DNA of 64,000 bases from Channallabes apus (Eukaryota; Chordata; Actinopteri; Siluriformes; Clariidae), in assembly GCA_030522415.1 (NCBI GenBank), contig CM060109.1:31083892-31147891 (forward strand), read 5' to 3'. The notes below the pieces were generated by a model. That model worked only from the letters and a program-made list of their open reading frames with translations. It searched no databases and was not told where the DNA came from. Of this stretch, positions 1 through 64,000 are shown piece by piece. The position numbers were made by a program, and so were the translations under genes. Within the stretch, counting starts at the first letter, position 1; every line of letters begins with the position of its first letter.

Positions 1-31
1 CTCAGATGTTGACTAGATGCACTGAGACTGT

Positions 32-200
32 GCATGGAAGACGATTATCTATAATCCTGTAGTGTGCGAGAGAGAAGAACCATTGGCTTAGTTGTGATCA
101 CGTGACACTCAACAGACCAAATGCACGCATACTACTCTTATTTCAAGACCTTGCTTGTCTATTAAGTTAAAATTTATTAACAAAAATTTGCTCATCCTGC
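32..200 (+). repeat. Unnamed dispersed repeat, copy A
   Basis: This stretch is clearly related to 59986-60165 in the same orientation: both carry the block gagaagaaccattggct, then a matching block with 'gtgatca.gtga..ctca.cagac' and later 'tattaagttaa' and 'gctcatc'. Both lie near GT/CA microsatellites. I do not recognise a family and see no coding potential. It could be a fragment of an old transposon or a segmental duplicate. Confidence 0.6.
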
Positions 201-261
201 AAAATGCTCACAGACCAAGTTACTCACAATCCAATGTTCCACAGTACAGTGCCACACAGAC

Positions 262-426
262 ACTCTCTCTCTCTCTCACCTTAAGTGTGTGTGTGTGCGT
301 GTGTTTGTGTGTGTATGAAGCACCCCCTCACACACACACATACACACTAGAGAGAGAGAGAGATAGTGAGAGTGTGTGAACCGGCACAGGGTCAAATTAC
401 GTGCGCGCACACACATAACGCACGCA

Positions 427-473
<47 letters not shown>
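262..473. repeat. Composite CT/TG/CA/GA microsatellite
   Basis: Successive runs of CT, GT, CA, GA and then a pure CA run (431-472) make up this block. The short open frames that cross it are products of the dinucleotide repeat and have no support as genes. Confidence 0.9.
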
Positions 474-474
<1 letters not shown>

Positions 475-599
475 GCCTGCATGCATAAATGGAAACACTT
501 ACCTGTCTGGATTAATTTTTAACTTTTTAAGGTAAAGTGCAGGTTAATTTGTTTTATTTTTACTTTATATTTTGTGTTAATTATTTTTATGTATTTATT

Positions 600-914
600 T
601 TTTGGGCTGTGGAACGAATAATTAAAATTTCCATTAATTTCCTATTTCCTATATGGCCTTCATGAGAGCCAGGTTCATTATGGTGCTTGACGAATTTTGC
701 TCCTGCAAGAACTATTACAGAAAGGCTGACCTCTGTGTCTTAAAATAACAAACTAACTGTTGTTTTTCTTGTTGTTACATAATTACCTAATCCCATACTG
801 TATGTGTTATTTTATAGTTTTGAAATCCCCAGTATTGTTGTAGATTGTAGAAAATAAATCACTAAACAAACAAAAAAATTTTTGCAAGTGTTCTAAAACT
901 TTTGAACGGTAGTG
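600..914. mobile_element. Right-hand end of a Tc1-like transposon (remnant)
   Basis: The block ends with 'aaacttttgaacggtagtg' followed by TA, the form of a Tc1/mariner terminus at a TA target. No matching left inverted repeat or transposase frame is visible within 900 bases upstream, so at best this is one end of a decayed copy. The upstream limit is a guess. Confidence 0.4.
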
Positions 915-916
915 TA

Positions 917-1564
917 TGTCACGGATAACCCCTAGAGGGAGCCATGCGCAGAGACTCCATTTTGTGGTCCTGTGTATTCAGCCGACTTTTCACTTCTACT
1001 CCTTACATTTTCACGCAATTATCTGTACTTTATACTCCTTACATTTTAAAAATAGCCTCGTTACTCCTATTTTATTTCAGCTTGTCATTCAAAAAACAAA
1101 ACAAACAAAAAAAAAACATCCGGATAAATTGCGCCATAAGCGAATTTGATTGTGGTTGGATGATGTAATGTAATGGGCCGGGGGTAGCTCAGTGGTTAAG
1201 GCATTGGACTACGGTTTGGAAGAGCCCAGGTTTAAACCCCACAACCACCAAGTTGCCACTGTTGGTCCCTTGAGCAAGGCCCTTAACGCTCAACTGCTCA
1301 GATGTATAATGAGATAAAAATGTAAGTCGCTCTGGATAAGAGCGTCTGCCAAATGCCTAAATGTAATGTTTGTATGTAGTTCTGTTCCAAGTTTTCTGTT
1401 CAGCATCCTTACTCTGACGTAAGCACGTCAAGCGGGACGAGGTAACTAAGCGTGTGTAATCTGTCACTGAGATCGCATGAGAGAACAAAAAAGTAAACGG
1501 CACATTCGCTAACAACTCCGTTTGTCTGTCATCTTTATTTTCTTCTATACAGAAGGACGTTACA
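917..1564 (+). repeat. Possible LTR fragment split by a SINE
   Basis: It begins TGTCACGGATAACCCCTAGA, close to the outer end of the 344-bp LTR at 42634 read on the minus strand (TGTGACGGTTAACCCCTAGA). A segment ending GACGTTACA at 1564 could be its other end. No target duplication is found and the SINE at 1177-1365 interrupts it. This is a resemblance, not a proven LTR. Confidence 0.3.
1177..1366 (+). mobile_element. tRNA-derived SINE (teleost V-SINE/DANA-like)
   Basis: The head has a pol III A box (gtagctcagtggttaag) and a B-box-like gtttaaacccc, spaced as in a tRNA. The body ends with tctggataagagcgtctgcc, a tail shared by many teleost SINEs. An ATGTAATG-type sequence flanks both sides (1163-1174 and 1361-1368) and may be the target duplication or the SINE's own short tail repeat. 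The exact family name is inferred from memory of the tail motif. Confidence 0.8.
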
Positions 1565-1770
1565 GATGAGAAGTATAAACATACCATTCCGACACCCTGT
1601 TGGTTGGTACGCGATCCATCGCACCTGCACATGACGTTACGTCACACACTCCAGCAAGGACATTTGAATAAATTAGCATTTTCGGGTTGATAAGGTTGTG
1701 ATAAGTAGACGAAGCTGTCCCTGATAGAGACTCAAGATTCGAGCGAAATGTCACAACCAAGCACCAGCGA

Positions 1771-1771
<1 letters not shown>

Positions 1772-1813
<42 letters not shown>
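1772..1813. repeat. (TA)n microsatellite
   Basis: About 20 TA units directly abut the Tc1 remnant that begins at 1814. Tc1 elements insert at TA, so the run is a plausible landing site, or it expanded from the target duplication. Confidence 0.95.
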
Positions 1814-1814
<1 letters not shown>

Positions 1815-2544
1815 TCAGCGCAAAAAAAGAAACGTCCTCTGACTTTCAACTGTTTTTACTTTCAGTAAACTTAATGTGTAAATATTTGTATGAACACTGC
1901 AGTGCATCTCCTCCTCATGGACTGGACCAGATTTGTCAGTTCTTACGGACAGTCTGAGCACTGATGGAGGGATTGTGTGTTCCTGGTGTGACTCGGGCAG
2001 TTGTTGTGGCCATCCTGTACCTGTCACGCAGGTGTGATATTCGGATGTACCCATCCTGTGCAGGTGTTGTTACACGTGGTCTTCCACTGCAAGGAAGATC
2101 AGCTGTCCTTCCTGTCTCCCTGTAGCACTGTCTTAGGCGTCTCACAGTGTGGACATGGCAATTTATTGCCCTAGCCACATCAGCAGTCCTCATGCCTCCC
2201 TGCAGCATGCCCCAGATGAGCCTCCCTGCTCATCTGTTCACGCAGATGAGCAGGGACCCTGGGCATCTTTCTTTGGGTGTTTTTCACAGTCGGTAGACAA
2301 GTCTCTTTAGTGTCCTGCGTTTTTAGAACTGTGACCTTAAATGCCTACTTTCTGTAAGCTGTTAAGGTCTTAACGACCATTCTACAGGTGCATGTTAATT
2401 AATTGATTATGGTTAATTGAACATGCATGGAAAACATTGTTTAAACCCTTTACAATGAAGATCTGTAAAGTTATTTGGATTTTTACAACATTATTGTTGA
2501 AATACACAGTCCTGAAAAAGGGACGTTTCTTTTTTTGCTGAGTG
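1814..2544 (-). mobile_element. Internally deleted Tc1-like transposon
   Basis: Both ends carry matching inverted termini: ctcagcgcaaaaaaagaaac on the left and the complement of gtttctttttttgctgag on the right, each next to TA. The 731-bp length is less than half that of a full Tc1, so most of the transposase is gone. The remaining coding trace is the N-terminal DNA-binding part on the minus strand (1936-2208). Confidence 0.75.
1936..2208 (-). pseudogene. Tc1 transposase, N-terminal helix-turn-helix fragment
   Basis: The 90-residue frame contains GMRTADVARAINCHVHTVRR, the helix-turn-helix that binds Tc1 inverted repeats, followed by SGRPRVTTPAQD, the linker with a GRPR-type motif. The second DNA-binding half and the whole DDE catalytic domain are missing. 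The fragment could still bind inverted repeats in principle, but no promoter or intact gene supports expression. Confidence 0.7.
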
Positions 2545-2561
2545 TATGTGTGTATATATTA

Positions 2562-2872
2562 TATACCTGGAGCCTATCCCAGGAGACTCAGGGCACGAGG
2601 CAGGGTACACCCTGGACAGCATGCCAATCCATTGCAGAGCACACACACACTCATTCACACACTATGGTCAATTTGGGAACGCCAATTAGCCTAATCTGCA
2701 TGTCTTTGGACTGTGGGAGGAAACCGGAGTACCCGGAGGAAACCCACCAAGCACGGGGAGAACATGCAAACTCCATGCACACAGAGACGGGAATCGATCC
2801 TGGCCGGGAATAAAACCCGGACCCTGGAGGTGCAAGGCGACAGTGCTAACCACTACACTACAGCACTAATGT
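2562..2872 (+). repeat. Common teleost dispersed repeat (LINE-tail type)
   Basis: The motifs tgtctttggactgtgggagg, 'aaaccggagtacccggagg' and 'ggggagaacatgcaaactcc' belong to a repeat seen very widely in fish genomes, possibly a LINE 3' region. The short frames across it are not genes. A much more diverged copy lies at 60510-60770, and a reverse fragment near 62940-63000. Family assignment is uncertain. Confidence 0.55.
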
Positions 2873-3785
2873 TTATTGTAGACAACCATACAAGGGTAAT
2901 TATTACTAAGCCTGCCCTGGGTACACTAATTTTCTTGTATGTTGCCCTCACAGATTCCTGCAGCTAAGCTTGGATGTACATTTACATTCCAATAAAGGTT
3001 ACGGATGACATGCCTCTGAAGTTTGACTTTTTGCACCATTAAAATACTTATAGGCAACTACTTATCATATCTTCTTCTCCATGAAACATGTTAATGCTCA
3101 GTAGTACACATATATGGTTCTTTAATGTATTTGCATTGTCCTAAAATGCATTCTTTTTCAATTGCCATATACAGTATCCCAAATCACTATGGCCGTTAAA
3201 AAATACAACAAAAAAAACAACACATTTTTATTTTTTTTATGCTGTGTTCGTGCAATATATAGGCCCGTGGCACTGCCTAAGCTTTTATCCTTAATGCTTT
3301 TTTCTTAATTATCCTTAATTTTTCCCCCTCGTGTTACTTTTACTTTTAAGTAGTTTTGAAACCAGTACTTTTACACTTTTATTTGAGTAAAAAGCTTGAG
3401 TTGATACTTCAACTTCTAAAGGAGTCTTTTTAAACCCTAGTATCTATACTTCTACTCAAGTAATGAATGTGAATACTTTTGACACCACTGTATGGGGCTG
3501 GTATAAACATGCTTCAGTGCAAAATGGCTTGACTGGAAATACATTTAACTAGTCAAGCTTAAAAGGAACTATTTAAAATGAAGATTTTTTTTGTTAAATA
3601 ATGATTATTGAGTCTGACGATTAAAAATACTTTTGATGTTCTTAAGCCTGTCATATAAATATATGAATATAGTTTTGAGCCTTGGAGATTGCTTTCACTT
3701 GATTCACTAAATGGGTACAGTAACTGCACGAATTAATAGGTACTGTATATAGGCATAGATGCACAAAGGGCAGAGCTATTGCTGA
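2873..3785. other. No gene seen; AT-rich with a TACTTTTA-type repeat
   Basis: No open frame of interest is present. Around 3330-3490 the motif acttttactttta and several related phrases recur, ending 'tgacaccactgta', which looks like an old DNA-transposon end. A GC-poor unique-looking stretch surrounds it. Confidence 0.5.
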
Positions 3786-3815
3786 GCTATTTGGCTGCCC
3801 TCAGCAGGAAAAAGA

Positions 3816-3857
<42 letters not shown>
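3816..3857. repeat. (ATA)n microsatellite
   Basis: About 14 ATA/AAT units form the present 3' break of the BEL element. The apparent poly-Asn/poly-Tyr tail of the RNase H frame comes from translating this run. Confidence 0.95.
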
Positions 3858-5172
3858 TGTTATTGTTAATCGTTTTAAAACTAAGTTTTTCATTGTCAAT
3901 ATATCTCAGGACAGTTGTGCTGTCAGTCCAGAACATAGAGTCCAGCAATTTTATCTCCAGTTGACCTTTCAACATTTTGTCATTGTTCACGGCAACTACT
4001 GCTGCAGTCAATTCCATTCGAGGAATAGTCGTTTCTTTCAGAGGTGCTACACGAGAGTTCCCCATCATGAATGCACAATGTGTGAGTCCATCAGCATTTA
4101 CCAACTTGAGGTATAATACAACTCCATAACCCATCTCACTTGCATCTGAAAAGTGATGAAGCTGAGCCGTAGTTGTGACAAAGTTAGCTGCTTTTATACA
4201 TCTTGCTACACTGACTTCGAACAGTTGGTGCAACTCTTGTAACCAGGCTTTCCATCTTTTTACAAACTGTTCGGGAATGTCGTCATCCCATGCGAGTTTT
4301 TCTTTGCACAACTTTTGCATTAGAATCTTTTCTGGCAGTATAACAGGTGCGAGGAAACCCAAGGGGTTGCTACAGTTTTCTTCTGCTGTTTTCGTAAGCG
4401 CAAAGTTAGCAACGCTTGGAGACGATTTTGCACCGAACAGATGAACAACCATTTTGTACTCGACCATGTCTTGATTTACGTCTCCGTTTGGCCACCATAG
4501 GAAGTGCAGCAAGTCTGTGTCCTTTTCCGGAACTCTCACCTGATAATACATGGCTTCCACATCTGCCATCATAGCAACTTCCTCTTGTCTGAAGCGTGTA
4601 AGCACTCCAATGAGTGAGTTCGTTAAGTCTGGTCCTTGTAGGAGCTCGTTATTCAATGATACTCCCTGATAGCTGCCAGCACAAACCACTCTTAGCTTTT
4701 TCTTTTGAGGCTGATATACACCATGGTGAGGTATATACCACACTTGACCATCTTGTCGATGCAAGTGAGGTGTAGGAACTTTGACTGCATGGCCCTTTTT
4801 AAGCATATCATTCATGAAATTTGAATACTCCTCGTCAAAGGAGCGGTTCTTAAATTTTTTTTTAAGATTTAGTGCGCACTGCATGGCTGCACTTCGGTTG
4901 TTGGGCATTTGAATTGCTGCTTTCTTAAATGGGAGACCGATGTAGAAGTGATTGTCGGTGAACTGCAGAGAGTTAGATACAGAATCTAAAAACTGGTAGT
5001 CCTCTTGTGACAACTCGGCCTTATCATCACAGTTTCGTTCAGGAAAGTCATGGCTATACTCTTGTATCAGCATTTGTTCTAAACTGTCGATGGAAACTCT
5101 GTTGACTGTAACACTCGCCTGTTCGTTGTCATATATGCCTTCCTCGACAGATTCTCGAAGAAGTCCATTCAA
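3858..5172 (-). pseudogene. BEL/Pao reverse transcriptase-RNase H, internally deleted
   Basis: The frame shows BEL/Pao RT features: HGVYQPQKKKLRVVCAGS, then MADVEAMYYQVRVP (first catalytic Asp) and LFGAKSSPSVANFAL. Immediately after TKTAEEN it jumps to NPLGFLAPVILP, a connection-region motif. The YxDD catalytic box that should lie between is missing, so the polymerase cannot work. RNase H follows with FSDASEMGYG, IPRMELTA and WTDSTTVLRYI. A short overlapping frame at 5129-5332 carries the N-terminal lead-in (KWPYLSQVKLPQIDA). Family assignment is firm; function is lost. Confidence 0.85.
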
Positions 5173-5329
5173 AGTCGAGAGCAGTCTTTACTGCATATGG
5201 CCCTTTGTGCCTGCTGTTAATTACTTGCCATGGTTCTAGCAGCTTATACTCTTTATTGCCTATGAGAATTTCATTTCCAGCATCGATCTGTGGCAATTTT
5301 ACTTGACTGAGGTATGGCCACTTATCAAT

Positions 5330-5596
5330 CAATCAATCAAATTTATTTATAAAGCACATTTAAAACAACTTCCACTGACTAAAGTGCTGCACAAGTATAA
5401 AACAATAAATCAGCAGGTACTATACTGCGTATCTACTTAATATTTATCGCTCACTATTACAAACCATGAAACAGAAATCCATAGGATAAAATAAAATAAA
5501 AATAATCATAATAGTAATAAATAAAATAAAACTAGCTTAATAAATCAAAAGGAAAATGCACATGAAAACAGATGTGTTTTAAGCATGGTTTCTTAT
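5330..5596 (-). mobile_element. 5'-truncated LINE tail with 9-bp target duplication
   Basis: On the minus strand the insert ends 'gtgctttataaataaa' and a GATT-type tail, the form of a teleost L2-like 3' end. It is flanked by CTTATCAAT at 5321-5329 and again at 5597-5605, a direct 9-bp duplication of the BEL coding sequence. Only about 267 bp were inserted, with no coding sequence. It cuts the frame between the protease and RT regions. Confidence 0.75.
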
Positions 5597-5964
5597 CTTA
5601 TCAATGTCGTGCTGTTCTGGAATGTTTTCCACTGAGACTGGGATGCTCTTTTGTGTAAACACTTTGGAAAGTTCAACAAAGGTGTTTTCTTCCAGACCGC
5701 TAACCTCCAAGTCAGTGAGCACATAACTTTCTACTTGTTTCTTAGAGTTCATGATATTTAATGTCATGTCAACCTTTATACAGTACCTTGAACATTTAAT
5801 CGCCTTGCTAATGATTCCATGCAGAAAGTAGCTGAGCTACCTGGGTCCATAAAGTCATAAACTTCTACTGTCTTGTCACTTTTCTTTGACTTTATTTTAA
5901 CAGGTACTATGGAGAGAATGCAATTATCTCCAGCCCCAGTACAGGCGCTGGTTTCTTGACTCAC
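5579..5964 (-). pseudogene. BEL/Pao aspartic protease region, frameshifted
   Basis: The upstream frame (5776-5964) has FMDPGSSATFC, where the DxGS motif matches the active-site turn of the BEL/Pao (A17-type) protease. A second frame (5579-5767) continues with the downstream part and stops soon after the LINE insertion point. The two are separated by a frameshift near 5770. The enzyme would process the Gag-Pol polyprotein; here it cannot be made whole. Confidence 0.7.
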
Positions 5965-6011
5965 TGTAGCAGGCAGTGCATTAACTGTTTCAGTTTAATC
6001 AGCCTTTACAA

Positions 6012-6416
6012 TTACCTGAGCTGTGTCTTGTATGGCAATGTGTAACCTGCGAGGATGTTTCTTTTTGTGCAGTCTTTGCTTAAGTGTCCTTTTACTAAAC
6101 ATCCATAACAAAATCCATTCCTTTTCAAAAAGTCCAATTTATCTTTATGTGTCTTATCGTTAAAAAGGCGGCAATCATCTAAGGTATGACTTTTCTCACA
6201 GAATGCACAAGGTTTAGTAAAGGCACTGATCACTGATGCACCAGTACTCTTTGCTGTAATCAAGTCTTTATGAATTTCACCAACCTGTTTAATCCCCGTT
6301 GCAAAGCTGACCCCTCTTTTCCCTTCCTTTTTTAGCTTGGATCCTTGAAGGGATTTGTTAAAGTGTTTCTTATCACTAGTCAAGACGTCCAGGTCTCCGA
6401 AGAGTGGGTTTGACAT
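6012..6416 (-). pseudogene. BEL/Pao Gag, zinc-knuckle (nucleocapsid) part
   Basis: Two cysteine/histidine clusters are visible: CAFCEKSHTLDDC and CYGCLVKGHLSKDC, spaced as the CCHC knuckles that bind the element's RNA. The frame opens at an internal ATG and is disconnected from the upstream Gag core by a frameshift or stop near 6430. Confidence 0.75.
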
Positions 6417-6445
6417 TACTTTGGCTTATCGGTCAACGAATTCCA

Positions 6446-6922
6446 CTAGCTGCAAGAACTTTTCTGACTGCACTCCTCATGCTTGTATGCGTAGGCCCTC
6501 CATCTCTTACGCAATTCATAGGGCAGTTTTGAAGTAATAGTCTGCATGTTGGTAGCATTATCTAACTCATCCATGTAGTCAATGCTTGCCATGATGTTGT
6601 GACAGGTTACCAGAAACACGGAGAAGGCGCTTAACGACTTTCCATCCTCTGACTTTATTTCCGGCCATGTGGCTGCCTTTTGCATCAGCGTGGTTGCGAT
6701 TTTTCGTTTATTTCCAAATCTGTCCTGTAACATTCTCATTACCTCTGCATAACCAAGATCATCTGGCATAAGCTGACAGCTCTTAACGAGATCTCTAGGC
6801 TCTCCTCTAGTATACTGCTCAAGAAAGAACAGCTTATCCGCATCACTATCAGCTCTGGTTTCAACAGCATGTTTAAACGCTCTCATGAAAGACGTAAACT
6901 CAAGAGGGTCTCCATGAAACAA
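6446..6922 (-). pseudogene. BEL/Pao Gag core (DUF1759-like)
   Basis: The frame starts FHGDPLEFTSFMRAF and contains KLFFLEQYTRGEPRDLVKSC, 'MLQDRFG' and LPYELRKRW, which are hallmarks of the Gag-like domain that precedes the A17 protease in BEL elements. It overlaps the next Gag frame by 23 bases in a different phase, showing a frameshift near 6910. Confidence 0.8.
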
Positions 6923-7397
6923 AGGAACATCGCGCTGAGGTAAAGCTAATTTCTGTAATCTCTGTCTGACGTTGCATCACTGTCTGAAGCTCTACTGGCT
7001 CAATGTTATGGAGTGAGTATTCGTTGTCTTGGGTAGACCATTCCTTTAAAGTTCTTGTCATTTTAGGTATTACACTTACGGGCACGCTTAGACGGGTTGC
7101 CTTGAGACGTGATGGCAGTCTAATATATTCCGTTGACATACTGTGGTCGTAGTGTTCATTATATTCTGATTTGGGAAAATGTGCACTTCTCGGTTCGCTG
7201 ACCACACTCTGTCTTGCAGGATGTTGTCGTTCTTCACGATTCTGATACACTTTTATTTCAGCGTTGGCCTTTGCAAGCGCTGTTTCGAGTCTCAACCTTT
7301 CCTTTTTTGCCTGTAATTGTGCTTCGTTAGCCTTTAGTTGTGCTTCCTCCATTTCTAGTGCCTGCCGTTGGTCTAAGGTTGCTGCTTCAGCCAACAA
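6900..7397 (-). pseudogene. BEL/Pao Gag, charged coiled-coil segment
   Basis: Residues 1-60 are almost purely Ala/Glu/Gln/Lys/Leu with heptad-like spacing, predicting a long coiled coil that would drive Gag assembly. It is followed by a basic, low-complexity linker. A break near 7400 separates it from the N-terminal Gag frame. Confidence 0.6.
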
Positions 7398-7407
7398 TGC
7401 TGCTCTG

Positions 7408-7965
7408 TTAGCTTCTGCCTTTTTTTAGCTGAGCTAAGGATGTTGTAGATGTTGAGGACCTTTTGGATGCTGCAGTCGCTATGCTTCCGTGCCTATTAGA
7501 GGCGAGCATCTTAAACTCCGCCACAGACATGCTGTCATCTGACAAAACTCTATCATTGTACGCGTGAAGCGTCGTGAGGAGGGTCTTAGTTTCCGTGATC
7601 CATGACTCTACAGTTTTCTTAAATTCTGTGGGGCACAGTGATTTAGACTTGTACCAGTTTTGCAGGTCCTGTTCGCGTTCGTCTTTGTTTAAGCACAATC
7701 GCACATCTCTATTGCTTTGAGTAAAGCCCTTTAGCAGCTCTTTGTAGTCCGTATAGTACTTAGTTTCAACATTATACAAATTATAGATATTGTGCATAAG
7801 CAACTCTATTTCGTTGGATAATGCACTCAATTGACTCCACTTTTCTTCTCTAGCTTCCATCATTTCTTGAAGCTTCTCTTTCGAATCTTTGTCGACGAGC
7901 GCCATCTCACGCTCAGACTTGGTAATGGCAGTGTTGTCATCGTTGTCCGACATAGTGACATTCAA
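7408..7965 (-). pseudogene. BEL/Pao Gag, N-terminal part
   Basis: This 185-residue frame begins at ATG (7965) with an acidic, alpha-helical sequence, ends in a Ser/Thr-rich basic tail, and is the most 5' coding piece of the BEL element. No enzyme motif is present. Position and composition, not a diagnostic motif, support the call. Confidence 0.6.
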
Positions 7966-8293
7966 GGCAGGCTAATCCTTTTTCGATTTCGAATTCAATA
8001 GTTGCTTATCTTCGCTTAAATGATGGAGAAAGCTTTTGACTTTACATGTACGGGCATGTTATTCCACAGGTTTTGACGCTTATCTTTTTATCATATTTGG
8101 TTACTCACGACATGGAAGTCCATTGGTCTCTTTGTCTCTTGTTTTATTTTCAGCATCAAAGATTCAACACTTCATACAGTTGTCTTGAGTAAATCCAGTA
8201 AATCCACTGCAGTTACAACAACCAATTTGCTGTATCTTTTAGCTTACGGTTTCTTACTTTTACAACATCCTATTTGCTGTATCTGTAGCTTAC
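7966..8293 (-). other. Presumed BEL/Pao 5' leader, up to the Gypsy-1 insertion
   Basis: There is no coding sequence. The phrase 'tttgctgtatct...tagcttac' occurs twice (about 8230 and 8275), so the leader has an internal duplication. It ends GCTTAC at 8293, the target duplication of Gypsy-1, and should continue at 21130. Confidence 0.45.
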
Positions 8294-8575
8294 TGTTGCG
8301 GGGCGGAGTGGACGAGGTGAATCCAGGCGCAGATGAATGACAGCAATGTAAAACGAGAATGCGGTCGGAATGCGGAAGCGGAGGTCAATACCGGGAGATC
8401 AGTCAGTGTTGCGTCGAAGCCAAATCGTAAAATGAGAGCTGTAGTCAGAAGAGGAAGCGCGAGGTCAAAACCGGGAGATCAAAGGACGAGGCAAACAAAA
8501 TCGAGACGAGAAACCGAAAGCAAAAACGAGAGACAAAAGCGGGCTTCGCAACGTGAAAGCAGGGAAAAATAAACT
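8294..8575 (-). repeat. Gypsy-1 3' LTR, truncated
   Basis: This segment matches 20638-20890 closely, starting with gcggacgaggtgaatccagg-type sequence, but stops matching after 'gggaaaaataaac'. It also contains an extra block near 8455-8480 (agcgcgaggtcaaaaccggg) that the 5' LTR lacks but the third copy at 63.5-63.9 kb has. About 200 bp of the U3 side is deleted together with the 3' coding end. Confidence 0.8.
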
Positions 8576-10249
8576 TAATGGGCATGAGGCAAGACGGTGC
8601 AGCTGGGACACGTGGAACGTAGGATTGTTTCGCCGCATGGTTGAGGGGAGCAAGAGTTTAACAGCGCAGGGGTTGACTATCATAGTGATGGTGAAGGAGC
8701 CGAGGTAACGAGGGGAAAGCTTGCGGCAGGTGGTCTTTAGGGGGATATCTCTGGCGGCGAGCATGACTCTCTGCCTCACCCTGTACTTGGGAGCCTGAGA
8801 GCATCTACGGTCGGCCTGTGTCTTATATCTTCTGCCGACCCGTAACAGCGTTCTCCTTGCTTGCAGCCAGGTCTTTCTGCATCGCCTGACAAAAACTTGG
8901 ACGGATGGGACACTGACCTCCTCCTCCTGAGATGGGAATAAGGGTGGTTGATAGCCCAGGCAGCACTGGAATGGAGACAAACCAGTAGATGACGATACTT
9001 GGGAGTTCTGGGCGTATTCCACCCATGGCAGAAACTTGCTCCAGGAGGCGACATCTCGGAAGGCCATGCACCTTAAGGCTACCTCGAGGGACTGGTTCTT
9101 TCTTTCGGTCTGCCCGTTGGACTGGGGGTGAAAGCCTGAGGACAGACTGGGGGTGGCTCCAATGAGTCTGCAAAATGCCTTCCAAAATTGTGATGTGAAT
9201 TGGGGACCACGGTCGGAGACAATGTCATTGGGAAGACCATGTAGCCTGAAAACGTGCGTTATCATGAGATCAGCGGTTTCCTTGGCGGATGGGAGCTTGG
9301 GTAGCGGAATGAAATGGGCGGCCTTAGAGAACCGATTCACCATGGTCATGATGCATGAGTGGCCGTCCGAAGAAGGTAACCCTGTGACAAAGTCCAGGGC
9401 AATATTGGACCATGGACGAGATGGGATAGGTAAGGGTCTGAGGAGGCCTGCCGGCGCGGTGTTGGTGTGTTTGCATCTAGCACAGGTGTCACATGCTGCC
9501 ACGAAGCTGGAGGTATCTTCCTTGACCGTGGACCACCAGAAACGTTGTTGGACTTGAGACAGGGTTCGAGCTGAGCCAGGATGACAGGAGAGCTTGGAGC
9601 TGTGTTGCAATTCCAGAACTTGAGAACGTAGAGGAAGTGGAACAAACAGGCAATTAGGAGGCACGTTACTTGGCCCGGGTTCATGAGACAGGGCTTGCTG
9701 GACCTTGGTCTCGATATCAAGCCCAGCTGCTGCGAGCAAGCATGATGGGGCAATGATGGTTTCGTTGGCAGTGGAGTCGTGAGTAGGTGAAAACTGTCTG
9801 GAGAGTGCATCTGGCTTGGAATTCTTGGACCCAGGATGATAGGAGAGGACAAAGTTGAACCTGGCGAACAACAGTGACCATGGAGCCTGGCGAGAGTTTA
9901 GCCTCTTGGCATTCTGCAGGTATTCGAGGTTCTTGTGGTCGGTCCAGACCAAAAATGGGGTCTCCGTCCCCTCTAACCAGTGTCTCCATTCTTCTAGGGC
10001 CAGCTTGATGGCCAGCAGTTCTCGATCGCCGATGCCATAATTCACCTCAGCAGGAGTTAAGCGGTGAGAGAAGAAAGAGCAGGGGTGTAGCTTGTTGTCG
10101 TGTGCAGCTCTCTGGGAAAGGACACCTCCTACACCCATGCTGGAGGCATCGACTTTCACAACAAACTGGCGTGACGGATCTGGAATAGTCAGGATTGGGG
10201 CAGACGTGAACCATTTCTTGAGTTCCGAGAAGGCTTTTTCAGAGTTCAT
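8576..10249 (-). pseudogene. Gypsy-1 RNase H and integrase
   Basis: RNase H shows VVKVDASSMGVGGVLSQ, RELLAIKLALEEWRHWL and FLVWTDHKNLEYL. Integrase has the HHCC finger (HSSKLSCH ... CDTCARC) and the DDE core: [18 protein letters not shown] and SNGQTERKNQSLE. The frame then runs past FHVSQLHRL directly into LTR sequence; the chromodomain that normally follows in this lineage is missing. The integrase core looks uninterrupted, but the polyprotein frame is broken upstream near 10250-10310, where a stop and a shift occur. The tail after about 8575 is LTR. Confidence 0.85.
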
Positions 10250-10287
10250 GTCCCAACGGAAACGTGTCTTGGGGGAAGTCAGGGCTG

Positions 10288-10905
10288 TTAAGGGGGCAGC
10301 AATGGAGCTGTAGCCTCAGATGAAGCGATGGTAAAAGTTGGCAAAATCCAAGAATCTCTGAAGTTCCATTTCTCTAGTCTTGTGGTGGGCGTGGGCCAGT
10401 TCGTGACTGCATGGAGTTTAGCAGGCTCCATTTCAATGCCTGAGGGACCAATGACGAACCCCAGGAAAGTGGTGGTTGTTGTGTGAAATTCGCACTTCTC
10501 TGCTTTGACGAAAAGATTGTTCTCTAACAGTCTTTGTAGCACCTGTCGAACATGATGTTGGTGCTCTCCTAGGTCTCGGGAGAAGATTAAAATATCGTCC
10601 AGATAAACAAACACAAATAAATTCAGAAAGTCCCTGAAGACATCATTGATGAGGGCCTGAAAGACGGCCGGGGCGTTGGTCAGGCCAAACGGGACCACCA
10701 GGTACTCATAGTGTCCTGTTGGGGTATTAAAAGCAGTTTTCCATTTACATTTTTCACGAGATTTACTGAAGACCTCCTTGAGATCATGGTACTCTGAAGG
10801 GACGGCAGTGAGGTCCGGTGGTTCCTCCACAGATGCAGGGCTGAGGCAGGACGTGGCTGCAGCTCGCAGGCAGGAAGTGGCGCATGACGGGTTCCAGGTT
10901 ACAAA
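10288..10905 (-). pseudogene. Gypsy-1 reverse transcriptase, internally deleted
   Basis: The frame begins with the Gypsy RT lead-in ([15 protein letters not shown]), then goes at once to [20 protein letters not shown] and [10 protein letters not shown], the YxDD catalytic box. The fingers and the first catalytic Asp motif, normally over 100 residues between these blocks, are missing. A frameshift near 10370 then breaks the link to RNase H. Upstream coding sequence resumes across the Rex1 insertion at 19356. Confidence 0.85.
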
Positions 10906-11288
10906 TTCAAATTCAAATTCAAATTTTATTAGTCACATACACAATCATACACAGTATAATATGCAGTGAAATGCTTTTATACGACCGCCAGTGACCTTAA
11001 AAAAAAAAGAAAATAAGAAAATAAAATCTTGTACGTAAAATAAATAATCAATAAAAAGGAAATACTAAAGAAATAATTTTAACTAGTAAAATTTGTAAAA
11101 TTAACTGTGCATAAGGGCATAATAAAATATTGCAAAAATATAGAAATATGGTATTAAAGTGTCAGTGGTTGTGCAAATATGCATAAAAGGTGACATGTGC
11201 AATTGTCTAGATGTATGAGTATTTAGTGCAAGTGTGTATGAATGTGTCCATGATTGTCCAGTCAGTGTTGTGAGCTTAAAAGATGTTA

Positions 11289-12592
11289 TTAGTCCTGTGT
11301 GGAGGTGTGATTGAGAGACCTTATCGCCTGCGGGAAGAAGCTCCTCCTCAGTCTCTCTGTGTTGGCCTTTAGGGAGCGGAATCTCTTCCCAGACCGCAAC
11401 AAAGAGAACAGTCCATTACTGGGGTGACTGAGGTCCTTCATGATCTTCCTGGCCTTAGTCCAGCACCGCTTGCTATAGATGGAATGCAGGTCAGGGAGCT
11501 CAGTGCGGATGATGCGCTCGGCTGATCGCACCACCCTCTGTAGAGCTCGTCTGTCCTGCATGGTGCTGTTCCCGAACCAGGTCGTGATGTTTCCCGTCAG
11601 GATGCTCTCTATGGTGCAGGAGTAGAAGTTCCTGAGCACCTTGGAGGGCAGTCTAAAGTCTCTCAAGCGTCTGAGGTGGTAGAGACGCTGCCGGGCTTTT
11701 TTCACCACGGTGTTGATGTGACAGGACCATGATAGGTCCTGCGTGATGTGAACACCGAGGTATCTGAAGCTGTCCACTCTCTCCACTGGGCTCCTGTTGA
11801 TGACGGGGGTCTGGTAGTTCCTCTCCTGCTTTGTACTAAAGTCCACTATCAGCTCCTTTGTCTTACTGACGTTCAGGAGGAGATTGTTCCTCTGGCACCA
11901 GTTCTCCAGATTTCCAATCTCCTCTAGGTAGTCCGACTCATCATTGTTGGTGATCAGTCCGACCACGACGGTGTCGTCAGCAAACTTGATGATGGAGGTG
12001 GAGTTGGTAGTGGCCACGCAGTCGTGGGTGTACAAAGAGTACAGCAGGGGGCTCAGAACACAACCCTGGGGGGCTCCAGTGCTGAGAGTGAGTGTAGCTG
12101 AGACATGTCCGCCCATCCTTACTGCCTGTGGTCTGCCAGTCAGAAAATTGGAGATCCACTGACATATAGATGAGCTCAGTCCCAGGTGCTCCAGCTTGGT
12201 GGTGAGTGTGGAAGGAATTATTGTGTTAAAAGCAGAGCTGTAGTCGATGAAGAGCATTTTAACATAATTCCCTTTCCTAGTGTCCAGGTGAGTGAGTGAT
12301 GTGTGGAGGAGATGAGAGATTGCATCGTCTGTGGAGCGGTTCTGACGGTATGCAAACTGTAGTGGGTCCAGTGTGTCGGGTAGTGAAGAAATGATGAAGT
12401 CTCTGATAAGGCGTTCAAAGCACTTCATCACTACTGAGGTGAGGGCCACAGGGCGATAGTCATTGAGAGAAGCAGGATGTGGTTTCTTTGGAACAGGAAC
12501 AATAATGGACTCTTTGAAGCATGTGGGGATCACCACTGAGATATTCAACATCTCTTTATCTCAGTCGAACACAGGTGCTAGCTGATCTGCGC
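11289..12592 (-). pseudogene. Rex1-type LINE reverse transcriptase, C-terminal part
   Basis: This frame has the LINE RT blocks in order: [33 protein letters not shown] (catalytic Asp), [19 protein letters not shown], and [14 protein letters not shown] (the FADD catalytic box). A C-terminal basic domain follows. The frame starts at an internal Met just after an in-frame TGA at about 12560, close to where L2-A entered. All RT motifs are intact, but the N-terminal half lies 5 kb away beyond L2-A. Confidence 0.85.
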
Positions 12593-12597
12593 AGGAT

Positions 12598-13354
12598 TCA
12601 ATTCAATTCAATTCAATTTTATTTATATAGCGCTTTTAACAATGGTCATTGTCTCAAAGCAGCTTCACAAAAATTAAAGAAATTTAACAAAAAAAAAAAC
12701 TGTATATAGAATAATTATATATAAAATAATAAATAAATAAATAAAATTATAATAGAAAATAAATAAATAAAAACAAATAATAATAATTATAGAAAAAAAA
12801 AAATAATTGGAAGTGTGGATGTGTGAGAAAAATGTGCAGATAATAATGAGACGAATGAATGAAATTTCTCTGATGAGCAAGCCAAGGGTGACGGCGACGG
12901 TGGCAAGGAAAAACTCCCTGAGATGGCAATAGGAAGAAACCTTGAGAGGAACCAGACTCAACAGGGAACCCATCCTCATTTGGGCGATAACAGATAGAAA
13001 TATAACATCTTGTGTGTTGTGCAGGTGAAAATTCAATATGACAGAAATTATTTAAATTGACATGAAGACCAGTTCAGCATAGGGACGAGTCAGTAGGTGC
13101 AGAGGGCAGATGAGGTCTGGATCACTGGAAGCACAGGAGCAGCATGTGTAGCTCCAACCATCATAAAGCTGAATCCAGCTGGAGCTGGTCCTTCTCTGGA
13201 TGCCTCAGGAACCTCGCAGGGTCGGCCTTTGTCTACTGAAGCTGGCAAAATCTCCCGATGCCTCGGGATGGGTAGAGAAATACAGAACAGATGGGGAGAA
13301 TTAGCGTAGTTGCCATTCGGTATAGGTGTACTGGAGTATGAGTACTGGGATGAG
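12598..13354 (-). other. L2-A 3' UTR and tail
   Basis: Minus-strand reading gives a long AT-rich 3' UTR ending in a stem-loop-like segment, 'gcgctatataaataaa', and GAATT-type tandem repeats. In L2 elements the 3' end and short tail repeats are what the RT recognises for target-primed reverse transcription. No separate gene is present. Confidence 0.7.
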
Positions 13355-16315
13355 TTATGTGTATGCCAGATTAAAAAGATGCGTCTTGAGTCTACTTTTG
13401 AACTGAGAAACCGTGTCTGCTCCCCGAACACTGTCTGGAAGGCTATTCCAAAGCTTTGGAGCTAAATATGAAAAAGCCCTACCCCCTTTTGTAGATTTTG
13501 AAATTCTGGGAACTACCAGAAGTCCGGAGTTTTGTGATCTTAAGGCGCGTGGTGGATTGTAGCGTATCAGAAGACTGGTTAGGTATGTGGGAGCTAAACC
13601 ATTTAAGGCCTTGTATGTAAGTAATACTATTTTGTAATTTATTCTAAACTGAACAGGTAGCCAGTGCAGGGATGATAATATTGGGGTTATATGATCATAT
13701 TTTCTGGATCTAGTGAGAACCCTGGCAGCTGCATTTTGGATTAACTGAAGCTTGTTTATTGAGGATGCAGGACAACCACCTAGTAATGCATTACAATAGT
13801 CCAGTCTGGAGGTCATGAATGCATGAACTAGTTTTTCTGCATCAGATACGGATAAGATGTTCCTAAGTTTAGCAATATTTCGAAGATGGAAAAAGGCTGT
13901 TTTTGTGATATTTGAAATGTGATTTTCAAAAGACAAGTTACTGTCTAATATTACTCCCAGATCTTTTACTGCTGAGCTGGTAATAACAGTACATCCTTCT
14001 AAGCGCAAGCTGAATTGTGAAAGCTGTTGTGTGCTGGTTTTTGGGCCAATAAGTAATATCTCTGTCTTATCTGAATTTAATAAAAGAAAGTTATTGGTCA
14101 TCCAATCTTTTATGTCCTGGACACACTCAGTTAATCTAGACAGCTTAGGTATTTCGTCTGGTTTAGTTGAGATATATAATTGGGTATCATCAGCATAACA
14201 ATGGAAACTAATCCCATGTCTTCTAATGATGTTACCCAAGGGAAGCATGTATATTGAGAACAACAGAGGTCCTAAAACTGACCCTTGTGGGACCCCATAT
14301 TTCACTGGCATTATACCAGACGGTTCTCCATTTAGATCTACAAAATGGTAGCGATCAGACAGGTAAGATCTAAACCATTTTAATGCCTGTCCCTGAATAC
14401 CTATATAATTTTGTAAGCGATCTATGAGAATATTATGATCTATAGTGTCGAATGCAGCACTAAGATCAAGCAGGACTAGCAATGAGATGCAGCCTTGGTC
14501 TGAAGCTAAAAACAAGTCATTTGTAATCTTAACTAGTGCAGTTTCTGTGCTATGATGGGGCCTGAAACCTGACTGAAATTCTTCAAGGATGTTGTTATCC
14601 TGCAAGAATGTGCAAATTTGAGCTGATACTACTTTTTCTAGTATTTTTGATATGAACGGGAGGTTTGAAATCGGTCTGTAATTTTTTATTTCATTCGCGT
14701 CTAAATTAGATTTTTTAAGAAGCGGCTTAATAACTGCTAACTTGAAAGGTTTAGGGACGTGACCTAGATGTAATGAAGAATTAATAATGTTTAGGAGTGG
14801 CTCTCCAACCGTAAGCATCACTTCTTTTAAAAATCTGGTTGGGATTGGGTCTAACAGGCACGTTGTTGATTTAGCCGAGGTGATGAGTTTATACAGCTCT
14901 TCCTGTCCTATACCTGTAAAGCAGTGAAAATCTAAATGTGAAGCTATAGGCTGAACTGGATCGTGAGATACTATTAGAGGTTGAACCTCCATTATTTTCT
15001 TCCTGATATTATTGATTTTTTCATTAAAGAAGTCCATAAAGTCTTCACTTCTAAACTGTGATGGGATACTCTCTGCGGGCATCTTAGGTTTTGTTAGGCG
15101 AGCCACTGTACTAAATAAGAACCTGGGATTGTTTTGGTTTCTTGCTATCAGTTGGCTAAGATGCTCGGTCCTAGCAGTTTTTAGAGCCTGTCTATAGCTG
15201 CACATACTGTCTTTATACGCAATTCGAAAAACTTCTAATTTAGTTTTCCTCCATTTTCGCTCGAGGTTACGGGTTGCTCTCTTTAGGGCGCGAGTATGAC
15301 TGTTGTACCACGGTGCCAATGTTTTATCTCTGACTTTTTTTAATCTGATGGGAGCAACAGTGTCTAATGTACTGGTAAAAATAGTGCCCATGCTGCTAGT
15401 CACTTCATCTAGATCATCTGCATTTAGGGGTCTAATAAGAAATTGGGACAGATCCGGCAGATTACTTGTGAATCTGTCTTTAGTGGTGGGATTCATATTT
15501 CTAACAGATTGATAACGTGGGGAGACACAGCTAATCTGTTCTACGGGTAGAGTATATGTCAGGAGGTGATGATCTGTGATATCATCACTTTGAGGTATGA
15601 TCTCTATATTAGAGACATCTATACCATGGGATATAATTAAATCTAGCGTATGATTAAAGCGGTGAGTTGCTCCAATTATATTTTGCTTAACCCCAAAGGA
15701 ATTTAATAAATCCATAAATGTGAGTGCTAAAGCGTCGTTAGCATCATCTACATGAATGTTAAAGTCTCCTACTATCAATACTTTGTCAGAGTTAACCAAT
15801 AGGTCTGATAGCAGATGTCCAAATTCTTTAAGAAAATCGCCATATGGCCCCGGGGGTCTGTACACGGTGGCCAGGGTAAAATATAGCAAGGGTTTATTAC
15901 GTATTTCATTTAGTGCAACATTAATGATAAGCACTTCAAATGAATTAAACCTGGGCCTTATTTTCTGGGTAACAGTGAGTACATCATTGTAGATAGTGGC
16001 GACACCACCACCGCGACCAATTAGACGGGGCTCGTGCTTATAGAAATATCCTGACGGAGTAGACTCATTCAGACCAAAATATTCATTTGGTTTAAGCCAG
16101 GTTTCAGTGAGACAGAGTGCGTCAAGGCAATAATCTGAGATAATTTCATTAACAATAAGTGCTTTAGGCGCAAGGGATCTAATGTTGAGTAGTCCAAACT
16201 TTAGAGGTGGATTTTGACTACTTATTTTGCCTTTTTCTGGTTTTATGGTTATCAGATTGTTTCGGGCAAATTTAACAAATTTATTCTTTTTTCTCAGTAT
16301 TCGGGGAACAGACAC
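13355..16315 (-). CDS. L2-A ORF2: endonuclease-reverse transcriptase
   Basis: The 986-residue frame is open from ATG at 16315 to the stop at 13355, the usual length for an L2 ORF2. Residues about 35-270 form the endonuclease: LLNIRS-like start, [25 protein letters not shown] and SDHHLL-type [10 protein letters not shown] blocks follow: [48 protein letters not shown] and [13 protein letters not shown] (catalytic YADD). The C-terminal part ends with an [23 protein letters not shown] segment common in L2. The enzyme nicks DNA and copies L2 RNA at the nick. All catalytic motifs that I can identify are present; whether it is active is not known. Confidence 0.9.
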
Positions 16316-16411
16316 AGTTTCTATAGGACAAGCTATGTGTGTTCGTCTATCACTACGTTGAGTTGTGATGTGTCTAATATGTTTGGAATCTACAGTATGA
16401 CTTACCGCCAG

Positions 16412-17335
16412 TCAGATGGTTCGTAGTGTTCTGGAGATGTTGTCAGAGAGGACCGCTGCTCCAGCTCTGCTAGGGTGTAGGCCATCGGTGTGATAGAGCC
16501 TAGGACGCTCCCAGAAAACATTCCAGTTATCAACAAAGCGTAATTTCTGTTGTTGACACCAAGATTGTAACCATTCATTAAAAGCAAATAATCTACTGAA
16601 CTTCTCGATTCCTCGCTGAAATGTGGGAAGCGGTCCAGATACGATGATCCTTGTCGTGGGTGATGTGCTGCGGACCTTCTCGACCAGGCTCCTGAAGTCC
16701 TTCTTTAGGATCTCCGTCTGCCTCAGCCTGGTGTCGTTCGTGCCGGCATGAAGAACCACAGCTCCAATGTTCTTCCTCAGGGCAGCAGGCACCTGTGCAG
16801 CAACATCAAGAACACGTGCACCAGGTAAACAGCGTGTGTGCACCTTACCTTTAGCCGTGGTAGCACGCACGTGACGAACGATGGAGTCTCCGATGACCAG
16901 GACGTCTTGTGCCGTCTCGCGGAGAGGAGCGAAGCGGTTTTGGGTCGAGATGTCGAAGACGGGTGGTGGTGGTGGAGGGGGAGAGGTCCTCGCCCGGGGC
17001 TTGGCGTGCTTCTTCCGCCGCTCCTGTATCCAGGGTCCGTGGTATCCCGGCGCCGGGGTGTAGGAACACTGGGCGGGCTGCGTCCTTGGTGTGTTGGACC
17101 TGGGCAGAGAAACACGCGGGGTTGAGGTTGTAGGAGAATTCTCACGCCGAGAATTTACCTGGGACAGATGAGCGTCGGTCTGCGTCGATTCAAGCGTGGC
17201 TTTCCGCTGCTGTAACCGGGCCAGCTTCACCTGTAGCTCACGGATCAGCTTCTCCACGGCCTCCACCTCCAAATCCACCGAGTGCAGCTCCAATGTCTCC
17301 TCACCTGCACTCAGAGGCAGAATCACAACCGACAT
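16412..17335 (-). CDS. L2-A ORF1: coiled coil plus SGNH-esterase-like domain
   Basis: I prefer the ATG at 17335 (MSVVILPL) over 17380, because the acidic coiled coil starts right after it. Residues about 15-55 are heptad-like (EAVEKLIRELQVKLARLQQR), then a Pro/Ser/Arg-rich linker with a Pro8 run, then an SGNH hydrolase fold: VLVIGDSIVRHV (nucleophile Ser), HAGTND (Gly/Asn box) and DGLHPS (Asp-x-x-His). This esterase-like ORF1 is known in CR1/L2 elements and is thought to help bind RNA or lipid. It ends 97 bases upstream of ORF2. Frame intact. Confidence 0.85.
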   Translation of the reverse strand: MSVVILPLSAGEETLELHSVDLEVEAVEKLIRELQVKLARLQQRKATLESTQTDAHLSQVNSRRENSPTTSTPRVSLPRSNTPRTQPAQCSYTPAPGYHGPWIQERRKKHAKPRARTSPPPPPPPVFDISTQNRFAPLRETAQDVLVIGDSIVRHVRATTAKGKVHTRCLPGARVLDVAAQVPAALRKNIGAVVLHAGTNDTRLRQTEILKKDFRSLVEKVRSTSPTTRIIVSGPLPTFQRGIEKFSRLFAFNEWLQSWCQQQKLRFVDNWNVFWERPRLYHTDGLHPSRAGAAVLSDNISRTLRTI

Positions 17336-17643
17336 GGTGTCTAAACACGGAAAATAATCGGTGTGAGGAAGCGAAAACAAACTTTACAAACAAACAAACA
17401 AACGTGATAGATGGGCTAGCGATGCTAATGCTAATTAGCGATGCTAATGTCGGCTAAAAGCGGTGTGCTGCAAAACAATTAAAAGTTAACGATATAACAC
17501 GCGTTTCGAGTAAATATATTATAAGATACTTATCCGTTTTATGTACACTCTTCGTAAGGGGACGAAAAAGTTTAAAAGTTGGTCAGTATGGTGGAGCTCG
17601 GAAAAAAGCAGCTTCTCAGCGTCCTCCCAGGATCCAGGATCTG
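17336..17643 (-). promoter_or_regulatory. L2-A 5' UTR with internal promoter region
   Basis: This stretch has no coding sequence. It includes an interspersed AACA-type run (17386-17402) and a tandem duplicate of 'gcgatgctaatg' at about 17418-17450. In LINEs the 5' UTR holds the internal promoter; no specific box can be proven here. Confidence 0.4.
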
Positions 17644-17648
17644 AGGAT

Positions 17649-18143
17649 ACGACCTGAGATGCCGTCTGGCCCTGCTGCTTTCCTGGTGTTCGCTCTCTTG
17701 AAGGCTCTCCTCACGTCGTGCTCGGAGATGATGAGCGCGTTCCCGGTGCTGACTGTGTCTTCCTGTCTGCAGCCGTTAGCGCCGCTAGCATTAGCGCCGT
17801 TAGCATTAGCGCCGTTAGCATTAGCATTGCTAGCGTCTTTAGCTGCAGCCTCGAAGCGAGCGTAAAATGTGTTCAGCTCGTCTGCCAGAGTCGCGTCCGC
17901 GTTCGTCATACCGGATGTTGGTGCTTTGTAGTCCGTTATTGTTCTCAGTCCCTGCCACAGGCTCCTAGAGTCACTCTGTTGAAGCTGTGACTCTAGTTTT
18001 CTCCCGTAGCGCTGCTTCGCCTCTTTCACCGCCTTCCGGACGTTATATGACGCAGCCTTGTACGGTTCCATGTCCCCCGACGCAAGTCCCGTGTTGTAGG
18101 CAGCGGTGCGAGATCTCAGAGCGTCGCGGATGGTTTTATCCAC
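17649..18143 (-). pseudogene. Rex1-type LINE, segment between endonuclease and RT
   Basis: The frame contains SLWQGLRTITDYKAP and a short tandem NANGANANGANASGANG stretch (alternating GCTAAC units at 17780-17830), then RKAAGPDGISGRILR, the N-terminal RT motif. It ends where L2-A begins. The preceding codon is TAG at about 18144, in frame with the upstream endonuclease, so a single nonsense change separates the two. Confidence 0.75.
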
Positions 18144-19079
18144 CTACGGCTTCTGGTTGGGAAACGTTCTGATAGTCTTTTTCTCCACCGTATCGTCCAC
18201 TAGCTTCCCAATAAATCCCACAACCGCTTCGGTAAACACGCTGACGTCATCATCGGAGCTGTTTCTGAACATGTCCCAGTCTGCGTCATCGAGTGCGTCC
18301 TGTAACGCGGCCACCGATTGGTCCGTCCAGCGCGCGACCTCCCTCTGAGCCGGCACTTCCTGTTTCAGCCTTTGTTTATATTTTGGCATGAGGAAAATGG
18401 CGGCGTGGTCGGATTTACCAAACGCTGGAAGAGATTGTGCCTTGTAACCGTCTTTGACCGTGGTATAACAGTGGTCCAGTGTCCTTTCGCCCCTGGTGGG
18501 GCAGGTGATGTGCTGATAAAAGTTCGGCGCTGCGCGTTTGAGGTTGGCGCTATTAAAATCCCCCGCCACAATGAGCGCAGCGTCCCGGTGTTGTGTCTGG
18601 TGCTGTGTGAGCGCCTCATGCAGCTCGCATAAGGCAGTTTCAGTGTCCGCTTGTGGAGGTATGTAAACGGCGCTGATTATGACCGATGTGAACTCCCGTG
18701 GAAGATAAAATGGACGACACATGATGGACAGTAGTTCTAGGTTTGGTGTGCAGGAGCGTGTAAGAGGAACAACGCTCGCGCTGTTGCACCAGCTGTTGTT
18801 CACCATTAAGCACACGCCGCCTCCCCTTGACTTCCCCGAGTCCCGCGTCCTGTCCATGCGGTGAACCGAGAAGAACTCGGCTGGTTGTATGGCGTGGTCT
18901 GGCACCGCTGGGTTCAGCCATGTCTCGGTGAAGCAGAGGAGATTGCAGTCCCGAATGTCTCTCTGGAACTTTATCCTGGCCCTGAGGTCATCCAGTTTGT
19001 TCTCCAGTGACTGGACGTTGGCGAGCAGGATGCTAGGCAGAGGTGTGCGGTGTGCACGGGCTCGGAGCCTGTTCCTCAC
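18144..19079 (-). pseudogene. Rex1-type LINE endonuclease domain
   Basis: The APE-like endonuclease motifs run in order: LLANVQSLENKLDDL, LLCFTETWLN, SRGGGVCLMVNNSWC, VIISAVYIPPQA, IVAGDFNSANL and GKSDHAAIFLM. The frame ends FPNQKP then TAG, directly continued in the same frame by VDKTIRDALRSR at 18143. The first Met at 19079 is a plausible ORF2 start. Motifs are intact; the nonsense codon disconnects it from RT. Confidence 0.85.
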
Positions 19080-19355
19080 GCCAGCTCGTTTCCCTCGGGT
19101 CCGTCGCTTCGCGTCGCGTCCATTGTTCTCCCTCAGGATCTCACTCGGCCAGTTCGGATCCGGAGTTAAAACCGTCGAATTGTGAGTACATTGTATACCA
19201 ATAGAAACAAGAGTGTCTCTATCATACCTAATGTACTCAATGGTGGTGATTTTGCCGATTTTAAAACACTGAAAACTAACTTAAAAAACAAAAACAAAGA
19301 AAAGGTGGTCGGAGCAGTCGTGACGGCAGCCGACCTCACCGGCGCCATCTTGATT
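19080..19355 (-). other. Rex1-type LINE 5' UTR
   Basis: Non-coding and AT-rich except for the GC-rich first 60 bases, which read caagatggcgccggtgaggt on the minus strand. The same aagatggcgccggtg opening is found at the 5' end of L2-B (26462), suggesting a shared LINE promoter-start motif with a YY1-like aaGATGGCgcc core. Confidence 0.5.
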
Positions 19356-19965
19356 GAACGATGGTGTTCCTGACCCAATCGAGTTGAGGATTGTGACGGG
19401 TTAGCCAGGGCAGGCCCAGGACAACAGAAGCATGTGATCCCTCCATGATAAACAGAGAAGTTTGTTCTAAATGGTTGCCCAAGACCCTTAGCCCGATAAG
19501 GGGAGTTCTGTGTGTGATAGATAGGAGTGGGCTGCCATCGAGTGCCTGAACTTTGTGGTGGGTCTCCAAAGGTAGGGCGGGGATTCCTAGGGTCTTGGCA
19601 GAAGTCGCATTGATCAGGTTGCGGTCTGAACCTGAATCAATCAGTGCCAGCACCAGGTGGGTCCGTTGCTCGTGGATGAGAAAAACTGGAAACAGGCGGC
19701 GTTGATCTGGGAATCTTTCTGGTGACACACCCTCCAATCCTCCCAGCTGGACTAGAAGACGCTCCCTTTTAACAGGACGGACAGTTCTTGAGCTGATGAC
19801 ATGATTTCCCACAGTAGAAGCATGCACCATCAACTCTGCGTCGTCGTCGTTCTTCAGGGGAAACGCGGGTCCTGTCCAGTCGCATGGGTCTCTCCTGAGG
19901 ATTAGTTTGAGGGGAGCGAGACTGTGGGCGGTCTCTGGGTTGTGAGGGTCTGGTTGACTTTCCAA
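19356..19965 (-). pseudogene. Gypsy-1 protease
   Basis: LVLALIDSGSDRNLI carries the DSG active-site triad of a retroviral-type aspartic protease, and ASVVLGLPWLTRHNP is the flap-downstream motif common in Gypsy polyproteins. The frame runs into the Rex1 5' UTR after NTIVQS; the last few residues are LINE sequence. It overlaps the Gag frame (to 19769) in another phase, showing either natural frameshifting or decay. Confidence 0.8.
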
Positions 19966-20317
19966 GGCGGAGGCGCGAATCTACTCGGCCGGCCAGATCC
20001 ATGAGATCTTGGAACGACGAGGGAAGTTCTTGGGAGATCAACGTATCCTGGAGCGTCGCAGTCAGGCCTTCGAAGAAGGTATCACTTAGGGCCCGACCAT
20101 TCCACCCGCTGGAGAGAGCTAGGGTCTGGAACTCTATGGCGTAGTCATAGGCTGAACGTGAACCTTGGTGGAGTTTTAACAGCTTGTGACCTGCCTCCCT
20201 GCCATGACATGAGCGATCAAACACCCTCCTCATCTCTTTAGCGAAGTGGTCGTAGCTGGTGCAGCAGAAGTCCTGAGCATCCCAGAGTGCAGTGCTCCAT
20301 TCCCGGAGAGTTATCAC
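19769..20317 (-). pseudogene. Gypsy-1 Gag with zinc knuckle
   Basis: This frame has the retrotransposon Gag capsid motifs (VITLREWSTALWD without the V in frame, HFAKEMRRVFDRS, AYDYAIEFQTLA) and a knuckle CFYCGKSCHQLKNC. In the knuckle the usual Gly before His is Cys. It continues the upstream Gag part across a frameshift near 20320-20530. Gag would coat the RNA and form the particle. Confidence 0.8.
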
Positions 20318-20637
20318 GTATGCGACCTTGGAGTGTTCAGTGGGAAATGTGGATGGCTGGAGCTCAAATATCAGCGTGCACTGAGAGAGGAAGGAGCGAC
20401 AGGTGCCTGGATCTCCTTCATAGGTGGGGGGGGCTGGCAGTCGTGGTTCCCGTTGCGTGCAGGGGCCCCCACTTTGTGCCGGAGAGAGATGGAGCCGTTG
20501 TAGTTGGGAAATAACATCAGCAAGGGTTTACTTGCTGTTGAGCAGCTCCTGCTGGTGAGTCAAGTGCACCTTGACTCTCCAGCGCCGATTTCATGCGGTC
20601 AATATCTGCTGGATTCAATTCGCTGGCTGGATTATTC
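20318..20637 (-). pseudogene. Gypsy-1 leader and Gag N-terminus, start codon changed
   Basis: Directly inside the 5' LTR the minus strand reads gaataatccagccagcgaat, followed by the Gag start region. Where the third copy has ATG (63975-63977) this copy has TTG (plus-strand CAA at 20616-20618). The frame then meets a stop near 20517, and the Gag continues in a different phase. Confidence 0.7.
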
Positions 20638-21123
20638 TGTTGCGGTGCGGAGCGGACGAGGTGAATCCAGGCGCAGATGAATGACAGCAATGTAAAACGA
20701 GAGTGCGGTCGGAATGCGGAAGCGGAGGTCAATACCGGGAGATCAGTCAGCGTTGCGTCGAAGCCAAATCGTAAAACGAGAGCCGTAGTCAGAAGAGGAC
20801 GAGGCAAACAAAATCGAGACGAGAACCCGAAAGCAAAAACGAGAGACAAAAGCGGGCTTGGCAACGTGAAAGCAGGGAAAAATAAACGCGAGAGAATCGA
20901 GGCAAAAATACACAAGATAATCCAGCGATTTAAGCAGCGCACAGCGCGTGCTTAAATGCTGGAGTAATCAGACGGGGATTAGAGACAGGTGTGCAGACGG
21001 GGCGGAAACAGGGGCGTGGGAAAGGATACATACAGACAGGGGTAAACATGAGCACATGGGGAAAGTGACAGCGTGGGGAAAAAAAGGAGAGAACACGAGT
21101 CAGACAGGGCATGAATCATGACA
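20638..21123 (-). repeat. Gypsy-1 5' LTR (486 bp)
   Basis: It runs TGTTGCGG...CATGACA in plus-strand view and is followed by GCTTAC, the target duplication. It matches the truncated 3' LTR at 8294-8575 and the LTR at 63490-63955 (opposite strand). Its first 54 bp on the minus strand have no counterpart at 63.49 kb. Confidence 0.85.
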
Positions 21124-21211
21124 GCTTACGTTGGTTTAAGTTGGCTTACGGTCAAAAACTTGTGTTCTCCCCAACTTCCATATCTAGACTGACTTTTTTA
21201 CAGTGACATAG
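21124..21211 (-). other. Sequence flanking Gypsy-1, probably the rest of the BEL leader
   Basis: After the GCTTAC duplication, 'ggcttacggtc' echoes the 'agcttacggtt' phrase at 8241 in the BEL leader. This suggests the BEL 5' region continues here and ends in, or is cut by, the LTR-like block at 21212. Too short to prove. Confidence 0.35.
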
Positions 21212-21581
21212 TGTCATGCACACTCAGCCGCGGCCGGCACTAGGACCCGGAAGTAAGATGGTCGCGAACCTGAAAGCATAAAAGGATACAAGATGGCGCC
21301 GCACACCGCTCTGTCATTGAGTTTTGCCCATGTCATTTCGGAATCGTTCCCGTGTATGTGAGTACTCACTTTCTTGGCTTTGCTTCCAGACTGAGTGTGT
21401 GTTTATAGAACGAGGGTTAGATTGTGTCTTTCCTTTGCTCATTTATTGTGAGAGTTCTTAGATCAAATCGCCTGATTATCCTGCCCGCTCGTGTTTCATC
21501 CACGTTTGGGTTTACCATTCACGCTACAGGGCTAACTGCTAAAGCTACGTCTTTTCGGTCGTCATCAGGTTAGTTCTGACA
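21212..21581. repeat. Candidate solo LTR (370 bp)
   Basis: The block starts TGTCATGCACACTCAGC and ends GTTCTGACA, with CATAG on the left and TATAG on the right (four of five bases equal). It is more GC-rich than its surroundings and has 'gcataaaaggat' as a possible TATA region. There is no internal coding sequence on either side. A solo LTR left by recombination is the simplest reading, but no second copy is in the window. Confidence 0.45.
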
Positions 21582-22479
21582 TATAGTCATGCTACTACTT
21601 GTAACAGTGGATGTCGCAGAGTGCCGAAAAAATATGGGCATCCAAATAAGGTCTTGGGCCTTGTCCTGTTTCTGTGAATATTTTAATGCAGATGACGAGA
21701 TTTATGAGAAGCTTTTGCGATTTGATGTTGTATGTACACAGTTTGATGTAGATCTGCAAAGTTAATGGTAATAATATAAATTGAAGCTAAAAGAATCTAT
21801 CTTATTTTGTCTGCTTCTCAATTTATTCATTAAGCTAAAGTTTTAATATTCTGTAGCGTTTTTCGATGCTAGCAGGGATCTTGGAGGACGAGTGAGCTTA
21901 CTTGCTCCCCAATGCAAATGGCTGGGGAGTAGTTTATTAACTCAGCACAAGCACACATACACAGGTCAAGCACACACCCATACACACGCCCAACTTGGCC
22001 GAAGCCACTAACCTAAACATCCTTCTCTCTCATGGTAGACACAGAGGAAACCCCCGCAAGGCATGACGGTGGTCAGCCACCGCCCCGCCCACGCCACAAT
22101 TCAGTTTCACATGAATACCCATAAGTCTTAACAGTACTGTATTATAATACTCTTATAATAATTGTTAGAGTATTGTTATAATAATTTGTTTGCTCACAAT
22201 ACTTTTCACAGCACTTCATTTTTCTTAACCATAAAACGTTCCTAAATTAATATGGCAATATTTTTTTATTATATTAAAAAAAGATTTAACACTTTTTAGC
22301 AGAACTTCTGAGAACTATTTTTATAACATTTGTAGCATTTCAGTAGAAGTGCTTTAGATACATTATACATTTTATTTTATAATACATTTTGATTTGTTCC
22401 ATTATTTGAACAGTATCTATCCTTTACTATCTATCCTCACTAATTCAGTTTAGACAAGCATACTGTTTATCCAAATATA
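21582..22479. other. No gene; AT-rich with a GC-richer island and an imperfect hairpin
   Basis: About 21870-22100 is GC-richer (cttgctccccaatgcaaatg ... caccgccccgcccacgcc) and may be an unknown LTR or MITE. At 22138-22190 'ttataatactct' and 'agagtattgttataa' form an imperfect hairpin. No coding frame is supported. Confidence 0.4.
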
Positions 22480-24087
22480 CAGTGGTGTGAAAAACTATTT
22501 GCCCCCCTCCTGATTTCTTATTCTTTTGCATGTTTGTCACACAAAATGTTTCTGATCATCAAACACTTTTAACTATTAGTCAAAGATAACACAAGTAAAC
22601 ACAAAATGCAGTTTTTAAATGAGGGGTTTTATTATTTAGGGAGAAAAAAAATCCAAACCTACATGGCCCTGTGTGAAAAAGCAATTGCCCCCTGAACCTA
22701 ATAACTGGTTGGGCCACCCTTAGCAGCAATAACTGCAATCAAGTGTTTACGATAACTTGCAACGAGTCTTTTACAGTGCTCTGGAGGAATTTTGGCCCAC
22801 TCATCTTTGCAGAATTGTTGTAATTCAGCTTTATTTGAGGGTTTTCTAGCATGAACCGCCTTTTTAAGGTCATGCCACAACATCTCAATAGGATTCAGGT
22901 CAGGACTTTGACTAGGCCACTCCAAAGTCTTCATTTTGTTTTTCTTCAGCCATTCAGAGGTGTGTTTTGGGTCATTGTCCTGCTGCAGCACCCAAGATCG
23001 CTTCAGCTTGAGTTGACGAACAGATGGGCGGACATTCTCCTTCAGGATTTTTTGGTAGACAGTAGAATTCATGGTTCCATCTATCACAGCAAGCCTTCCA
23101 GGTCCTGAAGCAGCAAAACAACCCCAGACCATCACACTACCACCACCATATTTTACTGTTGGTATGATGTTCTTTTTCTGAAATGCTGCGTTACTTTTAC
23201 GCCAGATGTAATGGGACTCGCACCTTCCAAAAAGTTCAACTTTTGTCTCGTCGGTCCACAAGGTATTTTCCCAAAAGTCTTGGCAATCATTGAGATGCTT
23301 TTTAGCAAAATTGAGACGAGCCTTAATGTTCTTTTTGCTTAAAAGTAGTTTGCGCCTTGGAAATCTGCCATGCAGGCCGTTTTTGCCCAGTCTCTTTCTT
23401 ATGGTGGAGTCGTGAACACTGACCTTAATTGAGGCAAGTGAGGCCTGCAGTTCTTTAGATGTTGTCCTGGGGTCTTTTGTGGCCTCTCGGATGAGTTGTC
23501 TCTGTGCTCTTGGGGTAATTTTGGTCGGCCGGCCACTCCTCGGAAGGTTCACCACTGTTCTATGTTTTTGCCATTTGTGGATAATGGCTATCACTGTGGT
23601 TCACTGGAGTCCCAAAGTTTTAGAAATGGCTTTATAACCTTTACCAGACTGATAGATCTCAATTACTTTTGTTCTCATTTGTTCCTGAATTTCTTTGGAT
23701 CTTGGCATGATGTCTAGCTTTTGAGGTGCTTTTGGTCTACTTCTCTGTGTCAGGTAGCTCCTATTTAAGTCATTTCTTGATTGAAACAGGTGTAGCAGTA
23801 ATCAGGCCCTGGGGTGACTACAGAAATTGAACTGAGGTGTGATAAACCACAGTTAAGTTATTTTTTAACAAGGGGGGCAATCACTTTTTCACACAGGGCC
23901 ATGTAGATTTGGAGTTTTTTTTCTCCCTTAATAACGTAAACCTTCATTTAAAAACTGCATTTTATGTTCAATTATGTTATCTTTGACTAATAGTTAACAG
24001 TTTTTGATGAGCAGAAACATTTAAGTGTGACAAACATGTAAAAGAATAAGAAATCAGTAAGGGGGCAAATAGTTTTTCACACCACTG
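22480..24087 (-). mobile_element. Tc1-A: full-length Tc1-like transposon (1608 bp)
   Basis: The element starts cagtggtgtgaaaaactatt and ends with its complement, between TA dinucleotides at 22478-22479 and 24088-24089. The inverted repeats extend roughly 200 bp, as in IR/DR-type Tc1 elements. Its single gene is on the minus strand. It is a close relative of Tc1-B (38268-39887), which lies in the opposite orientation. Confidence 0.95.
22698..23708 (-). pseudogene. Tc1-A transposase, stop at codon 36 and 4-codon deletion
   Basis: From ATG at 23708 the frame shows the first helix-turn-helix (MRTKVIEIYQSGKGYKAISK), then TGA at codon 36 (23601-23603), and continues open to 22698. The linker is PRSGRPTKITPRA. 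The catalytic residues are WTDETKVELFG, QQDNDPKH and SPDLNPIEMLWHDLK. Tc1-B has KSTS between the second Asp and the Glu; Tc1-A lacks those four residues, so the spacing drops from 34 to 30 and the enzyme is probably inactive. The C-terminal end (GGPTSY then stop) is normal. Confidence 0.9.
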
Positions 24088-26460
24088 TATATTTTTTAAC
24101 TACATACCATAACTGTGTTAGTTATATATCTAACATGGCTAATCTAACTACAGTAACTAACTACTGTAGCTAACACTATCCATGATATTAGCAAATTTTA
24201 TTTCTTTTTATGCACACATACAGTACATACACTGACAATTTGCTAATTTTTAATTTTTTTTTGCCAGCTGCATTTTTATTTATTATTATTATTATTTTTT
24301 TTACTATATAACATCTGCAATACTGTATTAATTTATAGGTATAATTACATACATTTTCCCTATTATCCCCTCCCCTTATTGCTTTTTGTCTAACTTGCTG
24401 CTGCTGTAACACAATATTTTCCCTCACGCGATCAATAAAATCTGACTGTCTGTCTGTCTATCTGTCTATCTATCTTAATTAATGCACAAATAAAACCTCA
24501 CATTACCCTGGTTACACTGTACAGTTTCTTAATACTAACATAAGCTATCTCCGGCTAATTTAAGTTCTTTAGCATTACCTTACTAAAACTAGACTGCTGG
24601 CAAGTGAGTTAACATTAACTAGATGACATATTACCCAGCTAACAGGATAGCTAGCCGGCATTATTTTAATTTGCCAGTGGGAGTAGTTACTGAGTTGCTT
24701 TCATGAATCTTCAGCTTTAAATTAACATTAGCCATATTTTAGGAACTATGCAATGGGTTAAATACAACCCAATTTTAATAGTAGTAAACATTAGCTCCAA
24801 ATACACTTTAAAATATAACTTGGAACATTTTTTAATATCAGTTTACATAGACATTTTAATTAATCATGGTTGTTATTGTCAGATTTAACAGATTAATAAG
24901 ATTATTTTTTGTCACCTTGAAAGTCCCATGCAACCCCAGGCTTACAGTACATTTCTACAGTGGCACTAAGGTTAAGTAAATTAATTAGTAGTTGTTAGCT
25001 AATTGTTTGGCTGCAGTTATAGCTGCAAAGTTGTGTAGAACATGATTATGTGGAATATCAACTTCGAACAAACTCAACCTTTTTTCCCCATATTGCCACT
25101 ACCACTAGGCTTCACTGTAGAAAAAAATTCAGGTATTCATCAAATATGGCTCTTTATGCCAAGCAAAATGTTCCATCTTTGAAGACTCCAAGCAGAAAGT
25201 CACATCTGTAATGGCTTTATTCTAATCACTGTTCCCCCAAAAAGCCAGCTTTATAGAGTGTCATAAAAAGCTTGTTTCATTTTTGCTGTGATACAGTAGC
25301 TCACCTTATTGAGTATTACCACTGGCCACCTGGCTGCCTTTCCCCCTGGTTATCCATGTTTGGTAGAGAGTCTCCTTGTGTGATTTTGGTGATTAGGATG
25401 TGCCATACTTTTATATGCTGATTTTTTGTTTTATGGTGTTTGGGATTCTGGGTCTGGAGTATTTTGATGACCAACCTGATAACTATCCAGCACTCTGCTT
25501 GTTTTGTTTTGGCATTTTTTGATACTGTAGCTCATTGGTCTTCATAATGCTGCTTGTCTAGGTTGATCTATAAGAGTCTGTGGAAGAAAAATCAAGGGCA
25601 TGCATATTCACAGTATATTGAACTCATATACATTTTACCTGCATAGAGGCAGACTCCACTTAAATAATGATGTGTCTTCTTATGGTAATTGGTTGCAGCA
25701 GAACTTCAATATTAATAGGTTCTAGTTTAGTGATAATTAGAAATAGTAATTAAAAGCAAAATGTGACAAAGTTTTACTTACTTACTTACTTACTTACTTA
25801 ATTAATTAATTAATAGCAATGAATGAGATTAGCACCCACTGATAGCTAATTAGTATCAAGTCCAAAATTTGTGCCAGTTGATGAAATTTGTCATAACTTT
25901 GTTCTAAAAATATTTATTAGGCATGGTGTTTAAAGGCCTTTGTGAAGAACAACTGAATTATAAACATCAACAGTATAAGAGTTCTTGTTTCCAAAACTGA
26001 ATCCATGAGGTTAACACCTGGCTTTAAATAGAGCCAGGTGTTAAATGTTGCAGGGACACAAAAACACTTTCACAGTAGATAACCTATACAATCTTTAAAT
26101 TTTAATATGTGCTTTTAATTAAATCACATCAAATCAAGTATTTGGTTGCATACGGTGATTTGAATTGTGCATATTTTCATGTTCAGGATTCCAAGGACCT
26201 CAGGATATCAGTTTTTTTTTTTTTTTTTTTTTTTACTGTATCTGGTTGGTGAGATATGGGCAGTTTGTTTAAGAGGAGGGCATTGAAAAAAGTGAAATCT
26301 ACTTTTATAATATGTAAATAAGGATTTTATGATGTTGTAAGAATGATGGAACCCTTAGCTTCAATTGGCCAGGATTTCCCCTAAAAATAACTTTTTATAG
26401 CAAAAGAATACATATGTTTTTATCATAAATAGAGTAAACACCTTTATTAGTGTTCGAGTC
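24088..26460. other. No gene seen; AT-rich sequence with small repeats
   Basis: Between 24200 and 24475 an AT-rich stretch ends 'atcaataaaatctgactg' and a TCTG/TCTA microsatellite (24445-24473), the look of an old retroposon tail. A TTAC/TTAA run lies at 25776-25815 and a poly-T of 23 at 26211-26233. Nothing coding or RNA-like is supported. Confidence 0.6.
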
Positions 26461-26465
26461 ACAAG

Positions 26466-26792
26466 ATGGCGCCGGTGTGTGTGGCTTGCCGTTTTCTGCT
26501 GACTTTGCTTTTTGGATTATTGTTGTTTTTGTCACTTGTCACTCAAAAAGTTAACTCTCTGTTGGTGTATGATCGCCAAACACTCTTGAACCTTCGGCCT
26601 GCTGTGGAAAATTTTACACGGTTTGAGAATAATGAGCAAAATTACTTCCCCCCACTGCTATCGGGAATACCTGCTCACCTCTACCGCTGTGCAGTTCCAG
26701 GTCGCCAAGTGAAGCTTAAAGCCTGTTTGGCGTGTTTTCCTGAGACTTTCCGATCGAGCTATGGAACTGACCAGTACCGTATTATACAGTAG
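26466..26792 (+). pseudogene. L2-B ORF start, truncated by deletion
   Basis: A frame from ATG at 26466 has a hydrophobic N-terminal stretch (FLLTLLFGLLLFLSLVTQ), then LLVYDRQTLLNLR and FPPLLSGIPAHLYRC. The sequence then jumps into a different segment, so the endonuclease domain expected next is almost wholly missing, and a stop follows. Confidence 0.6.
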
Positions 26793-26850
26793 GTTTCACG
26801 GACGTGGTACCCGGCCTCATACCTGTGGTTGGCTCGGATGAATTTTCTCG

Positions 26851-27226
26851 ATGAATTACTCCTCCACCGCTGCTCAGTTCTCTGATGCGTTTAACCGGAG
26901 CTGTGATGATGACATCTCGGAGTACACTTCTGTTGCTGGCTTCAACACTGAGACACTAGCATCCTGGTTCCATTCCACCTGTAAGGCTGCCTTGGACTCT
27001 GTGGCTCCATTAAAAATCAGGCGCCCGAAAGTTAAATCCGAACCCTGGTTAAACGACGAGACTCGTGCTGTCAGACGTGAGTGTCGAAAAGTGGAACGCA
27101 AATGTAAAAAGGACAAATTACAAGTGTCTTTTATTTCGTTGAGAGATTGTTGGCGTCTTTATCAGAAAACTGTTAAAGCGGCAAAAACCAAACATTACTC
27201 TGACTTAATTTTAGCAAACTGTCATA
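26851..27226 (+). pseudogene. L2-B, linker between endonuclease and RT
   Basis: The frame contains AALDSVAPLKIRRPKVKSEP, PWLNDETRAVRRECRKVER and AAKTKHYSDLILANCH, typical of the L2/CR1 linker. The codons for Cys-His end at 27224-27226 and the frame would continue with Lys-Pro-His at 35725, showing exactly what was interrupted. Confidence 0.8.
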
Positions 27227-27252
27227 CAGTGGTTACAAAATCGGAGCGTCGT
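27227..27252 (+). repeat. Left terminal inverted repeat of the 8.5-kb unit
   Basis: Fifteen bases (CAGTGGTTACAAAAT) pair perfectly with 35710-35724, followed by about ten partly matching bases (GGA and GG/CG positions). The first seven bases equal those of the Tc1-A and Tc1-B ends (CAGTGGT). Confidence 0.85.
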
Positions 27253-27722
27253 ATGTAACGTCGCCGCCGCATTACGGGATGTGCATTTGCTGTGCATTTG
27301 CTGGCTTTTACCACTGAGTGGCGCTATATAACTACAGACTGACGCCTCATGCCTTAGTTCATTCTCTGCCTCAATAATACATGTAATAGCCGATAACATC
27401 AAGTGAAACACTGTAGTTGACCGAATTCATAATCACAGTACTATAATTACAGTACAAATGTAGAATTCAAATTAAATAAAATCTTATTAAGATCAAATTT
27501 AAGCACAATAAATATTAACACAGTGAGCCTTTAGATTTTATCACGTGTAATTAGAAAAGAAGTGTGTAGGGTTTTATTTAAATATAAATTTCTAAACCAA
27601 TAAGATCAAATAACACCAAGTTATTATTATAACAGGCGTACTTCGTCACTTATCAAAGACGTACACTTGCTTTCAAAGAAGTCGAGTGGCTTATTAACGT
27701 CTCTGGTGTGCCTTGGCTCTAA

Positions 27723-27796
27723 GTGGCCGCTTGGTGTAGCGGATAGAACACTCGGTTAGTGATCTACAAAGCGCCGGCTCGAATCCCGAGTGATGT
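27723..27796 (+). repeat. tRNA-like sequence in left arm
   Basis: It has an A-box-like ttggtgtagcggatagaac and a B-box-like ggctcgaatccc about 40 bases apart. The stems do not form a convincing cloverleaf and the D and anticodon regions are irregular, so a working tRNA gene is unlikely. Related copies are at 31246-31313 (spacer) and 35163-35236 (right arm, inverted). Confidence 0.55.
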
Positions 27797-28229
27797 TTTA
27801 AAATTGTTTTATTTTAAAACTAAATAAAATGTTTTAAGTGCGCTTAAGGTAGAGTCTTATAAAGGCTATGTAGACTTATATAGTTTTATTATATATTTTT
27901 TGCACATTAATCTGAGTCCTCATCTGTTAGATCTGTTTAGTTTTTTTTTTCCTGCCGGGACGAATGCGCGGTTCCATCCCTTTCCCGCCTATTCAGGGAG
28001 CCTACGGAGTGAGCGATTAACCATAGTCGAATCGATTGGTGTGCGTCCAACTCACGTTACTCGTGTGCTATTAATGCCGGCTGGTGATAATTAACGTTAA
28101 TATGATCTCGGGCTTGCTCACGATGCTCAACATCTATAAAAATAGCAAAGTATTGTGTATAGAGTGATAAAAAAAACTATCTAACGCATGTTAGAAAACA
28201 TAATTTCCTGCATTTTTTTTCTGCTTCAG

Positions 28230-28350
28230 GAGTCAGTCTGTTCTGAGACAGTGAGAGTAGAGGAAGGGGCAGGTTCAGGACCAGGGAGGGAGCCGGAGAC
28301 AGCAGAACAAAGAGATGATATTGCCAGCACCAGCACAGGGAGCACAGTTT
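28230..28350 (+). pseudogene. Exon-like acidic segment, possible hAT/ZMYM-like fragment (left arm)
   Basis: After a pyrimidine tract and 'ctgcttcag' (a good 3' splice site), the frame reads SETVRVEEGAGSGPGREPET then AEQRDDIASTSTGS. Acidic Ser/Thr-rich linkers like this occur near the N-terminus of hAT-derived zinc-finger proteins. The inverted copy is at about 34610-34731. The family link is inference from composition and the neighbouring SGAEKRK segment. Confidence 0.35.
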
Positions 28351-28560
28351 TTAGTTTAGATCTCATGTTTACATTTTATTGTATGTTGATGGCTTGACTG
28401 TAAACAACATAAACAATGCAATAAATTTATAAAAATATATATTTATTGTCCCCCCTGTATATGTATTTATTGTCCCCCCCTGCTGTTAAATGAAATTTGC
28501 GTTATTTTACGTTAATGTTACGTTATTACATTATTAACGTCGACAGAATAAAGTAAAGTT

Positions 28561-28665
28561 TTATTTCTGGAATTGATGCACGGGCTTCATCTTAGGCTTT
28601 TTTTTCTTTCGGTTCTTTCGTTTCTCAGCGCCGGACTGTTGATGTCTCTTTCCAGGACCAGGCAT
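28561..28665 (-). pseudogene. Short frame with SGAEKRK motif (left arm)
   Basis: A 34-residue frame from ATG at 28665 has MPGPGKRHQQSGAEKRKNRK followed by a Lys-rich run. SGAEKRK-type starts are familiar from hAT-like transposases and related zinc-finger proteins. It points towards the acidic exon-like segment at 28230-28350, which is on the other strand, so the two are not one gene in this order. The inverted copy is at 34318-34422. Confidence 0.35.
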
Positions 28666-29509
28666 ATCGTTCAATTATTACAATTCTTTTGGCCAAATAC
28701 TGTAGGCAGCCGTAACAGAGGTGAGGGCGCGCGCGTCATCACGTGTGCTTAGCCGACTCTGCGTTCACCGTAAACTTCAATATAGACGTTTATATTTTTG
28801 TTTATTTGTATATGTATGTTATTAATATTAATTTTTTAGAGATTGTGTGTGTGCGTGCACGGAGAGTTTGTGTTGATAAGTGTATGTGGATAAGTTGATA
28901 AGTGTATCAGAAAACATTAAAATGTTCATTTGAATTAAAATGACACACACACGTCTGTATATACAGTATATCAATTACATATATATCCATTTCATTAGTT
29001 CGTTCATTCTATTTGAAACTTCGGATGTTTTTTTTTTTTTTTTTTTTTGGTTTGGTTAGATTAGTTCTGAACTCGCTTCCGTGAAACTATCGCTAAAACA
29101 ATGTACTGAGCCCTCCTGAGGATATAAAGCTTTATTATTGTGTTTGGATAAATAATCAGATCTACCACAGCAGATAATAAACTATGGTGTGTCATAACCG
29201 AAGCAAACACCACGATTATACCTCGTTTCGTTTGACAGGAACGTGGTTCACTTGGCCGCTGTGTATTATAAACCTGTGGAATGTTTCACTGTTTATGTTC
29301 ACATAAGAGGAATAAAAGCGAGTGAAATGTGGAAATGATGAGGACTAAACCAATGATTTCGGTAACTCCACTGAGTGTAACATCTGCATAGTGACACTGA
29401 ACATCTTCACTTTTCCGTTTACCTCTGAAAAAAAAGCTGTATTTAGTTTGTTTATATTTAGAGTTTTTATAACAGTAAAAGAAGTATGCGCGCGCACGCA
29501 CACACATAG

Positions 29510-29541
<32 letters not shown>

Positions 29542-31245
29542 ACCTCCCTTGAGCCCTGCGTCTGTCGGATTTCAGCTGTCACGGGGTGGAAAGACTTTGA
29601 AGCAGTTTATATATGAATCTAAGCTTGAACTTATCAGCATTGTAAATATATAATACTTTTCAAATAAAATCGCTATTACTTTGACCCTGAAGTTTAGTTT
29701 AGCACACACAAAAAACAGAAAAGTAATTTCTGGTAAATCAACGGAATGTGTAGTATTTACAGTAATTCATTAAAAAATGAATATACATTGTACAGTACAC
29801 GGTAAACACGGGAAAGATTACAAAATGAAAAAACAAACAGTGTCTACTTTATAAACAGCTTAGTATGTGCGTCGAGATGCTGAAATCCCTTGCATGTTTT
29901 TGCTTCCAAGTGGAGAGATATTTGACCGATAGCCTAGAACAAAAGATCTATAGGTGTGATCACAACCCCCTCCGACCGACCGTGCCATCAATCACTGACC
30001 ACCTCAGAAGTTCCCTCCAATGTATGGCTGCAATACTTGTTTTGCAAGTATTTTTAACACCATTCAAAGGCTTACAAGTTCCATTCAACCTATAATGATG
30101 TCTCCACATGTTAATATATTCCTAAAATTTATATATTACAAGTTGATAAACTGATCTGCGGTAGCGGAAAAATCCGCTGAAAAAATGACAGGCTAAAGCG
30201 CACGCGCACTCACACACAGACATACACAGACACACCTCCCTTGAGCCCTCGGTAAACATCCAAGCACTGAGGCACGCAAATCCCCTGACCACAATAAGGT
30301 GGCAATCCCTCAGGGGGGAAGATGAAAAATACAAATTAAATAAATAAAACAAAATAAAATATCCTTAATCCAGATTTTATCAATCAACGACATAATATTG
30401 ATCTTAGCTGGATGGTCTAATTCTCAAAACCGTTTAACCTAAAGAAAAACTTAACACACTATAACTAGAATATTTACAAAACTGAAAGGTTGTCTTATGT
30501 ATAATAAAAAAACCTCATAACTCAAAAAGATCATATTATGTTTTTATATATTTTTTTAGATTTTTTTTAATAGTAACTGAACAGCTCTCTTCTCTCCAAT
30601 CCACTCCTAAACCACAGTCTCCTATTTCTCTGTGCGTGCTCTGGAGCCTGTGAATGAATACACGCAGCGGAGGTTTTGTAAACTGTAGAGATACAATAAT
30701 TTTACTGCTGGAAAATCAGCATTTTATCTAATTTGAAATATAAACCTAATATTATCTGTTACTTAATATATTTTCTTTTGATGATGACCATAACAGCCTA
30801 CTGCATTTCATTATTTATAATAACACAAAAACAATATTACAATATTTGATATTTTAATATAAACTCGGTATCATTATCCTCCTTGTGTATGTGTAAAATA
30901 CATTTGATTTGTTCTATTTTTTATTCTGATAGTGTGCTCAATTTGTTTCTAGTAATTTATATATTTAAATTCGGATGCCTTTTACTGTTACAAATTTAAC
31001 TCTTTGCAAAATAATAAAAATGTGTCTTGCTGTACAAGCCCTTGTGTTGTTGTTTGTGCTGCTGTTCTTTAATAATACCAATAATCAGATACAAACAGTC
31101 TGTCTAAACGAAAATTAAGCAATGCTTCTTAACTCATCATTATGTGGATATTTTTCATGTTCGTTGGATAAAGTATGTACTGTAATGATTTGGTCTACTC
31201 TGTACTGTATGTGTGTGAGAAAGAGGGGTGTCGCGGTCGTGAAAT

Positions 31246-31313
31246 AGGTTGGTGTAGTGGTTAGAGCGCTCGGTCAGGGATTTACAAAGCGGCGGTTCAA
31301 ATCCTGGATGATG
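31246..31313 (+). repeat. tRNA-like sequence in spacer
   Basis: The sequence ggttggtgtagtggttagag (A box) and ggcggttcaaatcc (B box) match pol III promoter elements better than the arm copies do. The following gttttaaaattttttt is shared with 27797-27815, so all copies derive from the same repeat, perhaps a SINE head. Confidence 0.55.
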
Positions 31314-31467
31314 CTGTTTTAAAATTTTTTTCTATTTTAATTTTACTCAGCAAACAAACAGCAAACAAAAAAAATTATTATTCAGATCACGATATGCAAC
31401 CGTAATGAGTCCCTTAACCGGCTTATACAGCTGGCATGTGACCAACGTATTTAACCGTGATGAGTCC

Positions 31468-31528
31468 ATAAAATCAGTAGCAGCTAATAATTACTAATTA
31501 CTTTAGTTAATGCTGCTACTGATTTTAT
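31468..31528. repeat. 17-bp perfect hairpin near the palindrome centre
   Basis: ataaaatcagtagcagc and gctgctactgattttat are exact complements with a 27-base loop. The midpoint (31498) is about 20 bases from the midpoint of the two arms (31478). Confidence 0.9.
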
Positions 31529-32363
31529 TCCAGCTTACCTGTTCAGGTTGATTGCGATTCTTTTTAAAATATTGTCTCAGTTTTATATGTTGTTCGTCTT
31601 AATGTTTGTCTTCTTTTCACTTGGCAACACTCAAATGCAAATTATTCACCGTGAATCAGCTGTTCTCACCTATCCATTCAGAGAAACTGAATGAGCTGAA
31701 ATGAGCCTTTGTTTCACGACCGCGACACCCCTCTTTCTCACGCACATACAGTACAGAGTAGACCAAATCATTACAGTACATACTTTATCCAACGAACATG
31801 AAAAATATCCACATAATGATGAGTTAAGAAGCATTGCTTAATTTTCGTTTAGACAGACTGTTTGTATCTGATTATTGGTATTATTAAAGAACAGCAGCAC
31901 AAACAACAACACAAGGGCTTGTACAGCAAAGAGTTAAATTTGTAACAGTAAAAGGCATCCGAATTTAAATATATAAATTACTAGAAACAAATTGAGCACA
32001 CTATCAGAATAAAAAATAGAACAAATCAAATGTATTTTACACATACACAAGGAGGATAATGATACCGAGTTTATATTAAAATATCAAATATTGTAATATT
32101 GTTTTTGTGTTATTATAAATAATGAAATGCAGTAGGCTGTTATGGTCATCATCAAAAGAAAATATATTAAGTAACAGATAATATTAGGTTTATATTTCAA
32201 ATTAGATAAAATGCTGATTTTCCAGCAGTAAAATTATTGTATCTCTACAGTTTACAAAACCTCCGCTGCGTGTATTCATTCACAGGCTCCAGAGCACGCA
32301 CAGAGAAATAGGAGACTGAGGTTTAGGAGTGGATTGGAGAGAAGAGAGCTGTTCAGTTACTAT

Positions 32364-32369
32364 AAAAAA

Positions 32370-32425
<56 letters not shown>
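32364..32425. repeat. Poly-A and (AT)n run present only in the right arm
   Basis: About 24 A followed by some 19 AT units occupy the position where the left arm has tatatttttttagatttttt. This is a microsatellite expansion after the arms were formed. Confidence 0.9.
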
Positions 32426-32429
<4 letters not shown>

Positions 32430-33437
32430 CATAATATGATCTTTTTGAGTTATGAGGTTTTTTTATTATACATAAGACAACCTTTCAGTTTTGTAAATAT
32501 TCTAGTTATAGTGTGTTAAGTTTTTCTTTAGGTTAAACGGTTTTGAGAATTAGACCATCCAGCTAAGATCAATATTATGTCGTTGATTGATAAAATCTGG
32601 ATTAAGGATATTTTATTTTGTTTTATTTATTTAATTTGTATTTTTCATCTTCCCCCCTGAGGGATTGCCACCTTATTGTGGTCAGGGGATTTGCGTGCCT
32701 CAGTGCTTGGATGTTTACCGAGGGCTCAAGGGAGGTGTGTCTGTGTATGTGTGTGTGTCTGTGTGTGAGTGCGCGTGCGCTTTAGCCTGTCATTTTTTCA
32801 GCGGATTTTTCCGCTGCCGCAGATCAGTTTATCAACTTGTAATATATAAATTTTAGGAATATATTAACATGTGGAGACATCATTATATGTTGAATGGAAC
32901 TTGTAAGCCTTTGAATGGTGTTAAAAATACTTGCAAAACAAGTATTGCAGCCATACATTGGAGGGAACTTCTGAGGTGGTCAGTGATTGATGGCACGGTC
33001 GGTCGGAGGGGGTTGTGATCACACCTATAGATCTTTTGTTCTAGGCTATCGGTCAAATATCTCTCCACTTGGAAGCAAAAACATGCAAGGGATTTCAGCA
33101 TCTCGACGCACATACTAAGCTGTTTATAAAGTAGACACTGTTTGTTTTTTCATTTTGTAATCTTTCCCGTGTTTACCGTGTACTGTACAATGTATATTCA
33201 TTTTTTAATGAATTACTGTAAATACTACACATTCCGTTGATTTTACCAGAAATTACTTTTCTGTTTTTTGTGTGTGCTAAACTAAACTTCAGGGTCAAAG
33301 TAATAGCGATTTTATTTGAAAAGTATTATATATTTACAATGCTGATAAGTTCAAGCTTAGATTCATATATAAACTGCTTCAAAGTCTTTCCACCCCGTGA
33401 CAGCTGAAATCCGACAGCCGCAGGGCTCAAGGGAGGT

Positions 33438-33476
<39 letters not shown>

Positions 33477-34317
33477 TATGTGTGTGCGTGCGCGCGCATA
33501 CTTCTTCTACTGTTATAAAAACTCTAAATATAAACAAACTAAATACAGCTTTTTTTTCAGAGGTAAACGGAAAAGTGAAGATGTTCAGTGTCACTATGCA
33601 GATGTTACACTCAGTGGAGTTACCGAAATCATTGGTTTAGTCCTCATCATTTCCACATTTCACTCGCTTTTATTCCTCTTATGTGAACATAAACAGTGAA
33701 ACATTCCACAGGTTTATAATACACAGCGGCCAAGTGAACCACGTTCCTGTCAAACGAAACGAGGTATAATCGTGGTGTTTGCTTCGGTTATGACACACCA
33801 TAGTTTATTATCTGCTGTGGTAGATCTGATTATTTATCCAAACACAATAATAAAGCTTTATATCCTCAGGAGGGCTCAGTACATTGTTTTAGCGATAGTT
33901 TCACGGAAGCGAGTTCAGAACTAATCTAACCAAACCAAAAAAAAAAAAAAAAAACATCCGAAGCTTCAAATAGAATGAACGAACTAATGAAATGGATATA
34001 TATGTAATTGATATACTGTATATACAGACGTGTGTGTGTCATTTTAATTCAAATGAACATTTTAATGTTTTCTGATACACTTATCAACTTATCCACATAC
34101 ACTTATCAACACAAACTCTCCGTGCACGCACACACACAATCTCTAAAAAATTAATATTAATAACTTACATATACAAATAAACAAAAATATAAACGTCTAT
34201 TTTGAAGTTTACGGTGAACGCAGAGTCGGCTAAGCACACGTGATGACGCGCGCGCCCTCACCTCTGTTACGGCTGCCTACAGTATTTGGCCAAAAGAATT
34301 GTAATAATTGAACGATA

Positions 34318-34422
34318 TGCCTGGTCCTGGAAAGAGACATCAACAGTCCGGCGCTGAGAAACGAAAGAACCGAAAGAAAAAAAAGCCTAAGATGAAGCCC
34401 GTGCATCAATTCCAGAAATAAA
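34318..34422 (+). pseudogene. Short frame with SGAEKRK motif (right arm)
   Basis: Inverted copy of 28561-28665 with the same 34-residue reading. Its preservation in both arms reflects arm identity and is not by itself evidence of selection. Confidence 0.35.
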
Positions 34423-34609
34423 ACTTTACTTTATTCTGTCGACGTTAATAATGTAATAACGTAACATTAACGTAAAATAACGCAAATTTCATTTAACAGC
34501 AGGGGGGACAATAAATATATATTTTTATAAATTTATTGCATTGTTTATGTTGTTTACAGTCAAGCCATCAACATACAATAAAATGTAAACATGAGATCTA
34601 AACTAAAAA

Positions 34610-34731
34610 CTGTGCTCCCTGTGCTGGTGCTGGCAATATCATCTCTTTGTTCTGCTGTCTCCGGCTCCCTCCCTGGTTCTGAATCTGCCTCTACCTCTAC
34701 TCTCACTGTCTCAGAACAGACTGACTCCTGA
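34610..34731 (-). pseudogene. Exon-like acidic segment (right arm)
   Basis: Inverted copy of 28230-28350. It has several amino-acid differences from the left copy (VEVEADSEPGREPE against VEEGAGSGPGREPE), among the densest differences between the arms, which suggests no constraint on this frame. Confidence 0.35.
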
Positions 34732-35162
34732 AGCAGAAAAAAAATGCAGGAAATTATGTTTTCTAACATGCGTTAGATAGTTTTTTTTATCACTCTATAC
34801 ACAATACTTTGCTATTTTTATAGATGTTGAGCATCGTGAGCAAGCCCGAGATCATATTAACGTTAATTATCACCAGCCGGCATTAATAGCACACGAGTAA
34901 CGTGAGTTGGACGCACACCAATCGATTCGACTATGGTTAATCGCTCACTCCGTAGGCTCCCTGAATAGGCGGGAAAGGGATGGAACCGCGCATTCGTCCC
35001 GGCAGGAAAAAAAAAACTAAACAGATCTAACAGATGAGGACTCAGATTAATGTGCAAAAAATATATAATAAAACTATATAAGTCTACATAGCCTTTATAA
35101 GACTCTACCTTAAGCGCACTTAAAACATTTTATTTAGTTTTAAAATAAAACAATTTTAAAAC

Positions 35163-35236
35163 ATCACTCGGGATTCGAGCCGGCGCTTTGTAGATCACTG
35201 ACCGAGTGTTCTATCCGCTACACCAAGCGGCCACTT
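35163..35236 (-). repeat. tRNA-like sequence in right arm
   Basis: Inverted copy of 27723-27796, one T/C change in the 'cggt(t/c)agtgatc' stretch. The same caveat applies: boxes are present, a cloverleaf is not convincing. Confidence 0.55.
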
Positions 35237-35726
35237 AGAGCCAAGGCACACCAGAGACGTTAATAAGCCACTCGACTTCTTTGAAAGCAAGTGTACGTCT
35301 TTGATAAGTGACGAAGTAAGCCTGTTATAATAATAACTTGGTGTTATTTGATCTTATTGGTTTAGAAATTTATATTTAAATAAATAGTAAACTTGGCCGA
35401 TTTTGTTGTAATTTTGTTTGATGAGTGGGGATTGAAAATTCTCTTGAAAAATATGGTCATTTATTTCAGTTAATAAATCTACTATAATTTTTTTTTACTC
35501 ATTATTGTACAGTAGACATTAATAGCTCTGGTTCAGATTTTTCATGTTTGTTGTGGAAATTACCATCACTGTTGTATTTACTGCGATGAATGAAAATGTC
35601 ACTTTGCGCCACCTGGCGGCCATTTTACGAATGACTTTGAAATGCAACTGATTTATTTTGGCAGCTGTTGCCTTTAAACGGCGGTATACGCGGCGAGATC
35701 GCCATTCCAATTTTGTAACCACTGTA

Positions 35727-36763
35727 AGCCTCACGTTTTATTTCAGTCTTTTAATGCAATTCTTAATGGTCCCCAAATTGCCAGTTTCGAAAGCTCATAT
35801 AAGGTGTGTGAAAACTTTCTCCACTTTTTTATTGATAAGGTTTCTTCTACAAGGGCTCTTATCACATCTCCTGCATGTAACGCATCTATTTCCATTTCTG
35901 TCTCTAGCTCTGCTGTTTTTAACCAGTTTGAGCCCATCTCTCTTTCCTTTCTGTTAGAGATTATTAATATTATGAAGCCTGCAGGATCTCCTGCTGATCC
36001 CATTCCTCCACATCTCTTTAAAGAGTTGGCTCCCATTCTAGGTCCTAAAGTTTAAAATATTATAAATAGCAGCTTGGGATCTGGGGTGGTACCCACCCAT
36101 TTTAAACATGCAGTTGTGCAGCCTTTGTTAAAAAAACCTAATCTTGATCCGTCTGTGTTGTCTAATTACAGACCAATCTCTAAGCTACCATTTCTGTCTA
36201 AGATTCTGGAGAAGGTAGTTTATACACAGCTAATAAGTTATCTTGGTGAGCATGGAATGCTTGAGGTTTTTCAGTCTGGTTTCAAGGCTCTTCACAGTAC
36301 TGAAACAGCTCTGTTAAGAGTCTTAAATGACATTTATCGTATTACTGATTCTGGTGACTCTGTGATTCTTCTGCTGCTTGATTTAACAGCTGCCTTTGAT
36401 ACAGTAGACCATGACATTCTTCTGTCACGCTTAGAACACTGGGTGGGAATTAGGGGAACAGTTCTAGACTGGTTTAGATCCTATCTTATTGATAGAACTT
36501 TTTCTGTTAGCCTTGGAGATCTTGAGTCATCATCGGCTCCTCTTACATATGGGGTTCCACAGGGGTCTATCCTTGGACCCCTTCTTTTCTCATTGTATTT
36601 GCTGCCGCTCAGCTGTATCCTGAGAAATCATGGCATCTCCTTTCACTGCTATGCAGATGACAGTCAAATTTATCTCCCGTTAAAACAGAAGGAAGGCTAC
36701 TCTGTCAAGGCGCTGTTAACATGTCTAGATGATATAAAAGCATGGTTAGCCCAAAATTTTTAA
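35727..36763 (+). pseudogene. L2-B reverse transcriptase, first part
   Basis: The frame resumes KPHVLF, then shows PADPIPPHLFKELAPILGPK, a stop at 36054, and the RT blocks [60 protein letters not shown] and [12 protein letters not shown] (catalytic YADD). It ends in a stop at 36763. A poly-pyrimidine variation near 35740-35800 shifts the phase. It is dead, but the catalytic motifs are still readable. Confidence 0.85.
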
Positions 36764-37411
36764 AATTTTAATGATAAAAAGACAGAGGTTTTGGTATTCG
36801 GTCCTGGTGCCAGGGGTAAAGTTCCACCTCTGGATTTAGGAGATTTGGGGCAGTATGTTAAACCTACAGCGTCGAATTTAGGGGTTATTTTTTATCATGG
36901 CCTTAAATTTGACAAACAGATTAGTGCTGTGGTTCGGTCCAGTTTCTTTCAGTTAAGGCAATTGGCAAAACTTAAACCTGTTTTGTCCTTTAGGCTGTTT
37001 GAAATAGCCATCCATGCTTTCATCACCACTCGCATTGATTACTGCAATGCTCTCTACTTTGGAGTTTCTCAGGCAGTATTACATCGGCTTCAGCTGATCC
37101 AAAACTCAGCTGCTTGACTATTAACGTCCACGCGTAAAAGAGAACATATCTCTCCAGTTCTGGCTTCTCTTCACTGGCTCCCGGTACAGTACCGAATAAA
37201 TTTTAAAATTCTCTTGGTCACGTTTAAATGTGTACATGGCCTTGCCCCTCCCTACCTCTCTGATCTGCTCCAGCCCTATGCCCCACCCCGGTCTCTCAGA
37301 TCATCAGATAAACATTTGCTGATGGTACCCAAGACCAAATGCAAGCTCAGGGGTGATCGGGCATTTTCTGTGGCAGCTCCTAAATTATGGAATGACCTAC
37401 AGTACCATTAA
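36764..37411 (+). pseudogene. L2-B reverse transcriptase, C-terminal part
   Basis: Two pieces are visible, 36791-37117 with SNLGVIFYHGLKFDKQI and ITTRIDYCNALYFGV, and 37214-37411 with VHGLAPPYLSDLL and GDRAFSVAAPKLWNDL. Stops at 36761-36763 and near 37117 and a shift near 37120 separate them. These motifs are characteristic of the L2 C-terminal region. Confidence 0.85.
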
Positions 37412-37720
37412 CCATTCGTGAGGCCACAGCATTGAGGGTGTTTAAGGCTAGTCTTAAAACTCACATGTTTTCTCTGGCATTTAAACCAACATGAGATGTT
37501 AATTTTATATATTGCTTGATATGCTTGTGATTGTGATTTTAATTATGTTCTTCTTTTATTATTTTATAAATTGTTTTATTTATTTTTTTATTATTATCTT
37601 GTATTTATTTTTATTTTATTAGATTACTGTTATTATTATTATTTTTTATGTGAAGCACTTTGGGACATTCTTGTTTGTTAAAGTGCTATACAAATAAATA
37701 TGAGTTGAGTTGAGTTGAGT
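37412..37720 (+). mobile_element. L2-B 3' end and (TGAGT)n tail
   Basis: The AT-rich 3' UTR ends with gtgaagcactttgggacatt, 'gtgctatacaaataaa' and about four GAGTT units (37700-37720). This is the common teleost L2 3' stem-loop plus tail. Confidence 0.8.
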
Positions 37721-37724
37721 GTTC

Positions 37725-38267
37725 ATTAAAGTGCATACAACAATGATTAAACTTTTCAGGTCTGTTGGAGCATCAGGAAGGTAAAGTATTTATCAACCAA
37801 TATTTACATTTTACCTACTGCAAACTAGTGGACATAGTGCAAAACTAACTTGTGTGACTTATTACTTGACTTGATATAACAAGCCATGAATAGAAAACAC
37901 ACAGAAAGGGTATTATTAGGCAGCAAAGTGAAAGGATCAGTGTTAATATTGTTTACAGGGGAAGATATATCAAAGACTAAAAAAAGATGCAATTCAATAG
38001 AAATATTGGTAAATAACTGAGAAAGGATTAACAACACTGCGAAATTTCATTATTTTTATTTATTAAATTTTGCACATTTATAAAAATAATTATGTGTTGT
38101 ACAGTATATTCACATTAATGAATACAGTAGCTCTGTTGTACGGTAACAGTTATCCAGAAGTAGTGCATACATTTATTGTTTCAGCTCTTGGAGACATATT
38201 GAGCATCTTCAGTTATCATTACTCACTGAATGTTTTTTAGTACCTACTATGCACTACTGATACTATA
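37725..38267. other. No gene; AT-rich spacer between L2-B and Tc1-B
   Basis: Short frames only, low complexity, no recognisable repeat. Confidence 0.6.
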
Positions 38268-39887
38268 CAGTGGTGTGAAAAACTATTTGCCCCCTTCCTG
38301 ATTTCTTATTCTTTTGCATGTTTGTCACACTTAAATGTTTCTACTCATCAAAAACCGTTAACTATTAGTCAAAGATAACATAATTGAACACAAAATGCAG
38401 TTTTTAAATTAAGGTTTACGTTATTAAGGGAGAAAAAAACCTCCAAATCTACATGGCCCAGTGTGAAAAAGTGATTGCCCCCCTTGTTAAAAAATAACTT
38501 AACGGTGGTTTATCACACCTGAGTTCAATTTCTGTAGTCACCCCCAGGCCTGATTACTGCCACACCTGTTTCAATCAAGAAATCACTTAAATAGGAGCTA
38601 CCTGACACAGAGAAGTAGACCAAAAGCACCTCAAAAGCTAGACATCATGCCAAGATCCAAAGAAATTCAGGAACAAATGAGAACAAAAGTAATTGAGATC
38701 TATCAGTCTGGTAAAGGTTATAAAGCCATTTCTAAAGCTTTGGGACTCCAGTGAACCACAGTCAGAGCCATTATCCACAAATGGCAAAAACATGGAACAG
38801 TGGTGAACCTTCCCAGAAGTGGCCGGCAAACCAAAATTACCCCAAGAGCGGAGAGACAACTCATCCGAGAGGCCACAAAAGACCCCAGGACAACATCTAA
38901 AGAACTGCAGGCCTCACTTGCCTCAATTAAGGTCAGTGTTCACGACTCCACCATAAGAAAGAGACTGGGCAAAAACGGCCTGCATGGCAGATTTCCAAGG
39001 CGTAAACCACTTTTAAGCAAAAAGAACATTAAGGCTTGTCCAAATTTTGCTAAAAAACATCTCAATGATTGCCAAGACTTTTGGGAAAATACCTTGTGGA
39101 CCGACAAGACAAAAGTTGAACTTTTTGGAAGGTGCGTGTCCCGTTACATCTGGCGTAAAAGTAACACAGCATTTCAGAAAAAGAACATCATACCAACAGT
39201 AAAATATGGTGGTGGTAGTGTGATGGTCTGGGGTTGTTTTGCTGCTTCAGGACCTGGAAGGCTTGCTGTGATAGATGGAACCATGAATTCTACTGTCTAC
39301 CAAAAAATCCTGAAGGATAATGTCCGGCCATCTGTTCGTCAACTCAAGCTGAAGCGATCTTGGGTGCTGCAGCAGGACAATGACCCAAAACACACCAGCA
39401 AATCCACCTCTGAATGGCTGAAGAAAAACAAAATGAAGACTTTGGAGTGGCCTAGTCAAAGTCCTGACCTGAATCCTATTGAGATGTTGTGGCATGACCT
39501 TAAAAAGGCGGTTCATGCTAGAAAACCCTCAAATAAAGCTGAATTACAACAATTCTGCAAAGATGAGTGGGCCAAAATTCCTCCAGAGCGCTGTAAAAGA
39601 CTCGTTGCAAGTTATTGCAAACGCTTGATTGCAGTTATTGCTGCTAAGGGTGGCCCAAACCAGTTATTAGGTTCAGGGGGCAATTACTTTTTCACACAGG
39701 GCCATGTAGGTTTGGATTTTTTTTCTCCCTAAATAATAAAACCCCTCATTTAAAAACTGCATTTTGTGTTTACTTGTGTTATCTTTGACTAATAGTTAAA
39801 TGTGTTTGATGATCAGAAACATTTTGTGTGACAAACATGCAAAAGAATAAGAAATCAGGAGGGGGCAAATAGTTTTTCACACCACTG
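38268..39887 (+). mobile_element. Tc1-B: full-length Tc1-like transposon (1620 bp)
   Basis: It has the same ends as Tc1-A between TA at 38266-38267 and 39888-39889, and the same layout with the gene on the plus strand. It is 12 bp longer than Tc1-A, accounted for by the four codons missing from Tc1-A. The LTR element begins 33 bases beyond its right end. Confidence 0.95.
38647..39732 (+). pseudogene. Tc1-B transposase with stop at codon 36 and altered C-terminus
   Basis: ATG at 38647 begins the first DNA-binding helix-turn-helix; TGA at 38752-38754 falls at codon 36, the same place as in Tc1-A. Downstream is open for over 300 codons: SGRQTKITPRAERQ, WTDKTKVELFGRC (Lys replaces the Glu after the catalytic Asp of Tc1-A), QQDNDPKHTSKSTSEW and SPDLNPIEMLWHDLK, spacing DD34E. 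One extra A near 39657 shifts the last codons, so the normal GGPTSY end becomes a longer tail. A shorter protein from Met at 38800 would lack the first DNA-binding domain. Confidence 0.9.
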
Positions 39888-39920
39888 TATGTATAAAGTC
39901 ATATCTCTTTGTTACGAACC

Positions 39921-40264
39921 TGTCACGTTTCCCTCTGTGTCTGCGTCTGGAGTGTGTGCGTGGCATGAATGCGGAGGAAGCGAGCTGACGGTTTAACAAT
40001 GTCCTTTTATTTGGCATTTAAAGGCAAACATAACTCCAAACACAAACTGAAACTTAACTATAACAAAAGCTAGACGCCTGACTGCTGTTCAGTCAGGCTA
40101 TTTATAACAAACATAAACAAATTAACTTCCCTCGGTTCAGGTGAGCTTCTACGTCACCTGACCGAGGTGCAAACTGGGAACTGAAGTCAAATATCAAACA
40201 AAAACAAACTACAAACTAAAACCAAAAGCGGGCGTTAGGCGCCCTCTAGGGGTTAACCGTCACA
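39921..40264 (-). repeat. 3' LTR of the single-ORF element
   Basis: Contains, on the minus strand, a TATA-like tataaata (about 40100), a perfect 8-bp hairpin (gcctgact/agtcaggc, 40078-40100) and a 14-bp stem with one bulge at 40129-40167 enclosing 'tacgtca'. The stop codon of the ORF lies inside its first 19 bases. Confidence 0.9.
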
Positions 40265-42267
40265 GTACTCCCCCCCAAAGAAATGCTCCTCCGGAGCATC
40301 GCCAGAGGCCCCGGGCACCCACCCCACAGTACTACCTTCGGCCTCCTGACCAGGAGGCTGGGTGACGGTCCCGGAGACGTGCTCGACGGAGGCGTTGGAG
40401 CGCTCACTGCGCTCGACGGAGGCGTTGGAGCGCTCACTGCGCTCGACGGAGGCGTTGGAGCGCTCACTGCGCTCGACGGAGGCGTTGGAGCGCTCACTGC
40501 GCTCGACGGAGGCGTTGGAGCGCTCACTGCGCTCGACGGAGGCGTTGGAGCGCTCACTGCGCTCGACGGAGGCGTTGGAGCGCTCACTGCGCTCGACGGA
40601 GGCGTTGGAGCGCTCACTGCGCTCGACGGAGGCGTTGGAGCGCTCACTGCGCTCGACGGAGGCGTTGGAGCGCTCACTGCGCTCGACGGAGCCGTTGGAG
40701 CGCTCACTGCGCTCGACAGAGGCGTTGGAGCGCTCACTGCGCTCGACGACGGCCCTGGAGCGTGCAGTGCGCTCGACGACGGCCCTGGAGCGTGCAGTGC
40801 GCTCGACGACGGCTCTGGAGCGTGCACGACGCTCGATGACGGCTCTGGAGCGTGCACGACGCTCGACGACGGCTCTGGAGCGTGCACGACGCTCGACGAC
40901 GGCTCTGGAGCGTGCACGACGCTCGACGACGGCTCTGGAGCGTGCAGTGCGCTCGACAGCGGCGTTGGAGCGTGCAGTGCGCTCGACAGCGGCGTTGGAG
41001 CGTGCAGTGCGCTCGACAGCGGCGTTGGAGCGTGCAGTGCGCTCGACCGCGGCGTTGGAGCGTGCAGTGCGCTCGACCGCGGCGTTGGAGCGTGCAGTGC
41101 GCTCGACAGCGGCGTTGGAGCGTGCAGTGCGCTCGACAGCGGCGTTGGAGCGTGCAGTGCGCTCGACGACGGCTCTGGAGCATGCACGACGCTCGACGAC
41201 GGCTCTGGAGCGTGCACGACGCTCGACGACGGCTCTGGAGCGTGCACGACGCTCGACGACGGCGTTGGAGCGTGCAGTGCACTCGACAGCGGCGTTGGAG
41301 CGTGCAGTGTGCTCGACGGCTCAACGTCGTCCTCAAAGCCGGGAGGCGGCAGAAGAACGCATGTGTCGGACAGCGGCTGCTGACACGCTGGCTCGCTGTC
41401 CTCGAAGCCGGGAGGCGGCGGCAGAACGGGAGCGTCGGTCAGCTGCTGCTGACACGCTGGCTCGCTGTCCTCAAAGCCGGGAGGCGGCGGCAGAACGAGT
41501 GTGTCGGTCAGCGGCTGCTGACATACTAGCTCGCTGTCCTCGAAGCCGGCAGGCGGCGGCAGGATGAGTGTGTCGGTCAGCGGCTGCTGACATGCTAGCT
41601 CGCTGTCCATGAAGCCGGGAGGCGGCGGCAGAATGGGTGCGTCGGTCAGCGGCTGCTGACACGCTAACTCTCCATCCTCAAAGCCGGGAGGCGGCGGAAG
41701 AACGGGTGCATGGCACAGCGGCTGCTGACACGCTAGCGCACTGTCCTCCGTGGCAGGTTCAGGCAGTGGCCGGGGGAGGAGTGCATCGTCCAGATCCGGG
41801 AGGGGGATCGCTTCCGGGACTACAGGCTGGTTCTCCCGAACCTGGACGAACTGCAGTTGGAGCTGCAGCACCTGCTCGCGCAGGTCACGAATGCACTCCT
41901 CGTTGCGCTCTGCCCACTGCCTGTAGAACTCCTCTGTCTCTCCCTCGGCTGCTACACCTCTCGGCGGTGTGCGCCGGATGGCGAGCCCGCAGCCTTCCCA
42001 GCTCTGCTGCGCCATCCTCTCCCTCTGTGTCGCTTTCTCCTCCTGCCTCTCCGCCTCCTCGGCGTACCTGCAGTTCTCCCAGCTTTGCCAGAACTCTGTC
42101 TCGCTGTGCTCCTCGCTGTCTTCCCGCAAGCCCTCCTGCTCCATCAGCAAGCTGTACTCCCAGCTGTGGTACATGTCCTCCTCGCTGTCCTCTAGCCAGT
42201 CCGCCAGCTCGTTGGAGATGGTAATCACGCCCCCCCAAAATTCGTCCCGGGGGGGAACCTCCGCCAT
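40246..42267 (-). CDS. Repeat-rich Gag-like protein of the single-ORF LTR element (673 aa)
   Basis: I choose ATG at 42267 (MAEVPPRDEFWGG), 24 bases inside the LTR boundary, because the equivalent site exists in Gypsy-2; the frame is also open upstream to 42387 inside the LTR. Residues 1-110 are acidic with many Trp; about 112-146 predict a coiled coil (RNEECIRDLREQVLQLQLQF). Then come six 23-residue repeats (core LACQQPLTDA.ILPPPPGF) and 31 ten-residue repeats (SSAVSAPTPP and SSALHAPTPL types). There is no zinc knuckle and no enzyme motif. The last codons and TAG are in the 3' LTR. A structural Gag role is inferred from position; the function is unknown. Confidence 0.7.
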   Translation of the reverse strand: MAEVPPRDEFWGGVITISNELADWLEDSEEDMYHSWEYSLLMEQEGLREDSEEHSETEFWQSWENCRYAEEAERQEEKATQRERMAQQSWEGCGLAIRRTPPRGVAAEGETEEFYRQWAERNEECIRDLREQVLQLQLQFVQVRENQPVVPEAIPLPDLDDALLPRPLPEPATEDSALACQQPLCHAPVLPPPPGFEDGELACQQPLTDAPILPPPPGFMDSELACQQPLTDTLILPPPAGFEDSELVCQQPLTDTLVLPPPPGFEDSEPACQQQLTDAPVLPPPPGFEDSEPACQQPLSDTCVLLPPPGFEDDVEPSSTLHAPTPLSSALHAPTPSSSVVHAPEPSSSVVHAPEPSSSVVHAPEPSSSALHAPTPLSSALHAPTPLSSALHAPTPRSSALHAPTPRSSALHAPTPLSSALHAPTPLSSALHAPTPLSSALHAPEPSSSVVHAPEPSSSVVHAPEPSSSVVHAPEPSSSVVHAPEPSSSALHAPGPSSSALHAPGPSSSAVSAPTPLSSAVSAPTAPSSAVSAPTPPSSAVSAPTPPSSAVSAPTPPSSAVSAPTPPSSAVSAPTPPSSAVSAPTPPSSAVSAPTPPSSAVSAPTPPSSAVSAPTPPSSAVSAPTPPSSTSPGPSPSLLVRRPKVVLWGGCPGPLAMLRRSISLGGSTVTVNP
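40381..41310. repeat. Coding minisatellite, 31 units of 30 bp
   Basis: The unit gctcgacggaggcgttggag plus cgctcactgc repeats without any indel, so the frame never shifts. The first 12 units are nearly identical; later units fall into cgtgcagtgc and cgtgcacgac subtypes arranged in blocks, which shows block duplications. Open frames on the opposite strand here are mirror artefacts. Confidence 0.95.
41331..41744. repeat. Coding minisatellite, 6 units of 69 bp
   Basis: Units start at 41331, 41400, 41469, 41538, 41607 and 41676 with c(c/a)t(c/g)aagccgggaggcgg, each 69 bp or 23 codons. Units differ by a few substitutions, and the period is again an exact multiple of three. Confidence 0.9.
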
Positions 42268-42290
42268 GCCACTTGAACGGTCTAGCTTTC

Positions 42291-42634
42291 TGTCACGTTT
42301 CCCTCTGCGTCTGCGTCTGGAGTGTGTGCGTGGCATGAATGCGGAGGAAGCGAGCTGACGGTTTAACAATGTCCTTTTATTTGGCATTTAAAGGCAAACA
42401 TAACACCAAACACAAACTGAAACTTAACTATAACAAAAGCTAGACGCCTGACTGCTGTTCAGTCAGGCTATTTATAACAAACATAAACAAATTAACTTCC
42501 CTCGGTTCAGGTGAGCTTCTACGTCACCTGACCGAGGTGCAAACTGGGAACTGAAGTCAAATATCAAACAAAAACAAACTACAAACTAAAACCAAAAGCG
42601 GGCGTTAGGCGCCCTCTAGGGGTTAACCGTCACA
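42291..42634 (-). repeat. 5' LTR of the single-ORF element
   Basis: Same 344 bp as the 3' LTR apart from about two substitutions (for example gtgtctgcg against gcgtctgcg near the inner end). It would carry the promoter for the minus-strand transcript. Confidence 0.9.
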
Positions 42635-42639
42635 GAACC

Positions 42640-45455
42640 TCATCATGTGAATGCTCTGCTTGATTGTGAGTTGAGCTTGGCTGGTTTTGCTTCTCTATAT
42701 TTCATATACAAACAGTCAAGAAAATGTAATACAAGAAAATGTAATACTAATTCACAATGAAATGAGTATGTATTGTATGCAACAAATTGCAATCAGCCAC
42801 AAATACTACACAGCTGACATACACATACATGTATACACATACAGAAAGAGAGAGTTGAAAGATATATGGATATATTTAAATCACCAGTTATAAGAGATGT
42901 ACTGTACCAATAAAACATGCCTGACTCATCTGACTATGAGTCCTGCGGGTTACATTTTAGGTTAACAATTAAATAAATGTCTGCATTTATGTTATATATG
43001 ATATTCCTCTCACTACATTCTGTAGATGCTGAGTTAGCTTATGGATATCTCCCCAGGAAATCTATCCACATGTACATGCATTCTGACATACAAACATCCT
43101 GACAGTCATTAAGCACAAATAAGTAGAAGTGATTGACCAATTGCTCTTCCCAAACACAGAGGGAAGTTGCAAATTACTGTATGTGTGCAACATCCATATA
43201 TAGTTGAGCATGTGTATTTCTGTGTGTGATTGTAAAATGAGTCAGTATAATTTAGAGACATCTTAAAGAAATGGATTGAAAATATTTGAAAAAGGAAAAT
43301 GGAAAATATATCACTTAGGATTAAGCTTCTGCTACACAAGAATCACCACTAAGAAAAGACAGTGAGTATGGCCCCCTTTCAGCAGAGTTCAGCAGTCTAC
43401 TGAGGTGATACAATCTCCAGACACGGACAGATAAAGTGGCAGAGAACTGAACAAAAGAGGAAAATACACTCGTGAAGCATCATCGTTAACCTTTATGGCA
43501 CATCGTATTGCTGCTAGCTTTCCACAAAAAGACCTCATTTAATGCAGTTTTTGGTAACTAGAATGTAATTACAATTTTCTGACCTTCACTGTATTTCATG
43601 GTCTCATTAAAACAGAGCCAGTGCTCCCAAATACCTATTGCTGCATAATATGTAAATAAAATATTAATGTTTTCTTGACCTACAGTATATAGTCACTTGT
43701 AGCAACCTGCAGATGCAATTAAACCATTTTAACCCCATTCATTGTCCTATCAAATGTTTTTCTTCAATGCTTAAATGCTGTAAAACACACGCAAACAAAC
43801 AAACAAACAAACAAACAAACAAACAAACTGAAAATCAACTGAAGCAGATGTGTAACATGAGTTTGAATGCATGTAACTTTCCCAGAATTAAATGTATACT
43901 TTGAATTTACATCACAGATATAATTTACAAATTTGCAGCACAGACATATGAAATTAGCTCAAAACACATACTGTATATTGTTCCAGATAACAATGTTTTT
44001 AGAATGCTTTCAGAACAATTAATGTACTATTTTTTATAATAAAAAAATATATGTTTTCATTTTTAGATGAGGTTTAACATTGTGAAATGGTCTATTTAAA
44101 TTTTTTATTTATTCCTATTTTTTATTTATTATTATTATGCTTACATTAAAACAAGGGATTTTAAAGCAAGTTACACATTACATTTTGTGTGTGTGTTTGT
44201 GTGGGTGTGTACTGTACATATTTCTGATGTTTTTATTCATGTATTATTTTACTTACACCATCTACAACATCGCATCTGCAGAAAGCCTGTGGTGAAATCA
44301 ATGGTCCCCACTAAAGACACAGGTTTATCTTGAGCATACCATGGGAATATCCTTCCCCTTATCAAATCCATGAGGACAGCAGAAATTTGGGGTAGTCTGG
44401 TCAGTCTGGCTTTTTCTTAAATCTAAACAGTGCAGAAAATGGGCCGAGATGGAAGCATGAAAAGTGAGCCATTAATAATATAACTGCTTTAAATATAGAT
44501 GTCATCAATTTATATTCAAGGGCAGAGGTCTCAGTGGAATGCTAGTGGCAGCATATAATAGGATGGGAAATTAAGGCCATACTGAAGGAGTGTTCCTTTC
44601 TTTTCCTGTCACTATTTTACACTGGCTATCTTTAAATCGGTATATATTTAAATGTTAGCTTCTTCAGGACCATTGAGACCAATTTCCTAGTAGATGTGTT
44701 TCATAACAAAATTAAAAGGCAAAATTGGAAACCAAATAGGATAAATCTTTCTAACAAGTGACTACATATTAATAATAATATAAGCAGTTTGGCTAATATT
44801 AAATATACAAATCTACCAATCACACTCAAATTTAAATGACCAGGAATATTAAAAAGAATACTGGCGAATACATCCTCTGAGTAAATTAATTTCTTAATTT
44901 AGAATCAAGAAAAAACTTAAGAAATTAAGCCAAACTTGTGTTTAAGTAATGTATACAAGGTTAGTATCCAGAAATGTAATACATTCATTAATTACATGCT
45001 TTTTGTTATTATTAGTTTATTGAAATTAATTAATTAATTTTAATACTGGGCATTACTTGTTCACAATGATGATATCCTTAAACCTACAAGTAAACTTCTA
45101 CATGATGTCTTGCAAAAGCATGAATATGAACAAAACATATCTGAATTTGTCCTGCTTATTTCTGGATAGTTTCTTTTGTACATTTTTACTCTTATTTAAA
45201 CTTTTGTACATTGTATTGTTATTTTTATAATTTCCTTTTGTACATTTTCTTTTGTGTGGATTAATGCTTAAAGTGAATAAAATTATGATGAAATAATAAA
45301 TTACACAGTTATTGTAATTAATAGTGTTAAATTCTTACCAGTACTATGTAGACAGTGGGGGTGGTGGACTTTTGCTTAAGAATATTACCTAGCTTCCAAG
45401 GTTCTGCACTCTCGGTACAGTTTGTACTAAGGAAGGTACAACCCATTGTCACTGG
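42640..45455. other. No gene seen; AT-rich, (CAAA)n at 43791-43828
   Basis: Short frames only, none with a domain. The only clear repeat is the CAAA microsatellite (about 9 units). Region 43350-43480 is slightly more complex but not recognisable. The last 40 bases (45418-45455) belong to the GGTAC-rich repeat that Gypsy-2 entered. Confidence 0.6.
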
Positions 45456-45460
45456 GGCAG

Positions 45461-45918
45461 TGTCATGTTTCCTGCTCATAAGAGGCGGACGCAAGTGCAG
45501 GTGAAAATTATTGAGTCTTTAATCACACAAATAAATCCCCACAAACTGAAATTCCCCAAAAGTAACTCCCCTCACTGTGTCGTTTCTCGCGTATAGACGA
45601 GGATGCTGAGTCCCGGGGTTATGACCCCTCTCCTGCTGTATGTTTCAGTCCTGGAACGGAGAAGCAGGCTTTGTCAGTGTTTCTAAGTTTCAATACAGAC
45701 ACACACAGACTCTCACTCATCACAACGGTGGACGAACGGGTGGCTCCGGGGTCGGCTGGTTTATATAGGTGCACACAAAGGGGAGACACAGGTGATACTA
45801 ACTACAGGTAATCAGGACTGACATATACACACAGACACACTAGGGGGAGACAAAGGCTGCGGCTCAGTAGTCCGGGGAACCGGATCTTCTCTGAGGTCGT
45901 GGTGGTCCAGATGTTACA
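45461..45918 (-). repeat. Gypsy-2 3' LTR
   Basis: On the minus strand it contains 'cctatataaacc', a good TATA box, about 150 bases from the U3 start. It runs from tgtaacatctggaccacc to ...acatgaca. Confidence 0.9.
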
Positions 45919-46345
45919 GTACCCCCTCTCCCAGAACCGGCCTCCTGAGGGAGGCGAGGGCGCCCCCTACGCGCCGTTGAAGGGAGTGAGGATGCACCTG
46001 CTTGATGGAGATGCCGGCGGGCAGGACGACCCGGTGGTCGCGGAGCCGGGCGATCCGGCCGTGCCCTATGGAAATCTGTAATGAGTTCTTGACTCAGTAT
46101 GTCCCGGGCCGGGACCCAACTCCGCTCCTCCGGGCCGTACCCCTCCCACTCGACTAAGTATTGCAAGGCACCTGCTCTCCTTCGTGAGTCCAGTAGTTCT
46201 TTTACCCGGAACGCGGAGGCGCCCCCGATGTCCACGGCCCCAGGGAGTGAAGGTTCCGCTGTTCCTTCATCTAGTGGGCCCCGGACCACCGGCCTGAGAA
46301 GAGAAATATGGAAAACGGGGTTAATGCGAAGATGTGTAGGGAGAG
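45919..46345 (-). pseudogene. Gypsy-2 integrase C-terminus and chromodomain
   Basis: [20 protein letters not shown] then [19 protein letters not shown] is a chromodomain (aromatic cage Tyr/Trp/Trp-like residues), which targets integration to marked chromatin in chromoviruses. The frame begins at internal Met 46289 and is separated from the integrase frame by a one-base shift near 46345. After the chromodomain a Pro/Arg-rich tail runs into the LTR. Confidence 0.85.
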
Positions 46346-47145
46346 AGAGAGTCTATAGGAGACGGGGTTTATTTGCGCTGATATGGGAAATGGACCGATG
46401 AACCTGGGGGAGAGTTTCTTGCAGGGGAGGTTGAGGTGAAGGTCCCGTGTCGAGAGCCACACCCGATCGCCTACCTGGAGCGGAGGACTTTCCCGTCGTC
46501 GCCTATCGGCATACTTTTTAAAGCGCTGCACTGCGCGTGAAATTTTTGTGTGTGCGTCTTCCCACACCTTCTCCGCTTTACTAAACCACTCGTCCACCAC
46601 AGGTACTTCGGTGGGAGTGGCGTCCCATGGACACAGCGGAGGTTGATAGCCTAATATGCACTGAAACGGCGTTAGGCCGGTAGAGGAGTGGCGTAGCGAA
46701 TTTTGTGCATATTCCGCCCAGAGTAGGCAGTCCGCCCATTCATGTTGTCTGCTGCTACAATATGCTCGAAGATATCTGCCGAGTTCTTGAACAGTCCGCT
46801 CTGCCTGCCCATTAGACTCGGGGTGATAGCCCGACGTTAGGCTAACAGTGGTCCCCAATTTCTGAAAGAATGCTTTCCAGACCCTGGCGATAAATTGGGG
46901 ACCACGATCTGATACAATATCTTCGGGAATGCCGTAGCAATGAAACACTGAAGTGAATAGGGTTTCTGCCACCTGGAGGGCTGACGGAAGGGAACGAAAC
47001 GGGATAAATCTACATCCCTTGGAGAACCTGTCTATTACCACGAGCACCGTGGTGTACCCGTTCGAGACCGGCAGGTCCGTGACAAAATCCACTGCAATAT
47101 GGGACCACGGTCTGTTCGGCACCGGGAGGGGCGTTAGTTTACCAA
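46346..47145 (-). pseudogene. Gypsy-2 integrase core
   Basis: [20 protein letters not shown] (first Asp), [19 protein letters not shown] (second Asp) and [17 protein letters not shown] (Glu) make a complete DDE core. [20 protein letters not shown] and [13 protein letters not shown] follow. The HHCC zinc finger and everything upstream are missing; the frame opens instead in the minisatellite, so any protein would carry repeat-encoded residues at its start. Confidence 0.85.
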
Positions 47146-47558
47146 CTGGAGCCTCCCCTGAGGCGCGCTGGCGGAACTGGAGCCTCCCCTGAGGCCCGCT
47201 GGCGGAACTGGAGCCTCCCCTGAGGCCCGCTGGCGGAACTGGAGCCTCCCCTGAGGCCCGCTGGCGGAACTGGAGCCTCCCCTGAAGCCCGCTGGCGGAA
47301 CTGGAGCCTCCCCTGAGGCCCGCTGGAAAACTGGAGCCTCCACTGAGGCCCGCTGGAAAACTGGAGCCTCCACTGAGGCCCGCTGGAAAACTGGAGCCTC
47401 CACTGAGGCCCGCTGGAAAACTGGAGCCTCCACTGAGGCCCGCTGGAAAACTGGAGCCTCCACTGAGGCCCGCTGGAAAACTGGAGCCTCCACTGAGGCC
47501 CGCTGGAAAACTGGAGCCTCCACTGAGGCCCACTGGAAAACTGGAGCCTCCCCTGGTT
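47146..47558. repeat. Minisatellite, 30- and 31-bp units
   Basis: Units of cctcccctgaggcccgctgg plus cggaactggag (31 bp, 47150-47330) switch to cctccactgaggcccgctgg plus aaaactggag (30 bp, 47331-47550). The 31-bp block rotates through the three reading frames with a period of three units, while the 30-bp block stays in one frame. All three minus-strand frames remain open through it. Confidence 0.9.
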
Positions 47559-47563
47559 GACAA

Positions 47564-47597
47564 GGGGCAAGCTGATTATCCCCGGTCAGCTTGCCCC
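47564..47597. other. 12-bp perfect hairpin in the Gypsy-2 leader
   Basis: ggggcaagctga and tcagcttgcccc enclose a 10-base loop. It lies about 80 bases inside the 5' LTR on the minus strand, just before the minisatellite. As RNA it would be a very stable stem. Confidence 0.85.
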
Positions 47598-47677
47598 GGC
47601 GTTATAGTCCCAGCTCCCCCCCAAAATTTTCTCCCGGGGGGGCCCCTCTGCTATGCCTCTTGTTTGGTCGAGCATTC

Positions 47678-48135
47678 TGTCATGTTTCCTGCTCATAAGA
47701 GGCGGACGCAAGTGCAGGTGAAAATGATTGAGTCTTTAATCACACAAATAAATCCCCACAAACTGAAATTCCCCAAAAGTAACTCCCCTCACTGTGTCGT
47801 TTCTCGCGTATAGACGAGGATGCTGAGTCCCGGGGTTATGACCCCTCTCCTGCCGTATGTTTCAGTCCTGGAACGGAGAAGCAGGCTTTGTCAGCGTTTC
47901 TAAGTTTCAATACAGACACACACAGACTCTCACTCATCACAACGGTGGACGAACGGGTGGCTCCGGGGTCGGCTGGTTTATATAGGTGCACACAAAGGGG
48001 AGACACAGGTGATACTAACTACAGGTAATCAGGACTGACATATACACACAGACACACTAGGGGGAGACAAAGGCTGCGGCTCAGTAGTCCGGGGAACCGG
48101 ATCTTCTCTGAGGCCGTGGTGGTCCAGATGTTACA
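47678..48135 (-). repeat. Gypsy-2 5' LTR
   Basis: Same 458-bp sequence as the 3' LTR, TATA box included. The minus-strand leader that follows it (47677 downwards) is gaatgctcgaccaaacaaga, then a ggcat/agc region and a C7...G7 stretch. Confidence 0.9.
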
Positions 48136-49334
48136 GGCAGTACCTTTTAAGGGCACAGAATTGTACAGTACCTTAATATAGAGAAACAAATTTGTACCAA
48201 TACTGTTTGTACCAGCAAGGACATTATTTGTATCATGGGCAACAAAAATGTACATTTTGTTTTATAAACTTGCTGGTACATTATTGTACTTCAATCAAAG
48301 GTACCCAAGTAAAAAAAAAAAAGTACGCTAAGTATATTAAATCCTAGCATGCCAAATACTTAAATGTACTGTACTTGCAGCAGACTAATGACTAGTATAT
48401 TTGAAGTTTTTGGAACAACTAATTTTGTACTAAGTGTATTGAAGTTGTAATTAAATTGTACAAAAGCACAATTTAATTGTATTAAGTATACTTTTGTGTG
48501 CTAAAGTGGAACAACTTTAAGTATACTTAGTACACTTAGAGTATATGGCTGTGTGTGTACTAATGTACATACCTGACAGTGATACCTGACAGTATATATT
48601 TAATGTATTATAAGTACATTACAGCTATTGTTTTACTGTGTTACAAATGCATGATTAATATACTATGAGTATATTCCTGTTGTAGCAGTAGCATGCTGAT
48701 ATACTTCTGGACAATTATAAATATAAAAAAGTACACTTTGTGGTTAATATAAATATAATTTATTATATCATACAGTACATACAACCTTCTATACTACAGT
48801 ATTGCAAATGCATTACCAGTACACTAAAGGTGTTTAGGATAATTTACAAATGCTAAATGCATTTTCTACACTATAACATGTTTTTGAAACACATTATGTA
48901 AGTAATTTTGAGGCAGATTTTATTCATGAGTTCAACATATTTAATTTGCACAAGGTTACAAAAAAGCACTAATATAATATAGTTTATTTGTGTTCAACAA
49001 AACGTGTTCACAAACTCAAATTTAAACTGCTGTCTGAACACAGACAGACATCAGTATTAGAATATACAGGTACAGTATTAGTTTAAACCTGGTGTGTTGA
49101 TTCTAGCTGTTGCACAGAGATTGAAAACAGGCCGAGAGCTACAGAGCATTATACCACAAAGTACATAAGATTTAGCAGCAACACATTAGACTATACAGTA
49201 CATTCTATAGCTTAAAATATGTACTTAATTACAAACTACCTGACAAAAACAATAAAATTTACCTTATGCTGATGAAAATAAAATAATAACGATATGAAAT
49301 AACGCATGCAATGATGCTGCTTCCAGCCGTTAAT

Positions 49335-49640
49335 TCAAACTAGAAGCGGAGGACTGAGGAGCCAATCAGAGAACAGACAGTCCGAATCTGCCCGCCTCCA
49401 GTTTCTGATTGGCTGGTGTGGCGCCGATTCTGGTCTCTGGTTGGCTGGAATAGTTGCAGAGTTCTAACGCTGCTGCAGTTTGTGCAAGTGTAGCTTTATG
49501 ATAGTGAGCGCACAAAAGACTGAGAGAGTGCAAACATAAATTATATTGAACGCGCAAAAACGATGCGCACAAAAATGAGTTTGAGAGTGCAAGTGCGCGC
49601 GAGAGAGATTCAGCGTGCAAAACGAGTCTAAAAGTGTTCA
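49335..49640. promoter_or_regulatory. CCAAT-box cluster in a GC-richer island
   Basis: gagccaatcag (plus), ctgattggctgg and ctggttggctgg (minus) give three CCAAT-type sites within about 100 bases (49350-49450), followed by repeated 'gagagtgcaa' phrases (49520-49630). This resembles a pol II promoter or an LTR U3 region, but no gene follows on either side. Confidence 0.3.
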
Positions 49641-49911
49641 CGCACGAGAGAGTAGTGCTCTAAATATAAGTACAGATGAATAAATACATTTAAATTTAAC
49701 TAATAATATACTGAGACTACCAAAAAAAAATTATTTCTGTACATTTGTACAATGATTATTTCGAGCATATTTTTAAAAAATATACCAAAAATACATTGAA
49801 AAACAAGTTTAAATAAGTATACTTTGGAAATTAGAACAACATTTTACTTAAAGTATATTTTCCAATAATATATTTTTGGAAAGTGTACTATAATACAATT
49901 ATTTTGAAGTA

Positions 49912-50620
49912 CAGTCTCGATCAAAATTTTAAGACCACTTGAAAAATGGTTGGATCAAAGTAGAGCTTCAACATGCAACAAGAAGAAATGGGAGTGAAAC
50001 AAAACATTTTTTGAGCATTCAATTAAGTGAAAATAACGATTAAACTGAAACAGGCTGTTGGCCATTAAAAGGCCAAATCTGTGCAAAGATGTGGATTCAT
50101 AACGAAGAATAACATCACTCTTTTGGCCCATCCTGCGTGTTCCCCTGATCTAAATCCAATTGAGAACCTTTGGGGATGGATGGCAAGGGAAGTTTACAAA
50201 AATGGACAAAAGTTCCAGACAGTAGATGCCCTACTGGTGAAGACGGTGACGCCGTCTTCACCACTTGGAGAAATGTTCCCACTCACCTCATGGAAACGCT
50301 TGCAACAAGCATGCCGCAACGAATTTTTGAAGTGATCCACAATAACGGTGGAGCTACTCAGTACTGAGTTCATGTTTGGAAATTTGATTTCTGTTTTGGG
50401 GCGGTTTACGGGTGTTTTTGGAGCTTGATCAGCTGTAAAACAGCCTGTTTCAGTTTAATTGTTGTTTTCATTAAATTGCATGTACATAAATTGTCTTGTC
50501 TCACTCCCATTTCTTCTTTTTGCATGTTGAAGCTCTATTTGAAACCTTGTTAAGATCCAACCATGCAAAATATGATTTTTTGCCATTTTTCAAGTAGTCT
50601 TAAACTTTTGATCGGGACTG
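49912..50620 (+). mobile_element. Tc1-C: internally deleted Tc1-like transposon (709 bp)
   Basis: The ends cagtctcgatcaaaatttta and the complement of 'ttaaacttttgatcgggactg' are inverted, each next to TA. Only the C-terminal third of the transposase remains, so it is a non-autonomous copy of a different Tc1 family from Tc1-A/B. Confidence 0.85.
50081..50365 (+). pseudogene. Tc1-C transposase C-terminal fragment
   Basis: HPACSPDLNPIENLWGWMAR contains the catalytic Glu, and EVYKNGQKFQTVDAL follows. The frame then passes an 11-bp perfect inverted repeat (ggtgaagacgg/ccgtcttcacc, 50236-50262), after which the normal C-terminus (TWRNVPTHLMETL, NNGGATQY) continues in another frame. So the inverted repeat coincides with a frameshift. 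Confidence 0.8.
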
Positions 50621-50880
50621 TACATTATATTTAAAGTTTAATTTCAAAATTTGGTAAAAAGCATGATGTTAGTATACTTTTTATATATTAAGTGATGGTA
50701 CAAGTTTTTGTTATTAGATTTGCAATGTACTATTGAATATTTCAATATATTTGTAATACACTAAAGTGCTTTTTTTTTCACTGGTGTACGTACAAATGTT
50801 GTCTTTGAGACTAACACCCCAGTGACAAGCCCTTTTGTACCTTAATTGTATCTAATGTGTTCCTTTGGGAACTATAAAAA

Positions 50881-51364
50881 AGTCATTTTCCTATTGAATA
50901 AGACATTCAATCCATTTATTATCAGTGACTATGAAAATATATCAAATGCATATGTTTGAACACTGCCTTAGATTACAGTAAATATTCTGTAAAAATGCAT
51001 CTTTATAAAATACACATATTTCAAAACACTTCTATTAGCGGAAAAAACCTTTCCCAAAATACAATCACACTAAAATGATACAGTATATAAAATATTATTT
51101 TAAAGGATAAAGCCATACATAGTTGTGTGTTGTGGTCTTAATCTGCTTTCCCCACTTCGTTCAAACAAAAGTGACTTCGGCAAATCATAGCTGCTATTCC
51201 CAGCTAAAAGTTGGGAATGGGTATGGTGATAAGTTGCTTCACATAGATTAAAATGTGTCTAAATGGCTAACAGCGCTGGATGCAAATCAAAATAAGGTAA
51301 TTTACCTCGCTGTTTTCAGGATGGGAGGGGAAAACGTTTACATTTTTAACTTGCAAACTAAATA
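50881..51364. other. No gene; AT-rich spacer
   Basis: Low-complexity sequence without a recognisable repeat or frame. Confidence 0.6.
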
Positions 51365-51366
51365 TA

Positions 51367-52857
<1,491 letters not shown>

Positions 52858-52911
52858 TAAACATAAATAATTACAAAATAATGAAACACATTGAATTATG
52901 AATTTTATTAC

Positions 52912-52951
<40 letters not shown>
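52912..52951. repeat. (ATT)n microsatellite
   Basis: About 13 ATT units follow Tc1-D. Confidence 0.95.
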
Positions 52952-54646
52952 TTGTGTGGGATGTTGGGTTTAATCCCAAATAGTGTAAAATAGAAAGCTA
53001 ATCCATACAGTTAAGTTTTTACTGGCACCCAATGGAAATGATCTCTAAATAAAAGCATAACAATTAGTTTAGAAATTTAGCTAAACAAATCAAATATAAT
53101 TTATACCCTAGTCATTGTGTAATGCTGATATCTACAGGCATGAGTCACAGGGATATAATTAGCTCAAATTCAGTGTTGCATAATGAAATGAAACCCATGC
53201 AAAAGAGCATTACTGTTTTTATGAATTTCAAAGGAATTGTGGATAATGTGATTTTATTACCATGGTCTATTTGTAGAAGAAAATGAAAGATCTGCTTCTC
53301 CAGCTAATTAAGACTCCCAATGAAAGAATGTTTTAGGTACTGTTTTTTATATGAAAAGGAACTGTTGACTTACCTTTTTACAGAGCAGTAATAACACCAC
53401 AGATCATAGGTCGTACAGTACTACTGTATGTAGTTTGATCACTGTAAGTAGGAGGGATTTCTTACTTTTAAATCCAAGCCGTAATCCAAGAACACATATA
53501 GATTAACAGCTGGATACTGTATGTTTATTTAAGTACTTAGACATTTTAAGCTCAACAAAGCTAAAAAATTTAGGTAAAAGATTAAAGTATATTATGTACT
53601 AGTTTACATTTAAATTGAAGGTAGATTATAGCCTAAAGTATTTATGCTTAGTCTTAAGTTACCAGGTTTTGTACTATGCAATGAAATGCATTCTATAAAA
53701 GCATATTAATTTGCCTGGCATACATTTAAAGAGACCAGTCAATTAGGCTTACGTACCTACCATGTAGGTGTTATTTAATTTTCTGTAGCAACAGCTCTGC
53801 CGGAATAGCAGCTGTATTTCAGATTATTTCTGCACCCATTCTAATCTGTTCAAGTTTTGCATATTTGCAGGGATTTGTATGCTGTATGCTCAATATAATC
53901 TAAGCCTATAAATAAAGGATGTAAATAGATGTTGTTATTCAACAAATAAATTCATATAATTATTGATTAAACTGATGATAAGGGTTTGAAGATGCCTTTA
54001 ACGTTTTACGAAATTCATCTCAAGTGTCAATGTTTAGTCTGCAGTTAGTACATTTTTCATCATGAGACGGTCTTCAGGACAGAGGACATTGCAGCTTTCT
54101 CAGTAAATTGACATGCTGCATATTTTTTTATGTCAAGTGAGAGAGAAAATGGTAAAAGAAGGTCTACATGGCTGCTATAATGTAAGCAATAACAAGGCAC
54201 AAATTTTTCATGCTGCTTTTTCATTGGTTTAGTCAGCGTCCAACTTAAGTCTGGGGTATATCGGGATTTAAAATCTGGAGCCATGAATGAAAGTTTTTTC
54301 TTTTTCTTTTATAAAAACCACCAATCGTCTAGGAAGAATTTCCACTAGATTTTGAAGTGAGGCTATAGGGATTTATCCTTTCAGCCAAAAGGGCTATAAA
54401 GAAATCAGGCACTGTTGCCTGAGGTGACTGGGTGTTCAGTGGGTTTAGTGGGGTTGAGGTCAAGGCTTTCTGCAGGCCACCCAAGTTCTTCTACACCAAA
54501 CTAGATACAGTACATGTGGTCATGTGGATGTTTGGGACACAATGAAGTTACAATGAAGGGCAATAGTAGTTCTACAGCATACAAGGACAATCTATTCAAA
54601 AGTGTTCTTCCAACCTAACATCCACATATTGGTGTGGTGACAGTTA
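52952..54646. other. No gene seen; AT-rich
   Basis: Only short frames without motifs. Nothing RNA-like or repetitive beyond simple AT-rich sequence was recognised. Confidence 0.6.
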
Positions 54647-54872
54647 GTTCCCTTTCAGTCGATTCACTCGGTACAACACATATTGTATGGGATATCACGC
54701 CCTCTCGTGTCCTGGCTGAAGCCACCGTTATTCACGCCGTAAGGCAGGCAAACCTGTGGTGACGTAGGTGTAGCCCCGCCTACACCTATAAACCCTCGTC
54801 GCCACGGTTGACCTTCAGTTCGACAGCCGCTCTTCGCCGAGCGTAACTGTGAGGCGGGGCAGCATTGTGTTG
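54647..54872 (+). repeat. DIRS left inverted terminal repeat
   Basis: It contains gttccctttcagtcgattca as the end-specific extension, then gtacaacacatattgtatgg, continuing to gcattgtgttg. The right repeat matches inversely from the 'tacaacacatattg' part inwards. Confidence 0.85.
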
Positions 54873-55133
54873 ACCTTCAGTTCTTTCGCTCTTCACCTCG
54901 CTGTGAACACCTTTCCGTAGAGTTTTCTAGGTGCTGCTAGTCAACTCTACATTTACTTTACTAGACTGCGCTTAAATCAGCTTAACTGTTCCTGTTGGTG
55001 TTAGTGACAACAGCCTCATTTGGTGAGTCGTCTACCCGCGGAGCGCTGACTTTAAGTTCCCTGTCAGTCGTAACATTAGCGACGTTTCGGTTCGGGTGGC
55101 TCCTGTTTAGCTGTGCTAACAGTGTAAGCTGTC

Positions 55134-56454
55134 ATGAGCATGGAAGCTAATGTGAAAGTCCACTGTTCGCCCCTGTCCTCAGGAGTGCGGCTTCTCCCTG
55201 CACGAGAAGGACCAGCATGAGGCGTGCCCCGTCTGTCTGGGAATTCTCCACGCTAGGAGAGCGCTAGCTGAGCCTGAGTCATGTGCGCTTTGTCGCCAGC
55301 TCCGGCGTTCAACGCTGGAAAGACGGGTCACGTTCGTGGAGAGAACCCTGGGAAAAAATACAGTCGCTCAGCAAGACCCCCTCCTTTCCGGACTAGCAGT
55401 CCCAGCTTCGCCTGCGTCTGCTGACGAGGAGTTTTCTTCAGAAGTCCCCGCGCTTAGCTGGGCAGACCAAATGGAGTATTTCGAGGAGTCGGAGTACCGT
55501 GAGCTCTCCTACAGTGCTGGCCAGCAGCCAGGCACCGATCAGCGGCCTTTCGAGGACGATGACGTGCTCGATATCAGCCTAGAGATGCATGGTTTGTCGG
55601 AGGACGAGCATGAACTCTTGCCACTCGCCCAGAGCTCCTCTGCTACTGCGCTAGCAGCACGGGACGACACTTCGTTTTTCGCCCTCTACCGGCGAGCGGC
55701 CGAAATGCTGGAAGTGGAGTGGCCCTCCCCACAGCCAGCTCAAAAACCGTCAAAGTTCGCAGGATTTTTTCTCCCTCCTGAACCGACGACAGTTAAGAAC
55801 TGCTTGCCTATGTTTCCCGACTTTGTCGGCGAGCTAACGTCGTCATGGAGCAAGCCGCTGTCGACCCGCGTATCAGTACCCGGTTACGGACAGTTTTTGG
55901 AATTGGACGGAGCTGAAAAAGCAGGACTAGTGAGCCCACCGCCGATGGAGCCATTTTTGGCTGCTTATTTGGCACCCTCGCAAAACCACGGAGTGTCTGG
56001 TCCTACTGTTCTTACGTCCAAACACTGCAGATTCTCCTCTGCCCAGCTGGAGAAGATTTACCGCGCTCAAGCGGGCACTGCTCGTGCGCTCAATTCTGTT
56101 ACGCTGCTCCAAACATATCAGGCAATGTGTTTGGCGGAGCTCGGTTCACTGGTGCCTCAGGAGAGCCCACTATGTGCGTTGCTTAACGAGGTCAGGACCG
56201 CGACAGACTACATTCAGGCTGAAGCGTTGCAAGATATCATCCCGCGACGCGAGGTGAAGCCCAAACAGGCTCGAAGAATGACCACTCCGCGGCCACCTCA
56301 GAAAAGACCACCGCCGGCAGCCAGCTCGAGCTCCCAGCCGGTGAAGCAACAACCTCCCGGGCAAAACCCACGGCAGTCGGCCTGGAGTAGGGGCCCCCCA
56401 CCGGGCCTCCAGAAGGATTCAGCGACTAGGAGGAAGAATCCTCACTCCTCCTAG
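55134..56454 (+). pseudogene. DIRS Gag-like ORF, frameshifted at the start
   Basis: ATG at 55134 opens a frame (MSMEANVKVHCSP) that must shift near 55185 to reach the Cys/His cluster CGFSLHEKDQHEACPVCLG ... CALCRQL, a zinc-binding pattern seen in DIRS Gag proteins. After it the frame is open to 56454: acidic middle, NCLPMFPDFVGELTSSWSKP, then a Gln/Pro/Arg-rich basic C-terminus suited to RNA binding. I see no enzyme motif. Confidence 0.75.
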
Positions 56455-56594
56455 CTCAGATTTCAAAGGGAGGGGAGCCCAAGAGGCCGCTAAGTTATGT
56501 TCAGGGAATCAGTCCCAAACGGCGCTGCACTTTCCTAACACAGTCTCCCAAGCACAATCCCCCCCCCTCACACACAAGTGTTTGTGTTCAAGTT

Positions 56595-58016
56595 ATGAAC
56601 CCCGGTTGGGGCGTGTTAAAAAATTTTCAGGGACTTACAGCAAGTGCCCCCAATGTTTACAGTTTGATTACTTCAAAAATTGTGCCTTTTGTAAACAATG
56701 TGAACGTTTCATTAAAACCAATAAAGAGTTTTCCTGTTTGCAATGTTGCAAAGCAAAAAAGCCCAGTTCCATTGATGAGGCTGCACTCTGGCAGAACGCC
56801 AGGGGGCAGCAGACCCCTTTCAGAGATCAGGGTGAGCCGGCTGGCTTCCCACATCCTCGAGTGGCGCGCATGCGCAGTCTCGACATGGGTGCAAAACACG
56901 GTCGCTATGGGATACCGACTACAGTTTCGCACAAGGCCATCGCGCTTCTCTTCCGTAGTAAACACAGTGGTGTCGGAAGCTGCAGCAGCGGTGCTTCGGG
57001 AGGAGATAAATTCTCTTCTGAGCAAAGGGGCGATTGGAGTGGTTCCTCCTTCGGAAATGAACTCAGGCTGGTACAGCCGTTATTTTGTCGTTCCGAAGAA
57101 AGGGGGAGGGCTGCGTCCTATTTTGGATCTGAGAATATTGAACACGTTTCTAAGAATGTACAAGTAAATGCTTACACTGAGGCAACTGCTAAATGCAATA
57201 GGCCCTGGGGATTGGTCCACTACGATAGATCTCACAGACGCTTACTTTCATATAGCGATCTTTCCGCGCCACAGAAAGTTTCTGAGGTTTGCATTCGAGG
57301 GCGTGGCCTACGAGTACCTAGTGCTCCCGTTCGGCCTGTCGCTCGCTCCCCGAACATCCACGAAGTGCGTCGAAGCAGCCCTGTCTCCTCTTCGGGAGAG
57401 GGGCGTTCGCATACTGGCCTATTTAGACGATTGGGCGATGATAGCGAGCTCAGGCGAGCAGGCGGAGAAACAAACAGCGCTGGTTGTGTCTCACATTCAG
57501 ACTTTAGGGTTCTCAATAAACATGAAGAAAAGCTCATTGACTCCGAGTCAACAGTTTTCATTTCTGGGTCTGGAGATATGCTCCGTTACCAGCCGAGCAC
57601 GTCTCTCAGAGCACAGAATAACTGTGTTTCAGCGCTGCCTTGCTCTGTTTCAGTTGCAACACAAACTTCGTTTCCGGGTGTTTTTACAGTTAATGGGAAT
57701 GATGGCGTCTATGATCGCTGTGGTGCCTCTCGGGCTGCTGAACATGCGCGCTTTTCAGCGCTGGGTGCGCACTCACTGCCTATGTGCGGCGCGCCACCTC
57801 AACAGGAGGTTGACAGTGACACCGTCATGCATGACAGCTCTTCTGCCCTGGAGGGAACCCAGGCTATTACGTCAGGGCTCTCCGATAGGCAGGGTGTCGT
57901 TTCGCAAAGTGGTGTCAACAGATGCCTCGCTCAGCGGCTGGGGCGCTCTGTGCAATGGCTCCGCGGTCAAGGGGCGTGGTCACAGGAACAGCGCAGGCTT
58001 CACATCAACTGTTTAG
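56595..58016 (+). pseudogene. DIRS reverse transcriptase
   Basis: One frame carries VVPPSEMNSGWYSRYFVVPK, GGLRPILDLRILNTFL, then TAA at about 57165, then TTIDLTDAYFHIAIFPRHRK (first catalytic Asp), LVLPFGLSLAPRTSTKC, RILAYLDDWAMIASS (YLDD box) and KVVSTDASLSGWGAL, the start of RNase H. A shift near 57970 moves the rest to another frame. Only the nonsense codon and the shift break what is otherwise a complete RT. Confidence 0.85.
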
Positions 58017-58705
58017 AGCTGTTAGCAGTGTTTTCAGCCCTGAGGCAATTTCGTCTGACCCTGACAGGCCATCATGTCCTGATTAGGACAGACAACACAA
58101 CAGTGGTGTCATATATAAACAGACAGGGGGGGACTCGCTCACTCCCACTGCTAAAACTATCTCATTCTCTATTGCTATGGTCCAGTGTTCATCTTCTGTC
58201 ACTCAAGGCCACTCACATTCCAGGGCGCCTGAATCTTGGGGCGGACCTTCTATCCAGAGGGGGCCCGCTTGTGAGGGAATGGAGGTTACACCCATGGGTG
58301 GTAGCTCAGATCTGGGAGCGCTTCGGCAGGGCAGCAGTGGATCTTTTTGCATCAAAGGAGAACGCTCACTGCCCGCTATTTTTCTCCATAACGAACCGCA
58401 ATGCCCCTCTGGGGATTGATGTGCTGGCACACTCATGGCCCCCAGCTCTATTGTATGCTTTTCCTCCAGTAGAACTGATTCTGCCTGTCACAGAGAGGGT
58501 GCGCCAGCAGGGCCTGTCACTAATCCTGGTGGCCCCTCGTTGGCCGGCGAAGTTGTGGTATGCAGAGATAGTCAGCCTGCTAGCAGCAGAGCCATGGAAA
58601 CTTCCTCTCCTCAGGGACCTTCTGTCTCAGGCAGGGGGAGAGGTAGTGCACCCGCGTCCCGAGCTGTGGAACTTGCATGCTTACCTGTTGAAAGGTCCAA
58701 TCTGA
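57970..58705 (+). pseudogene. DIRS RNase H and downstream connector
   Basis: In this second frame EQRRLHINCLELLAVFSALR, VLIRTDNTTVVSYINRQGG and HIPGRLNLGADLLSRG give the RNase H, and VDLFASKENAHCPLFFS and LILVAPRWPAKLWYAE are the connector typical of DIRS. Its stop at 58705 overlaps the beginning of the recombinase frame. Confidence 0.85.
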
Positions 58706-59275
58706 TAGCTAAAGGGCTTCCCCCGAATGTGATTGAGACAATTCAAAGTGCTCGGGCTTCGTCTACGAGAGGCTTATATGCTTACAAGTGGCGAGCTTTT
58801 GAGCAATGGTGTTGAGAACGTAAGGTTCTTCCATTTCAGTGCTCCATGGTGGAAGTTCTGTCTTTTCTACAGGAACTATTAGAAAAAGGCCTTTCCTTCT
58901 CTACTATTAAAGTGTACTTGGCGGCTATATCAGCCCGTCATGTTGGTTTCGATGGAGTGTCACCAGGTGCTCATCCGCTGGCGGTACGATTTTTAAAAGG
59001 AGTACGACGTTTGCGACCCACTGTGAGGTCCAGTGTTCCGTCTTGGGACCTATTGCTAGTACTTGAGGCCCTCTGTGGGCCTCCTTTTGAGCCAATTGAG
59101 TCTATAGATATGAAAATTCTTTCATATAAGACAGCACTTCTTCTTGCTCTAGCGTCTGCTAAACGAGTGGGTGATCTCCACGCTTTGTCCGTGCATCCAT
59201 CTTGTACGCAGTTTGCTGCTAATGGTTTAAAGATTACTCTAAAATCGGTCCTCTCTGCGGGGTCCACGATGCAGT
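58697..59275 (+). pseudogene. DIRS tyrosine recombinase, truncated
   Basis: NVIETIQSARASSTRGLYAY then KWRAFEQWC and a TGA (58813-58815), then MVEVLSFLQELLEKGLSFST and VYLAAISARHVGFDG form the N-terminal core-binding part. LLLALASAKRVGDLHALSVH includes the first catalytic Arg region. The later His-x-x-Arg and Tyr motifs are absent: the sequence breaks off at about 59270. Strand exchange would be impossible. Confidence 0.85.
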
Positions 59276-59338
59276 AGAGTAGCTACCAGGGTTCTTATGC
59301 CTGACTTTGGTAGATGCTCGGCGGGACGTGAATATATG

Positions 59339-59438
59339 TCCCATACAATATGTGTTGTACCGAGTGAATCGACTGAAAAGGAACGAATGGTTCCCTATAA
59401 CCTCGGTTCCCTGAGGGAGAGGAACGAGGTACAACACA
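59339..59438. repeat. DIRS internal complementary region
   Basis: Bases 59339-59384 are the complement of the left end (with 'gagtgaatcgactgaaa'), and 59385-59438 the complement of the right end (with cggttccctgagggagagga). In the DIRS replication model it templates the circular junction. It also overlaps the inner edge of the right terminal repeat. Confidence 0.85.
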
Positions 59439-59679
59439 ATGCCGCCCCGCCTCACAGTTACGCTCGGCGAAGAGCGGCTGTCGAACTGAAGGTCAACCGT
59501 GGCGACGAGGGTTTATAGGTGTAGGCGGGGCTACACCTACGTCACCACAGGTTTGCCTGCCTTACGGCGTGAATAAAAGTGGCTTCAGCCAGGACACGAG
59601 AGGGCGTGATATCCCATACAATATGTGTTGTACCTCGTTCCTCTCCCTCAGGGAACCGAGGTTATAGTCATAACCATTC
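59432..59679 (-). repeat. DIRS right inverted terminal repeat
   Basis: It is inverse to the left repeat to 59633, then carries an own extension (ctcgttcctctccctcaggg to about 59679). Confidence 0.85.
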
Positions 59680-59727
59680 GTTATTTGTATATAGAAATAA
59701 TTAACCTTCACTTTACCTTTAAAAAGA

Positions 59728-59935
59728 ATTCCGACAGAGCAGTGTTTCTGTTAGTGTATGTGTGTGTGTGTGTGTGTACACACACTGATGGAAACACTGC
59801 TCTGCCGGGAAAGGTCTTTAACAAAGAACCACTCTAATGACATTCACACACACTAACAGAATCACTGCTTTCTGACAGAGACTCTAGAAAGTATTTTTAA
59901 CAAGGAACCTCTCTAATGACACTTGCTTTTGCTTT
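59728..59935. repeat. Hairpin-forming block with (GT)n and tandem duplicate
   Basis: 'gacagagcagtgtttctgttagtgt' and 'acactgatggaaacactgctctgcc' are near complements around a GT run (59757-59778), forming a long imperfect hairpin. The phrase 'aacaa(a)gaacc.ctctaatgacac' then occurs twice (about 59820 and 59900). It looks like a MITE with an internal duplication. Confidence 0.5.
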
Positions 59936-59985
59936 ACTTGCGTGCACACACACACATGGTCTCAATGTTATAATAAACAGTACAT

Positions 59986-60165
59986 GACCATGGGATATGA
60001 TTACCCATAATTCTGTAACGTGCAACAGAGAAGAACCATTGGCTCAGCTGTGATCATGTGATGCTCAGCAGACAAACGCACGTCATATATCAAGACCTCA
60101 TGTATATCAAGATCTCACTCATTTATTAAGTTAACATATGTTTAATTTTTGCTCATCTTGAAAAA
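59986..60165 (+). repeat. Unnamed dispersed repeat, copy B
   Basis: Diverged relative of 32-200, same orientation, as described there. Copy B has an extra tandem 'atatcaaga(c/t)ctca' near 60090-60120. Confidence 0.6.
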
Positions 60166-60509
60166 CGTCTTGGAAGCTTTCAGTATTCCTTGTTTGGCAG
60201 ATTTGCCAATCAAGTAAACATAAGTAAGAAAAGAATACAAAATATAAAGGTTTGTTAATGCCCAAATATGTTGACACGGCAGTTAATGTATCCATTGGCC
60301 TAATTGATTTATTTTATCAGTAATTAATTTTATCAATTAATTTGCAATTAAAAACTTTCACTATTAAGGAATGTCAGACTCCATTAGATCATAATTTTAA
60401 TCTCATAGTTGAAACATCAATTGGTTATATTCTTGCTGCTAAGGTTTGAGAATGCAGCAGTACCCATGCCATCATTGTACAGTACATTTACTCACTTTCA
60501 TTGACATTT

Positions 60510-60770
60510 ACAGTACGTATCCTGGTCAGGGTCTCAGTGGAGCAGAGCCTTACTCCAGGAGTATGGTCGGGAACACACTTCATTCTAAATGTAACTCAAG
60601 TCCATCACAGGGCACTATACACAACTATTTACACCAAGAATAAATTTGTCAAAGCAAATACACTTGTGTTTTTGAGAGGTCCAAATTAACTGAGAACCAG
60701 AAAGAAGCCCACAGACTTGGGAAGAACATGGAAATAAACTCCACACAGACATTAACCCAAGAAGAGGCAA
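60510..60770 (+). repeat. Diverged copy of the 2562-2872 dispersed repeat
   Basis: 'atcctggtcagggtctcagtgg', 'ccatcacagggcac', 'cccacagacttgggaagaacatgg' and 'aactccacacagac' follow in the same order as their counterparts at 2562-2800, with many substitutions. This is an old insertion. Confidence 0.55.
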
Positions 60771-63489
60771 GGATAAGCACTGTTTCTTTTCTGTTTCACA
60801 GTCAATCTCATAAATATCTTCTCCCTTATGCAACAAACTTAGCCCTGCTACTGCTGAGTCCTGCTGGCAAAGGAAGATTCTGTGGCTTTTATAATAAATA
60901 CAGTTTATACTAAATCTTTAGTTTCTTTCTTAAACATATGTGTCCCCTCTATTCTTCAGCTACCATTTCGAACCTGTCAGTATAGCCCATATATTCTGCT
61001 GAAAGTCCTTCATTATAGTTTATTCTAGCTCTGTGGCAGCCCTCATCACTTGCCTTGTCCATACCTCACATTTTTCTCAGCACTGCCACACTCAATAAGA
61101 CAGCTTCTCTTATCATAGTGTCTGGTATCTATTTAGCTGTTGGTCATCTTTTTGGATATTTGTTTGTCTTACTTCTGATATTTTGACACCCTGGACAATC
61201 CTGCACACTCAATTATGATGGATAATATTGCATATGCTTGCTTTCATTGGGTTATATTGAGATTCTGAGATTGAATCAATTTAAAAGCTTTAGACATATC
61301 TCTTAGCACTGAGAACTAATTCAAATAGCTAAGTCAGTCCCTTCGCCTCATGATCCCATCTTCCTGGATGACACTATAGCAGCATGGAGCTTGCATTTTG
61401 GCTCTTTTTATCAGGATGTTGTGTCAGCCAGAAAGACCTGCGGTTCCTCACACATGCTGATCCATTTATTCATTTCAGTGTCTTCTACAGTATAATGGTT
61501 GAATGGTTTGCCAGCCCTGGTCTCTTAAATTCACTCCTGTGCACTCTTTAGTGCTATAGAAACCATGAAAACACTGGCACTTCCACTCAATAGGTGTAAA
61601 GATCAATTCTCTATGACTCTCGCACCTCACTACTGGACCCATAATAACTAGTTCAAAGTAGAAATCACCACAACTCCAACATGTTTGCTTCTTTTTCACC
61701 TCACTTAAGCTACGATCAATAAAAAGGTCTTGCAAGATACCTATTGCATACATTCCTTTTAGTCAGAATCCAAGCTTAGATGGCCTACAAGGGTTTTCAG
61801 TACTTGCTTATCTTATAAGATTTAATAAATTATAGCTTGTTCAGTCAATCAACATACCATCAAATACATTCCCTTACTAGCACTACGTCATACAGTTTCC
61901 AAAAATGTATTTTTCATAAGTAGAGTAACTGTTTATAACCCTTCCATACTAATACAGACCACTGTCTTCATTTAATTTAGTTTTCATTTAATGTTAATGT
62001 ATTAATTAATTTCACCATCCATATAAAGTGACACTCAAAAATCAATATAGAATTGCACAAAGCTAATTTCTGTACATCTGCCAAATGTACCATTACAGAA
62101 ATATACTTGTCCTTAAATAAAATAATATAATGAGCGGCTTTAGATCCTAAACAACAGCATTAACTGCACATTATGCCAGTGCATTGCCTTTAAAGGTGTC
62201 ACTTTTAACTCAGATCGCATATCTTTCTCTGTGAATGGAGACAGTGACTTTCCACAGCTCCTATCACCCTGAACCAAGACATCTGATGTCTGATGCCTTG
62301 GTAATATATTACTTAGTGTAACTATGGTAATGCAGGTACTGAACCATTTCTAAATCAGAGTCCTTAGTGTCATTGGCAATATCAACAGCACAGATGAATG
62401 GTTCAATCAGAACTTATCAAAATCTACTAATGGATCCAGGCTTGAAAAATCTAAGGAGTAGAGGAGAATTTAAATAAGAACACAACTTGTTCAAAGCAGA
62501 ATTAACAAGGATTTAATTAAATAAATTGAAAAATTAAAATGAATTAATTAAAATGACACATTAAAATACATCTGACACTTTTGCCCAATCATATTTTTTG
62601 AAAGTTCAGTAGAAAGTGGAGTAATTTAAAATTTCTAAACTTTATTCCTGGACTGGACTGCGCACAGTAGTACACCTCTGGACTCTCCTCAATACACTCT
62701 GCCCCAAGTCTCAGATCTACAATAGATGCCAAATGGTCAATCAATAATAATGTTCTAAATTACAGGAACACTCAAGGCTCACCCAGTACTCAGATGAGCT
62801 TTTTCTGCCAAAAGGACAGGTATAAATGGAAAGGTGAGGGAGAACAGAGCATCAGAAAGTGAGTGAGGCAAGAGAGAAATCTCCCTATCAAATACGTATA
62901 CTGCTGGTTACCTATGTTTTATCCGTGCTTGTGAGTTTCCTACACGTACCCCCACATTCCAAAGACATGCCAGTTAGGCTAATTGGCATTCCCACATATA
63001 TGTGTGGAAATTGGAATTTTTCTTTCACAAAAAAGAAATTCATATTATTCATATTAATTCATATTATTTTTATACCATTAATTAAAGAATTCGTTTGCTG
63101 TCTAATCTAAGCAACATTAAACGCCCTTGATATTTAGTTAAATGCAGAGTAGAGGAATGATAAGACCAAAAAGTTACTTAATTGTTTGTATATTTTTAAA
63201 TACAAGTGCAATTTTTAAATACCACCATATGAACTTGTGCTTTTTGTCTAACCAACAATAATTAAATAATAAAAAAAAGATAAAAGAAAAAATATTAACT
63301 CTAAAATTTAAATCATTAGTTACATAACCAATCACCTAAAAATATATTTTCTACTTTCTACAAAAAATACATTTAAACTTTTACTGTAAAAACATATTGT
63401 AACACTAGTGATGAGCATATCATTTTAAATATTTCACTTTTAATATTTCATGTTGAATTTTAAAATATTTCACTCTTTGGTGGTCAGAC
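60771..63489. other. No gene seen; AT-rich, one reverse repeat fragment
   Basis: At about 62935-63000 'acccccacattccaaagacatgcc' and 'taggctaattgg' form a reverse-strand fragment of the same dispersed repeat. The remaining sequence has only short frames without motifs. Confidence 0.55.
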
Positions 63490-63955
63490 TGTCACTTTCC
63501 CCATGTGCTCATGTTTACTCCTGTCTGACTGCATCCTTTCCCACGCCCCTGTTTCCGCCCCGTCTGCACACCTGTCTCTAATCCCTGTCTGATTACTCCA
63601 GCATTTAAGCACGCGCTGTGCGCTGCTTAAATCGCTGGATTATCTTGTGTATTTTTGCCTCGATTCTCTCGCGTTTATTTTTCCCCTGCTTTCACGTTGC
63701 CAAGCCCGCTTTTGTCTCTCGTTTTTTGCCTTCGGTTTCTCGTCTCGATTTTGTTTGCCTCGTCCTTTGATCTCCCGGTTTTGACCTCGCGCTTCCCCTT
63801 CTGACTACGGCTCTCGTTTTACGATTTGGCTTCGACGCAACGCTGACTGATCTCCCGGTATTGACCCCCGCTTCCGCATTCCGACCGTATTCTCGTTTTT
63901 CGTTGCTGTCATTCATCTGCGCCTGGATTCACCTCGTCCGCTTCGCCCCGTGACA
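63490..63955 (+). repeat. Gypsy-3 5' LTR
   Basis: It matches the Gypsy-1 LTRs in reverse complement (for example gcctggattcacctcgtccg and tgatctcccggtattgaccc). It starts TGTCACTTTCC and ends CCCCGTGACA. It has the internal duplicate (tgatctcccggttttgacct) that the Gypsy-1 5' LTR lacks. Confidence 0.85.
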
Positions 63956-64000
63956 GAATAATCCAGCCAGCGAAATGAATCCAGCAGATATTGACTGCAT
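63956..64000 (+). mobile_element. Gypsy-3 leader and Gag start, continues past the window
   Basis: After the LTR comes gaataatccagccagcgaaa, then ATG at 63975-63977 and codons matching the Gypsy-1 Gag start. Unlike Gypsy-1, its start codon is present. The rest lies outside. Confidence 0.8.

What the first reader, a model, noticed from the sequence alone, without database searches (positions are those of the whole stretch)
27227..35724. Giant palindrome inside a TA-flanked transposon-like unit
Two arms of about 3.67 kb in inverted orientation, separated by 467 bp, sit between unique flanks that end in 15-bp terminal inverted repeats, and removal of the unit plus one TA restores the L2-B coding frame exactly. 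Seen directly: ends, TA, arms, restored frame. Inference: either the whole 8.5 kb moved as a fold-back element, or a shorter Tc1/mariner-type unit later gained an inverted duplication. I know of no described fish element with this arrangement. Such long near-identical arms are expected to be unstable, so arm similarity suggests a recent origin or gene conversion.
Basis: partly seen in the sequence, partly recalled or inferred. Interest (0 to 1): 0.88.

Follow-up and report, generated by a model that had tools for sequence, protein, structure and literature searches.

The report
Mobile giant palindrome in a fish
An 8.5 kb jumping gene in a fish genome, made almost entirely of two mirror-image 3.7 kb halves, has hopped to several chromosomes as one unit, and its halves appear to recombine with each other, so very long DNA palindromes can spread in a vertebrate.

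Summary
Observation confirmed: TA, 15-bp terminal inverted repeats, flanks A and B, two inverted 3.67-kb arms, 467-bp spacer. The window's own genome was searchable. The element belongs to a non-autonomous family (923 A ends, 753 B ends), median length 5.5 kb in the part listed. The window copy is one of nine places genome-wide with the same palindrome junction and 2-bp filler. In seven of nine both ends were read; all seven abut TA, in flanks that differ by eye, so the palindrome moved as a unit. It most likely arose once, when an ordinary copy's right half was replaced by an inverted copy of its left half. The spacer lies one way in six copies and the other way in two. End-side markers follow A and B while one spacer-side marker follows the spacer, and inner arm parts group by element: signs of arm-arm crossover and gene conversion, unless the assembly misleads. 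Repeat extension from internal sequence is known from Galileo in flies, so this is a new variant. No transposase was found; Tc1/mariner is inferred. No reads were available.

The parts
27225..27226 (.). TA target site, left copy
   Evidence: Sequence
27227..27241 (+). Left 15-bp terminal inverted repeat CAGTGGTTACAAAAT
   Evidence: 923 genome places match TA plus this end plus 5 further bases at <=1 mismatch, control 0
27227..27572 (+). Unique flank A (346 bp)
   Evidence: The 40 best of 1606 first-look candidates were scored: 40 of 40 full length at 99-100% identity
27573..31244 (+). Left arm (arm positions 1-3672)
   Evidence: collinear with the left part of ordinary copies
31244..31247 (.). 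Palindrome-specific junction: arm position 3672 (31244), 2-bp TA filler (31245-31246), then spacer homology from spacer position 3 (31247)
   Evidence: Read against L020 and L023; 9 places genome-wide
31245..31711 (+). Spacer (467 bp with filler); in this copy inverted relative to ordinary members and to 6 of the 8 palindromic copies whose orientation is known
31712..35384 (-). Right arm, inverted copy of the left arm
35385..35724 (+). Unique flank B (340 bp)
   Evidence: At the right end of ordinary copies; 753 B ends genome-wide at <=1 mismatch, control 0
35710..35724 (-). Right 15-bp terminal inverted repeat
35725..35726 (.). TA target site, right copy
27573..27817 (+). Subterminal repeat (arm 1-245) that ordinary copies also carry inverted beside B at about 80%; probable homology by which the right end copied the left (inference)

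Best explanation
It is one copy of a fold-back subfamily of a non-autonomous, TA-targeting DNA transposon family. SHOWN by sequence: ordinary members run A, arm 1-3672, reversed spacer, a short right part with an 80% inverted copy of arm 1-245, B. In the palindromic form what lies right of the spacer is replaced by an inverted copy of arm 3672-1, joined with a 2-bp TA filler. That form occurs at nine places with the same junction and has moved as a unit. In the assembly, arm markers and spacer orientation are exchanged between copies. INFERRED: (1) origin by break or gap repair in which the B-side end, through its 245-bp inverted repeat, invaded the left arm, copied 3.67 kb and was end-joined; (2) the unit is mobilised in trans because its A and B ends are intact, by an unidentified transposase, most likely Tc1/mariner-type; (3) the arms recombine with each other: crossovers flip the spacer and gene conversion keeps the inner arm parts alike.
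For: Junction at 9 places with <=2 mismatches, 8 exact, control 0. A and B ends beside TA, in flanks that differ by eye, in 7 of the 9: window, C21, C4, C24, C11, C14, C16; C25 read at the left end only, C23 not read. Arm 3672 joined to the reversed spacer in 16 of 25 fetched ordinary loci. Breakpoint against L020 and L023. Six palindrome arms form one clade (98 distal, 90 proximal) with 7 derived sites absent from 17 ordinary copies. Spacer orientation: 6 copies as in ordinary members, 2 (window, C14) flipped, 1 (C23) not determined. C14, C16 and C21 share a 207-bp deletion in the A-side arm, yet C14 has the other spacer orientation. Sites 82 and 102 follow the B end in C21 and C14, while site 3642 follows the spacer side in window, C14 and C21. 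Derived states in both arms of one element only: 1416 and 3649 (window), 2438 (C21), 3264 (C14); 2978 in both arms of both C14 and C21. Proximal arm parts pair by element (92, 86, 44), distal parts pair the B arms of two elements (93).
Against: No reads were available: a mis-oriented spacer between near-identical arms, or polishing that copies bases between arms, could imitate flipping and conversion (neither would create the palindrome). The spacer-side marker is a single site. Whole-arm differences do not separate within (0.43-0.52%) from between elements (0.38-0.75%). 43 of 54 variable sites set one arm apart from the other five, so homogenisation is at best partial. Support for pairing the two C21 arms is only 44. 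Only 3 of 9 palindromic copies were read in full. No transposase was found in the element.
Confidence: 0.85

Rival explanations
1. The palindrome is an assembly artefact (a read or contig folded back on itself).
For: Long inverted repeats are a classic assembly problem (general knowledge); no reads were available to check.
Against: The same junction at 9 places on nine contigs with control 0, 7 of 9 with both ends beside TA in flanks that differ by eye, and arms that differ by substitutions and indels.
Confidence: 0.03
2. The palindrome is real and mobile, but the two spacer orientations and the within-element likeness of inner arms are assembly or polishing effects, not recombination.
For: An assembler can flip a 467-bp spacer between near-identical 3.67-kb arms, and polishing can copy bases between arms (general knowledge). 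The spacer-side marker is one site.
Against: Arms keep lone departures from the family majority (8, 8, 7, 1, 5 and 7 sites for WA, WB, 21A, 21B, 14A, 14B), which wholesale polishing would erase; distal arm parts are not homogenised; contigs are tens of megabases long, which suggests long reads.
Confidence: 0.2
3. Each palindrome formed independently at its own site by a recurrent event, and the palindrome itself never moved.
For: The family makes inverted duplications repeatedly: 646-bp arms beside B in 5 of 25 fetched loci and a third, internal one.
Against: Same breakpoints and TA filler at 9 places, 8 exact and 1 with one mismatch; 7 derived sites shared by all six arms read; one deletion shared by C14, C16 and C21.
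Confidence: 0.05
4. The element is mobilised by a transposase outside Tc1/mariner (for example a TA-targeting Mutator-like group).
For: TA target use is not exclusive to Tc1/mariner (recalled), 5.5 kb is large for it (recalled), and no transposase was found.
Against: Ends read TACAGTGGT, the first 9 bases also of two elements in the window that I judge Tc1-like from recalled protein motifs.
Confidence: 0.35

Closest known systems
Galileo (P superfamily, Drosophila), TIR extension (PMC3573991, passages seen; PMC4168063, passages seen)
   Same: Long inverted repeats that grow by recruiting internal sequence; the authors propose repair of one TIR from the other with a longer copied tract, giving TIR1-F1-F1-TIR2.
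   Different: Galileo TIR length is given as about 300 bp to 1.2 kb. Here the arms are 3.67 kb, lie inside unequal unique flanks A and B, the target is TA, and copies differ in spacer orientation with marker exchange.
Fold-back elements such as Tetris (Drosophila virilis; seen only in the listings)
   Same: Transposons with long inverted repeats.
   Different: This family is not fold-back as a whole: 9 palindrome junctions against 717 arm/reversed-spacer junctions at <=2 mismatches; the 717 include one such junction in each palindromic copy that keeps its centre.
Tc1/mariner superfamily, including the C. elegans fold-back elements Tc4 and Tc6 (recalled, from no call)
   Same: TA target, ends beginning CAGT, fold-back non-autonomous derivatives.
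   Different: No transposase identified; longer element and arms; beyond TACAGTGGT the ends differ from those of the Tc1-like elements in the window.
Palindromes of mammalian Y chromosomes and plastid inverted repeats (recalled; a plastid example in the listing)
   Same: Arm-to-arm gene conversion and inversion of the part between the arms.
   Different: Those stay in place; this one is a mobile element present at several sites.

Membership tests
Fold-back transposon | Long inverted repeats making up most of the element | tested here: met
   Arms cover 7345 of 8498 bp
Fold-back transposon | The folded form itself moves as a unit | tested here: met
   7 of 9 junction copies were read at both ends; all 7 have A, B and TA in flanks that differ by eye. 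At C21 the TA lies in TATATA on both sides, so the duplication length cannot be read there.
Tc1/mariner | TA target duplication | tested here: met
   25 of 25 left ends preceded by TA (for 6 of the 25, TA was part of the selection). Copy L030 sits in the A flank of another copy and splits it at TA.
Tc1/mariner | Terminal inverted repeats beginning CAGT (recalled as typical) | tested here: met
   CAGTGGTTACAAAAT at both ends
Tc1/mariner | Transposase of the Tc1 type in an autonomous member | tested here: inconclusive
   9 small ORFs (4 of the window element, 5 of L020): no Pfam family reaches its cut-off; one weak match to PF13677 at E 0.052. No autonomous partner was found.
Galileo / P superfamily | 7-8 bp target duplication (recalled) | tested here: not met
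   At C24, C11 and the window only TA is shared across the element; one search shows six end pairs, another the window
piggyBac / Kolobok | TTAA target (recalled) | tested here: not met
   Bases outside TA vary across 25 left flanks and six end pairs

The most novel reading that the evidence does not exclude
A vertebrate transposon can carry a self-maintaining giant palindrome. Arm-to-arm recombination inside each copy keeps the inner arms alike and flips the spacer back and forth, so the fold-back form stays intact and mobile in spite of its expected instability, much like a Y-chromosome palindrome that jumps.
Probability: 0.55. Interest if true: 0.7.

Novelty: new variant of a known kind. 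Interest (0 to 1): 0.6.

Why it matters
Inverted repeats of several kilobases are usually thought to be unstable, and the origin of fold-back transposons has mostly been argued from end products. Here one genome holds the ordinary form (hundreds of copies), at least two inverted-arm forms beside B (646 bp and 3.67 kb), the exact breakpoint, and nine places with the 3.67-kb junction. That makes the order of events, and with reads the rates of arm-arm conversion and spacer flipping, measurable in a vertebrate.

Tried and rejected
Assembly fold: rejected because the junction recurs at 9 places. Two different parent copies for the two arms: suggested by two indels at which the arms differ, then set aside, because C21 has the inserted state of both indels in both arms, so the window's right arm most likely lost them. 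tRNA-like stretches near both ends and in the spacer: ARAGORN found no tRNA and Rfam no tRNA match up to E 5, so nothing is built on them. Coding capacity: no Pfam family above cut-off in 9 ORFs. The 8.8-kb copy L009 holds an inserted repeat with repeated ends and repetitive ORFs, in which I saw no transposase by eye; it was not run against Pfam. L025 looked like a 646-bp-arm copy with a flipped interior, but an internal rearrangement is equally possible, so it is not counted. I guessed that outward-facing junction pairs were elements with B at both ends: each of the 14 pairs listed on C1-C3 has one exact B end on one side and none on the other, and two slices from the expected other end read as interior arm sequence, so the guess was dropped. 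Literature: the end sequence was not found as text (0 papers); searches listed no matching element (titles and starts of abstracts seen); the abstract of PMC1978519 was seen and not used.
Full report
OBSERVATION. At 27227-35724 there is a TA-flanked unit with 15-bp terminal inverted repeats, unique flanks A (27227-27572) and B (35385-35724), and two inverted arms (27573-31244, 31712-35384) around a 467-bp spacer. The arms differ at 20 of 3621 aligned bases in one alignment and 19 of 3621 in two later ones, plus indels. Taking out the unit and one TA gives one open frame across the site.

THE FAMILY. Flank A matched 40 of 40 scored places at full length and 99-100% identity; these were the best of 1606 first-look candidates. 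Whole-genome pattern counts at up to 1 mismatch are 923 A ends and 753 B ends, reversed-pattern controls 0. The listings show only the first 100 places. Of the 84 exact A ends they show on contigs C1-C3, 47 have an exact B end facing them within 20 kb; the median distance is 5529 bp. All 25 left ends are preceded by TA (for 6 of them TA was part of the selection). Copy L030 is inserted in the A flank of another copy and splits it at TA, with TA on both sides, which shows the target duplication against a known uninterrupted sequence.

ORDINARY STRUCTURE. Of the 25 loci, 16 show arm position 3672 joined to the reversed spacer; 2 (L010, L025) have the spacer in a rearranged setting; 7 show no such junction. 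At the right end, 12 of 25 have the arm 245-1 repeat (258-1 in L032) at about 80% beside B; 5 (L013, L022, L026, L029, L030) have a near-identical inverted arm from position 646 at 95-98%; 1 (L010) has arm 82-1 at 96%; 7 have no readable right end of these kinds. In 4 of the 5 the 646-bp arm begins exactly at the boundary with B; L026 lacks arm 1-45 and B 1-99. So the family has extended its inverted repeat beside B more than once.

THE PALINDROMIC FORM. Read from the B side, the window copy follows the ordinary left part (arm, reversed spacer) to L020 position 4784 and then, after a 2-bp TA filler (31245-31246), turns into the inverted arm from position 3672. This junction occurs at 9 places in the whole genome at up to 2 mismatches, 8 of them exact, control 0. 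An alignment search had found the same 8 places at full length and C23 in part (40 of 2059 candidates scored). The whole-element search placed the ends (24 of 9347 candidates scored). Both ends were read in 7 of 9 and abut TA in all 7: window, C21 (within TATATA on both sides), C4, C24, C11, C14 and C16. C25 was read at its left end only, and its match stops at query position 1737 on the right. C23 was not read. A further copy on C11 (39139257-39144948) has A, arm 1-1266, arm 3659-1 and B but not the centre, with TA at both ends. The flanks differ between sites by eye. The palindrome therefore moved as a unit.

ONE ORIGIN. Six arms from three copies (window, C21, C14) share 7 derived sites absent from 17 ordinary copies. 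In trees of 13 of the 23 aligned sequences (6 palindrome arms and 7 of 17 ordinary copies) they form one clade, with support 98 for the distal and 90 for the proximal part.

SPACER INVERSION. Seen from the A end, the spacer runs as in ordinary copies in six (C4, C24, C11, C16, C21, C25) and the other way in two (window, C14); C23 is undetermined. C14, C16 and C21 share a 207-bp deletion in the arm beside A (between arm 967 and 1175), yet C14 has the other spacer orientation from C16 and C21. If the shared deletion marks common descent, at least two changes of orientation are needed. Markers agree: derived sites 82 and 102 go with the B end in C21 and C14, while at site 3642, 30 bp from the spacer, the derived T sits in the arm beside spacer position 1 in all three copies, whichever end that is. 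This last marker is a single site. Crossover between the arms, between positions 1175 and 3642, explains this. A mis-oriented spacer in the assembly would imitate it, and I had no reads.

ARM HOMOGENISATION. Within-element arm differences are 0.52% (window), 0.43% (C21) and 0.49% (C14); between elements they run from 0.38% to 0.75%, so whole-arm figures alone do not separate the two. Site patterns say more. Four sites are derived in both arms of one element and absent from the other two elements and from all ordinary copies with a base there (14 to 16 of 17): 1416 and 3649 (window), 2438 (C21), 3264 (C14). A fifth, 2978, is derived in both arms of both C14 and C21. Two more sites with an element pattern (1726, 2153) were set aside because ordinary copies vary there. 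By my own arithmetic, parallel mutation would give about 0.006 such sites per element. In the earlier four-arm count (window and C21), 6 sites split the two elements and 1 split the arms crosswise, with 0 splitting A arms from B arms. Trees agree in part: for arm 1180-3672 the arms pair by element (window 92, C14 86, C21 only 44); for arm 1-960 the B arms of C21 and C14 pair instead (93). Against a simple picture: 43 of 54 variable sites set one arm apart from the other five; site 158 is derived in three of the four C14 and C21 arms; at sites 692 and 695 the window's left arm alone keeps the family state. I read this as gene conversion, partial and mainly in the spacer-side two thirds of the arms.

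MECHANISM. Shown: the ordinary and palindromic structures, the breakpoint with its 2-bp filler, movement of the unit; a single origin is strongly indicated. Inferred: repair of a break in the right half, in which the B-side end used its subterminal repeat to copy the left arm, followed by end joining. A like proposal, with product TIR1-F1-F1-TIR2, was made for Galileo in Drosophila mojavensis (PMC3573991, passages), whose TIRs are given as 300 bp to 1.2 kb. Mobilisation in trans by a Tc1/mariner-type transposase is inferred from TA and from ends starting TACAGTGGT, as in two elements of the window that I judge Tc1-like from recalled protein motifs (not run against Pfam). No transposase was found in the element.

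NOVELTY. Fold-back elements and repeat extension are known, so this is a new variant of a known kind. What seems new, within the searches made (listings only), is a vertebrate case with 3.67-kb arms inside unequal ends, nine junction places, and signs of spacer inversion and arm conversion between copies.

Noticed in passing
L050 (C1:52262560-52263500), L010, and places listed: A third inverted duplication, inside the element (arm 3672-3327 facing arm 3205-3672). Of the 94 junction places listed on C1-C3 (717 in all), 28 form 14 outward-facing pairs, 7 of them 806-830 bp apart, so this form may be amplified too.
   Followed up: partly
window 22473-24094 and 38260-39894: Two elements about 96.6% alike in opposite orientation on either side of the palindrome, with ends TACAGTGGTGTGAAAA; judged Tc1-like from recalled motifs in their ORFs.
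   Followed up: partly
window about 27726-27795, 31249-31315, 35162-35232: Stretches that look, by eye, like tRNA A and B boxes, near both ends and in the spacer; not recognised as tRNA by ARAGORN or Rfam.
   Followed up: partly
window 40381-41746 and 47144-47555: Tandem arrays with units of about 30 and 31 bp (from self-match offsets) that overlap long open frames.
   Followed up: no
L009, 4202-8752: An inserted repeat whose two ends repeat each other, with long repetitive open frames, inside one ordinary copy; LTR-type by eye.
   Followed up: no
window 1309-1362: UnaL2 LINE 3' element (RF00436), the only Rfam match above the gathering score in the window.
   Followed up: no
G000:C16:36030661-36038966: One palindromic copy sits in sequence whose flanks resemble, by eye, a retroelement gag gene with a zinc knuckle.
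   Followed up: no
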